DNA of 42,569 bases, taken from positions 1 to 42,569 of the forward strand of contig NZ_AP014812.1 of NCBI RefSeq assembly GCF_002355515.1. Reading direction: 5' to 3'. The DNA comes from Methylorubrum populi (GTDB lineage: Bacteria; Pseudomonadota; Alphaproteobacteria; Rhizobiales; Beijerinckiaceae). This document shows, piece by piece, positions 1 through 42,569 of the stretch. How positions within the stretch are numbered: position 1 is the first letter of the stretch; each line of letters starts with the position of its first letter. A program made the translations under genes and the position numbers. The notes under the pieces are model-generated. The model was not told where the DNA came from and ran no database searches. It saw only the letters and a list, made by a program, of their open reading frames with translations.

Positions 1-21
1 TATGAACCGGAGGCAGAGGCC

Positions 22-40
22 TGGTAAAATGATTTGCCCA
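22..40. promoter_or_regulatory. Candidate operator of the FadR/LldR-type regulator
   Basis: An imperfect dyad GGTAAA-ATGA-TTTGCC lies about 75 bases upstream of the GntR-family start at 115. FadR-subfamily proteins such as LldR and PdhR bind short dyads containing TGGT/ACCA. If the window closes into a circle, the site falls between this regulator and the divergent lactate permease gene. The operator role is inferred from position and symmetry only. Confidence 0.3.
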
Positions 41-114
41 ACCTCGTCAATTGGAAATCGCGATTATCCGCGCTAAGCTCAGGTCGCCGACGTTGCGCGG
101 AACCAGGTCAGTAG

Positions 115-909
115 GTGGAGGCGATGGAGCAGGACACGATCAAGGGGACCAGCGTTGCCGAAAACACGGCTCGCCACCTGAAGGAGCTGATTGCCGAAGG
201 CGCCCTTAGCCCCGGTGATCAACTCCTGCCCGAGCGAGACTTGGCGCTGCAGCTCAACGTATCGCGTCCGACCCTCCGCCAAGGCATCAAGATCCTCGAG
301 GAGGAGGGGCTGATCATTGCAACCCCGGCGGGCCGCTCCGTGGCACCGATCGGGCGAGAAATCACCGATCCGCTGATTGCTCTGATCGCCTCCCACGCGG
401 AGGTCGTGGACGACTACCTTGAGTTTCGAGCGACGACTGAGCGGATGGCCGCCCGGCTTGCGGCCGAGCGCGCCAACGCGGTCGACCGCAAGCGACTGAC
501 CGCCTGCATGGAACGCATTGATCGCGCTCACGAAAGTGGAGTGCAGCGTGAGGAGGCGGAGGCAGATGTCGACCTTCACGTCGCGGTCTACGAGGCGAGC
601 CACAACCTCGTCGTGCTGCATACGATGCGGGCGCTCTCGGGCATGCTGCGTCAGGGCGTGATCGAGAACCGCGAGACGTTGTTCGCTCGCCCCGAGACGC
701 GCGATCAGCTGCGGGCGCAACATCGGGCGATTTACGAGGGAGTCATGGCCGGCAACGTAGAGGAAGCTGGCAACGCTGCGGAGATGCATATCCATTACAC
801 GCACCGTGCTCTGAACGAAATCAAGGCATCTCAGGCGCGCCTCCAAGTCTCGCTCCGCAGGTTGAACGGCGGCCATGTCGCTGCTCGACAAGCCGTCGAG
901 CGTGAATAG
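115..909 (+). CDS. GntR-family regulator, FadR subfamily (LldR-like)
   Basis: 264 aa. An N-terminal GntR winged helix covers about residues 10-75 (LPERDLALQLNVSRPTLRQG and the following wing). A C-terminal all-helical FCD domain follows, with the expected metal/ligand-binding histidines and acidic residues (DLHVAVYEAS, HRAIYEGV, HIHYTHRAL). FCD regulators bind small organic acids and usually repress a neighbouring catabolic operon. The GTG at 115 is used here; an ATG at 124 would remove only three residues. Nothing downstream looks like a target. The lactate permease and lactate dehydrogenase genes at the far right edge read away from it if the molecule is circular, which would make it LldR. 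The family call is secure; the lactate role is inferred. Confidence 0.85.
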   Translation: MEAMEQDTIKGTSVAENTARHLKELIAEGALSPGDQLLPERDLALQLNVSRPTLRQGIKILEEEGLIIATPAGRSVAPIGREITDPLIALIASHAEVVDDYLEFRATTERMAARLAAERANAVDRKRLTACMERIDRAHESGVQREEAEADVDLHVAVYEASHNLVVLHTMRALSGMLRQGVIENRETLFARPETRDQLRAQHRAIYEGVMAGNVEEAGNAAEMHIHYTHRALNEIKASQARLQVSLRRLNGGHVAARQAVERE

Positions 910-1105
910 TGCAATTTTTTAGAATGAATTACATCTGCCTTAGGGAAAGCCCCATGCAACTTTGGAGCTAGCATTCTGCGATCGTAGCTGTACCTTTGTT
1001 GGGAATGTAATTGTGATTTTACAAATCATTTTACAATTGTTTGGCTGAACGCAGAGTCGCACTAATGTGAAATGTAAAACGCTCATAGGCCGATGTGCAG
1101 AAAAC

Positions 1106-1176
1106 GGCCGTTTAGGTGACAATCAGCCGGAACCCCTTCCTGGCCACCTTAAACGTGGCCGTTTATGTCACCTAAA
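1106..1176. promoter_or_regulatory. Probable recombination/operator sites of the adjacent serine recombinase
   Basis: Within the 318-base AT-rich gap before the recombinase gene there is a perfect 11-bp inverted repeat, TTTAGGTGACA (1111-1121) and TGTCACCTAAA (1166-1176). A second dyad, GGCCAC (1142-1147) / GTGGCC (1155-1160), lies inside it. GGCCGTTTA occurs as a direct repeat at 1106 and 1157, the first copy being part of the palindrome AAACGGCCGTTT. Resolvases of this family bind dyadic subsites just upstream of their own gene, so a res-like or autoregulatory site is the natural reading. The remainder of 910-1105 shows no gene. Confidence 0.5.
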
Positions 1177-1227
1177 TATGTAACCTTTTCTATTGTCGCG
1201 AAAACGTAGCTGTGCGAATATCGTGAC

Positions 1228-1809
1228 ATGCTGATCGGCTACGCGCGCGTCTCCACCGAGGACCAGAACCTGGACCTGCAGCGCGATGCTCTGAAGGCCG
1301 CTGGCTGCACGCGGATTTTCGAGGAGAAGGAGAGTGGGCGCGCCGGCACCAAGCGCCCGGCTCTCGAAGCCGCCCTCGACTTCCTGCGCGCCGAGGACCA
1401 GCTGGTAGTCTGGAAGATCGACCGCCTCGGTCGCTCCCTCCGCGAAATGCTCGGCACCGCCCACATGCTGCAGGAGCGCGGGGTCAAGCTGCGCTCCTTG
1501 ACCGAGCAGGTGGACACCGAGACCGCCACCGGGCGGATGATGTTCAACTTCCTCGGCACGATCGCCGAGTACTTCCTCGACCTAAACCGGGAGCGCACCC
1601 TGGCCGGGCTCAAGGCCGCGGTGGCGCGGGGCCGCAAGGGCGGCCGACCGCGCAAGATCACCGACGCTGATCTGGAGGCGGGCCGCGCGATGCTCGCCGC
1701 CGGCACCATTCCGGTCGCCGAGATCGCCAAGCGCCTCGGTGTCAGCCGCAAGACCTTCTACCTCTACTTCCCGCAGGCACGTGCGCGCAGCCAGGCGGCC
1801 AAGGGTTAG
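1228..1809 (+). CDS. Serine recombinase (resolvase/invertase family)
   Basis: 193 aa. The N-terminal catalytic domain begins MLIGYARVSTEDQ with the nucleophile Ser9. It continues with the family motifs LDLQRDAL, VVWKIDRLGRS (catalytic Arg pair) and TGRMMFNFLGTIAEY. The C-terminal helix-turn-helix runs from about residue 140 (IAKRLGVSRKTFYLYFP). Length and layout match small Tn3-type resolvases and Pin-type invertases. No transposase accompanies it here, so it may serve plasmid multimer resolution or be left from a lost transposon. Dyadic sites immediately upstream are likely its targets. An HNH gene follows after only 8 bases and may be co-transcribed. Confidence 0.9.
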   Translation: MLIGYARVSTEDQNLDLQRDALKAAGCTRIFEEKESGRAGTKRPALEAALDFLRAEDQLVVWKIDRLGRSLREMLGTAHMLQERGVKLRSLTEQVDTETATGRMMFNFLGTIAEYFLDLNRERTLAGLKAAVARGRKGGRPRKITDADLEAGRAMLAAGTIPVAEIAKRLGVSRKTFYLYFPQARARSQAAKG

Positions 1810-1817
1810 GACCGATC

Positions 1818-2270
1818 ATGCCGATCCGCCCAGAGAACCGCTTCTTCTATCCGATCGACTGGGCGCAGCTGTCCGACGTGATCCGCTTCGGGCGCGCTAA
1901 GGGCTGCTGCGAGGGCTGCGGTCGCCCGCACGGGCAGTTGGTCTTTCATCTGGGTGACGGGCGCTGGTGGGACGCCGCCGGGCAAACCTGGCGCAGCGGC
2001 AAGGGGCGTCCGCTCAAGCTGGCGCCGCTGGAGTGCCTGCCGGCAGGCACGGTGATCGAAACCACCCGCGTCTATCTCGCGTGCGCCCACCTCGACCACG
2101 ACCCCGGCAACAACGATCCGAAGAACCTCAAAGCGCTCTGCCAGCGCTGCCACATCCTGCACGACCGCACCGAGCACCTGCGACAGCGCTGGTTTACCTA
2201 CCGGCACAGGAAGGCCTTGGGAGATCTGTTCCTGGGCCCCTACCCCTTCCGGTACATGCGGTCAGACTGA
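1818..2270 (+). CDS. HNH-endonuclease-like protein
   Basis: 150 aa. An early CxGC pair (CCEGCGRPHG, about residues 34-43) is followed by HLDHDPGNNDPKNLKALCQ and CHILHD. This is the HNH/zinc layout: two CxxC knuckles, the His-Asp-His centre and the conserved Asn. HNH proteins cut or nick DNA; the substrate here is not evident. It starts 8 bases after the recombinase stop, so the two are probably co-transcribed. A homing or mobile-element role is possible but not shown. Confidence 0.7.
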   Translation: MPIRPENRFFYPIDWAQLSDVIRFGRAKGCCEGCGRPHGQLVFHLGDGRWWDAAGQTWRSGKGRPLKLAPLECLPAGTVIETTRVYLACAHLDHDPGNNDPKNLKALCQRCHILHDRTEHLRQRWFTYRHRKALGDLFLGPYPFRYMRSD

Positions 2271-2360
2271 CGGCCGGATCCCCTTATGGGTAGGATCTCG
2301 CCAGCAACCTCAGGCCACCACAGCGGTTTATGTGAAGATGCCGAAGGCGCGGGGTGTGTT

Positions 2361-2615
2361 GTGGCCGTCATTACCATCACGATCGAGCTACGCACCGGCA
2401 CCCGACATCTCGCTGTCAATTCGGAGCGTAGCGCCGCCGGCTACGCCGAAGCGGTCATCGAGAGCATACCGCGCGAGGCACTGCCGGTGCCGCTTACGGT
2501 CTCGTGCGCTGATCCAGGCGTCCGTAACCGCCTGACCTCCTATCTGCTTGATCTGCAGACGGAATGCCTGCGTATGCCGTCGGCCAATCGGAATGCGTCC
2601 GGGGCATTGGGGTGA
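2361..2615 (+). CDS. Small hypothetical protein
   Basis: 84 aa from the GTG at 2361; an ATG at 2286 in the same frame would give 109 aa. The segment before residue 25 of the long form is low-complexity and has no visible ribosome binding site, whereas 2361 follows a G-rich GCGGGG stretch. No family is recognised. It has a beta-strand-like start (VITITIELRTGT) and helical centre (AAGYAEAVIESI). It overlaps no other gene and has GC-rich third positions like its neighbours, so it is probably expressed, but the call is weak. Confidence 0.35.
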   Translation: MAVITITIELRTGTRHLAVNSERSAAGYAEAVIESIPREALPVPLTVSCADPGVRNRLTSYLLDLQTECLRMPSANRNASGALG

Positions 2616-2671
2616 CGGACAGGACGGCCTGTGCCTTATCCACCCTACCGGCTGCTCAGCCCATGCCTGGC

Positions 2672-2875
2672 ATGAGTGCTAACTCGAACACGCCGCCGGC
2701 CGCGGCTCCTGTGCCCGATCCCGGCCCCACCCTGGATGCCTGCACATGCCTGCGGCTTGGTCTGCAGCTGCAGGCCATCTACGATCCGGTGCTGGATGAG
2801 GTGCTTGATCCACGCCTAGCAGAGCTGCTGCAACAGCTGGAGAGCGACAGGGATCAGGTGCAGGCCGGCGCGTAA
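2672..2875 (+). CDS. NepR-like anti-sigma factor
   Basis: 67 aa from the ATG at 2672 (ATG 2663 is an alternative). After a Pro/Ala-rich N-terminus the C-terminal half reads LGLQLQAIYDPVLDEVLDP then RLAELLQQLES. This matches the NepR pattern of the alphaproteobacterial general stress response, in which NepR has iGxxLRxxYdxvl.EPvPdrfxxLLxxLd. NepR binds and blocks the sigma factor EcfG; phosphorylated PhyR releases it. Length fits the family (about 60-70 aa). No phyR or ecfG lies nearby, so it would have to act on chromosomal partners. The usual E-P-v-P is D-E-V-L-D-P here, a noticeable deviation. Family assignment is by pattern recognition. Confidence 0.6.
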   Translation: MSANSNTPPAAAPVPDPGPTLDACTCLRLGLQLQAIYDPVLDEVLDPRLAELLQQLESDRDQVQAGA

Positions 2876-2951
2876 CGCGGGTTATGGTGTGCCAGCGCAC
2901 CTGCGCTGCAAGCTATGCCGTAAATGCATCGGCAAACGCTCTTGAACGCGC

Positions 2952-2979
2952 TTGCATTGTGCGGCGCACCATCTAATTT
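2952..2979 (+). promoter_or_regulatory. Candidate promoter of the small RNA at 2986
   Basis: TTGCAT at 2952-2957 and TAATTT at 2974-2979, separated by 16 bases, form a plausible -35/-10 pair. They place a start near 2986, just before the small RNA candidate. Confidence 0.4.
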
Positions 2980-2985
2980 TGCATT

Positions 2986-3079
2986 ATGCGAGATCGCGAT
3001 GGCGTCGCGGTCCTGCAGCCCTTCTTGGGCGTTTCCTCCCTAGACTTCGGGCCGCTCCCTCACCGGGGCGGCCTTTTTT
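2986..3079 (+). ncRNA. Small RNA resembling MmgR/suhB (alpha-r8) with anti-Shine-Dalgarno loop
   Basis: The stretch contains a short stem-loop (GCCC-TTCTT-GGGC) and then an unpaired GTTTCCTCCC, complementary to a Shine-Dalgarno sequence. It ends in a strong intrinsic terminator: GGCCGCTCC (3050-3058), loop, GGGGCGGCC (3065-3073), six T. A promoter-like pair precedes it. No ORF uses the segment. The order hairpin, CCUCCC, GACUUCGGGCCGC, terminator is what I recall for the alphaproteobacterial MmgR/suhB small RNA family. A second diverged copy lies on the minus strand at 27576-27684. Its 5' end is approximate. Trans-acting repression of translation by pairing with ribosome binding sites is the likely mode. 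Confidence 0.6.
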
Positions 3080-3099
3080 CGTCTTGGGACCAGCCGTTT

Positions 3100-3146
3100 A
3101 GCCGCCCGTGACCCACGCAACAAGCAAGATTTTTCTTGAGGCGGCT
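3100..3146. repeat. Nested inverted repeats
   Basis: AGCCGCC (3100-3106) pairs with GGCGGCT (3140-3146), and CAAGA...TCTTG lies inside with a T-rich loop. It sits between the small RNA and the antitoxin remnant that ends at 3186 on the other strand, so it may act as a terminator for either side. Confidence 0.3.
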
Positions 3147-3185
3147 GGCGGCGAGTAGAATTTTTATTCGGATCAGGATTAGAGG

Positions 3186-3502
3186 TTAACGGCCTGCCGC
3201 CACCGCCAAGTGCACACCGGCGGCCTTCTGCACCGTGCTCAGCACGCTGAACAGGTTGCTGGCAGTCGGATTGTCGGTAGGGCTGAGCATGCGCATCAGG
3301 CTCTTGGATGAGGACCCAGACTCCTCGGCCAGGCGCTCGAAGCTGATCGTCGCGTTGATGTAGTCGCGCAGGACCGCCTTGCCGGTCTCGAGGTCGCCCG
3401 CCAGAAACTGGTCGACCGCCTCGGTCAGCAGGGCATCCCGGAACGCTGGGTCAGCTCGGCGCGCGCCTTCACGGTGTCCTTGAAGCTGCGGGTCAGGGCC
3501 AT
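3186..3502 (-). pseudogene. Frameshifted HigA-like antitoxin (addiction-module HTH protein)
   Basis: Reading on the minus strand from ATG at 3502, the protein begins MALTRSFKDTVKARAE and then loses frame near 3445-3455. In the next frame it resumes as DPAFRDALLTEAVDQFLAG and continues to the normal end (GKAVLRDYINATISF, GSSSKSLMRMLSP, NLFSVLSTVQKAAGVHL). Joining the two parts requires restoring one base and recreates a typical short HigA-like antitoxin of about 105 aa. Such proteins bind DNA and neutralise the HigB/RelE-type toxin encoded just upstream. Here the toxin is also broken, so the module is dead unless the indel is a sequencing error. Confidence 0.7.
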
Positions 3503-3606
3503 CACCCCTCCTCCTTTTTCCGTCGTTTGTACTCCGCCCAGTGCGCCTGCGCCTCGGCGATGTCGTCCTGCTGCCGGCGCTTGGTGCCGCCACACAACAG
3601 TCTTGC
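3502..3606 (-). pseudogene. C-terminal remnant of a HigB/RelE-type toxin
   Basis: The minus strand encodes RLLCGGTKRRQQDDIAEAQ and then HWAEYKRRKKEEG before a TGA that overlaps the antitoxin ATG by one base (TGATG). This is the typical C-terminus of phage-derived Gp49-like (HigB-type) toxins, including the LLCGG motif, and the toxin-then-antitoxin order fits. Everything before LLCGG is missing; sequence upstream (3607-3805) is unrelated and no homologous frame was found. An IS3-family element lies 200 bases further on and may mark the deletion event. Confidence 0.6.
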
Positions 3607-3826
3607 ACACCAAGCCAACTTCCAGATTTTGACCGGCGTGAAAGCATTAAGCCTAAAACCGTCTCCGCCCAGCTTCTGCAGCGCCCCACACTAGCGATCA
3701 TCCGCACAGACTGTGCGCGGCGTTCCGCCGATATACCATATTGGCTGCGATCAAGGATCGGCCAACACATCTTCCTGAGAGAAGAGTGTGACCTGACCGA
3801 TATTTTGGACCGAGCCGAGTGAGAGG

Positions 3827-4579
3827 CTACTGCATGGCGGCTGCCATGGGTAGCCGGAAGGCCAGGTGGGGGAAGCTGACGGGCGCAGGTGGCCGGTAGC
3901 CCAGGGACGAGTGCGGCCGGACGCGGTTGTAGGTGTTCTGCCAGAGGGCGATCACGGCCTGGGCTTCCTTGAGCGAGTAAAAGATTTCTTGGCGCAGGCA
4001 CTCGTCCCGCAGCTTGCCGTTGAAGCTCTCACAGTACCCGTTCTCCCACGGCGAGCCCGGCGCGATGTACTGGATTTGCGAGCCAGCTTTGGCGACCCAT
4101 TTGCGCAGTGCTTTCGAGATCATCTCAGGGCCATTGTCGCAGCGGATGTGCTCTGGGATGCCATGCAGGCACATGGCGTCGGCCAGCGCCTCGATCACAC
4201 CGAGGCTGTTGATGCGCCGCGCCACCTTCAGCGCGAGGCATGCCCGGCTGTGCTCATCGATCAGCGTCAGGATGCGCAGGCTTCGCCCATCGTGCGTCTG
4301 GGCCTGTACGAAGTCGAAGCTCCAGACGTGATTGCGGCGAAGCGGCCGTAGTCGCACGCACGAGCCGTCGTTCAGCCAGAGGCGGCTGCGGGGTCTATGT
4401 CGGCTCGGGACCTTCAGCCCCTCGCGACGCCAGATGCGCTGAACCCGATCCTTGCCCACCTGCCAGCCATCTGCCTGCAGCAGCGCGGTGACGCGGCGGT
4501 AGCCATAGCGTCCGTACTCGGACGCCAGGGCAATGACGGCGCGGGTCAGATCATCCTCGTCGGCCAGCACGGTCGGCAC
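3827..4579 (-). CDS. IS3-family transposase OrfB (DDE integrase domain)
   Basis: At least 250 aa. It carries the rve integrase core with the DDE residues in SFDFVQAQT (Asp), IRCDNGPEM (Asp) and ENGYCESFNGKLRDE (Glu), preceded by the YGRYGYRRVTALL segment typical of IS3 OrfB. The frame continues upstream of the Met at 4579 (IREKYGLSERHACRIVGQHR) to overlap orfA. It lies in the -1 frame relative to orfA, consistent with synthesis as an OrfAB fusion by -1 ribosomal frameshifting. The reading frame looks intact. Confidence 0.85.
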   Translation of the reverse strand: MPTVLADEDDLTRAVIALASEYGRYGYRRVTALLQADGWQVGKDRVQRIWRREGLKVPSRHRPRSRLWLNDGSCVRLRPLRRNHVWSFDFVQAQTHDGRSLRILTLIDEHSRACLALKVARRINSLGVIEALADAMCLHGIPEHIRCDNGPEMISKALRKWVAKAGSQIQYIAPGSPWENGYCESFNGKLRDECLRQEIFYSLKEAQAVIALWQNTYNRVRPHSSLGYRPPAPVSFPHLAFRLPMAAAMQ

Positions 4580-4686
4580 GTAGCGTTGCGTGCCGCGGTG
4601 CTGACCGACGATCCGGCAAGCGTGACGTTCCGAGAGGCCGTACTTCTCCCGAATGCCGTCGACCGCCTGCCGGCGTCGCTCGGGGG

Positions 4687-4968
4687 CTACAAGTTTCCCG
4701 AGGCGACGTCCGCCAGCACCTGCTTTTCCAGGGATAGGTCAGCCACAAGCCGCCGCAAGCGAGCGTTCTCGCGCTCTAGGTCCTTCATCTTCCTGGCTTG
4801 ATCGACCTGCAGGCCGCCGAACTCCTTGCGCCAGCGGTAATAGCTCTGCTCGGAGATCTCCGCCTCCTTGCACGCCAACGCCAAACTCTTGCCCTGAGCT
4901 GTCTGCACCTCGATCTGGCGCAGCTTCAAAACGACCTGCTCCGCGCTCGTCTTCTGTCCTCGCCGCAT
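4687..4968 (-). CDS. IS3-family OrfA (HTH protein)
   Basis: 93 aa. The N-terminal helix-turn-helix of the transposase_8 type (SAEQVVLKLRQIEV, EAEISEQSYYRWRKEFGG) is followed by a leucine-zipper segment (MKDLERENARLRRLVADL). It provides DNA binding to the element ends and represses or partners OrfAB. The start at 4968 sits 48 bases from the element end, as usual. Confidence 0.85.
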   Translation of the reverse strand: MRRGQKTSAEQVVLKLRQIEVQTAQGKSLALACKEAEISEQSYYRWRKEFGGLQVDQARKMKDLERENARLRRLVADLSLEKQVLADVASGNL

Positions 4969-5016
4969 GTCCGACTCCTTCGGTCCTGGCTAATCTCTCT
5001 CAATCAGCCCGGTCCA

Positions 5017-5340
5017 AAGCCAGCCGGTCAGGTCACTGCCGGGTTGAAAGCGGACGACTATCGTTCAGATATTCACAAAGTCATTATTGTTGCATCGACG
5101 TCCCCAGACATTGCCAAGCTTGATCGTCTGGATGCAAGATCTGCGCCTCAGCTGGCGCCTGAATATGGTGGCCCTTTGTCCTTTAACCAGGAAACCGTTC
5201 GCTTGCGACCAATCAAGAACGGCGTTTTGACAGAAGGAAGGGCCAATTATGCCCGCTCTACGATAGCAGCGCAGAGAACCAAGAATTTGGAGGACGACAT
5301 ATCGTCTCTTGCACAGTCATTCCGTCAAATGTCGCAGTAG
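5017..5340 (+). pseudogene. Unassigned ORF tail next to the IS3 element
   Basis: An open plus-strand frame runs from the IS boundary (KPAGQVTAGLKADD) to a stop at 5340, ending SSLAQSFRQMSQ. No family is recognised and no good start with a ribosome binding site is visible, apart from a possible TTG near 5044. Its codon use is less GC-biased than the surroundings, like the DUF1353 gene that follows, suggesting both came together. It may be the 3' end of a gene cut by the insertion. Weak call. Confidence 0.25.
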
Positions 5341-5397
5341 TCGGATTCCAAAATATAAACTGCGGGATGAGCAGAACGAAATGCTCGGGAGGGTAAT

Positions 5398-6042
5398 ATG
5401 AGTATATTTCCGACACGCCGTCAGGTCGTCCATACGTTAGCCGGATCGACATTTTATCTGGGTTTTCTCAATAAGTCTGCAGCGCAGGAAATCAGCGTGA
5501 CAAAAAAGGAATTCATGAGGGAGTCTCTCGAAAACATCACGAAAAACGGCGGAAAATTTGAGCCATCTACCAAGATGCGGTTTGGAGCGGTTCCACAAGT
5601 TACCCCTTTTGTGGATTGGGATTATTTCTATCTTGAGGGCCCCCTGCTCTGGATGCCAAATCAGGGGCAGGACTTTGCGACCGTTACAGTGCCTAAGGGA
5701 TTTGTGACGGACCTCGCTTCGGTCCCCTCGGGACTCTGGTCAGTGTATCCTAAGACAGGGCGCTATGCCTATGCCGCGATCGTCCATGACTATCTCTATT
5801 GGGATCAATCTAGGTCCCGAGAAGAGGCAGATAAGGTCCTGGCAGCAGCCATGGAGGATGCAAAGGTTCCGCAGCTAACAATTTTCAATTTCGTGTCTGT
5901 TTTGAAGGCTGCAGGTGGATTTGCTTGGGACAGTAATGCAAGAGCTAAAGCTTCTGGAGAGAAGCGCGTTCTAGCAAAATTCCCGGATGACCGGCTCATA
6001 AGTTGGGATAATTGGAAGAATCAGCCTGGTGTCTTCAAGTAG
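5398..6042 (+). CDS. Secreted DUF1353-family protein
   Basis: 214 aa, ATG at 5398 after GGGAGGGTA. The N-terminus (PTRRQVVHTLAGSTFYLGFL followed by KSAAQ) looks like a twin-arginine-type signal peptide with cleavage near residue 29. The body has the DUF1353 signature: VPKGFVTDLASVPSGLW, then YAAIVHDYLYWDQSRSREEAD with the conserved His-Asp-Tyr. The family is common in phages and mobile elements and its function is not established. The gene has lower GC than neighbours and is bracketed by two IS3 elements, suggesting lateral acquisition. Confidence 0.75.
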   Translation: MSIFPTRRQVVHTLAGSTFYLGFLNKSAAQEISVTKKEFMRESLENITKNGGKFEPSTKMRFGAVPQVTPFVDWDYFYLEGPLLWMPNQGQDFATVTVPKGFVTDLASVPSGLWSVYPKTGRYAYAAIVHDYLYWDQSRSREEADKVLAAAMEDAKVPQLTIFNFVSVLKAAGGFAWDSNARAKASGEKRVLAKFPDDRLISWDNWKNQPGVFK

Positions 6043-6245
6043 AGAAGCGCCTATCGCTCTGAGTGATGGTAGCTTGTGGTGCGCAGTGGGTTGTTACAGG
6101 CTTCTCTGCGACGCCAGCCTTGCTGCAAAGGATACCATTGGACTGCACTGATTTTACGATATATTAACCGATCAAACATGAATTTGAGTAGGCGTTTTAG
6201 GATCTTCTTGCTGATCGGCCCCCACGCGGTGGTCCAAGTTCTAAG

Positions 6246-7115
6246 TTAGTGCAGGGTCGGCCTTTGCTCCACGGGTCGCTTGGCCGGCGGAGCCGACCGG
6301 GTGAGCGCAGCCGGCCAAGCGGTGAAGGCCGGCACGAACACCTCCGGGGCCGGTGGTCGGTAGCCGAGCGAGGCGTGCGGACGCACGCTGTTGTAGTGTC
6401 GACGCCAACTCTCGATCACGATCTGCGCCTCCTTGAGCGTGTAGAAGATCTCACCGTTCAAAAGCTCGTCCCGTAGTCGTGCGTTGAAGCTCTCGACGTA
6501 ACCGTTCTCCCACGGTGATCCGGGTGCGATGTAGGCTGTTCTGGCGCCGACACCGGTGATCCAGGCCTGCACCGACTTGGCGATGAACTCCGGACCGTTG
6601 TCCGAGCGGATATGGCCGGGCACGCCGCGCAGGATGAACAGGTCGGACAGCACGTCGATCACCTCCGCCGCCTTGAGCTTGCGTGCGACGCGGATCGCCA
6701 AGCACTCCCGCGTGAACTCATCGACCACGTTCAGCATCCGGAACTTGCGGCCCTCGTGCGTGCGGGCTTCGACAAAGTCGTAGGACCAGACGTGATCGCG
6801 ACGCTCCGCCCGCAATCGCAGGCAGGAACCATCCCCGTCCCAGATGCGGCCGCGCTTGGGCTGCCGAGACGGGACCTTCAGCCCCTGGCGCCGCCAGATC
6901 CGTTCGACCCGCTTGTCGTTGACGAACCAGCCCGCCGCCTTCAGCAATGCACCGATCTTCCGGTAGCCGTAGCGCCCGTACTGGCGAGCCAGTTCCACGA
7001 GGTCGGCTGTCAGCGCGGCCTCATCCTCTCTTCCCCGCGGCACCTTGCGCTGCGTCGAGCGATGCTGCCCGAGCGCCCGACAGGCGCGGCGCTCGGAGAC
7101 GTCTAGGACGTTCAT
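6246..7115 (-). CDS. IS3-family transposase OrfB
   Basis: 289 aa. It starts [19 protein letters not shown], followed by the [16 protein letters not shown] region and the integrase core with D-D-E in [22 protein letters not shown] and [15 protein letters not shown]. The C-terminal [17 protein letters not shown] is typical of the IS407 group. It would be made with OrfA by frameshift. Intact. Confidence 0.9.
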
Positions 7116-7153
7116 AACATGCGCGATGCAGGCGCGTCGGCGCGCGGGGCTGG

Positions 7154-7429
7154 TCAGTTTCCCCGAGCGGCCTCCTGCAGGATCAGCTTGTCGAGGGTGA
7201 GATCCGCAATCGCCTTGCGCAGCCGCTGGTTCTCAACCTCCAAGTCCTTCATCCGCCGAACCTGATCGCTCTTCAGGCCGCCGTACTCCTTGCGCCAGCG
7301 GTAGTAGGTCACTTCCGTCACGCCGATGGCCCGGATCGCCTCCGCCACGCTCTGGCCCTGCGAGACCAGAACATCCACCTGCCGCAGCTTGGCGACTACG
7401 TCCTCCGGCTTATGCCGCTTCGTTCCCAT
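7154..7429 (-). CDS. IS3-family OrfA
   Basis: 91 aa from the ATG at 7429 ([20 protein letters not shown]), the usual start in this subgroup; an upstream Met at 7459 would add ten unlikely residues. It has the transposase_8 helix-turn-helix ([18 protein letters not shown]) and a coiled-coil tail ([18 protein letters not shown]). It binds the element ends. Confidence 0.9.
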
Positions 7430-7532
7430 CTGTCCGTCCTCATCTGGCTCGAAAGCCATACCTCAGGGCGGACCACTTCAGTGGGGGCGGATCATTGCCA
7501 ACCAAAATTGCCGCTATGATAGCTGGTCCAGC

Positions 7533-7565
7533 AAAAAGGCCGCCGAGCGGGTGCTCCAGGCGGCC
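7533..7565 (-). terminator. Intrinsic terminator (minus strand)
   Basis: GGCCGCC at 7538-7544 and GGCGGCC at 7559-7565 form a 7-bp stem. On the minus strand it is followed by five T. No minus-strand gene ends here; it may be left from before the IS3 insertion or shield the Abi-like gene from antisense transcription. Confidence 0.5.
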
Positions 7566-7684
7566 TGACGGAAAACGGTCCAGAAAAAGCTTGCCCCGGC
7601 GGTATGCTAGGCAGGGACCGACCGGGGGATACGTGTTAAGTTATGGGGCAACCGACCGAAAAATTCAAGTGAAATCCGCTGTGC

Positions 7685-8359
7685 GTGCCGACCTTCGCTG
7701 ACGTTCTCTCCACCGATCGCTTCGCTACCTACCGCCATTGGGCCAACGGTGACGACCCCCTGGCGCTCCGGCTCTACACCTTCAACGTCCAGCTCTCGGC
7801 GGCGCTCTATGGGCCGTTGCACATGCTGGAGGTGGCGCTGCGCAACCGGGCCGATACCCAGTTGACCGCGGTCTATGGACCGAACTGGCTCGATGATCCG
7901 GCCGCTCTCCCCGGCCGCTATCAGCAGGAGAGCGTCAACAAGGCGCGCGCCACGCTGCTGCGTGAGCGCAAGCCGGCCAACCATGGGCAGATGGTCGCCG
8001 AGCTGACCTTTGGGTTCTGGAGTTCCCTGTTCGGTCACGACGCCACCCACCTGTGGCAGCACCTCCGACCGATTTTCCAGGCCAAGGGGATCCAGCGCGG
8101 TCTGATCGCCGGCCAGCTGCGCGACCTCCGGCACCTGCGCAACCGGGTCGCCCACTACGAGCCGATCCTCGCGCAGCCCCTCGCCCAGCGCTACGGCAAT
8201 CTCACCACTCTGACCGGCTGGCTCTCACCGACCGCCGCGGCCTGGATCGCGCAGACATCGACCTGGGGCGGCCTTTATCCAGCCGTGCCGGTCCTGGTGC
8301 CGGATGCGGCTGGCGATCTCCGTGTCGAGCCGGCGGTGATCCCATACCTGCCGACCTGA
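7685..8359 (+). CDS. Abi-like HEPN-domain protein
   Basis: 224 aa, GTG start. The pattern of the Abi family (AbiD/AbiF-like) is visible: an N-terminal YTFNVQLSAALYGPLHMLEVALRN helix, FGFWSSLFG in the centre, and near residue 155 LRHLRNRVAHYEPI. The last contains R-x4-H (RNRVAH), the catalytic motif of HEPN ribonucleases. Such proteins give abortive infection or act as toxins that cleave RNA. The next gene (YaaC-like) begins 58 bases later and may be its partner. Phage defence is inferred from family only; no antitoxin is recognised. Confidence 0.7.
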   Translation: MPTFADVLSTDRFATYRHWANGDDPLALRLYTFNVQLSAALYGPLHMLEVALRNRADTQLTAVYGPNWLDDPAALPGRYQQESVNKARATLLRERKPANHGQMVAELTFGFWSSLFGHDATHLWQHLRPIFQAKGIQRGLIAGQLRDLRHLRNRVAHYEPILAQPLAQRYGNLTTLTGWLSPTAAAWIAQTSTWGGLYPAVPVLVPDAAGDLRVEPAVIPYLPT

Positions 8360-8362
8360 ATT

Positions 8363-8392
8363 CCAGGATTCTGGAAAGTCGCAAATACGACG
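8363..8392. promoter_or_regulatory. Plasmid operator-like repeat, copy upstream of the YaaC-like gene
   Basis: The site reads CCAGGATTCTGGAAAGTCG then CAAATACGACG. It closely matches sites in front of parA (10011-10040) and repA (11044-11077, inverted), each 1-26 bases from a start codon. It suggests a plasmid-encoded regulator also controls this gene. Confidence 0.5.
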
Positions 8393-8417
8393 GGATGAGA
8401 CGGATGGAGAACCTGAA

Positions 8418-9614
8418 GTGCCAGTAACCGACAGCGCTGCCGGGAGCGCATCCGAGCGTGGGACACTCATCGTCGCAGATCTGCCGATTGAAGGGATCTG
8501 GACGCAGCTGTCCCTTTGGGAGAGCCAAGCACTCGCCGCCAAGCTTCTGCGGACCAAGGCTGAAGGGCTCAGAGATGCGCCGAATGATGCCAAGATCCAA
8601 CGTAAGGCGGCTTCCCTTGCCTACTGCCTGCGGAACGCCCGTGAGTATCTGCGCGGTGGGCAGAGCGCCATCACGTCGCGTGTTGTCGCCAACTATTACG
8701 GGTGCATGTGGCTCGCCAGTGCGATCCTGGTGGCTAACCCGAGCAACGACTATGACCTGGAGAAGCTGGAGAGCGTCACCAAGTCCGGGCATGGCCTGGG
8801 TAACATCGCTGACGACCGCCAAGCCTTTCCGGACAACGAGTTTGTCTACGTTCGTGAAAGCGGCTTCTTCCCTGAATTCCTCAAGGCGCAGGGACTGAGC
8901 CGCGCCGATCTTGCTGCCGTCAAAATCGCCGGAGCCCCGGTGCGAGAGGTAACTGGGTTGGATCCTGATCGCGCCAGCCGCCTCATCTCCATTATCGACA
9001 TTCTGGCGCGGATCCCCGAGCTGAAGGGGACATTCGAGTATGTCACCGACAGGCCGGCACTTTCTTTTGGTGTTGCCTACGCCTCCTTCAACTACCAGGA
9101 GGACCCCGAAAAATTAGAGGGCATCGCAAACCTGTTCGGCGAGGTTCGTCAAGGGCGCGAGCACACTTGGGTCAGCTTGACAGAGGTAAAGCATCTTGAT
9201 CAGAGGTTTATAGAGGAAAACGGCCCTCCCCTGACCGATTACCAACTCCGGACCTTTGCCGGCTCGACAGCTTGGGAGGGTAAGCTCGCGCATCCGGCCG
9301 ACCAGCTGTGGTGGAGCTCAATCAAGCACTACAAGTCGGCCATGTGTGGGACGTCTTGGGTCAAGCCACTACTGGGGCACATAGATGATATGTTCTCACT
9401 CAATCTAATGATGCTCTATGAGCTGAGCATCCTGGCGCGGTACCGTCCCGCGGTCTGGCGGCAGATCATCGAGGGCTCTCTCGACCAGTACCGCGCGCTG
9501 ATCGAGGCCTACAATCAGGTAGTTGACCGAGTGATCCCGGAACTCGCGCTACAGGGCATCTCAGGTCAGCGGGTTACGGCCACGACGGCGGGATCGATGT
9601 TCGCGCCCGTCTGA
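8418..9614 (+). CDS. YaaC-like protein
   Basis: 398 aa from GTG at 8418, after GGAGAACC. The C-terminal part (SSIKHYKSAMCGTSWVKPLL, then DDMFSLNLMMLYELSILARY and VWRQIIEG) resembles the YaaC family of uncharacterised bacterial proteins. The N-terminal half is helical (LRTKAEGLRDAP, KAASLAYCLRNAREYL). No catalytic motif is evident. It follows the HEPN/Abi-like gene in the same direction and has its own copy of the plasmid operator repeat, so the pair may form a defence or maintenance unit. Family call is tentative. Confidence 0.5.
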   Translation: MPVTDSAAGSASERGTLIVADLPIEGIWTQLSLWESQALAAKLLRTKAEGLRDAPNDAKIQRKAASLAYCLRNAREYLRGGQSAITSRVVANYYGCMWLASAILVANPSNDYDLEKLESVTKSGHGLGNIADDRQAFPDNEFVYVRESGFFPEFLKAQGLSRADLAAVKIAGAPVREVTGLDPDRASRLISIIDILARIPELKGTFEYVTDRPALSFGVAYASFNYQEDPEKLEGIANLFGEVRQGREHTWVSLTEVKHLDQRFIEENGPPLTDYQLRTFAGSTAWEGKLAHPADQLWWSSIKHYKSAMCGTSWVKPLLGHIDDMFSLNLMMLYELSILARYRPAVWRQIIEGSLDQYRALIEAYNQVVDRVIPELALQGISGQRVTATTAGSMFAPV

Positions 9615-10065
9615 GCGCACACAATCACCGCTGATTAGAATGCAAAACCAGAAATCCGGTTTTACGACGATCCGATCTCGCCTCCTGTCAGATCCGTCTG
9701 GAACGGATCCCTATAACCAGGCAGAGACAGGTGGCCCCGGCTCATCCCCAGGCGATGCTGCTGCGGAACCAGGCCCCACGGATACGGTCGCCAGCAACCC
9801 AGTGGGACTCTGCCTTGGCGGTGTGCCGCGATGGTGATCGCCGCTTCGGTGCGCCGCCTCGAGGGCGGCGTCGCCGTATCGGGTGGAAGTAATGCGATTT
9901 TACGACTCTGCGCCTTTCCGGAAATGTGTCCCGCTGGCCACAGTTGTTCTACACAGCGTTAACGATCCGTTGGCGGAGTCGTGATTGTGTGGAATCGTGA
10001 ACCCACAGAACCGGGTTTTCGGAAAATCGTAAATCCGACGACACGCAAATCCAGAAAGGCGGCGC
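9615..10065. promoter_or_regulatory. Gene-free region before parA with operator repeats (possible parS/operator cluster)
   Basis: No convincing gene is seen. It holds three variants of the shared repeat. GAAATCCGGTTTTACGACG starts at 9651. GATTTTACGAC at 9896 is followed by TTTCCGGAAA at 9915-9924. CCGGGTTTTCGGAAAATCG then TAAATCCGACG spans 10011-10040. A dyad CGCCGCC (9852-9858) / GGCGGCG (9864-9870) also lies here. Clusters like this upstream of a ParA/RHH operon usually serve as operator and centromere bound by the RHH partner. Confidence 0.55.
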
Positions 10066-10728
10066 ATGATCATCGGGGTGCTCAACCAGAAAGGCGGGGT
10101 CGGCAAAACGACCCTCGCCACCAACCTGGCGGCGGTCATCGCCAAGGCCGGCTACCGCGTACTGCTGGTCGACGCCGATCCGCAGGGCAGCTCGATGGCC
10201 TGGTCGTCGGTGCGTGAGGCCGAGCCGCTGTTTCCAGTGATCAGCATGGCCAAGCCAACCCTGCACCGCGACCTGCCGGAGATCGCCGCCGACTACGATG
10301 TGGTGATCATCGACGGCGCGCCCCGTGTTAACGATCTCGGCCGTGCAGCGATCCTGGCCAGCGATGTGGTGCTGATGCCGGTGCAGCCGTCGCCCTACGA
10401 CGTGTGGGCCTCAGCCGACACGGTGCAGCTGGTTAAGGAAGCCCAGCAATTCAAGGAAAACATCAAACCTGTCTTTGTAATAAATCGCAAAATCGTAAAT
10501 ACGGCGATCGGGCGTGATGTGCATAACGCCCTGTCGCATCTCGAGTTTCCGATCTTGCCGGTGGAGGTCTGTCAGCGCGTTGGCTTCGCAGAAAGCGCCA
10601 GTCAGGGCCTCACCGTGATCGAGACTGACCCCAAGAGCGATGCCGCGCAGGAAATCAGCCAGCTGGCCGCGCAGTTCGTCGATATGAAAGCCAAACCCAA
10701 GACCAAGAAAGAAAGGAAAGCCGCATGA
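10066..10728 (+). CDS. parA: ParA-family partition ATPase
   Basis: 220 aa, ATG after AGAAAGGCGG. Deviant Walker [13 protein letters not shown] (signature Lys9, Lys14), Walker A' [11 protein letters not shown] and Walker [11 protein letters not shown] are all present. The short form without an N-terminal HTH is type Ib, which pairs with a small ribbon-helix-helix protein rather than ParB. That partner follows with a 4-base ATGA overlap. It moves plasmid copies to daughter cells. A copy of the shared repeat also lies inside the gene (10483-10510). Confidence 0.93.
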
Positions 10729-11030
10729 GCAAGGGAGCCAAGCAGGTCTCGTTCAAGGTGCCCGCGTCCAAGCTGGCGCCGGCGGCTGACGCCTGGATCG
10801 CCAACCGTGGTGCCGAGCCCGCTGCTACGGATAGGGAAGGGGGCTCCGTGACTGCCCTTAAGGCCGTTGAAGCCGCGTCTGCTCCGGAGCCGAAGGAGAG
10901 GATGTCCCGCTTCACCATTGACGTGCCGGAAAGCCTGCACCGTCGTGTGAAGATGCAGTGCGCCGCCCGCGGCCAGAAGATGGCCGACATGATGCGCGAC
11001 CTACTCGAGCGCGAGTTTCCGGCATCGTAA
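10725..11030 (+). CDS. ParG-like ribbon-helix-helix partition partner
   Basis: 101 aa, overlapping parA by 4 bases. A flexible, Ala/Glu-rich N-terminus precedes a C-terminal RHH fold ([20 protein letters not shown], then [16 protein letters not shown]). The layout matches ParG/Omega-type centromere-binding proteins of type Ib systems: the disordered arm stimulates the ATPase and the RHH dimer binds repeats upstream of the operon. The shared repeat family in this region is its obvious candidate target. Confidence 0.8.
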
Positions 11031-11043
11031 ACCCGCTGATGAA

Positions 11044-11077
11044 GAAATCCGACTTTACGACTTTCCGGAAATCCTGG
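11044..11077. promoter_or_regulatory. Shared operator repeat just before repA
   Basis: The inverted copy of the repeat found before parA and the YaaC-like gene: GAAATCCGACTTTACGAC followed by TTTCCGGAAATCCTGG. It ends one base before the repA GTG, so a bound protein would block translation or transcription initiation of the initiator. Confidence 0.55.
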
Positions 11078-11078
11078 T

Positions 11079-12323
11079 GTGAGTGATCCCGTTCGCCTCG
11101 ACCTGATGCCCCTCGACGCGTTCGGGGCTCTCGGGCTGCACGAGAAAAACGCCTACCTGCAGGAGCTGGCGGACACGTTCTGCGCCAAGACCGGTCGCGA
11201 GCCGCTGCCGCTCAGCAAGGATGCCCTAAGCCGCCTCCGGCGCTTCTACAGCCGGCGCAGCCTGGCCGATCTCAAGGTCGGACCAGAGCCAACCGGCGCC
11301 CTCGACATCGCCCTCAAGGCCCTCGGCGACGCGGTCAAACTCAACGAGCGCCAGCCCGACATCGTCGGGGCCTTGGTGTCCGCGCTGCCGGCCCCTGTGC
11401 TGCGTGATGCCCCTGAGGGCGACTCGCAGCTCTCTTTCTTCGTGCCGAGCATCTACGACGCGCCGCTGAAGGACGACGTCAATCTGATGGACGTGGCGCC
11501 GTTCTCCCTTGGCAAAGCCAAGCGGGGAGGGGAGATCCGTTACGAGCTCAAGGACTGCATCATCACGATCGACGGCAGCGCCTCGGCCGGCCTCGCCACC
11601 GTGTTCGACTACGACATCTTCCTGCACATGGTCACCAGCCTGGCCGAGGAAGCTCGGCGCTACCGTCTTGAGCAGGAGAAAGGGCTTCGGACCGATATCC
11701 CGGCGCGGGTCTACCGTCCCAGCTCGTCGCACATCCTGAAGTTCTGCCGGCGCAGCTCCGGCGGCAAGCAGTACAAGGACCTGGAGGCCGCGCTGGACCG
11801 CCTGCAGGGCACCCGGATCAAGATCGTTAACCTGACCAGCGGCAACCGCCGCGAGGTGGTGGCGATGCCGCTGATCCAGACGTTCAAGGTGATCAGCAAG
11901 ACCACCACCGGCAATATCGACCAAGTCGAGATCGGCATCCCGGACTGGGTCTACAACGGCGTGGTGCGCGAGAAGGGCAACCCGCAGATCCTGACCCTCA
12001 ACCCAGAGTACTTCCTGATCACCCAAGGCATCGGGCGGTTCATCTACCGCCTGGCCCGACGGGCAGCCGGCAAGAGCGGCATCGCCCGGTATGGTCTCAA
12101 GGAGCTACACAAGCGCAGTGGGTCCACCCAAGGCCTGCCGCAGTTCGCGTTCCAGGTACGCCAGTTCGTCAGCAGCACACGCATGTTCCCGTTCCCCGAC
12201 TACGACCTCGAACTGGTCCCGGGCAAACGCGAGGAGGTTCTCGTCATGCGTGAGCGGAAGCCTGACGCGGCTGATGTTCCTTTGGGCAGCGGCGCCGGCA
12301 CGCCCGAGCTGCCCCTGGCCTAA
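11079..12323 (+). CDS. repA: Replication initiator protein A (RPA family)
   Basis: 414 aa, GTG start at 11079. It contains the RPA initiator domain seen in alphaproteobacterial plasmids: PFSLGKAKRGGEIRYELKD, VFDYDIFLHMVTSLAEEARR, RPSSSHILKFCRRSSGGKQY, DLEAALDRLQGTRIKIVNLT and VEIGIPDWVYNGVV. Two winged-helix units bind iterons, and six iterons begin 31 bases after its stop. It therefore defines this plasmid's replicon. Possible control by the shared operator immediately upstream. Confidence 0.9.
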   Translation: MSDPVRLDLMPLDAFGALGLHEKNAYLQELADTFCAKTGREPLPLSKDALSRLRRFYSRRSLADLKVGPEPTGALDIALKALGDAVKLNERQPDIVGALVSALPAPVLRDAPEGDSQLSFFVPSIYDAPLKDDVNLMDVAPFSLGKAKRGGEIRYELKDCIITIDGSASAGLATVFDYDIFLHMVTSLAEEARRYRLEQEKGLRTDIPARVYRPSSSHILKFCRRSSGGKQYKDLEAALDRLQGTRIKIVNLTSGNRREVVAMPLIQTFKVISKTTTGNIDQVEIGIPDWVYNGVVREKGNPQILTLNPEYFLITQGIGRFIYRLARRAAGKSGIARYGLKELHKRSGSTQGLPQFAFQVRQFVSSTRMFPFPDYDLELVPGKREEVLVMRERKPDAADVPLGSGAGTPELPLA

Positions 12324-12353
12324 AGCCGTTTTTGTCAGCCGTTTTTGTCAAAA

Positions 12354-12523
12354 CCGTACATCGCCAACTGGGCCATTTCGAACCCGAAAGCCTTGCCGGC
12401 CCTGTGGATAAGTTTTGCCAGCGTCGTACATCACCAATCCAAAACCGTACTTCGCCAATGACATCCCGTACATCACCAATGACATCCCGTACATCACCAA
12501 TTCCGGGGCCGTACATCACCAAT
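12354..12523 (+). repeat. oriV iteron array
   Basis: Six copies of CGTACATCACCAAT or near variants start at 12355, 12425, 12446, 12467, 12488 and 12510. Four successive steps are 21, 21, 21 and 22 bases, i.e. two helical turns. Variants are CGTACATCGCCAA and CGTACTTCGCCAAT. A seventh copy, CGTACCTCACCAAT, is isolated at 13097-13110. The position directly after repA identifies them as initiator binding sites. Confidence 0.9.
12403..12411 (-). promoter_or_regulatory. DnaA box in oriV
   Basis: TGTGGATAA is the exact complement of the consensus DnaA box TTATCCACA. It sits between the first and second iterons. Confidence 0.8.
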
Positions 12524-12581
12524 CGCGTTAACCGACAAGCCGTTGATAAATCCGCGCATTTTTTGTCAGCAGGGCGAGCTG

Positions 12582-12626
12582 AAAACCCCTAAAACTATTT
12601 AAAACCTAGAAAACTATCTAAAACGC
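12582..12626. other. AT-rich segment of oriV (candidate DNA unwinding element)
   Basis: Forty-five bases built on recurring AAAAC/AAAC units separated by CTATTT, CTAGA and TATCT. It follows the iteron array by 60 bases and is much lower in GC than its surroundings, as expected for the melting region. Confidence 0.6.
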
Positions 12627-12629
12627 AAC

Positions 12630-13170
12630 ACCAGTGGAGAACTCAAAACTTGTGCTCTTAATGGTTCCGAGGCAGCCAATTCACGAATCATACAGAGCAC
12701 CTTCGACAGAGACCTCGCAGAAGGAACCCCCGCCCCTTTTTGGCTTCGCCAAAAACCCGCTCCCCCACCCAAAGCGGAAGCCGCCTACAGCGGCTCACTT
12801 CAAAAAGGGTCCGCCTAACGGCGGCCAAGAAGGGCTGCCGGGAGTGCGGGTGGCAGAACGACCTCAGCAACTCCTGGAGAGGTTTTAGACTGCTCAACCG
12901 ATAGAGACTGGCAAGACGCCCGAAACGCCCGCTACAGCCTTCCTGAAAGGCTTTGTCCCGCGCAAAGCGCGTGGAGGATGATGGTGCGGTCGCACAGCGA
13001 CCGCTGACCCGGCCAGCTGAGGGGTAACGCGGCGTGTCCGATCCGCGCGACACCGGCCTGGAGGAGGGTTGGTCTGGCAGCCGGAACTATCAAAATCGTA
13101 CCTCACCAATCCTGCCGGCTTGGCGGCGCATGGTGAAAACGGCTGCTCAATCAACTGCTGCGACCGCATT
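12630..13170. repeat. Hairpin-rich gene-free region downstream of oriV
   Basis: No gene is supported. It contains several strong short-loop hairpins: TTTTTGGC-TTC-GCCAAAAA (12737-12755), AGCCGC-CTACA-GCGGCT (12779-12795), CCGCC-TAAC-GGCGG (12811-12824) and GCGGTCGC-ACA-GCGACCGC (12986-13004). It also holds the isolated seventh iteron at 13097. Such density could serve a single-strand initiation or termination site, or structured RNA. Function unknown. Confidence 0.45.
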
Positions 13171-13174
13171 TCTG

Positions 13175-13212
13175 TAAAATCGTATTTATGTATATACGGC
13201 GATACGATTTTA
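13175..13212. promoter_or_regulatory. Operator-like inverted repeat upstream of the coupling protein gene
   Basis: Perfect 11-bp arms TAAAATCGTAT (13175-13185) and ATACGATTTTA (13202-13212) are separated by 16 bases. The arms contain the AATCGTA core of the repeat before parA and repA. It lies about 175 bases before the coupling-protein ATG and probably controls transfer gene expression. Confidence 0.5.
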
Positions 13213-13385
13213 TGGATCGTGCTATTGTGTTTGACGGCGTAAGGGTGCTGTGCCGTCTCCGTCTGTGGGAGCAGAGGATCCGATCTTACCGTGCTCGATG
13301 TGGTCAACAGACGCTTCATCAGCGCGTTCAAGTTTGGGCTGCTCCATATCCGGTTTGCTCAAGCGTCCCGCTCTATGGCAGGGCG

Positions 13386-15089
13386 ATGCATCGCCCTGAC
13401 CTCGCCTTCCGCGCCTGCCTCGTTCTCGTCTTAGGGCTCGTCGTCTTCCTTCTCGGCTACCCGGCCGCGTATCTGGCCAGTCACGGCCTCGACACGCGCG
13501 CTTGGCCCGCCTTGCCTGGGACCCCGGTCGCCTGGTTCACGCCGGAGGGCAGCGGCCCGGACGCGTGGCTCGCTCTCCTCGTACGGATGGGCCGGACCTA
13601 TCTTAACATGGTGCTGGGCCGCTCACAGGCGCTCCCCGGTGGCGGGCGTGAGGCCTTCGGCATCGTATGGGGAGCCGCCATTGCGCTCGGCATGTTGATC
13701 GTGATGGGCGGCCGCCGCGTGCCGCTGCGTCATCGCCTGCGCCGCTTCGGCGATGCCGACTTCGCCTCGCCACGCGCGCTCGCCCGCATGCGCAAGGGGA
13801 TTGAACTCGGCCTCAACCCCAAGACAAACCAGGCGGTTCGCGTCCAGGTCGAGGGCAACCTGCTCACCATTGCGCCCCCGCGCTCCGGCAAGACCAGCGG
13901 TTTGATCCTGCCCAACCTCGCCTTCCCGGAACCCGGCGCCTGGGCCGGTCCTGCCGTAGTCATAGACCCCAAAGGTGATGTCGTGCGCGCCGTGCGGCAG
14001 CGGCGCGAGAGCATGGGCCAGAGGGTGTGCGTGCTCGATCCGCTCAACCTCGCCGGGGGCACGGATCGCTGGGATCCGCTGTTGGGCCTCGACCCTGAGG
14101 ATGTGCTGGAGCTGCAGAGCATGGCCCGCGCCCTCCTGCCCGAGGCCAGCCAGACCAGCGAGGCCGGTGCCTTCTTCCGCGACCGCGCCGGGGTCCTCGT
14201 CGTGGCGGCCCTGCAATGTGTGATCCGAGCCGGCCAGGGCGCGCCCGAGGCCGCCGCCCTGGTGCGCGATCCCAAGGCGCTGCGCGCCGCGCTGGAGGGG
14301 TACGACGATGCCGTCGCCCAGGACGCACGCGGCATCCTCGACTCCGACGACGAGAAGAGCCGCGCCAGCATTCTCACGACCGCCGCGCAAGGCTTCAGCT
14401 GGATGCTGGACACGCGCATGCAGCAGGTGGTGGCTGGCCACAGCTTCAGCCTCGACGCGCTCTGCGCGGGCGACGCCGACCTGTTCATCGTGCTGCCGGC
14501 CGACGACCGCCGCAAGGAACTCAGTGCCTACGTGCGCTGGCTGCTCGCTGCCCTGTTCAGCACCGTGCGGCGCACGCCCGTGGCTGAGCGCCTCCTCGTC
14601 ATCATCGACGAGGCCTACGTGCTCGGGCGCTTCGATGCGATCCTGCGCGGCGCTGGCGAATTGCCGGGCTACGGCGTGTCGTTGTGGACGTTCTGGCAGT
14701 CGGAGGCGCAGATCACCGACACCTACGGCGAGGCGGGCGCCGCCATCCTGCGCGACACTGCTGAGGCCCTGATGCTGTTCAACCTCTCCGGCGCGCAAGG
14801 CGCGGAGCGCGAGCGCTGGTCGAGTGCGCTCGGCACCTTTACGGGTGTGCATGAGACAGTCTCGCGCGATCCAACCACCGGCCGGGAGACGAAGAGCGTG
14901 GCGCCCGGACCCGAGGCGCTGGTGCCAGCCTCCGAGCTCGCCCGCCTGACCCAGCGCCACACCCTGGTATTCCTCAACAGTGCTGCCTACACCACCGACC
15001 CGCTCAAGCTGCGCAAGACACTCGCCCACCGCAACGCGCGCTTTGCCGGCCTGCTCGACCCGGTCGCGCCGGTGCGAGCCACCGCCTGA
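13386..15089 (+). CDS. VirD4/TraG-family type IV coupling protein
   Basis: 567 aa from ATG 13386; the frame is open from 13188, but the ATG chosen directly precedes the first membrane helix. Two N-terminal transmembrane segments (ACLVLVLGLVVFLLGYPAAY and IVWGAAIALGMLIVMGG) anchor a cytoplasmic ATPase. Walker A is APPRSGKTSGLILPN with Lys169, followed by DPKGDVVRAV and Walker B LLVIIDEAYVLG. The C-terminal WTFWQSEAQITDTYG is typical. It delivers the relaxase-DNA complex to a secretion channel. No channel genes are in the window, so a helper system is needed. Confidence 0.9.
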   Translation: MHRPDLAFRACLVLVLGLVVFLLGYPAAYLASHGLDTRAWPALPGTPVAWFTPEGSGPDAWLALLVRMGRTYLNMVLGRSQALPGGGREAFGIVWGAAIALGMLIVMGGRRVPLRHRLRRFGDADFASPRALARMRKGIELGLNPKTNQAVRVQVEGNLLTIAPPRSGKTSGLILPNLAFPEPGAWAGPAVVIDPKGDVVRAVRQRRESMGQRVCVLDPLNLAGGTDRWDPLLGLDPEDVLELQSMARALLPEASQTSEAGAFFRDRAGVLVVAALQCVIRAGQGAPEAAALVRDPKALRAALEGYDDAVAQDARGILDSDDEKSRASILTTAAQGFSWMLDTRMQQVVAGHSFSLDALCAGDADLFIVLPADDRRKELSAYVRWLLAALFSTVRRTPVAERLLVIIDEAYVLGRFDAILRGAGELPGYGVSLWTFWQSEAQITDTYGEAGAAILRDTAEALMLFNLSGAQGAERERWSSALGTFTGVHETVSRDPTTGRETKSVAPGPEALVPASELARLTQRHTLVFLNSAAYTTDPLKLRKTLAHRNARFAGLLDPVAPVRATA

Positions 15090-15144
15090 GGGCCGCACCC
15101 GCGCCCATCAGGCAGCGTCAGCACCGGCCTGGGGCGGCGTTCCC

Positions 15145-15726
15145 TTATCGGGAGAGATAGAGCCCGCTGCGCCAGACCGTACCGTGGCCGTAGCCCTGGC
15201 CCGAGTACCAGACCCGGGTCTGTGCCACTTGCGCGTCCAGCCGCTCGACCGGGACCCAGGTTCGGGCTGGAAACGTGTAGCTCTCGACGCGACCGTCCGG
15301 ACCGATCAGGTTGCTGGACAAAGCCTGAGTCGAAATCGCCAGATGAGGGGTGGCGGACCACGCTGTGTACAGCCACACGCCCGTGATCCCGGCTAAGCCG
15401 AGCACGGCCGGGTGCAGGAACTGATGCAGCGCGGCCGCACCGAAGCGGCGACCCAGCGCCTGCAGTCGGCCTCCCGGCCGCCAGCGGCGGCGCGGCCGGG
15501 TGAGATCGGCCTGAAGCGAGCGGCGCAGGCTGACCCTGTCCGGAGCGACGACGGCCGGATCATCGAGGTGGCCCAGGCGCTCGCGCGGCGGCATCCGCAG
15601 GAGCTCGGCCAGCCGCGCCCGGCTGGCCTGCTGCACCCTCTGCGTGGCCGCCCGCTCGGCCTCCTGCGCCGCGCGCAGGCGCACTTCTACCGTGGAAGGT
15701 GGGGTGCGGGAGGGGGAACGTGCCAT
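15145..15726 (-). CDS. Hypothetical single-pass membrane protein of the transfer region
   Basis: 193 aa. The N-terminal half is Arg/Ala-rich and helical (VEVRLRAAQEAERAATQRVQ). One membrane helix near residue 110-130 (AVLGLAGITGVWLYTAW) is followed by a presumably periplasmic tail with VESYTFPARTWVPVERLD and a Trp/Tyr/Gly-rich end. No family is recognised. It begins 6 bases after the stop of the transfer-type ATPase gene, making it the last gene of a three-gene operon with that ATPase and the 156-aa protein at 21389. A transfer accessory role is inferred. Confidence 0.6.
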   Translation of the reverse strand: MARSPSRTPPSTVEVRLRAAQEAERAATQRVQQASRARLAELLRMPPRERLGHLDDPAVVAPDRVSLRRSLQADLTRPRRRWRPGGRLQALGRRFGAAALHQFLHPAVLGLAGITGVWLYTAWSATPHLAISTQALSSNLIGPDGRVESYTFPARTWVPVERLDAQVAQTRVWYSGQGYGHGTVWRSGLYLSR

Positions 15727-15732
15727 GAGCCT

Positions 15733-15882
15733 TCAGCCCTCTAGCCAGCGTGCCGCCGGACCGGCCGCCTGCATGGCCTTGGCCCGGAAGCGGGTGAGAT
15801 CCTCGACGATGCGGCCGGCCTCGGCGAAGCCGAACCGGTCGGTCAGGCTGTCCTCGGCGGCGGTGAGGTCCTCGCCGATAAA
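15733..15882 (-). pseudogene. 3' part of the transposon-split transfer ATPase gene
   Basis: The minus-strand frame encodes FIGEDLTAAEDSLTDRF, then FRAKAMQAAGPAARWLEG and a TGA at 15733-15735. It has no start of its own and stops being open at the transposon end (15883). Removing the transposon and one copy of the GATAAA repeat rejoins it in frame to the ATPase at 20794-21375, giving GLRFIGEDLT across the junction. It is the C-terminal end of that ATPase. Confidence 0.85.
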
Positions 15883-15935
15883 GGGGTCAGGACATAGAAC
15901 GGGCACAGATATACGCTAAGCGTCTCTGCGCGCAC

Positions 15936-16478
15936 TTATGGGTCGACTCTATGCGTCGACGACTCCAGCATTCCAAAGGCATCCATCGGACAGTTGTAGC
16001 ATCGCCTCTCGTCGCAGAGCCGGCATATCGTCAGCGCCGAGACAGCGTCGTCAGACATCTGCGCAAGTATTGTCTCGGCAATACGTTCCAGCACGAGGCG
16101 GTCAGCATTCGAGACATGGCTAAGGATTTCGGATAAAGTCTCGTTTCTTCGTTGCAGGATCGCAGATAGGCGAGTCTCGCCTGCCTCAGTGAGCATCAGC
16201 GCTACTGCACGACGGTCCCGTAGCGCTTTGGATCGAACGGCGAACCCGGCTGCAACCAATCGATCGACAAGCCGCACCGTCCCCGCGTGGGACAAGCCTA
16301 GCACCCGTCCTAATTCGTCGATCGAAAGACCGGTCGCGTGACCGATGACGACGATCGCCGCGGTGGTTTCGCCACCGCCGGGTATCGTCGGGTCGAATGC
16401 CGCCTTCTTAATTCGATCGGTGATGCCCACTGCGAGGGCGCCGAACAGATTGACGAGCCGGTCCGAGAGTACGTTCAA
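15936..16478 (-). CDS. MarR-family regulator with C-terminal cysteine cluster
   Basis: 180 aa. The winged helix-turn-helix (LSIDELGRVLGLSHAGTVRL, then DRRAVALMLTEAGE with the wing) is flanked by dimerisation helices. The C-terminus carries C-x2-C-x4-C-x2-C (CRLCDERRCYNC), which could bind zinc or form a redox switch. It is divergent from the DUF417 gene with a 104-base gap holding a clear dyad, so it very probably represses that gene and itself. The partner suggests a sensor of reactive chlorine or a similar oxidant; that is inference. Confidence 0.85.
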   Translation of the reverse strand: MNVLSDRLVNLFGALAVGITDRIKKAAFDPTIPGGGETTAAIVVIGHATGLSIDELGRVLGLSHAGTVRLVDRLVAAGFAVRSKALRDRRAVALMLTEAGETRLSAILQRRNETLSEILSHVSNADRLVLERIAETILAQMSDDAVSALTICRLCDERRCYNCPMDAFGMLESSTHRVDP

Positions 16479-16500
16479 AGGGTTGCCTCATTCATTGACG

Positions 16501-16529
16501 GCGCATAGTGTATGCGCAGCGCATATATC
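16501..16529. promoter_or_regulatory. MarR operator candidate
   Basis: GCGCATA-GTG-TATGCGC (16501-16517) is a perfect 7-bp dyad, followed by a further half-site GCGCATATA (16520-16528). It lies centrally between the divergent MarR and DUF417 genes. Confidence 0.65.
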
Positions 16530-16582
16530 ACGCCTGTCTAAGCATGAAGGCAGGTCATGCGCCATGATGAAAGCGAGGCACC

Positions 16583-17059
16583 ATGTTTTCGACATTACAC
16601 ATAGCTGAAAAGACGACCGGCTCTCGCGGGTCTCTCGCGTTGCTGCGCTGGGCGCTGGTGGTCATCTTTCTCTGGTTCGGTTGCATGAAATTCACGAGCT
16701 ATGAAGCGATGGGCATCGCGCCATTGATGAAGAACAGTCCGATCATGAGCTGGATTCCGGCCGTTTTTGGGGTGCAGGGTGGAAGCTATTTTATAGGCAC
16801 CGTCGAGCTCGCGACGGCCGCTGCGCTGATTATCGGTGCTTTCAACAAGACGGCCTCCGCTCTCGGCGCGGCGATGTCATGCCTGACTTATGCCGTGACA
16901 CTGACGTTTTTCCTGAGCACGCCTGGCGTCGCCGAGCCGACCGCTGGCGGGTTCCCGGCGATTTCGGCCGGAACCGGACAGTTCCTGTTGAAGGACCTGG
17001 TGCTTCTTGCGGCATCAGCGTGCCTTCTACTTGCGTCCATACGGACAGCAGACGCGTGA
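16583..17059 (+). CDS. DUF417-family inner-membrane protein (RclC/YkgB-like)
   Basis: 158 aa with four predicted membrane helices: LLRWALVVIFLWFGCMKF, IGTVELATAAALIIGAF, AMSCLTYAVTLTFFLSTPG and LLKDLVLLAASACLLLAS. The signatures KFTSYEAMGIAPLMKNSP and LSTPGVAEPTAGGFPAIS are those of DUF417, which includes E. coli RclC, a protein needed for resistance to reactive chlorine species. The biochemical activity of the family is not settled. As the only non-transposition function in this Tn3 element besides MarR, it is the selectable cargo. Confidence 0.85.
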   Translation: MFSTLHIAEKTTGSRGSLALLRWALVVIFLWFGCMKFTSYEAMGIAPLMKNSPIMSWIPAVFGVQGGSYFIGTVELATAAALIIGAFNKTASALGAAMSCLTYAVTLTFFLSTPGVAEPTAGGFPAISAGTGQFLLKDLVLLAASACLLLASIRTADA

Positions 17060-17132
17060 CGGCAAACAGGTGATAGGCGACGCTCCGGACCTGCGCTTTT
17101 GCCGAACCATACCCGCCTCAGCCCATAACGAT

Positions 17133-17189
17133 CGACAAACCCTGTCGCTTTGATAGGGTGTTCGAAAACATGCTTTCGAGGGTTTGTCG
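17133..17189. promoter_or_regulatory. res site of the Tn3-family transposon
   Basis: CGACAAACCCT (17133-17143) and AGGGTTTGTCG (17179-17189) are perfect inverted repeats just before and into the resolvase start. A further dyad, TTCGAAA...TTTCGA, lies between them. Position matches a resolution site with resolvase subsites. Confidence 0.7.
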
Positions 17190-17192
17190 TAC

Positions 17193-17777
17193 ATGCTGGT
17201 CGGATATATGCGGGTGTCAACGACCGATGACCGCCAAACGGTCGATCTCCAGCGGGACGCGCTCGTCGCAACCGGGGTCGATCATCGGCATCTCCATACC
17301 GACAAGGCATCCGGCGCGCGCGACGACCGACCAGGCCTGAAAGCCTGCCTCGACTATCTGAACGCGGGCGACACACTGATCGTGTGGAAGCTCGACCGGC
17401 TCGGACGCTCGCTGCCGCACCTGCTGACGATCGTCACCGATCTGAAGGCGCGCGGCATCGCGTTCCGGTCGCTGACCGAGCAGATGGATACGACCACGCC
17501 GCACGGCGAATTGCTGTTCTCGCTGTTCGGTGCATTGGCACAATATGAGCGTGCGCTCACGCGCGAACGGGTGATGGCGGGACTGGCTGCTGCCAAACGC
17601 CGGGGACGCCAAGGTGGCCGCCCGCCGATGATCGACGCCGAAACGCTCGAGCGGATCACCGCCGCGCTGGATGGCGGGGCCAGCAAGGCGTCCGTCTGCC
17701 GGACCTTCAAGGTGCCGCGTTCGACCCTTCTCGGCACGCTTGCCCGGATCGGCTGGACCGCACCGGCCAAGGTCTAA
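17193..17777 (+). CDS. tnpR: Tn3-family resolvase TnpR
   Basis: 194 aa from ATG 17193; a TTG three codons earlier is less likely. The catalytic domain starts MLVGYMRVSTTDD with Ser9, then LIVWKLDRLGRSLPHL and ERALTRERVMAGLAAA. The C-terminal HTH is short (ASVCRTFKVPRSTLLGTL). It resolves cointegrates at the res site directly upstream. The transposase gene starts 4 bases after its stop. Confidence 0.93.
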   Translation: MLVGYMRVSTTDDRQTVDLQRDALVATGVDHRHLHTDKASGARDDRPGLKACLDYLNAGDTLIVWKLDRLGRSLPHLLTIVTDLKARGIAFRSLTEQMDTTTPHGELLFSLFGALAQYERALTRERVMAGLAAAKRRGRQGGRPPMIDAETLERITAALDGGASKASVCRTFKVPRSTLLGTLARIGWTAPAKV

Positions 17778-17781
17778 GCCG

Positions 17782-20760
17782 ATGCCGCGTCGCGCCGTCC
17801 TGTCGGACGAGCAACGCGCGGCGTTGCTCGCGCTTCCCGACGACGAAACCCTGCTCGTCCAGCACTGGACATTGAGCCGGGACGACTTGGCCATCATCGT
17901 CCGCCGGAGGCGACCGCATAACCGGCTGGGTTTCGCGATCCAGCTTTGCGCGCTGCGCTATCCTGGCCGTTTCCTGCGACCCGGTGAACTGATCCCTGAT
18001 ACGCCGCTCGCGTTCGTCGCAGAGCAATTGCAGGTCGGACCCGAGGTGCTGGCCGACTACGCGACGCGCGGCCCGACCCGGTACGAACAGCTCGATGCAC
18101 TGCGCGATGCATTCGGCTTCATGCCGCTCAGTCGGCCGCTGCGAACGACGTTGCAGGAATGGCTCCTGCCGATCGCGCTGACGACGACCAGCGGGGCTAG
18201 GCTGGCGCGCGTGATGCTGGATGAGTGCCGGCGACGGCGCATCATTGTGCCGGGCATCAGTTCGGTCGAGCGGATGGTCGCACAGGCGTTGCTCGATGCC
18301 GAACGCCATGTCGCCGAGCATCTGACCCGAGGACTCGATGCTCGACAGCGCCGGCTGCTCGATGCGCTTCTCCTGCCCCACACAGGCACGAACTTGAGCG
18401 ATCTGGCCTGGGTGCGGCAGTCACCCGGCAAGCCCGGCCGAAAGACATTCGCCGCCATCATCGAGCGACTGACACTGCTTCGGGCCATCGGGATCGATCC
18501 GGATATCGCCGTAGGCGTCCATCCCGAGCGCCTCCGACGCCTGTGCCAGGAAGGCGTGCGGCTGACCGCGCAACATGTTCGGACGCTGCAAGCGACGCGG
18601 CGTCGCGCCACATTGGTGGCGACCATCCTCGAAACCATCGTTACCCTCACCGACGATGCGGTGCTGATGTTCGATCGCCTGCTTGGGCAGATGTTCCGGC
18701 GCGAACAGAACAGCGCGGACACGACACTCAAGCGCAACCGGCGCACCATCAACGGCAAAATCCGGCTGCTTGCCCAACTCGGCGCTGCCTTGCTCGCCGC
18801 CAAGATATCAGGTGGCGATATCGGCGCTGCGGTCGAGGCAGCGATCGGATGGAATGATCTCGGCCGCGAGGTCGATGAAGCCCGCAAGCTGATCCGCCCC
18901 GATTCGGTCGATCCCGTCGCGGTCGCCGCGACCAATTACCCCGTCCTCCGACAGGTCGGTCCCTCGTTCATCGCCTCGTTCACATTCGGGGCGGTGCCAG
19001 CCTGCCATGCGCTCGCGCGAGCGGTCGCGATCATGCGCGACCTTCATTTTGGTCATCTGCGCAAATTGCCTGCAGGCACGCCAGTCGGCTTCATCCGGCA
19101 AGCTTGGCGTCGGGCGATCGGCACCGGCATTCCCGATCGCAGGATCTATGAATTGTGCGTGCTGGTCGAGCTTCGCGACCGGCTTCGCGCCGGCGACATG
19201 TGGGTCGAGGGAAGCCGACGCTATCGTGCTGTCGAGCAGCAACTCATTCCTGCCCCCGTATTCGCCAACATGCGCGCGGCCGGCCCCTTGCCGATACCGG
19301 CACCGGATACGGCCGATATCTGGCTGGCCGAACGACGCGCCCGCCTCGCCCGTCGATTGGCCGAGGTCGAGCGAAAGGCGGAGACGGACGCGCTGGAAGA
19401 CGTGCAGCTCAGCTTGGGCAGGCTGCGGATTTCGCCCTTGAAGGCGATTACTCCCGAGGAATCCGATACCGCCCTTGCGCCGCTCTATGCGCATCTGCCC
19501 GCGATCCGCATCACCGACCTTCTTGCCGAAGTCGATCGATGGACCGGGTTCAGCCAGTGCTTCACGCATCTGCAAAGTGGCCGTGCCGCGGATGAACCAC
19601 GTGCGATCCTCACGGCGGTGCTCGCCGATGCCACCAATCTGGGCCATACGCGCATGGCGGAAGCCTGCAATCTCGTGACCCAGCGCCAACTCGGTTGGCT
19701 CGCCTCATGGCATCTGCGCGAGGAAACCTACGGTCGCGCGCTCGCCCGGCTTGTCGACGCCCAACACACCGCGCCGCTGGCCGCGCTGTTCGGGTCCGGC
19801 ACCTCGTCCAGCTCAGACGGTCAGAACTTTCCGCTCGACCGCCGCGCCCAGGCAACCGGCGCAGTCAATCCGCACAAGGGGACAGAGCCGGCTGTCTCCT
19901 TTTACAGCCACGTCTCGGATCGCTACGCGCCGTTCCATTCCACAGTTATCTCCGCTTCGGCGAGCGAGGCGGCACAGGTGCTCGACGGGCTGCTCCACCA
20001 CGGCGCCGATCTGCACATCGAAGAGCATCACGTCGATGGCGGGGGCGTCTCCGACCATGTGTTCGCGCTATGTCATCTGCTTGGGTTCCGGTTCGCGCCG
20101 CGTATCCCGAATATCGCCGCACGCCGTTTGCACCTGTTTAACGGCATCGAACCCGGCCCCGATATTGCGCCGCTGGTCGCGGGCCGCATCGACGAAGGTC
20201 TGATCGAGGCACACTGGGACGACGTGCTGCGACTGGGAACCTCGATCCGCACAGGCGTCGTCAGCGCCTCGATCATGCTGGAACGGCTCGGCTCCTATCC
20301 ACGCGCCAACGGCCTGGCACTGGCGTTGCGCGAGATCGGTCGCGTCGAGCGTACCCTGTTCACGCTCGACTGGATCGAGCAGCCCGAACAGCGTCGCCGC
20401 GCCACCCGCGAACTCAACAAGGGAGAAGCGGAAAATGCCCTGAAACGCGCCATCTTCTTCCATCGCATCGGCCGTATCCGCGATCATGCGCTGCAAGCCC
20501 AAAGCCATCGGGCGAGCGCGCTGAACCTCGTCGCCGGTGCCATCGTCCTGTGGAACACGACCTACCTGCAAGCCGCCCGGATGCATCTCGCCAACCTCGG
20601 CCGGCCGGTCCCGCCGGACCTGCTGCAACACCTATCACCGCTCGGTTGGCAGCATATCAATCTCACCGGCGATTACCTCTGGACCGATCCCGATGCGCCA
20701 TCCACCGCGCTCAGACCGCTTCGCCAGATGCGCGCCGTCGAAGGCACGGCAAAACCTTAG
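17782..20760 (+). CDS. tnpA: Tn3-family transposase TnpA
   Basis: 992 aa, the normal length for the family. The start at 17782 (MPRRAVLSDEQRAALLALPD) gives the standard DUF4158 N-terminal domain; an earlier in-frame Met lies inside tnpR and is unlikely. The catalytic DDE domain has SSSDGQNFPLDRR (Asp), HHVDGGGVSDHVFALCHLLG (Asp) and ATRELNKGEAENALKRAIFF (Glu). The stop codon lies within the right inverted repeat. Intact and probably functional. Confidence 0.95.
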   Translation: MPRRAVLSDEQRAALLALPDDETLLVQHWTLSRDDLAIIVRRRRPHNRLGFAIQLCALRYPGRFLRPGELIPDTPLAFVAEQLQVGPEVLADYATRGPTRYEQLDALRDAFGFMPLSRPLRTTLQEWLLPIALTTTSGARLARVMLDECRRRRIIVPGISSVERMVAQALLDAERHVAEHLTRGLDARQRRLLDALLLPHTGTNLSDLAWVRQSPGKPGRKTFAAIIERLTLLRAIGIDPDIAVGVHPERLRRLCQEGVRLTAQHVRTLQATRRRATLVATILETIVTLTDDAVLMFDRLLGQMFRREQNSADTTLKRNRRTINGKIRLLAQLGAALLAAKISGGDIGAAVEAAIGWNDLGREVDEARKLIRPDSVDPVAVAATNYPVLRQVGPSFIASFTFGAVPACHALARAVAIMRDLHFGHLRKLPAGTPVGFIRQAWRRAIGTGIPDRRIYELCVLVELRDRLRAGDMWVEGSRRYRAVEQQLIPAPVFANMRAAGPLPIPAPDTADIWLAERRARLARRLAEVERKAETDALEDVQLSLGRLRISPLKAITPEESDTALAPLYAHLPAIRITDLLAEVDRWTGFSQCFTHLQSGRAADEPRAILTAVLADATNLGHTRMAEACNLVTQRQLGWLASWHLREETYGRALARLVDAQHTAPLAALFGSGTSSSSDGQNFPLDRRAQATGAVNPHKGTEPAVSFYSHVSDRYAPFHSTVISASASEAAQVLDGLLHHGADLHIEEHHVDGGGVSDHVFALCHLLGFRFAPRIPNIAARRLHLFNGIEPGPDIAPLVAGRIDEGLIEAHWDDVLRLGTSIRTGVVSASIMLERLGSYPRANGLALALREIGRVERTLFTLDWIEQPEQRRRATRELNKGEAENALKRAIFFHRIGRIRDHALQAQSHRASALNLVAGAIVLWNTTYLQAARMHLANLGRPVPPDLLQHLSPLGWQHINLTGDYLWTDPDAPSTALRPLRQMRAVEGTAKP

Positions 20761-20793
20761 CGTATATCTGGGTCCGTTCTGTGTACCGACCCC

Positions 20794-21375
20794 GATAAAG
20801 CGTAACCCGCCCTTCTGCAGGAGGTCGTTGGCGCGCTCATCGAGGCTGAGCTTCTCCAGCCGGGTCACGGTGACGTCCTTGAAGGCCTTGAGCGCCTTCG
20901 CATCGACCGGCCCCTCGATCTGGTTCTCCACGGCAAAACGCGCCGCCGTGAACGGCTTGGCGAGGTCGAGGAGGACGGGGGCGTTGGCGAGTGCGCCAGG
21001 TTCGCTGGTGAGCACGACGAGAAGGCCGAATTCCACGCCGCGGCGGGCGTAGCGCGCCTGCGCCTCACCAATCAGCGGCAGAAGTGAGCCGGCCGTGTTG
21101 GCGCCGACATCGACGATGACGGGGCCTTGCGCGGCCGCGATGGCGTTGAGTGGGCCGTCGAACTCCGCGCGCGCGGCGGCACCGCCGGTGCGGTTGATCT
21201 CGCCGCGCTCGGCCCGGACGGGGAAGAAGCTGACTCGGTCCTCCAACTCGATCAGGCGGCGGTTGGCCTCGATCTCGATGAGGCGGGCTGACGGCAGGCA
21301 CTCGGCGAGCGCGCGCACCAGCACGGTCTTGCCGGAGCCGCCCTTGTCCTGGGCGACGAGGAGGATGCGGGGCAT
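20794..21375 (-). pseudogene. 5' part of a ParA/MinD-like transfer ATPase gene, split by the Tn3-family transposon
   Basis: The minus strand from ATG 21375 encodes MPRILLVAQDKGGSGKTVLV with a deviant Walker A (Lys11, Lys16), PVIVDVGANTAGSLLP as a Walker B-like strand, and VVLTSEPGALANAPVLLDLA. Homology ends at GLRFIG where the transposon starts; transposon bases then add a few foreign codons. The missing C-terminus is at 15733-15882, giving about 240 aa when restored. SIMIBI ATPases of this type (VirC1/TraL-like) act at oriT in conjugation. The 156-aa gene ends 13 bases upstream, so it was the middle gene of an operon. Confidence 0.85.
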
Positions 21376-21388
21376 GGGAGGACCTTCT

Positions 21389-21859
21389 TCAAGACTTCTT
21401 CAGGAGCTGATGCAGATCGTGCAGGCCGGCGCGCCGGATCTCCTCTTCCGTAGCGCGCGCGCTGGACCCGATCGGGGAGGGAAGAGCAGGTTCGGCCGGG
21501 ACTGGAAGCGGTGGTTCGGGCGGTGGGACAGCCTCGGGGGAGACGGTCAGGTCGGGCCGGGTTCGGCGCCGGGCCTCGCGCTCGGCCTTGCGGCGGGTCT
21601 GGGCCTCAACCTGGGTGACGATGGCGGTCAGGCGCGTGGCAGTCAGGGGGCGGCCCTCGCCCTGCGTCACGCCCTGTGCGCTCATGGCTTCGGCGATGGC
21701 TGCCCAGGTCACGCCGGCCGCGCGCAGCTGGCGGATGATGGGCAGGCCGGCGCGCACGGCGCGAGTGACCCCGGTGGTCTCCCGGCCGATGCTGCTGTCA
21801 GGCCGTTGGGCTTGGGCACGCTTCGCATCGCGGGCGAGGCGCTTGGGATCGAGGGGCAT
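21389..21859 (-). CDS. TraK-like/oriT-associated hypothetical protein
   Basis: 156 aa. The N-terminal half includes a helix-turn-helix-like stretch (LRAAGVTWAAIAEAMSAQGV, then RPLTATRLTAIVTQVEAQTR). This is followed by a basic segment, a Pro-rich linker (PPPEPPLPVPAEP) and a short conserved-looking tail (EIRRAGLHDLHQLLKKS). Small basic proteins in front of the transfer ATPase are often oriT-binding accessory factors of the TraK/TraJ kind. It is transcribed away from repeats at 21883-21950 that could be its binding sites. Function inferred from context. Confidence 0.55.
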   Translation of the reverse strand: MPLDPKRLARDAKRAQAQRPDSSIGRETTGVTRAVRAGLPIIRQLRAAGVTWAAIAEAMSAQGVTQGEGRPLTATRLTAIVTQVEAQTRRKAEREARRRTRPDLTVSPEAVPPPEPPLPVPAEPALPSPIGSSARATEEEIRRAGLHDLHQLLKKS

Positions 21860-21882
21860 GCCCCTGCGCTAGGGGAGGGCGG

Positions 21883-21950
21883 GTTAACGGCGCCTTGGCT
21901 GCCAGGCTTTGCCAGGGCTGCTAGGCTCTGCCGTTAACTTTGCCGTTAAG
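21883..21950. repeat. Candidate oriT repeats
   Basis: GTTAACGGC (21883-21891) is inverted as GCCGTTAAC (21930-21938), with a near copy GCCGTTAAG (21942-21950). Between them a GGCTGCCAGGCTTTGCC-like unit is repeated at 19-base spacing (21897 and 21916). The gap lies between the divergent accessory-ATPase operon and the relaxase operon, the usual place of oriT. On the relaxase side, past the IS5-family insertion, GTGGCGGC (22878-22885) / GCCGCCAC (22921-22928) is a further dyad. Confidence 0.45.
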
Positions 21951-22000
21951 GAACCATGGGTGGGGTAGGGTCACACCACACGCACTAGGTCGCAGACTCA

Positions 22001-22414
22001 TTAAGCTCGGAGCCAGACGCGGACAGCTGCGAGCTTGACGCTGGCGAGGAAGTTTTCCGGATCCTTGTCGTATCGGGTCGCGACCGCGCGGAAGTGCTTG
22101 ATCTTGCTGAAGAACCGCTCGACCAGATTGCGGTACTTGTACAGGAAGGCGCTGAAGGCGGGCACGGTCTTGCGGTTGGGCATCGGCTTCACGTTGGCCC
22201 ACGCTCCCTGCTCGGCCAAGCGCTCGCGCCGCGCATCACTGTCGTAGGCGCGATCACCCAGAAGGGTCTGCCCTGGGCCGAGATCGCCGAGCATGTCGTC
22301 GGCCGCCCGACCGTCATGCGCTTGGCCTTCGGTGATCTTGAGCGCGATGGGCCGGCCCTCGGCATCCACCAGCGCGTGGATCTTGCTCGTCAGGCCGCCG
22401 CGCGAGCGACCCAT
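22001..22414 (-). CDS. IS5-family transposase, C-terminal ORF
   Basis: 137 aa. It contains the DDE_Tnp_1-type second half: MGRSRGGLTSKIHALVDAEG, LLGDRAYDSDARRE (catalytic Asp) and YKYRNLVERFFSKIKHFR (catalytic Glu region). It overlaps the N-terminal ORF around an A8 run at 22433-22440 (minus strand), a usual slippage site for making the full-length enzyme. Confidence 0.88.
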   Translation of the reverse strand: MGRSRGGLTSKIHALVDAEGRPIALKITEGQAHDGRAADDMLGDLGPGQTLLGDRAYDSDARRERLAEQGAWANVKPMPNRKTVPAFSAFLYKYRNLVERFFSKIKHFRAVATRYDKDPENFLASVKLAAVRVWLRA

Positions 22415-22755
22415 GCCACGGGATCGGTCGTCTTTTTTTTAGCGCAGCCCGCGTGCTGATGCACCCGCACGCTGGTGGCGTCGATCATCTGCAGGTCGCC
22501 CTCGTAAGTCTCTGACACGGCTTTCAGAAGTCGATCCCAGACCCCGCGCTTGCGCCAACGCCGGAAACGGTTGCCGCACGTCGTGTGCGGGCCGTAGCGC
22601 GCCGGGATGTCGGCCCAGGGCGCGCCCGTGCGCAGCCGCCAGAAGATCCCGTTCAGCACCCGCCGGTCGTCCGCCCGCTCCTTGCCGCGAACGTCCGTCG
22701 GAAGAACCGGCTCGATCGCCGCCCACTCCGCATCCGTCAGGTCAAACCGCGCCAT
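22390..22755 (-). CDS. IS5-family transposase, N-terminal ORF
   Basis: 121 aa. It holds the DUF4096 segment (LTDAEWAAIEPVLP, LNGIFWRLRTGAPWADIPAR) and the first catalytic Asp in QMIDATSVRVHQHAGCAKKK. The Lys codons are the A8 slippery run; frameshifting there joins it to the downstream ORF. Confidence 0.88.
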   Translation of the reverse strand: MARFDLTDAEWAAIEPVLPTDVRGKERADDRRVLNGIFWRLRTGAPWADIPARYGPHTTCGNRFRRWRKRGVWDRLLKAVSETYEGDLQMIDATSVRVHQHAGCAKKKTTDPVAWVARAAA

Positions 22756-22942
22756 TCGTGATCCTCCAGTCCTGAAGGACCAACGACACAGCCGCTCAAC
22801 CGTGCCGCCGTTATGAGTTCACGACCTAAAGCTGCCGATCGCTAACCATAGGGAGCTGAGAGGCCGGCCAAGCCCTTGTGGCGGCTCAGGCTCGGCTGCC
22901 ACGGTCCCGCTCCTGCTCCCGCCGCCACGACCTCCGGCCCCC

Positions 22943-23227
22943 ATGTCCGCCGCCCAGAGCCTGACGCTGCCTCTCACACCCGAACTCGCCGCGCGCCTTG
23001 CCGCCGCCACCGAGCGCACCGGCCTGCCGGCGGAGGAACTCGCGCTGCGGGCGCTCGTCGACCATCTCGACGGGATCACCGCCTACGGCCGGCTCGGCGC
23101 GGAGATGGCCTTCATCAAGGACCGGCTGGCTGAGCTCGCCGGGATCGTTGGCGACGCGCTGGCCGAGCCGACACCGGCGGCGATGGCCGAGATCTGCCGC
23201 TACCGGGCGAAGGCCTCGTCCCCGTGA
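22943..23227 (+). CDS. Small RHH-like relaxosome accessory protein
   Basis: 94 aa. The pattern LTLPLTPELAARLAAATERT then GLPAEELALRALVDHLD is the beta-helix-helix of a ribbon-helix-helix DNA-binding protein. It overlaps the relaxase start by 4 bases, so the two are translationally coupled. By position it should bind oriT and help the relaxase, like TrwA or MobC proteins; an antitoxin is the alternative, but no toxin is adjacent. Confidence 0.65.
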   Translation: MSAAQSLTLPLTPELAARLAAATERTGLPAEELALRALVDHLDGITAYGRLGAEMAFIKDRLAELAGIVGDALAEPTPAAMAEICRYRAKASSP

Positions 23228-26106
23228 CTGCCTCGCTGCACGCGCTCGGCTGCGGAGCGTCGGCGGGTGCGTACTACACCAACGACCCCTACCGCGAGAC
23301 GTACAACCGGGACGAGTACTACGTCCAGGACGGCGGTGGCCTCTGGTGGACGCAGGGCGCTGCGATCGTGCGCCACGGCGCCCCGGTCGTGCTGGAGAGC
23401 TTCCGCGATCTCTGTGCCGGATTGAACCCGGCGACGGGCCAGCCGCTGGTGCGCGGGGCCGGGGTGGGACACCGGGCGGGCTGGGATCTGACCCTGACTG
23501 CACCCAAAACCGTTTCGCTGCTCTGGGCTGCGGGTGATCCCGAGGCACGGGCGCAGCTGGAGGCCATCCACGCCGCGGCCGTCGAGGAGGCGCTCGGCTT
23601 CCTGTGCGCGGAGGAACTGGTGGAGGTCCGGCTCGGGGCCGGCGGCCACCGGCGCGAGCCGCCGGCCGGCCTAATGGTCGGGCGCTTCGATCACTACACC
23701 TCGCGGGCCGGTGACCCGAACTGCCACACGCACTGCGTTCTGATCAACGCCGCCGTGTCTAAGGACAAAAAGCCTAGAACTCTGGAGCCGGAGCGGCTCT
23801 ACCAGTGGCAGCTCGTGGTCGGCAGCGCCTACCGGGCCGCGCTGGCCGAGCGCCTGGTGGGCGAGCTCGGCCTGTGCTTGCGTCCAGCGGGCCAGGGGCA
23901 GTTCGAGATCGCCGGCATCCCGGAGGCGGTGATCGAGGCCTTCTCCAAGCGCTCGGTCGCGATCGAGGCGCAGGTCGGCGGTGATCGGGCAGCCGCCTCG
24001 GGGGCGCAGAAGGAGGTGGCGGCGCTCGCCACCCGCGGCGCCAAGGCCGATCTGCCGACCGGGCCCGCGCTGGAGGCGCGCTGGCACGCCGAGTTCACCG
24101 CGCTCGCGCACGATCCTTGGGCCGCGGTGCGCGCAGCGTCGCGGGAGCTGGTCCGGGAGCATGTGATTGAGCGCGGGCCGGAGCCCGCCTTCGATCCGCC
24201 CGAGATCGCCGGTGCGACGCCAGTGGCACGCGCAGCCTCCGCCCTGTTCCGGCACGAGAACGTGCTCACGCGCCGAAACCTGATCGAGCGGGCGCTCGAC
24301 GAGGCGGCGCTGCAGGGGCTTGGGCTCGCGGCGGTGCGGGCCGAGTTGGCAGAGTTGGAGCAGTCCGGCCAGCTCGTGCGCCTGGTGCAGGCAGAGCGGG
24401 AGGCCTGCTGGACGACACCGGGGATCGCTGCCGCCGAGTCCGCGCTGCTGCGCGCCGCCGACCGGCCCGCGGCCGAGCGCATGGTCCCGGCACCGGTCGT
24501 GGACGCGGTGCTGGCCAGCGCCGCCCCGCTCGCCGAAGAGCAGAAGGCAGCCCTGCGCCACGTAAGCGGTGCGGCCGCCGTCAGCGTGCTGGAGGCGGGG
24601 GCCGGCACGGGCAAGACCACGACGGCGAAGGCGCTGGTCGAGATCGCGCGGTATTCCGGGCTTCAGGTGATCGGCCTGGCGCCGAGCTGGGTCGCGGCCG
24701 ACGAGCTCGGCGCCTCGACCGGGATCCCGGCGCAGGCGATCGCCAAGTGGCGCCACGACCAGGCGCGCGAGGCAGACGCAAGCCTAGGCCCCGACACCCT
24801 GGTGCTGGTCGACGAGGCCGGGATGGTCGGCACGAAGGATCTCTGCGCGATCCTGGCGGCGGCGGAGGCGGGCGGGGCCCGCGTGGTCTTGATGGGCGAC
24901 CGGCGCCAGCTCGCCTCGGTGGCGGGGGCGAGCGCCCTGCGGGCGGTGAACGACGTGCTCGGCCGCCACGCCACGCTATCCGAGGTGCGGCGCCAGGCTG
25001 TGCCCTGGCAGCGGGCGGCGTCGGTGCTGATGGCGCGCGGCGAGGTCGAGGCGGGCTTGCGTGCCTACGCCCGGTACGGCTGCATCGAGCTCGTCGCCGG
25101 CGCCCCGGCCGTGCAGGCGCGGGCGCTTGCCCTCTGGTCCGAGGCACGGGCGCGGCACGGGGCGGACGCGGTGCTGATGGTGACGCGACGCAATCGCGAC
25201 GCGACCGAGCTGAACCGCGGCGCCCGTGCCCTGCTGCGGGCTGAGGGTGATCTGACCGGACCAGACGTCGAGGTCGTGGCGCGCGACCGCGAGAACCGGC
25301 CGCGGGCGCTGAGCTTGGCGGTCGGAGACCGCGTCCGCTTCGGCGAGAGCCTGAGTCAGCACGGCATCCGCAACGGCACGCGGGCGACGGTCGAGGCGAT
25401 CGGGGCGGACGCGGGCGGGGCGCTGCGCCTGCGGGTGCGGCTGGAGGACGGCCGGCGGGTTGAGGATGCCTATACCAGGTTCGTGCCGGTGCGGGCGCGC
25501 CGAACGGCGCAGGTGCAGCCGTCGCCGCGGATCAGCCTCGGCTATGCTGGGACCGCCTACGCGGTGCAGGGCCGAACCTGTGCGGCGACGATCTACTGCG
25601 GGTTTACGGCCGGCGATGCGCGCGAACTCTATGTGGGGCTGACGCGCCACCGGCAGGAAGCGCATCTGGTAATCGAGCGCGAGCGCCTGGAGGCGGCGGT
25701 GCGGGTGCGCCAAGTGGATCCGCATCTCACACCGAGCACCGCCGAGCTGCAGGAGCGGCTGTTCGTCGAAGCGCGCCGCTACAGTGAGAAGGTGAACGTG
25801 GTCGACCATGTCGAGGACAGGGCGGCGTTCGTGCGCAGCGGCGCGATCCCGCCGCCCCGTGCCGAGATGCGCCTCGATTTGCAGAGCGGCTTTGCGGCGG
25901 CGCGAGCCCTGCGCCGGGTGTTGCAGGAGATGAGCGAAGTGCCACGGCAGGCACTCCGACAGCTGGCTCGGGGCGTACGCCGCGCGGAGCGCCAGGTCTC
26001 GCCCCGTATTCTTCGGCTGGTCGAAGACATCCGGGGAACTCTGCCGGACGTCGTTACGCGTGAGCGGTCGGGCCGGTCCCACTCAGGACCGGATTACGGA
26101 CGTTGA
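23224..26106 (+). CDS. MOBF relaxase-helicase (TrwC/TraA type)
   Basis: 960 aa. The N-terminal relaxase domain has several candidate nucleophile tyrosines (Tyr17, Tyr18, Tyr23, Tyr27, Tyr32, Tyr33). Its three-histidine metal site is in DHYTSRAGDPNCHTHCVLIN (His157, His168, His170). The SF1 helicase half has Walker A GAGTGKTTTA (Lys464), motif II LVLVDEAGMVG, LMGDRRQLASV, and a C-terminal SLGYAGTAYAVQGRT. It nicks oriT, stays bound to the 5' end and unwinds the transferred strand. The extreme N-terminus is unusual: most TrwC-like proteins start nearer the tyrosine motif with a shorter lead. Otherwise complete. Confidence 0.93.
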   Translation: MTASLHALGCGASAGAYYTNDPYRETYNRDEYYVQDGGGLWWTQGAAIVRHGAPVVLESFRDLCAGLNPATGQPLVRGAGVGHRAGWDLTLTAPKTVSLLWAAGDPEARAQLEAIHAAAVEEALGFLCAEELVEVRLGAGGHRREPPAGLMVGRFDHYTSRAGDPNCHTHCVLINAAVSKDKKPRTLEPERLYQWQLVVGSAYRAALAERLVGELGLCLRPAGQGQFEIAGIPEAVIEAFSKRSVAIEAQVGGDRAAASGAQKEVAALATRGAKADLPTGPALEARWHAEFTALAHDPWAAVRAASRELVREHVIERGPEPAFDPPEIAGATPVARAASALFRHENVLTRRNLIERALDEAALQGLGLAAVRAELAELEQSGQLVRLVQAEREACWTTPGIAAAESALLRAADRPAAERMVPAPVVDAVLASAAPLAEEQKAALRHVSGAAAVSVLEAGAGTGKTTTAKALVEIARYSGLQVIGLAPSWVAADELGASTGIPAQAIAKWRHDQAREADASLGPDTLVLVDEAGMVGTKDLCAILAAAEAGGARVVLMGDRRQLASVAGASALRAVNDVLGRHATLSEVRRQAVPWQRAASVLMARGEVEAGLRAYARYGCIELVAGAPAVQARALALWSEARARHGADAVLMVTRRNRDATELNRGARALLRAEGDLTGPDVEVVARDRENRPRALSLAVGDRVRFGESLSQHGIRNGTRATVEAIGADAGGALRLRVRLEDGRRVEDAYTRFVPVRARRTAQVQPSPRISLGYAGTAYAVQGRTCAATIYCGFTAGDARELYVGLTRHRQEAHLVIERERLEAAVRVRQVDPHLTPSTAELQERLFVEARRYSEKVNVVDHVEDRAAFVRSGAIPPPRAEMRLDLQSGFAAARALRRVLQEMSEVPRQALRQLARGVRRAERQVSPRILRLVEDIRGTLPDVVTRERSGRSHSGPDYGR

Positions 26107-26216
26107 GGGGCTCTGTTGGAGGCGGCAGGGCGCCAGCTTGAGCCGGTCGCCGCGTGCCGTAGGCGTCGTCTCTTGCGCTTGGCGGGCTCCGCCTCGCCGG
26201 CCGAGCCCACAGCGCA

Positions 26217-26777
26217 TCAGAACGGGTCTGTCAGGAACGGCCGGGACCAGACGTTACAGGGCTGGCTCACGGAGCAGTGGAGCTTGGTCAGGGCCGGAAG
26301 GCTGCCCGGTGTGTCGAGCAACTCGTTCTGCACCAAGAGTCCGCCGGTCAACAGGATGGTCACGAGGAAGAACAGCGGGTGGCGGATGAGCCGCGTGAAG
26401 GTGCGATAGGGCGCGAAGCGCTGGGCGGCGGCATCGATGGCATCGCAGAGAGGGAGCAGAGGCCGAAGCCGGCTTGGCAGCAGGGCGTACAGGGCCAGAG
26501 CGGCGATGATCGCCAGGATGATGCCCCGCACCTCAAGCTGCTCGCCGATGCCGAGCGCGGTGATGTTCTGACGGATGAGGTCGAGCCGACGGATCAGAGG
26601 AGTGTTCTGGGGGTCGAAGCCCTCGACGCTGGCGTCGATGAGCTCGGAGGCGGGCACCAGCTTGACCCCGACGGGATCCGCGCGGGTGACCGGCGGAACG
26701 AGCTGGAAGAGCAGGAAGGTAGCAAGACCGAGGGTGGCCAGGACGGCCAGGGCCTTGCTGAGGATGAGATTGCGCAT
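26217..26777 (-). CDS. Hypothetical membrane protein
   Basis: 186 aa from ATG 26777 (MRNLILSKALAVLATLG); the open frame reaches 26816, but this start directly precedes a hydrophobic helix. Three membrane segments are visible: ALAVLATLGLATFLLFQLV, GIILAIIAALALYALLPS and LFFLVTILLTGGLLVQNEL. A periplasmic loop of about 70 residues follows the first. No family is recognised. It converges on the relaxase gene; a mating or entry-exclusion role would be a guess. Confidence 0.5.
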   Translation of the reverse strand: MRNLILSKALAVLATLGLATFLLFQLVPPVTRADPVGVKLVPASELIDASVEGFDPQNTPLIRRLDLIRQNITALGIGEQLEVRGIILAIIAALALYALLPSRLRPLLPLCDAIDAAAQRFAPYRTFTRLIRHPLFFLVTILLTGGLLVQNELLDTPGSLPALTKLHCSVSQPCNVWSRPFLTDPF

Positions 26778-26846
26778 GCGTGTGTTCCCCGTGTTGGTGG
26801 AACACGAGGAGCGCATGTTCGCCGAGCTTCGTCAAAGACTAGCTTG

Positions 26847-26871
26847 TGACAGAGTTAATTTAACTCTGTCA
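26847..26871. repeat. 25-base near-perfect palindrome
   Basis: TGACAGAGTTAA and TTAACTCTGTCA (12 bp each) are separated by one T. It lies 70 bases upstream of the membrane-protein start and could be its operator. Forty-six bases on, GGTTAAC is repeated directly at 26917 and 26928. The rest of 26872-27095 shows no gene. Confidence 0.6.
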
Positions 26872-27094
26872 AAATGACACGGGGCTGCGCTCGTGGCAAG
26901 TACATGGTCGAGATGTGGTTAACAAAAGGTTAACTACAGGGTTGCCGTTACATGGCCCGGCTGCTAGTTCATTGGTTTGCAGTCGAGCCGTTCTCAACGG
27001 AGGCGACTTCTAGGATCCGTGAAACGCTACTGGAACAGCCCACTGACTGAACACGTAGCCGAGCTGGCGTGCCGCCATTCGCATAAGGGCAGGT

Positions 27095-27214
27095 TACGGA
27101 ACGATAAAATGACGAGCGCGGCTTGCAGAGCTGTCGGAATCCCTCTGTGACAGAGAGACCGTCGGGCCGGTGATCACGGACGTAGGCCGGCTTCTCGGCA
27201 GCGGCTTGCTTCAC
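27095..27214 (-). pseudogene. OrfB fragment of the truncated IS3 element
   Basis: Only the start of a transposase OrfB remains (EKPAYVRDHRPDGLSV, then LCKPRSSFYRS). The frame stays open to 26969, but that tail has no transposase features. Its GTG overlaps the orfA stop. Confidence 0.65.
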
Positions 27215-27489
27215 AGTGCCCCTTTTAAAAACTCAAGCTCAAACGCCTGTCGGCCGACAAGCCGTTCGAGCGTGGCGATCCGTGCCTCATAGGCCTGGAT
27301 CGTGTCGGCGGCGGCTGCATCGTCGTCGAGCGCGCCAGCCTCGTATTTCTGCACCCAGACGCGCAGGAGGTTGCGCGAGGGGTCATGGCGCTTGGCCAAG
27401 CCGAGCAGCGTCTCGCCCGACGGGTACTCCTGTACGACCTGGCGCTTGAATGCGATGCTGTGGGAACGATGTCGGTCCACGGTCTTCAT
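27211..27489 (-). CDS. IS3-family OrfA of the truncated element
   Basis: 92 aa from ATG 27489 (MKTVDRHRSHSIAFKRQVVQ). It has the transposase_8-like HTH (LLGLAKRHDPSRNLLRVWVQ) and a heptad tail (EARIATLERLVGRQAFELEF). It is of a different subgroup from the two complete IS3 elements. Without a full OrfB it cannot transpose by itself. Confidence 0.75.
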   Translation of the reverse strand: MKTVDRHRSHSIAFKRQVVQEYPSGETLLGLAKRHDPSRNLLRVWVQKYEAGALDDDAAAADTIQAYEARIATLERLVGRQAFELEFLKGAL

Positions 27490-27575
27490 CCTCCGAAGAC
27501 CCAGTGATCCGGTCAATTAGTCCTGCCCGAACTGTCCACCCCCAGGGGCTCACTCCAAACTCTGATAGGGCTCGG

Positions 27576-27684
27576 AACAAAAGAGGCCGCCCTCAAGCAG
27601 CGGCCCGAAGTCACGGGAGGAAACGTCCTTGGAAGGGCTGCAGCGCAGCGGCGCTGACGCTATCGCATTGCTGCACTGCGATAA
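27576..27684 (-). ncRNA. Second MmgR/suhB-like small RNA copy
   Basis: Read on the minus strand, it contains TGCAGCCCTTC, then CGTTTCCTCCC, GACTTCGGGCCGCT and a terminator made of GCGGCC (27600-27605) and GGCCGC (27585-27590) followed by TCTTTTGTT. This is nearly the same order and sequence as the RNA at 2986-3079, including the CCUCCC anti-Shine-Dalgarno (27615-27620). A 5' hairpin, ATCGCA...TGCGAT (27662-27682), is extra. No promoter stands out. It lies 30 bases from the truncated IS3 end. The rest of the gap 27545-27854 shows no gene. Confidence 0.6.
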
Positions 27685-27854
27685 GTCGCCGGGCGCCGCA
27701 GAGTTCCACCCCGCTGTGCTGTTAATGCACGAGCCCCACCGACCCAGCCCGCGGGGAAGGGGGGTCACCTTGGACCGAGCCGGTGGGTGTCCCTTGGGAG
27801 GACGCTAGAGAGCTTGGTGCGGCAATGCAGCAATTGAAGGATGGCTGCTGGCAA

Positions 27855-29828
27855 TCACGCTACAGATGTCAGTTTGTGCTGGTCAGCCTGCCGGAACTGC
27901 ACGTTCGCGCTCGACCCTGAGCGGTGCCGCAATTCACAGCTGAACCGGCGCCCGTCTTCGTCAACGACCAGATCAAACCGGTCGGGAAGGCGGATCTGCT
28001 CCTTCACATGAAGCCGTGCGCCACCATTCGAAATGTCGCGGATCGAGCATGCGATCACGCTCCCGCCTGGCACGTGGATGCTGGCTGGTAGCAGGACTCG
28101 GATCCGACGCTCGGCGCGACGCTCCTCCATGCCGACGGTCCAATCGTCCAAGCTGGTGCTGATGCTGGACACACCGCTGGCCGCATGTCGCATGCTCGAC
28201 AGGATGTCGCCCGTCGCCCGAGCTTGCTCGTCCATCGAAGCGCTTACACCATCGACGTGCGAGCTGATCGCGCCGATCGCCGCGGTGATCGAGGCGAGCG
28301 TCGTCGCCACCTCGGCCGATACGGTCTGCATGCCGACGACCTCCCCACTGATCCGGGCAGTGGCGGCTGCGGCTTGGCCGGCCAACTCCTTCACCTCAGT
28401 GGCAACGACCGCGAAGCCTCTACCGGCCGCACCCGCCCTGGCAGCCTCGATTGTGGCATTCAAGGCCAGTAAATTGATTTGCTGAGCGATGCCTGCGATT
28501 GCCGTCGCGACGCCACCCATCGCGGTAGCGGCAGCCTGCAAGCGCTCCGTCGCCGCGTCGGCTTCGCTCGTGCGGCCGTGAATGTCGTCGACAACCGTCT
28601 TCGACTGCGCCATGCCATGCGAGATTTCTTGGGCAGCCGCGTTCATGGTCTCAGCTGCATTGGTGATCGCTTGAACGTTGTCGAGCGTCCGCTCGGCGGC
28701 CTCGACCGCAAATGAGCGCGCTTCCATGTTCGCGGTGACGTCGGTCGCATACTTGACGATCTTAGTCAGCTGGCCGGTCGGACCGAAGATCGGGTTGTAG
28801 CTGGCCTGGATCCAGACCGGGCGGCTGCCCTTCCCAAAGCGCTGGAACATTCCGCCAAGAAACTCGCCGGTTCGCAGGCGATCCCAGAACGCCGCATATT
28901 CCGGCGACTGCGCGTAGCCGGGCTCGACGAACATGGCGTGATGTCGCCCGCAAATCTCCTCGATCCGGTAGCCGAGTGCACCGAGGAAGTTCGCGTTGGC
29001 GTCGAGCACCGTTCCGTCGGGGGCGAATTGGATCACCGCCTGTGATCGGTTGACGGCCGCCAGTTGCCCCGCCGCGTCCGTGGCCAGCAGCTTTTGCACG
29101 GTGACGTCAACGGCGAACTTGACCACCTTCACCGGCACGCCGTCCCGGTCGCGGATCGGGTTGTAGGTGGCTTGGATCCAAAATTCGCGGCCACCCTTGG
29201 CTATGCGGCGGAACTCGCCAGAGGCGAACTCGCCGCGTGAGAGCTTTGCCCAAAATTCACGATAAGCCGTACTCGCCTGCTCATCTGCATCTACGAACAG
29301 GCTGTGATGGCGGCCTTGGATCTCATCGAGCCGATAGCCAACCGCATTGAGGAAGTTCTGGTTGGCGACTAAGATAGTCCCGTCGAGGGTGAACTCGATC
29401 ACGGCCTGCGAACGATGCAGGGCGTCGAGCTGACCGTCGTGGTCGATGTGGCGCAGAACCTGCTCGGTGATGTCGGTGGCGAACTTGACGATGCGAGTGA
29501 CCCGTCCTGCACGGTCCAGCACAGGGTTGTACGTCGCCTGGATCCAGACAACTCGATCGTCCTTAGCGATCCGCTTGAACTCACGGGTCTGCGCTTCGCC
29601 GCGACGCAGGGCTGCCCAGAAGGCGCGGTACTCGTCGCTGTCGCGCTCGGCAGCGGGAACAAACACGGTGTGGTGCTGCCCCTTCACCTCTGCGAGGTTG
29701 TAGCCCATCAGGATCAGAAAGAGACTATTGGCCGTTACCACCGTGCCATCAGGCAAAAACTCGATCCGCGCTCGGGACTTATCGATCGCCGCCATGAGGG
29801 CACGAAGCTCAGCGTCGAACAGCGGCAC
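27855..29828 (-). CDS. Soluble PAS-PAS-PAS methyl-accepting receptor with C-terminal PilZ domain
   Basis: 657 aa, no membrane segment or signal peptide. Three tandem PAS/PAC repeats cover about residues 10-370. Each has FxPDGTV/FTLDGTI, a GY-x-EIxGxHH-xxFV loop and [10 protein letters not shown]. The methyl-accepting signalling domain follows ([20 protein letters not shown], then [17 protein letters not shown]). The last about 90 residues are a PilZ domain with ERRAERRIR and DISNGGARL, the RxxxR and (D/N)xSxxG motifs that bind cyclic di-GMP. It should signal to a CheA array from the cytoplasm, probably sensing redox or oxygen via flavin or heme, with c-di-GMP input. No che genes are adjacent. 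Confidence 0.9.
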
Positions 29829-30052
29829 CAGACGTTTCCTTACCCAGCTTGCTCGAAGGCAACTTCACCCTCCAACGGATTTGTGCACGATAGAGTTGAG
29901 CGAACGTTACTAATCAAATCCTGAGGGCTTATCGACACGATCTCACAATCACAGCGCGCGTCGACGCACTCATGAGTTGCGCTTGAAATGGCCCCTGCGA
30001 GAGTAGCGCTTCAATGCTTTGGACTATCGCCTGTGATTAGGCGTGGAATAAG

Positions 30053-31741
30053 GGTTCATCCGCACTTTCGGTGCTGCGGGTCTGTTGTCCGATCAAGCTT
30101 TGCCGGTCTCAGTTCACGCGGCATGGAGGACGCGCTGGCGTAGGAGATCGAATCCGGCTCTGCCGTACATGCTGCGCTTGATCAGTTTCAGGCGGTTGAC
30201 CTGCCCCTCGACAGGACCGTTGCTCCAGGGTTCGACGATGGCGGCGCGCACGGCTGGCTCGTCCCGCCGGAGCCCTGTGACGAAGCCGCCGAGATCGGTC
30301 GCGGCTGCAGCGTCCAGCCAGGGCGTCAGTCCGGTGGGATCGTTTTGGCGCAAAAGATCGGCGAAGGCGCGGATAACCTCGGCTGCTTGGCTCAGCTTCG
30401 GCGCGGCGCTGCAGAGCGCTTCGGTGAAGGCGCGATCCTCCGGCGACAGCGCAGCCAGGTCGCCAGTGAGCCATCGGGTGATGCGGCGCGTCGAGGGGAT
30501 CCGAGTGGACGGTGGTCGAGCCGGTGCCCCGCGCTTCCGACGCGCAGCCCAGCGCCGGACGATATCGTAGCCACCCGTGAAGCCGTGTGCGTGCAACTCC
30601 CGGTAAAGCGCGGTGGCGCTGTGCTGGCCTTCCTGCCAGCGGGCCTCAACGAAGGGGAGATGGCGGTCGAGCCGGCTCGAACCCGGTGCGCGACGGTAGG
30701 GCACGAACCGGCCTGCCCGCACCCAGCGGCGCACGGCGTTGCGGGACGCGCCGAGACGGCGAGCGATCTCCTTGGTCGGCAGACCTTCGCCGTGGAGGCA
30801 CAGGGCCGCCTCACAGCGATCACGTCGTCGGCTCGTCACCTCCGGCTTGGCTGCGGTCTCCCTCAGGCCAGGGGAGGCCGAGGGATCCTTCTCGGCGCGG
30901 TGGGCCACGCTCCGGATCTGGGGCTGGTGTCGTTCGACCACGCCGCGCAGCGCCTCGGATGCGTTGACGAGCAGGTGCCAGCGATCCGCGACCTGCGTCG
31001 CCGTCGGCGCTCCCGTACGCGCAGCCTCGGCATAGGGCCCCGAGCGGTCACGGCTGACGACAGTCACGCTCGGATGGGCAGCGAGCCAATCCCGCACCGG
31101 TGCCGCAGAGCGGCCGGGCAACAGGTCGATGACGCGCCGCCGCTCCAAGTCGCACACGATGGTGCCGTAGGACCGGCCGCGTCGCCACGCCCAATCGTCG
31201 ATGCCCACCACCCGCGGCGGCGGAGACGGTACGGTCCCGCGACGACGGATCAAGCGCAGGACGGTGTCGCCGCTGATAGGCATGGCCAGCCGCCGCGACA
31301 ACCTTGCGCCGGCCTCACCACCCAGCACCATGCCGATGTCGGTCTGCGCCTCAGCCAACCGGTCGCTGCGGCGCGCCTTGCGCGTGCCCAGCCCCGGCAC
31401 GCGTTCGGCGAAGATCCGCCCCGGGCAATGGCCGCAGCGGAAGCGGCGGACCTGCACCCGCCATGTCACCGACCGGTCCTGCCAGGGCAGGTCCTTGAAC
31501 GTCCGCCAATACCTGCTGTGCACCCGCGTCGAAGCACGCCCGCAGACCCGACAGGACGCCTGGGCCGCCGTGGTCCGGGCAGTGATCAGCAACCCCGTTT
31601 TATCCAGCGTCAGGTCATCGACGTGCAGGCCGTCCGGGACCGACGGCATCGACGGGTTCGAGATCGGCATCGCGCTGCCCTCGGGCCACCATGCGAATCA
31701 ACGCCCAAACCACCGCTCCGCACCGAAAGTGCGGATGAACC
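30053..31741 (-). mobile_element. ISL3-family insertion sequence, about 1.69 kb
   Basis: Inverted repeats GGTTCATCCGCACTTTCGG start at 30053 and, on the opposite strand, at 31741. They enclose a single full-length transposase. An 8-bp target duplication, usual for the family, is not visible in the flanks (GGAATAAG versus AAGGTTCA), so the site may have been altered. It sits right after the end of the DyP peroxidase gene. Bases 29829-30052 to its left show no gene. Confidence 0.85.
30114..31670 (-). CDS. ISL3-family transposase
   Basis: 518 aa. An N-terminal zinc finger (SCRVCGRASTRVHSRYWR, FRCGHCPGRIF) is followed by the DDE_Tnp_ISL3 core: VVGIDDWAWRRGRSYGTIVC (Asp), VVSRDRSGPYAEAARTGAP (Asp) and near the end VEPWSNGPVEGQVNRLKLIK (Glu). 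An inserted HTH region (LPTKEIARRLGASRNAVRRW) is typical of the longer members. Intact. Confidence 0.93.
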   Translation of the reverse strand: MPISNPSMPSVPDGLHVDDLTLDKTGLLITARTTAAQASCRVCGRASTRVHSRYWRTFKDLPWQDRSVTWRVQVRRFRCGHCPGRIFAERVPGLGTRKARRSDRLAEAQTDIGMVLGGEAGARLSRRLAMPISGDTVLRLIRRRGTVPSPPPRVVGIDDWAWRRGRSYGTIVCDLERRRVIDLLPGRSAAPVRDWLAAHPSVTVVSRDRSGPYAEAARTGAPTATQVADRWHLLVNASEALRGVVERHQPQIRSVAHRAEKDPSASPGLRETAAKPEVTSRRRDRCEAALCLHGEGLPTKEIARRLGASRNAVRRWVRAGRFVPYRRAPGSSRLDRHLPFVEARWQEGQHSATALYRELHAHGFTGGYDIVRRWAARRKRGAPARPPSTRIPSTRRITRWLTGDLAALSPEDRAFTEALCSAAPKLSQAAEVIRAFADLLRQNDPTGLTPWLDAAAATDLGGFVTGLRRDEPAVRAAIVEPWSNGPVEGQVNRLKLIKRSMYGRAGFDLLRQRVLHAA

Positions 31742-31778
31742 AAGGTTCAACGCTGTTTGACAAATCGGACCAAGTATA

Positions 31779-33170
31779 TCAGTCGTGTTTGGCAGCGTTG
31801 CGCCATCCGGCTTTGGCTAGCCAGTTCAGCGCCGAGAGGCTCGGCATGAACAGATACTCGCCGCCTTTCATGATGTTGAAGGTCTGCACGCCATCGATGC
31901 GCCTGCGTGCTGGCGTCTGCGGGATCGTGAAGCGTCGTTCCCCCTCGTGCAGACCAACGACCGGATCCCGCTCCTCCCCGAGGTCGATGAAGTTGCCGCG
32001 GTTGATCCATTCCTGCTGCATGAACTCGATCGTGTCGTAGGCACGCGCGCTGATGAAGATGAAGAAGATGCCGCGCTCGCTCCTAGCATCGTCCTCCGGC
32101 GTCACCTCCTCCGAGTAGACGGGCCCGAAGGTGCTGGAGCGGCGGATGATGCGATGGATGTTGACATCGGTGAGCAGCGTCAGCTCGGCGTCGCGCGGGT
32201 TGAGCCGGCGCATGTGACAGCCGAGCGGGACGCGGCGGCCCTTAGGGTCGTCCGCGTAGGCGAAGTTGTTGTTCCGGCGCGGATCGGCGCCGAGGTCGGG
32301 ATTGTCCTCGTCGGGCGCGAGGGCGAGCGGGGCGCCCGAGCGCCAGCGCCCGAACATCTTGGCGGCGAGGCGCTCGCGTTCTTCCAAGGTGTCGCTATGA
32401 GCCTTGAGGAAGGCGTTGAAGCAGCCGACGCGGCTCTGGTACTTGCGCAGCACCACGAAGGTGCCGTTCCGCCCCAAGGCAGGCGGCTCCGGCATGGCGA
32501 GCGGCACGCCGGTCTCGCTCGGGTAGCCGAGGAGGAACTCGCCGGCCTTGATCGGCCGCGCCTCGCCGGGCAACGGGGCCACGCCGCTGCCCTCCACCGC
32601 CGGCTGCGAGATCGAGTCGCGGAAGCCGAACGGGTTCTTCGCCCCCTCAGGCGCGCCGAAGCGATGCTCGCCGAGTAGCGTCACCCCCGCAGTACGGTCG
32701 AGCTCCGCATGGGCAGTCGCGAGCGCCTTGTCGAGGGCGGTATCGTCGACCGCGTAGATGGTCAGCGCGAGGTGGCATTGGCCGGGCGTGAACACCGCGT
32801 CCCAGTTCTCCGGCGCGTTCGGGCCCTGATCGCGCAGCTGCGGCGCGCGTGCGGCCATGCCCTGCTGGAAGGGCAGCGGGAACGTCTTGAGCTGCTCCTC
32901 GGGCAGACCGAGGGCCTGGAGCCCGTCGTAGCTGAGGGCAACGCCGATCCAGTGGTCGAGCTCATCGGTCCAGGTATCAGCCGATGCGATATGCGGCGCG
33001 AGGCGTCCGAGCAAATTGCGCGCACCCTCCGCGTCGTCGAAGTGGAGCATGGCATGGACGCCGACATACGGCTCGGGTCGGCTGCGCAGGATCAGCGCCT
33101 GGATGTCGTCGAGCTCCAGCGAGACGGTCTCCCGGCGGAAGCGCGATGCGAGTCGTTCGATGATCGACAT
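31779..33170 (-). CDS. DyP-type heme peroxidase
   Basis: 463 aa, no signal peptide. The DyP signature is present as NPFGFRDSISQPAVEG (distal Asp; Ser replaces the usual Gly of GxxDG) and VPLGCHMRRLNPRD (proximal heme-ligand His and following Arg). DyP peroxidases oxidise phenolics and dyes with hydrogen peroxide. It is the last gene of the P450 operon, starting 3 bases after the preceding stop. The operon context suggests it handles peroxide or a product of the P450/catalase-like pair. Confidence 0.9.
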   Translation of the reverse strand: MSIIERLASRFRRETVSLELDDIQALILRSRPEPYVGVHAMLHFDDAEGARNLLGRLAPHIASADTWTDELDHWIGVALSYDGLQALGLPEEQLKTFPLPFQQGMAARAPQLRDQGPNAPENWDAVFTPGQCHLALTIYAVDDTALDKALATAHAELDRTAGVTLLGEHRFGAPEGAKNPFGFRDSISQPAVEGSGVAPLPGEARPIKAGEFLLGYPSETGVPLAMPEPPALGRNGTFVVLRKYQSRVGCFNAFLKAHSDTLEERERLAAKMFGRWRSGAPLALAPDEDNPDLGADPRRNNNFAYADDPKGRRVPLGCHMRRLNPRDAELTLLTDVNIHRIIRRSSTFGPVYSEEVTPEDDARSERGIFFIFISARAYDTIEFMQQEWINRGNFIDLGEERDPVVGLHEGERRFTIPQTPARRRIDGVQTFNIMKGGEYLFMPSLSALNWLAKAGWRNAAKHD

Positions 33171-33173
33171 GCC

Positions 33174-33785
33174 TCAGCCCACCTTGTCCAGGAACTCGTT
33201 GAAGGCCCGCTCCAGGCGCTGGAGCCGGCGCACGTCGACGACCGTGACCTGCGGGTTGGCCACGAACCAGCCGGCAGCGGTGACCTGGTGCCCGGCGATG
33301 AAGTCCTTGACCTTGGGGCTCTTGATCCCCGGCCAGCCCTCGACCGACTGGAACAGCAGGTCCATCAGGTCCGGGATCTTGGTGGCGAAGTCGTTGATGT
33401 ACGTGTCCCAGTCGCCGTCATAGGTGGTGGCGAACAGGATGCGCGTGTCGTCGTCGAAGAAGGCGAAACGCATGTCGTGGAGCGTGCCGACCTTCTGCGC
33501 GCCATCGAAGTTGCCGTTGACCAGGCCGAAGATGCGGCGCAGCCGCTCGGCGCCTCCCGGCTTCAGCTTGGCGATCGCCGTCAGCTCGGAAACGTTGCCG
33601 GACTGCGCGCCAACCCGCCCGGCCGAGCCCGCGGAGCCCTTCAGGTCGGGATTGTGCCGGGTCATCATCTGTTCGAGCGCGAGCTTGGCGAGCTGCGGCG
33701 CGTCGCCCGCGACCTCCTCGATCCGCCGGCGTATGGCTTGCAGGCGGGTCTCGTCGATCTGCGGGGTGTCGTTACTGTCGGTCAT
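33174..33785 (-). CDS. Unknown protein of the P450/DyP operon
   Basis: 203 aa from ATG 33785. After a helical N-terminus (LQAIRRRIEEVAGDAPQLAK) it has VGTLHDMRFAFFDDDTRILF, then TTYDGDWDTYINDFATKIPD. This looks like a ferredoxin-like beta-alpha domain also seen next to or fused with catalase- and peroxidase-type proteins. No cofactor motif is visible. It lies 37 bases after the catalase-like gene and 3 before dyP. It may be a scaffold or accessory to one of the heme proteins; that is inference. Confidence 0.6.
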   Translation of the reverse strand: MTDSNDTPQIDETRLQAIRRRIEEVAGDAPQLAKLALEQMMTRHNPDLKGSAGSAGRVGAQSGNVSELTAIAKLKPGGAERLRRIFGLVNGNFDGAQKVGTLHDMRFAFFDDDTRILFATTYDGDWDTYINDFATKIPDLMDLLFQSVEGWPGIKSPKVKDFIAGHQVTAAGWFVANPQVTVVDVRRLQRLERAFNEFLDKVG

Positions 33786-33822
33786 GGATAACTCCTCTGC
33801 GTCCGCGGTTCGGAAGCGCCCG

Positions 33823-34947
33823 TCAGTCAGGGATCTGTTCGATCGACGTCGGCTCGACGCGCGGCCGGGCATTGAGCGCGTGTCGACGGGCGCTCGACCG
33901 TTCGTAGGCGGCGATGCGCACCCGCATGATCGAGCCGAGCGGCCTGTGCTCCTGGATGCCATGCCAAGGATTGAACGAGAGCACGTCATCACCGTAGACG
34001 CGCCGGGCCGGAGAGTAAGCATCCTGCGGCGGGAGCCGCAGGGTGGCGACCGGCTGGTGCGGTGAGATATCGTCCGGCCAGAGCACCGAGGCGTCCTCGA
34101 CCGGCATCGCCGCGAGATCGGTGCAGAGCTGGGCACGGAGCTGATACTCGGCCCCTTCTGTCCGGAAGTGCTCGACGACGAGATCGCGCATAGTCCCGTC
34201 GTCGACCGGGCCGATTTCCTTGCCGGTCAGCGCCCGCACGTTGGCGGACAACGGCGCGGCGCTGATCTTGGCGACGTGGTCGCCGAAGCGGAGCGCCGCC
34301 ATGGAGTGGTAGGTCTCGCCGAGCAGGTGGGCGTTGTCCCGGGCCAACCCGCGCAGGGTCGCGCCGGGCGTGAGACCGACCGCTTCGGCCGCCGACTCGA
34401 TCCCGCGCGCGGCGCCGGCGAGCGCCCGCTGCAGGAAGGCGGGGTTCCGGGCGTTCTTCTCCAGGAGACCGACGAGCTGCCTGTAGGCCTGGATGGTACC
34501 GAAGCTGAGGACGGGGATGTTGACGAGCAGGAAGTCCTGGTTGCCTCCCGCGTCCTCAGGCAGGAGGCGTTCACCCTCGACCCCGAGCACCTTGATCGCC
34601 ATGCCGCGCGGGGCCGGGACCGTGTCGGAGTGGATGTCGCCGGGCGCGGAGGACAGGCGCACGACGACGGGGTAGACGGCGGGTCGTGCGAAGATCCCCT
34701 GCTGCAGGTGTGCCGGCAGCCCGTCAGATATGACGAGCTCGCCCGTGAGGATGCCGTGGCTCTTGGCGTGGGCGTCGCGGACCGCGTGACGATGCCGCTC
34801 GAACGCCACATGGTTCGAGCGCGCCATGACGTCGAGGATTTCTGCCGTCAGGGCCGCTTCATCGGGTTGTTGAACCTCGACATCCGGCGTGTAGCGGAGA
34901 TAGGGCCTTCCGGCGTCGCGGTGAGAATTCCCGTCGAGCGTACTCAT
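33823..34947 (-). CDS. Catalase-family heme protein
   Basis: 374 aa from ATG 34947, overlapping the P450 stop by 4 bases (ATGA). The fold is recognisable from AVRDAHAKSHGILTGELVIS (region of the distal His), FARPAVYPVVVRLSSAPGD, PAPRGMAIKVLGVEGE, QDFLLVNIPV, and the tail LSFNPWHGIQEHRPLGSIMR. It is shorter than monofunctional catalases and lacks an obvious R-x3-Y heme-Tyr motif of the canonical kind. It belongs to the small catalase-related group, some of which are peroxidases or fatty-acid hydroperoxide enzymes. Coupling to a P450 suggests substrate oxidation rather than plain catalase activity. Confidence 0.8.
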   Translation of the reverse strand: MSTLDGNSHRDAGRPYLRYTPDVEVQQPDEAALTAEILDVMARSNHVAFERHRHAVRDAHAKSHGILTGELVISDGLPAHLQQGIFARPAVYPVVVRLSSAPGDIHSDTVPAPRGMAIKVLGVEGERLLPEDAGGNQDFLLVNIPVLSFGTIQAYRQLVGLLEKNARNPAFLQRALAGAARGIESAAEAVGLTPGATLRGLARDNAHLLGETYHSMAALRFGDHVAKISAAPLSANVRALTGKEIGPVDDGTMRDLVVEHFRTEGAEYQLRAQLCTDLAAMPVEDASVLWPDDISPHQPVATLRLPPQDAYSPARRVYGDDVLSFNPWHGIQEHRPLGSIMRVRIAAYERSSARRHALNARPRVEPTSIEQIPD

Positions 34948-36206
34948 GCCGCGAGCTCCGCCGATACGCCCGGTGCGACGGCGTCGATGGCCAAAAGCAG
35001 GTGCCGTGGACCGCGCAGCGAGGCGCCGGGGCGGTATGGCGGTGGGTCGGCGAGAAGCCGCGGCGCCCGCAGCCGCTGGGCCAGCGCGACGAGTGCGACC
35101 TCCGCCTCGATCCGCGCCAGCGGAGCTCCCACGCAGTAGTGCAGGCTGCCGCCGAACCCGAAGTGCTGGTTGTTCGCGCGGTCGGGATCGAAGCGGTCCG
35201 GATCGGCGAAGCGCAGCGGGTCGCGGCTGCCGGACGCGAGCAGGAGTACTACCGGCGCCCCTTCCGGGATCGTGGTTCCCCCGATCGCGATGTCGGCGCG
35301 CGCCAGCCGCGTGCGATAGTGGACGGGCGGCTCGTAGCGCAGCAGCTCCTCGATCAGCCGCGGCGCGATCGCCGGCTCCCGGCGCAGGCGTTCCAGGTGC
35401 TCGGGGAAGCGGAGCAGCGTCAGGACGCCGTTGGTGATCAGGTTCACGGTCGTCTCGTGACCCGCGACCAGGAGCAGGACGGCCGTGGCCACGAGGTCGT
35501 GGTCGTTCATGCGCTCGCCGTCGTGCCCGGTCGCGAGCCCGGAGAGCAGGTCGTCCTGCGGCGCCTGGCGCTTCTCCTTGATCAATCCCCGCAGGTAGTC
35601 GGAGATCGCCGTGAACGCTTCCTCGGTCCTGCCGGCGTTCTCGCGGTCCGTACGCCGGTCCGGTTCGAGGGCGGTGGCGAGCTGCGTCGCCCATCCCTGG
35701 AACCGGGGCTCGTCCTCGCGCGGGACGCCGAGCAGCTCGCAAATCACTGTAACCGGCAGGGGGTAGGAGAAATCGTCCACCAGATCGAGGTCGGTCCGGT
35801 CCCGCAGCCCGTCGAGAAGGGCGTGGGTGAGCTGCTCCGCCTTGCGGTGCATTGCCCGCACGCGGGCAGGTGCGAACTCGCGCATGACCTGCCGGCGCAG
35901 GAGATCGTGATCCGGCGGATCGCGGAAGATGAAGGGACGATGGCGCGCGGTGATCCGGCTTCGGATCGGGCGGACGAACAGGTCGCGCAGGGGATGCCCG
36001 GTCCAGCGGAACAGAGGCGGATCGGGCAGATCCTCCGAGCTGATGCGCGGATCGTACAGGAGGCGGTAGAGTTCCGCGTGGGTGCTCACGACGTAACTGC
36101 CGTCGTCTTGGCGGCTCACGGGCGTCCGGCGCATCTCGGCGTAGAGCGGGTACGGGTCGGCGCGGTTGGCCGGATCGAGGATCTGCTGGAACAGCGTGCC
36201 GTTCAC
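34944..36206 (-). CDS. Cytochrome P450 (bacterial class I type)
   Basis: 420 aa from GTG 36206 (GGAGCTCACC upstream); a longer frame to 36356 lacks a good start. I-helix LVAGHETTVN carries the oxygen-binding AGxxT, K-helix EELLRYE carries ExxR, and the heme loop FGGSLHYCVGAPLAR has Cys358. It is soluble, with no membrane anchor. Electrons should come from the ferredoxin and reductase encoded just upstream in the same operon. The substrate is not predictable from sequence; the catalase-like and DyP partners point to oxidative chemistry on a lipid or aromatic compound. Confidence 0.93.
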   Translation of the reverse strand: MNGTLFQQILDPANRADPYPLYAEMRRTPVSRQDDGSYVVSTHAELYRLLYDPRISSEDLPDPPLFRWTGHPLRDLFVRPIRSRITARHRPFIFRDPPDHDLLRRQVMREFAPARVRAMHRKAEQLTHALLDGLRDRTDLDLVDDFSYPLPVTVICELLGVPREDEPRFQGWATQLATALEPDRRTDRENAGRTEEAFTAISDYLRGLIKEKRQAPQDDLLSGLATGHDGERMNDHDLVATAVLLLVAGHETTVNLITNGVLTLLRFPEHLERLRREPAIAPRLIEELLRYEPPVHYRTRLARADIAIGGTTIPEGAPVVLLLASGSRDPLRFADPDRFDPDRANNQHFGFGGSLHYCVGAPLARIEAEVALVALAQRLRAPRLLADPPPYRPGASLRGPRHLLLAIDAVAPGVSAELAA

Positions 36207-36241
36207 GGTGAGCTCCTGTCGGACGGTGGTGCGGGATGCGG

Positions 36242-37528
36242 TTAGGGCACGGTCTGGGCCAGGGGTCGAGGCCGGATATCGGCTTGGTCGAGGGCGCCGA
36301 CGATCGGTGGGAAGGGAGCCCCCTCTGTCACCGCGGCTCGGTAGGCGGGCAGCCAACGGGCGCTGTCTACGGAGACAGCGGCCACGGTTCGCCCCTGCGC
36401 GCCGTACACGCCGATGAACCGGCGATCCCGCAACGAACCCTGGACGACCGCGAATTGGTCGGCCCCGGCCGGCAGGCCGACGAGCTTGATGTTGAGACCG
36501 AATTGCTGCGACCAGAAGTCCGGCAGGTGGTCGTAGGAGACCAGCCCCGCTTCACCGGCGGCCATGTTCCGGGCTGCCGTCTCGGCTTGAGCGACCGCGT
36601 TGCCCCAGTGCTCGACGGCGAGGTGGCGGCCGCCGTAGATGGCGCTCGGCCAGTGAGCAATATCGCCGGCCGCGAAGACATCCGGCACAACTGCCCGGGT
36701 GGTGCTGAGGACGCGGCAATGGGCGTCGACGCGCACGCCTTTGGGCGAAACCTCCAAGCCCGCACCGGCCAGCCACTCGGTGTTGCGCAGGGCGCCGAGG
36801 GCGGCGACGACGCAATCCGCCTCGATCCGCTGGCCGGTGCGCAGGATGGCCGCGACGACCCGGCTATCCGCATCGGCTTGAAATCGCGCGACTTCCGTCT
36901 CCAGGCGGAGGTCCACGCCGCAGTCGCGGATCACGTCCCGCATGAAAGCGGCCGTGACGGAACCCAGGGCATGAGCCAACGGGAGCGCACCGCGCACCGC
37001 CAGGGTCACGTCGAGGCCGAGATCGCGGCAACACGACGCGATCTCACAGCCGATAAACCCGCCACCGATGATGAGCACGCGGCGCGGTTTCCAGGCGAGG
37101 CCGCGTGCGAGATGCTCAGCGTCCGCGTGGCTGCGGAGCGTGTACACGTTTGAGGAAGCTGCTTCCGCACCGTTCGGCCACGGACGTGCCCGAGTCCCGG
37201 TCGCGATGAGCAACCGGTCGTATACGATCTGCGTGCCGTCCGAGAGGTAGATACGATGTGCGAGCGTATCGAGCTCCAATGCACCGACCCCGAGGCGGAA
37301 CGTGGCATCCAGATCGGCCCGTTGCGGCAGGGAGGTGTCCGCGCCGTACAGGCCGCGGAGCACCTGCTTCGACAGCGGCGGCCGATCGTAGGGCGACTCG
37401 TGCTCGTCACCGATCAGGATGATCCTGCCTCCGTAGCCCACGTCACGCAGTGCGTGCGCCGCGGACAGGCCCGCGAGCGAGGCGCCGACGATGACGATCT
37501 GGCGAGGAGCTTCGGTGGGCGCTGTCAT
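36242..37528 (-). CDS. FAD-dependent NAD(P)H-ferredoxin reductase
   Basis: 428 aa. An N-terminal FAD-binding GxGxxG-like motif (IVIVGASLAGLSAAHALRDV), LLIATGTRARPWP, the NAD-binding IIGGGFIGCEIASCCRDLG and the FAD site VFAAGDIAHWP are all present. Family is putidaredoxin/rhodocoxin-reductase type. It overlaps the ferredoxin gene by 4 bases and ends 35 bases before the P450. It passes electrons from NAD(P)H to the ferredoxin. Confidence 0.93.
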   Translation of the reverse strand: MTAPTEAPRQIVIVGASLAGLSAAHALRDVGYGGRIILIGDEHESPYDRPPLSKQVLRGLYGADTSLPQRADLDATFRLGVGALELDTLAHRIYLSDGTQIVYDRLLIATGTRARPWPNGAEAASSNVYTLRSHADAEHLARGLAWKPRRVLIIGGGFIGCEIASCCRDLGLDVTLAVRGALPLAHALGSVTAAFMRDVIRDCGVDLRLETEVARFQADADSRVVAAILRTGQRIEADCVVAALGALRNTEWLAGAGLEVSPKGVRVDAHCRVLSTTRAVVPDVFAAGDIAHWPSAIYGGRHLAVEHWGNAVAQAETAARNMAAGEAGLVSYDHLPDFWSQQFGLNIKLVGLPAGADQFAVVQGSLRDRRFIGVYGAQGRTVAAVSVDSARWLPAYRAAVTEGAPFPPIVGALDQADIRPRPLAQTVP

Positions 37529-37752
37529 TGGTCGCCCGCTTTCTGCGGCATAGGGACTGGAATGTCGCTCGTCGCAGTAATGGCACGTACCGGGCAGGCC
37601 TGCACCGCGCGCTCAATCTCGGCTCGGGCGGCTTCGTCGGGCGCCGTGTCGTAGACCAACGCTTCTGCACCATGCAGGGCGAAGTGGTCCGGAGCGGCGT
37701 AGATGCACTGCGCGTAAGCTTGGCAGCGGTTGAGGTCGACGACGACCTTCAT
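37525..37752 (-). CDS. Ferredoxin of the P450 type (probable 3Fe-4S)
   Basis: 75 aa from ATG 37752; a longer frame begins at 37794. The cluster pattern is CQAYAQC then, some 40 residues later, CPVRAI: three cysteines, with Tyr where a fourth ligand or His may be. This is the C-x2-X-x2-C...CP group that serves bacterial P450s, often binding 3Fe-4S. Translational coupling to the reductase makes the electron-transfer pair clear. Confidence 0.88.
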   Translation of the reverse strand: MKVVVDLNRCQAYAQCIYAAPDHFALHGAEALVYDTAPDEAARAEIERAVQACPVRAITATSDIPVPMPQKAGDQ

Positions 37753-37814
37753 GGATGACACTCCGTCGAAGGGGGAAAGCGCCGGTAGCAGCAATCACTG
37801 GAGGACGCGGAGCG

Positions 37815-38078
37815 TCAGTCGTGCGACCTCCCGGCGGAGGATGACGCGCTCGTCCCCTCATCGAACACGGCACCGCAGCGGGCACTCAACTGCTCGCGGT
37901 GTTGATGCATGCAGGCGATGATCGCCGGACGGTTGGGCACGTTCTCCGCACACAGGCGCAGGACGTCGCTGCGACACGCCAAGGTCGCTTCCGTGATACT
38001 TGTCTCGGCGGCAGCGCCGTGGAGACCGCTACCAACGACAAGGGAAAGGAATAAGATTGGGAGGGTCAAACGCAACAT
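37815..38078 (-). CDS. Small secreted cysteine-rich-repeat protein
   Basis: 87 aa from ATG 38078. The signal peptide (LTLPILFLSLVVGSGLHGAAA) is cleaved near AAA-ET. The mature part, ACRSDVLRLCAENVPNR then ACMHQHREQLSARCGAVF, fits the bacterial Cys-rich repeat pattern CxxDxxxLC...CxxxHxxxLSxxC, with two disulfides likely. It is the first gene of the minus-strand P450 operon, 62 bases before the ferredoxin. A periplasmic role is expected; its link to the oxidative enzymes is unknown. Confidence 0.7.
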   Translation of the reverse strand: MLRLTLPILFLSLVVGSGLHGAAAETSITEATLACRSDVLRLCAENVPNRPAIIACMHQHREQLSARCGAVFDEGTSASSSAGRSHD

Positions 38079-38115
38079 GATGCGGCTCTCTGGATGCGCC
38101 CCGTTGGAGAACCAT

Positions 38116-38149
38116 AAAGGAAATAATAGGTTCCTTTTCAAGTAGGAAC
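38116..38149. promoter_or_regulatory. TetR operator candidate
   Basis: Overlapping dyads AAAGGAA (38116-38122) / TTCCTTT (38131-38137) and GTTCCT (38130-38135) / AGGAAC (38144-38149) occupy the 89-base gap between the divergent TetR gene and the P450 operon. Confidence 0.55.
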
Positions 38150-38167
38150 GTCCCGGGGAGGTATGCA

Positions 38168-38836
38168 GTGACGACAAGCCAGAAGGATGCGTCGCCGTCG
38201 GCGTCGAGGAAGCGTGCGCTGAGCCCCGGACGCCCGCGCGCGGCGACAATCCAGGCACGTCAGGATCGGCTGATGGACATCGTCACTGCCGAGTTTCTGA
38301 CATACGGCTATGAGGGGGCAAACATCGCGCGTGTAGCCCGCACCGCAGGAGTTTCGCCCAAGACGATCTACGCGCGCTACGCCACTAAAGACGAGTTGCT
38401 GCTGGCAGTCGTGGTTCACCTAACGGAAGCCTCGCGCGAAGGACTGGCCCAGGAGCTTACGGATGGCTCAATCAGCCCCGAGCAAGGTTTGACGACCTTT
38501 GCCCTGACCACCGCCTACCATTGGACGTCGGAACGCGAGTTCGGACTCTACAGGTTGGTCATCACGGAAGCCGGGCGCTTCCCCCACCTCGTAACGCTTT
38601 ATAGAGAAAGCACCGACGCGTTCCGTGAGGTCGTGACGACGTATCTCACCGATCAAATCGCTCGACGTGTGCTCGTGATCAAAGATGTCGGGACCGCCGT
38701 TCAGCTATTTGTGTCCGTGACGACAGGCCAGATCAGAGAGCGGATGCTTCTAGGTGAGCGTCCTTCGTCTATCGAAATCGAAGCTCAGGTGAAAGAAGGT
38801 GTTCGAATGTTCCTAGCTTGGTGCAAAAGCAAATAA
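38168..38836 (+). CDS. TetR-family regulator of the P450 operon
   Basis: 222 aa from GTG 38168 after GGGGAGG. A basic N-terminal extension of about 30 residues precedes the TetR HTH (IVTAEFLTYGYEGANIARVA, then AGVSPKTIYARYATKDELL). The ligand-binding C-terminal domain resembles TetR_C type (SEREFGLYRLVITEAGRFP). It is divergent from the seven-gene operon and shares an 89-base control region with it. It probably represses the operon until a substrate of the P450 or an oxidised product binds. Confidence 0.88.
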   Translation: MTTSQKDASPSASRKRALSPGRPRAATIQARQDRLMDIVTAEFLTYGYEGANIARVARTAGVSPKTIYARYATKDELLLAVVVHLTEASREGLAQELTDGSISPEQGLTTFALTTAYHWTSEREFGLYRLVITEAGRFPHLVTLYRESTDAFREVVTTYLTDQIARRVLVIKDVGTAVQLFVSVTTGQIRERMLLGERPSSIEIEAQVKEGVRMFLAWCKSK

Positions 38837-39220
38837 TCGTATCCGTTAAATATCGGAAAAAATCTTCTACAAAAATTATATATATCTTTGATGGGTGTTA
38901 GGAGCAGCTGCCAGAGATTGTTGTCTGAAGGCGCATTTATAGCGGACAGATTGTTCCGGCTTCTCTCTGTGAGCTGACCGGCCAGGCCGAATTCTAGCTG
39001 CGCTGTTCCACATCGCTTGCGCTATTGGAACGCAACGATAGGTAGCGCCGCCTGCTATGTGTCCAGAAAACGACCGTTTTCCAACCACTTAAATGCGTGA
39101 AGAAATTGTGTGCAAAAATCAAATTCCATGAATTGTGGCACTTATTGCCAGGCCGCAATTAAATCTTGTGAAAAATTGGTAGCCAATAAAATTGTAACAG
39201 TGACCGTTCCTTGCCCGGAT
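38837..39220. other. AT-rich gene-free region with a recombinase-site-like motif
   Basis: No gene is supported. At 39066-39081 GAAAACG-AC-CGTTTTC is a perfect dyad. Its context, TGTCCAGAAAACGACCGTTT, matches the sequence before the serine recombinase at 1094-1113 in 18 of 20 positions. The region is markedly AT-rich compared with the rest of the window. Confidence 0.4.
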
Positions 39221-39451
39221 TCATGGGAAATCAACTTGGCGAACCACCAAACGCCAGCGTCGTATCTGACTTGAGCCGCAACTTTTGCACTCTGCCAATC
39301 CTCGTCGCTCTAACTCCAGGCAAGCGGCCAAAGTGCTGTCATTTTTTGCTCCGCTTGAAAATCCAGATCGGATTTTAACAACAGACGTGCTTATAAAATC
39401 ATCGGTAAGCGCTGCGAGTACTGCCTGTTCGTCCTCTTTGAGCGAGCGCAT
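39221..39451 (-). CDS. Small winged-helix-like hypothetical protein
   Basis: 76 aa from ATG 39451 (MRSLKEDEQAVLAALTDDF). The sequence after it (SGFSSGAKNDSTLAACLELE, then RRGLAECKSCGS and RRWRLV) reads like a helix-helix-wing DNA-binding fold. The open frame reaches 39586, but the extra part overlaps lldD. No family is assigned; low GC and lack of neighbours make expression uncertain. Confidence 0.4.
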   Translation of the reverse strand: MRSLKEDEQAVLAALTDDFISTSVVKIRSGFSSGAKNDSTLAACLELERRGLAECKSCGSSQIRRWRLVVRQVDFP

Positions 39452-39537
39452 TTTGCATCCGTCAGATAAATTTTTAGAAATACTGCAGGTATAGCCGTCA
39501 CTGTGGCGCATTACGCGCGTCGCATCCTTTCGGCGCT

Positions 39538-40683
39538 TCAGGCGAAGCGCAAATTTGCGCGTGTGAGCTGGTCGATGGATGCACACCCCATCAACCGCAT
39601 ATCGCGCTCGATCTCCGATCGCATGAGTTCAAGAGCGCGCTCGACGCCGGCCTGACCGGCCGCTGCAAGCGGGAACAAGTAGTAGCGGCCGAGGCCGACG
39701 GCTTTCGCTCCAAGAGACAGCGCCTTCAGTACATGAGTGCCGCGCTGGACCCCGCCGTCCATGATCACGTCGATCCGATCGCCGACCGCATCGACAATCT
39801 CGGCAAGTTGGTCGAAGGCCGAGCGTGATCCGTCGAGTTGCCGGCCGCCGTGGTTTGACAGGATGATGCCAGTGCAGCCGATCTCGACTGCGCGCTTGGC
39901 ATCCTCCACCGACATCACGCCCTTCAGGCAGAACTGGCCATCCCATTCCTGCACCATCGCGGCAACGTCGTCCCATGACAGGCTGGGATCGAGCATCTCG
40001 GTGAAGTAGCGGCTGATCGAGAGCGCCCCCCCACCCATGTCGACGTGCCCGTCGAGCTGCGGCAGCTTGAAGCCCTCGTGTGTCAGGTAATTGATTGCCC
40101 AGGCCGGCTTCAGCCCGAACTGCATCATCCCGGCGAGCGTGAGCCGGAAGGGAATCGAGAAGCCGGTGCGTTTGTCGCGCTCGCGATTGCCGCCGGTGAT
40201 GCTGTCCACGGTCAGCATCATCACCTCGATCCCCGCCTGCTTGGCGCGGGCCATCATGGCGCGGTTCAGGCCGCGGTCCTTGTGGAAGTAGAACTGGTAG
40301 ACCTGCGGGCTGCCGCTGATGCGACGCGCCTCCTCCAGGCTCACCGTTCCGAGCGAGGAGACGCCGAACATCGTGCCATACTTGCCCGCGGCAGCGGCGA
40401 CGGCGCGCTCGCCCTGATGGTGGAACAGCCGCTGCAGGGCCGTGGGCGAGCAGTAGACCGGTAAGGCGAGCTTCTGGCCCATCACCGTCACCGACATGTC
40501 GATGTCGCCCACACCGCGCAGGACGTTCGGCACGAGCTGGCAGGTCTCGAACGCGGCGGTGTTGCGCCGATAGGTGACCTCGTCGTCGGCCGCCCCATCG
40601 ATGTAGTCGAAGATCGGTCCCGGCAGGCGCTTCTGCGCCATGCGGCGGAAATCGTGGAAGCTGTGGCAGCTCTTGAGTCGCAT
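39538..40683 (-). CDS. lldD: FMN-dependent L-lactate dehydrogenase
   Basis: 381 aa from ATG 40683. It has the alpha-hydroxy-acid oxidase/dehydrogenase fold with PIFDYIDGAADDEVTYRRN, PVYCSPTALQRLFHHQGE, YQFYFHKDRGL, MLTVDSITGGNRERD, the active-site IILSNHGGRQLDG (catalytic His, Arg) and FMN-phosphate site MDGGVQRGTHVLKALSLGA. It oxidises L-lactate to pyruvate, passing electrons to the respiratory chain at the inner membrane. It follows lctP by 83 bases. Confidence 0.92.
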   Translation of the reverse strand: MRLKSCHSFHDFRRMAQKRLPGPIFDYIDGAADDEVTYRRNTAAFETCQLVPNVLRGVGDIDMSVTVMGQKLALPVYCSPTALQRLFHHQGERAVAAAAGKYGTMFGVSSLGTVSLEEARRISGSPQVYQFYFHKDRGLNRAMMARAKQAGIEVMMLTVDSITGGNRERDKRTGFSIPFRLTLAGMMQFGLKPAWAINYLTHEGFKLPQLDGHVDMGGGALSISRYFTEMLDPSLSWDDVAAMVQEWDGQFCLKGVMSVEDAKRAVEIGCTGIILSNHGGRQLDGSRSAFDQLAEIVDAVGDRIDVIMDGGVQRGTHVLKALSLGAKAVGLGRYYLFPLAAAGQAGVERALELMRSEIERDMRLMGCASIDQLTRANLRFA

Positions 40684-40766
40684 CGCGAGTCTCCGCAGGC
40701 GCGCGGTGGCAGCGCCGGATGAGGAAGGAAGACCGGGGGCAGCCAAGGGCCCCCGGCCCGGAAGGC

Positions 40767-42434
40767 TCAGCGCGCGAGGGCGGGGACCGGCATGGCCGGG
40801 ACGAGCGCGGTGAAGGGTGGCACGTAGGCCTGCAGCATCACCAGGACGCCGACGAGGGCGGCGAGCGCGATCGAGTGGAAGAAGACGTAGCGCAGGATCT
40901 TCGCCTCGCCGCCGTACCACTGCGTCGCGGTCGAGGCGACGACGATCGACTGTGCGTCGATCATCTTGCCCATCACGCCACCCGACGAGTTCGAGGCGGC
41001 CATCAGGATCGGCGAAAGGCCCAGCTGCTCCGCCGTGATCTTCTGCAGGCCGCCGAACAGGACGTTCGAGGCGGTGTCCGATCCCGTCAACGCCACGCCG
41101 AGCCAGCCCAGCATCGCCCCGAAGAAGGGGTAGATCCAGCCGGTCTGCGCGAAAGCCAGCCCCAGGGTGGCGTCGGTGCCCGAGTACTTGGTGACGTAGC
41201 CGAGCGCCAGCATCGCCGAGATCGTCAACAGCGAGTAGCGGACAAGCCAGGCAGTCCGCCCGTACTCACGCACAAGCTTGAGCGGGCTGAAGCCGAGGAT
41301 CAGGCCGCCGACGATGGCCGAGAGCAGGATGCCGGTGCCGGTCGCCGAGAGGAGGTTGAGGGTGTAGACCGCCGCTTCGTTATGGGCGCTGGCGACGACC
41401 GGCGGCATCTTGACGACAAGGTTGTGCAGGCCGGGGATCGGCATCCGCCACACCCAGACCGAGTCGAGCCACGCGCGGAACTGCGGCGTGCCCCAGGCGA
41501 AGACGAAGACTGAGAGGATCAGCCAGGGCAGCCAAGCACGGAACACCGTCCCGGCGCTGTGGCTGTGGCGCAGCGCGACCGTGGCGGGCTGCGCGCCGCC
41601 GTCCGTCGCGGTCCAGATGCGCGCCGGCTGCCATACCCGCAGGAAGCCCGCGAGCGCCGCCATCGAGCAGATCGCCGCGACGACGTCCACGAGCCAGGGG
41701 CCGTGGAAATTCGAGACGAGATACTGCGGAACGGCGAAGGCGAGCCCGGCCACGAGGAGCGCCGGCCAGACCTCCAGCATGCCCTTACGGCCGGCGAACG
41801 CCCAGATCAGCCAGAACGGTACGAGAAGTGAGAAGAACGGGAGCTGGCGCCCGATCATGCCGGAGAGTTCGATCAGGTCGAGGCCCGTGACCGCCGCGAG
41901 CGCGATGACGGGCGCGCCGAGCGCGCCGTAGGCGACCGGTGCCGTATTCGCGATGAGCGAGAGGCCGGCGGCGGCGAGCGGTGTGAAGCCGAGCCCCATC
42001 AGCATCGCGGCGGTTACCGCCACCGGGGTGCCGAAGCCCGCCGCGCCCTCGAAGAACGCCCCGAACGAGAAGGCGATGAACAACAGTTGCAGCCGCCGGT
42101 CCGGCGTGATGCCGGCAATCGAGTCGCGCAGGATATCGAACTGCCCCGTCCGCTCGGTGAGCCGGTAAAGGAAGATCACGTTCAGGATGATCCAGCCGAT
42201 TGGCAGCAGCCCGAAGGCTGCACCGTAGGCCGCCGTCGCGCCGGCCATGGGTGCGGGCATTCCGAAGCCGACGACCGCCACGATCAGCGCCACAGCGAGG
42301 CCAAGGAGCGCGGCGATGTGCGCCTTCAGGTGCAGCAGGCCGATACCACCCAGCAGCACCAGGATTGGCAACGCGGCGAGCGCCGTCGACCAGAGTGAGT
42401 TTCCCAACGGATCGTAGACTTGGTTCCAGCTCAT
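40767..42434 (-). CDS. lctP: L-lactate permease
   Basis: 555 aa with about 13 membrane helices. Family motifs include PIGWIILNVIFLYRLTERTG, FSFGAFFEGAAGFGTPVAVT, TGSDTASNVLFGGLQK and SSGGVMGKMIDAQSIVVAST, all typical of the LctP/LldP/GlcA carriers. It imports lactate (or glycolate) with protons. GGGAGGATCC lies just before the ATG. It forms an operon with lldD; the FadR-like gene at the other end of the window would be divergent from it on a circular molecule. Confidence 0.95.
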   Translation of the reverse strand: MSWNQVYDPLGNSLWSTALAALPILVLLGGIGLLHLKAHIAALLGLAVALIVAVVGFGMPAPMAGATAAYGAAFGLLPIGWIILNVIFLYRLTERTGQFDILRDSIAGITPDRRLQLLFIAFSFGAFFEGAAGFGTPVAVTAAMLMGLGFTPLAAAGLSLIANTAPVAYGALGAPVIALAAVTGLDLIELSGMIGRQLPFFSLLVPFWLIWAFAGRKGMLEVWPALLVAGLAFAVPQYLVSNFHGPWLVDVVAAICSMAALAGFLRVWQPARIWTATDGGAQPATVALRHSHSAGTVFRAWLPWLILSVFVFAWGTPQFRAWLDSVWVWRMPIPGLHNLVVKMPPVVASAHNEAAVYTLNLLSATGTGILLSAIVGGLILGFSPLKLVREYGRTAWLVRYSLLTISAMLALGYVTKYSGTDATLGLAFAQTGWIYPFFGAMLGWLGVALTGSDTASNVLFGGLQKITAEQLGLSPILMAASNSSGGVMGKMIDAQSIVVASTATQWYGGEAKILRYVFFHSIALAALVGVLVMLQAYVPPFTALVPAMPVPALAR

Positions 42435-42569
42435 GGCGGGATCCTCCCGAAGCTTGACGTGATCCGCGCCGCGCGCCGGACAGCCTCCGTCGTTGCCCCG
42501 ACGCGTGGCGTGCGCATCGGGAGCTGAGGCCGCCTCAATCGAGCTTTGCCGCAGAGCCTTGGATTCGGA
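42435..42569. promoter_or_regulatory. Upstream region of lctP-lldD
   Basis: No gene is seen. It must hold the lactate operon promoter on the minus strand. If the molecule is circular, it joins bases 1-114 to form a 249-base divergent control region shared with the FadR/LldR-like regulator. Confidence 0.4.

Follow-up and report, generated by a model that had tools for sequence, protein, structure and literature searches.

Comparison of gene order and sequence across replicons shows that the oxidative gene cassette on a 42.6-kb plasmid of Methylorubrum populi (GCF_002355515.1, contig NZ_AP014812.1, positions 1–42,569; the whole 42,569-nt stretch analyzed is hereafter called the window) is two joined modules, a cytochrome P450 system upstream and, downstream, a triad of genes encoding a catalase-like protein, a 203-aa protein (P203), and a DyP peroxidase. 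In our preferred reading, to which we assign a probability of about 0.45, the P450 would hydroxylate its substrate, the triad would use peroxide on an oxidized lipid, and P203 would be a partner of the DyP; our best guess at the overall function is that oxidized fatty acids, supplied here by the P450, are handled in a peroxide-driven way. The triad is widespread yet apparently undescribed; neither the triad nor the seven-gene combination was described among titles and abstract beginnings in the open PMC literature. Passages of PMC10820274 still call the physiological role and substrates of DyPs unclear, and this question becomes directly testable in a DyP group whose partner gene is fixed and which also has a catalase-related gene and recurring fatty-acid neighbors. 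P203 stands for a protein family that matches nothing in Pfam or NCBIfam, yet its gene keeps a strict partner, and the joined form, in which the P450 set takes the place of an oleate hydratase, provides a hint at the kind of substrate.

Gene organization and the P450 module

Positions 31779–38836 of the window contain seven minus-strand genes and one divergent plus-strand gene, which encodes a TetR regulator with an AefR-like C-terminal domain (38168–38836; PF00440 and PF14246). Gene order and strand are as the original prediction described them, as are the overlaps (37525/37528 and 34944/34947) and gaps (3, 37, 35, and 62 bases) between the minus-strand genes, the divergent TetR gene, and the dyad between the divergent genes (AAAGGAA-N8-TTCCTTT, 38116–38137), a candidate TetR operator. 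Both relatives compared (L002 and L141) keep the dyad arms intact; when the 89-base intergenic stretch was shuffled 300 times, 9 shuffles reached 7-base arms. The first minus-strand gene (37815–38078) encodes a small Cys-rich protein with four Cys and a start that, judged by eye, resembles a signal peptide; a profile scan gave no Pfam or NCBIfam match for this protein. Among the 29 window proteins scanned, which represent a part of the window ORFs, no encapsulin shell-protein family was seen.

The next three genes encode a ferredoxin (37525–37752; PF13370), an FAD-dependent ferredoxin reductase (36242–37528; PF07992 and PF14759), and the cytochrome P450 (34944–36206; PF00067, 98.7 bits), the last with a GTG start preceded by AGGAG. 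The three cluster Cys of the ferredoxin (Cys 10, 16, and 53) follow the pattern C-x5-C...CP, which we take to be of the 3Fe-4S type. The P450 contains an acid-alcohol pair (AGHETT) and a heme Cys at position 358, and its nearest solved chain is CYP164A2 (3r9b). As in class I three-component bacterial P450 systems, P450, ferredoxin, and ferredoxin reductase are encoded together by adjacent genes; unlike in those systems, the end of the P450 gene here overlaps the beginning of a peroxide triad. CYP152-type peroxygenases, which use H2O2 alone, have an I-helix without the acid-alcohol pair; the window P450, which has this pair and scored 28.5 bits against an equivalog cut-off of 600, was not identified as a CYP152-type enzyme.

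Sets of reductase, ferredoxin, and P450 genes are common in the genus, and the triad was absent from the 18 longer stretches read. The genome G032 contains TetR, Cys-rich protein, P450, reductase, and ferredoxin genes together, with homologues of the window TetR (48%) and of the window Cys-rich protein (48%) beside the P450 genes and no triad in the 19 kb examined. When nine triad-associated TetRs were compared with the window TetR, six aligned over just 49–98 residues and three did not align at E 1e-3; on these comparisons, the window TetR belongs with the P450 module rather than with the triad, and the small secreted-type protein is likewise part of the P450 module. The neighbors of the chromosomal P450 set (five proteins each in the own genome and in G009) gave no consistent functional hint; seven of these ten have no family match, and some are perhaps not real genes. 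Membership in the P450 family does not fix the substrate, a point that we count against the preferred reading.

The catalase-like, P203, and DyP genes

The remaining minus-strand genes encode the 374-aa catalase-related heme protein (33823–34947), P203 (33174–33785), and a class C/V-type DyP (31779–33170). The triad was counted in 80 loci retained from a genome-contig scan, a set chosen by P203, and its order and strand are kept in 79 of them; in the 80th (L033), the catalase gene is cut by the contig start so that its last 120 residues remain, and the rest of the triad is as elsewhere. All three ORFs were resolved in 82 loci (10 plasmid and 72 genome-contig loci), with P203 and DyP spaced −1 to +3 nt apart in 77 and the catalase gene 9–60 nt before P203 in 80. 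Distances covary in the triad (Mantel r 0.93–0.95, n = 72, 0 of 999 permutations), and the sequence evidence shows the three genes to be a conserved module. Outside the window, the triad is found apart from the P450 set, and in many cases a divergent TetR gene of its own precedes it. Two observations count against our best explanation: the catalase-like gene lies on the other side of DyP in Acinetobacter, Deinococcus, and Rhodococcus, and 6 of the 17 plasmid regions read contain P203 and DyP without a catalase-like match. Three catalase-like paralogues in the own genome (40–42% identity, contig C1) were considered as further triads and rejected, with neither P203 nor DyP matched in the approximately 15 kb around them.

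The catalase-like protein matched PF00199 at 22.5 bits, under the gathering score of 25, and only over profile positions 25–125 of 383, and is thus not assigned to the monofunctional catalases. Its structure model (pLDDT 77.3) has a predicted catalase fold, with the best matches to the 33-kDa protein of M. avium paratuberculosis (3e4w and 3e4y, ranks 1–2; Foldseek E 3.6e-11 to 3e4w) and a match at rank 43 to coral allene oxide synthase (cAOS; 1u5u). Heme-contact residues are found at matching spacing in all of these proteins, while identity over aligned columns is 12–20% and the window gene, by contrast, sits in an operon with DyP and P203. An alignment of 75 rows (the window and 74 of the 80 loci), in which residue equivalence was taken from motif and spacing, shows R57, H60, R97, R344, Y348, and R355 as invariant and N136 in 71 rows; the protein thus presents the fold, proximal Tyr, distal His, and heme Arg residues of a catalase-related heme protein. 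The distal Thr found beside His in allene oxide synthase and hydroperoxide lyase (Thr 66 in cAOS) is replaced by Ala 59 in all 75 rows. Coral cAOS, which has a catalase fold and the same heme residues, uses a fatty-acid hydroperoxide as substrate and is unable to scavenge H2O2 (passages of PMC5617202); we count this in favor of the preferred reading.

The DyP exceeded the cut-offs of both TIGR01413 (104.4 versus 100.5 bits) and PF21105 (30.2 versus 27.5 bits), consistent with class C/V. Residues mapped from the list in PMC10820274, including the proximal His and the distal Asp and Arg (D185, H319, R343, and a Phe), are present in all 77 rows aligned (the window, L007, and 75 of the 80 loci). 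The GXXDG fingerprint is incomplete, reading GFRDS in the window; its fifth position is Ser in 65 rows, Asn in 6, Ala in 5, Met in 1, and Gly in none. The nearest solved relative, with an E value of about 1e-170, is D. radiodurans DyP (DrDyP; PDB 8RE2, and mutant 8RE3, the identity of both chains having been confirmed), which has the same Asp, His, Arg, and Phe and likewise lacks the last Gly, with Met in its place. We rejected the idea that this change underlies low DyP activity; according to PMC10820274, restoring the Gly in DrDyP (M190G) did not raise activity, and little is thus explained by the altered fingerprint by itself.

The DrDyP locus has a P203 gene directly upstream of DyP, as here, and a catalase-like gene downstream, on the other side than here; the passages of PMC10820274 on DrDyP mention neither an operon nor a catalase. 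The same passages report that DrDyP by itself is inactive at physiological pH, and their authors speculate about interacting proteins; together with the position of its gene, this makes P203 a testable candidate for the missing partner. P203 may possibly carry a domain with the dimeric alpha+beta barrel of the antibiotic-monooxygenase type; the 50 P203 matches listed include neither DyP nor chlorite-dismutase barrels, which excludes nothing. A more specific version of the preferred reading, which we regard as doubtful, is that the three proteins make up a true multi-heme enzyme system, likely as a complex. P203, a new partner, would turn on a DyP that by itself has no activity at physiological pH, and the three would jointly perform a defined peroxide-driven oxidation of oxygenated fatty acids. 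The module would take different front ends, namely oleate hydratase and dehydrogenase in sphingomonads and P450 and redox chain in Methylobacterium.

A rather unlikely alternative is that the triad provides general defense against H2O2 or organic peroxides and that the P450 is a mere promoter-sharing neighbor, perhaps linked to the triad through the H2O2 of uncoupled P450. A catalase-fold protein together with a peroxidase is the simplest pair for detoxification, the genes of the triad lie together on a D. radiodurans plasmid, and many lineages present the triad without lipid reference genes. However, the catalase-like protein falls under the Pfam gathering score and has a small catalase-related protein as its best fold match, P203 has no role in a plain H2O2 scheme, and the rarity of P203 in the class (3 of 385 genomes at E ≤ 1e-20, own genome included) also argues against general defense, as does the failure of DrDyP to bind H2O2 at pH 7.5 (passages of PMC10820274).

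Fatty-acid genes and proposed function

Genes for an oleate hydratase, a thioesterase, and a dehydrogenase of the 3-hydroxyacyl-CoA type lie opposite the triad in sphingomonads and in certain further alphaproteobacteria, suggesting that its usual substrates are probably oxidized fatty acids. Oleate hydratase was found in 19 of the 80 triad loci, on the opposite strand from the triad; these loci are not independent, most of them being closely similar copies of a single element. The dehydrogenase was also found in 19 of 80 loci, one of which (L061) has a 30% match far from the triad, and the paired dehydrogenase is of the PRK08293 type. Passages of PMC7101164 describe the conversion of 10-hydroxystearate to 10-ketostearate by a 286-aa enzyme annotated as 3-hydroxybutyryl-CoA dehydrogenase. 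Of the route to 10-ketostearate through oleate hydratase and a secondary alcohol dehydrogenase, the oleate hydratase thus accompanies the same triad elsewhere; this plasmid lacks it and carries the P450 module instead, while a single gene of the MCRA (oleate hydratase) family is located on the main contig of the own genome. Of the 80 loci, 39 matched one or more of five lipid reference proteins and 41 matched none, the latter being counted against the preferred reading. Flanking genes were chosen by codon-position GC in 12 loci, automatic clustering of neighboring ORFs having been dropped because antisense ORFs in GC-rich DNA dominated. Most of the 20 flank proteins scanned, which come from 10 of these loci, have no relation to lipids (ABC-F, phosphate transporter, TonB receptor, peptidase, and others); one, in Duganella, is an alpha/beta hydrolase. 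A lipoxygenase query had no match in 10 genomes; the control query was silent too, so this does not establish absence.

The AefR-type TetR, the plasmid location, and the aromatic and dye substrates of DyPs (passages of PMC10820274) would fit a catabolic island for xenobiotic or plant compounds, in which the P450 would open an aromatic or terpenoid, the DyP and catalase-like protein would oxidize the products, and the secreted-type protein and TetR would be accessory. We consider such an island unlikely, given that the eight block genes include no dioxygenase or transport gene, that DrDyP acts on dye at acid pH only (same passages), and that the triad is often found with fatty-acid genes elsewhere.

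Under the preferred reading of peroxide-driven lipid oxidation, the triad would have been placed behind the P450 genes in this lineage, would have no TetR gene of its own here, and would share a transcript with the P450 gene; the stop codon of the latter overlaps the first start codon of the triad. Electrons would pass from NADH through the reductase and the ferredoxin to the P450, which would hydroxylate a substrate that is hydrophobic and probably of lipid type. With a peroxide (organic, a fatty-acid hydroperoxide, or H2O2), the catalase-related protein and the DyP would then oxidize or detoxify the oxygenated product. The P203 gene adjoins the DyP gene or overlaps it, and P203 would be the partner of the DyP, acting as an activating or substrate-delivery subunit. 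The TetR would sense the inducing compound. Three heme enzymes and a redox chain would act in one pathway.

The joined block and its history

The joined form is present in three replicons, i.e., the 42.6-kb plasmid, M. aquaticum pMaq22A_1p, and G067, which share a block of approximately 7.3 kb (31762–39082) at nucleotide identities to the window of 92.26% over 7,327 columns (pMaq22A_1p) and 92.30% over 7,288 columns (G067). A Curvibacter MAG (L031), the one locus among the 80 with a P450 or reductase relative beside the triad, was rejected as an independent fourth case, its dS to G067 being 0 in reductase, P450, catalase, P203, and DyP. In L031, the contig start truncates the reductase, and the DyP match falls into two pieces in different frames. 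The original prediction had treated the seven genes as one system; they do form a compact unit within an eight-gene block, and the neighborhood search it proposed recovered the catalase-like, P203, and DyP genes together in 80 of 80 loci, but with a P450 or reductase relative found beside them only in L031, a single seven-gene system was rejected as a conserved unit.

Each of the eight genes presented a dN/dS of 0.05–0.46 between the window and each relative, indicating that they are not chance ORFs; with the block present in three replicons, these signs of purifying selection make it more than the accident of a single genome. Accidental juxtaposition of two mobile modules with no functional link beyond co-transcription is therefore highly unlikely, the position of the P450–catalase overlap also being kept in the joined replicons. 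Consistent with such a juxtaposition are the separate occurrence of P450 set and triad elsewhere, the unequal dS among block genes, and an ISL3-family insertion sequence (30041–31753; transposase 30114–31670, with 34-nt inverted repeats that are 85% complementary) that adjoins the 3′ end of the block. A further point against the preferred reading is that the block may be a recombinant mosaic, since dS from the window ranges from 0.08–0.10 in the ferredoxin to 0.37–0.39 in the DyP. Between L002 and L141, the ferredoxin presented a dN/dS of 0.64.

Conserved catalase–P203–DyP gene order

The original prediction placed P450, catalase-like, and DyP genes in one oxidative pathway. While every operon coordinate, overlap, and gap that it gave was confirmed on the window sequence, its expected co-occurrence across genomes held for only three minus-strand genes, those encoding the catalase-like protein (33823–34947), a 203-aa protein, P203 (33174–33785), and DyP (31779–33170). 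Among the best 80 of 167 P203 relatives from a genome scan (one genome per species), used as loci, tblastn with the window proteins found P203 in 80, DyP in 80, and the catalase-like protein in 79 (query coverage of 35% or more), but a P450 or reductase relative in only one (L031). The order catalase–P203–DyP on one strand was observed in all 79 catalase-positive loci; in the 80th (L033), whose contig begins inside the catalase gene, the final 120 residues of that protein remain. Hosts, from record titles, include Sphingomonas, Novosphingobium, Paracoccus, Roseomonas, Massilia, Duganella, Nitrincola, Micrococcus, and Arthrobacter. Because these loci were picked by P203, as the best 80 of 167, they are uninformative on DyP or catalase genes without P203. 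A plasmid search with P203 yielded 36 records; in all 17 examined (hosts including Nostoc, Streptomyces, Rhodococcus, and Deinococcus), P203 was followed by a same-strand DyP match, with one annotated gene in between on the Streptomyces plasmid, and 11 of the 17 additionally contained a catalase-like match.

Among 82 loci with all three ORFs resolved (10 plasmid and 72 genome contigs), P203–DyP spacing was −1 to +3 nt in 77, and the catalase gene lay 9–60 nt ahead of P203 in 80; in the other two (L007 and L025) it is on the opposite side. The three genes may be co-transcribed. Mantel correlations among the triad proteins (0.93–0.95; n = 72) show co-inheritance, although these values partly mirror host phylogeny. 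At L165 (genome G429; 8376–11554), three P203 copies in tandem (48–53% identity) stand directly upstream of a DyP gene, and the 19-kb stretch retrieved has no catalase-like match. At L009 (genome G081, from the window's own genus; 492–2709), a DyP relative (31%) is immediately preceded by a pair of weak, same-frame P203-like matches, a hint that the P203–DyP link may run deeper. On Sinorhizobium and Bradyrhizobium plasmids (L022, L023), P203 and DyP are followed by genes for a c-type cytochrome and a (2Fe-2S) protein; the Sinorhizobium plasmid also carries NIPSNAP, DUF4331, and molybdopterin-domain genes.

Triad proteins and possible function

The solved chains nearest to the window DyP are 8RE3 and 8RE2; 8RE2/8RE3 represent the Deinococcus radiodurans DyP enzyme (DrDyP) and its M190G mutant. 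In 77 DyP rows (75 of the 80 loci, the window, and L007), the pocket Asp, His, Arg, and Phe, as listed in PMC10820274, were kept throughout, the pocket Leu was Leu or Ile, and the Gly of GXXDG was always substituted. More distant P203-linked DyPs (L022–L026, L028, and L030) retain this Gly, and the Nostoc protein (L027) has Arg. Since L024 and L025 keep Gly despite a nearby catalase-like gene, the change tracks the catalase–P203–DyP arrangement and the Deinococcus form, not catalase linkage as such. DrDyP shows no activity at physiological pH, its heme being blocked by a strong ligand; M190G gives no gain in activity, and the authors speculate that protein interactions, e.g., with encapsulin, control DrDyP in vivo (PMC10820274). 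At all the loci counted (17 plasmid records and 80 genome loci), DyP follows P203, and in D. radiodurans the P203 gene ends one base ahead of the DyP start. This makes P203 a concrete candidate for an interacting partner of that kind, possibly within a complex. P203 matched no family in Pfam or NCBIfam; a weak model suggests a possible barrel-type fold.

The catalase-like model (pLDDT 77.3) had as its top fold match a 33-kDa catalase-related protein from M. avium paratuberculosis. Its conserved residues correspond by motif and spacing to R64, H67, R102, N137, Y353, and R360 of coral allene oxide synthase (PMC5617202), with Ala at the place of Thr 66; this mapping is our own, and HMM alignment backs its N-terminal part only.

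Of the triad loci (best 80 of 167), 39 match one or more of five lipid reference proteins; oleate hydratase is present in 19, and a PRK08293-type dehydrogenase relative in 19, one of these being weak and far from the triad. Many of these loci are near-identical copies of one element. A related dehydrogenase occurs in other gene orders at Deinococcus and Acinetobacter loci, and one Sphingomonas group contains thioesterase and patatin genes. However, most flanking genes scanned in other lineages show no lipid relation, which counts against this link. A similarly annotated dehydrogenase, possibly of the PRK08293 type, oxidizes 10-hydroxystearate (PMC7101164). From these neighbors and this oxidation, we propose that the triad may carry out peroxide-driven processing of oxidized fatty acids as substrates, for which the P450 could provide an alternative entry.

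The P450 module and its regulator

The P450 gene (34944–36206) is accompanied on the minus strand by genes for a reductase (36242–37528), a ferredoxin (37525–37752), and a Cys-rich protein (37815–38078), with a divergent TetR gene (38168–38836) on the plus strand; reductase and ferredoxin may supply its electron path. Of 111 genomes from the genus, 102 have P450 relatives (E ≤ 1e-80), one of them on the main contig of the window's own genome. The surroundings of P450 genes were read as 28 short stretches (flanks of about 1.5 kb) and 18 stretches of 15–19 kb, at partly shared places; the reductase always adjoins the P450, and ferredoxin is present in all except L123, itself cut; none of the 18 longer stretches contained a triad gene. 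Genome G032 groups relatives of TetR (48%), the Cys-rich protein (48%), P450 (80%), reductase (62%), and ferredoxin (90%) without the triad, the Cys-rich gene being placed after the P450; we thus assign TetR and the Cys-rich protein, by gene neighborhood, to the P450 module. The P450 has the acid-alcohol pair AGHETT and the heme loop FGGSLHYCVG (Cys 358), with Ser where Gly is usual. A reductase–P450 pair (51% and 65%) adjoins IS6 and Tn3 elements on the 25-kb M. populi plasmid pMPOP01 (L029, 4647–7401), where the 8.7 kb retrieved gave no triad match.

Ten TetR proteins, the one from the window and nine associated with triads, served as references; they placed a divergent TetR no more than 1.5 kb from the catalase start at 41 of the 80 loci; 5 others had too little upstream sequence and 34 had no TetR match. 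Six of the nine triad-associated TetRs mutually align over 176–197 residues (L007, L100, and L104 do not), whereas the window TetR aligns with six over 49–98 residues and with three not at all at E 1e-3. The simplest reading would be that the triad was put behind P450 genes without a regulator of its own. The dyad between TetR and the operon (AAAGGAA-N8-TTCCTTT, 38116–38137) has modest support, as 9 of 300 shuffles were as good.

The joined block and its replicon

Window positions 31762–39082 match, each as a single piece, M. aquaticum plasmid pMaq22A_1p (92.26%), whose P203 is the closest named match (97%) and on which the genus is taken as Methylobacterium, and genome G067 (92.30%); the shared block ends just beyond the eight genes. 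L031, a contig assigned to a Curvibacter MAG, has dS 0 against the G067 block, and its assignment is probably a binning error. Selection is evident in dN/dS (Nei–Gojobori) of 0.05–0.46 for every gene between the window and each relative, and of 0.09–0.64 between loci L002 and L141, the maximum being the 75-codon ferredoxin. Distances from the window are gene-dependent (dS 0.08–0.10 for ferredoxin, 0.37–0.39 for DyP), so recombination inside the block is likely. The block is rare and accessory; 2 of the 111 genus members carry full-length P203 and nine more have weak partial matches (E 2.7e-7 or worse), and across 385 genomes of the class, own genome counted, P203 (E ≤ 1e-20) occurs in 3 and catalase-like relatives in 9.

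The window is a complete contig (42,569 bases), one of six in a 5.94-Mb genome, and is plasmid-like by its replication, partition, and conjugation genes, including ParA (10066–10728), a replication initiator (RPA, 11079–12323), a TraG-type coupling protein (13188–15089), and a TrwC relaxase (23224–26106). A DUF417 gene (16583–17059) lies close to a Tn3 transposase (17671–20760), and pMPOP01 likewise has a DUF417 gene near Tn3. A chemotaxis-type protein (27855–29828) combines three PAS stretches, an MCP signaling domain, and a C-terminal PilZ. The contig ends (39538–42434 and 115–909) carry lactate permease (PF02652), FMN-dependent dehydrogenase (PF01070), and GntR/FCD regulator genes, as expected if the contig is circular and a lactate-use operon spans the cut.
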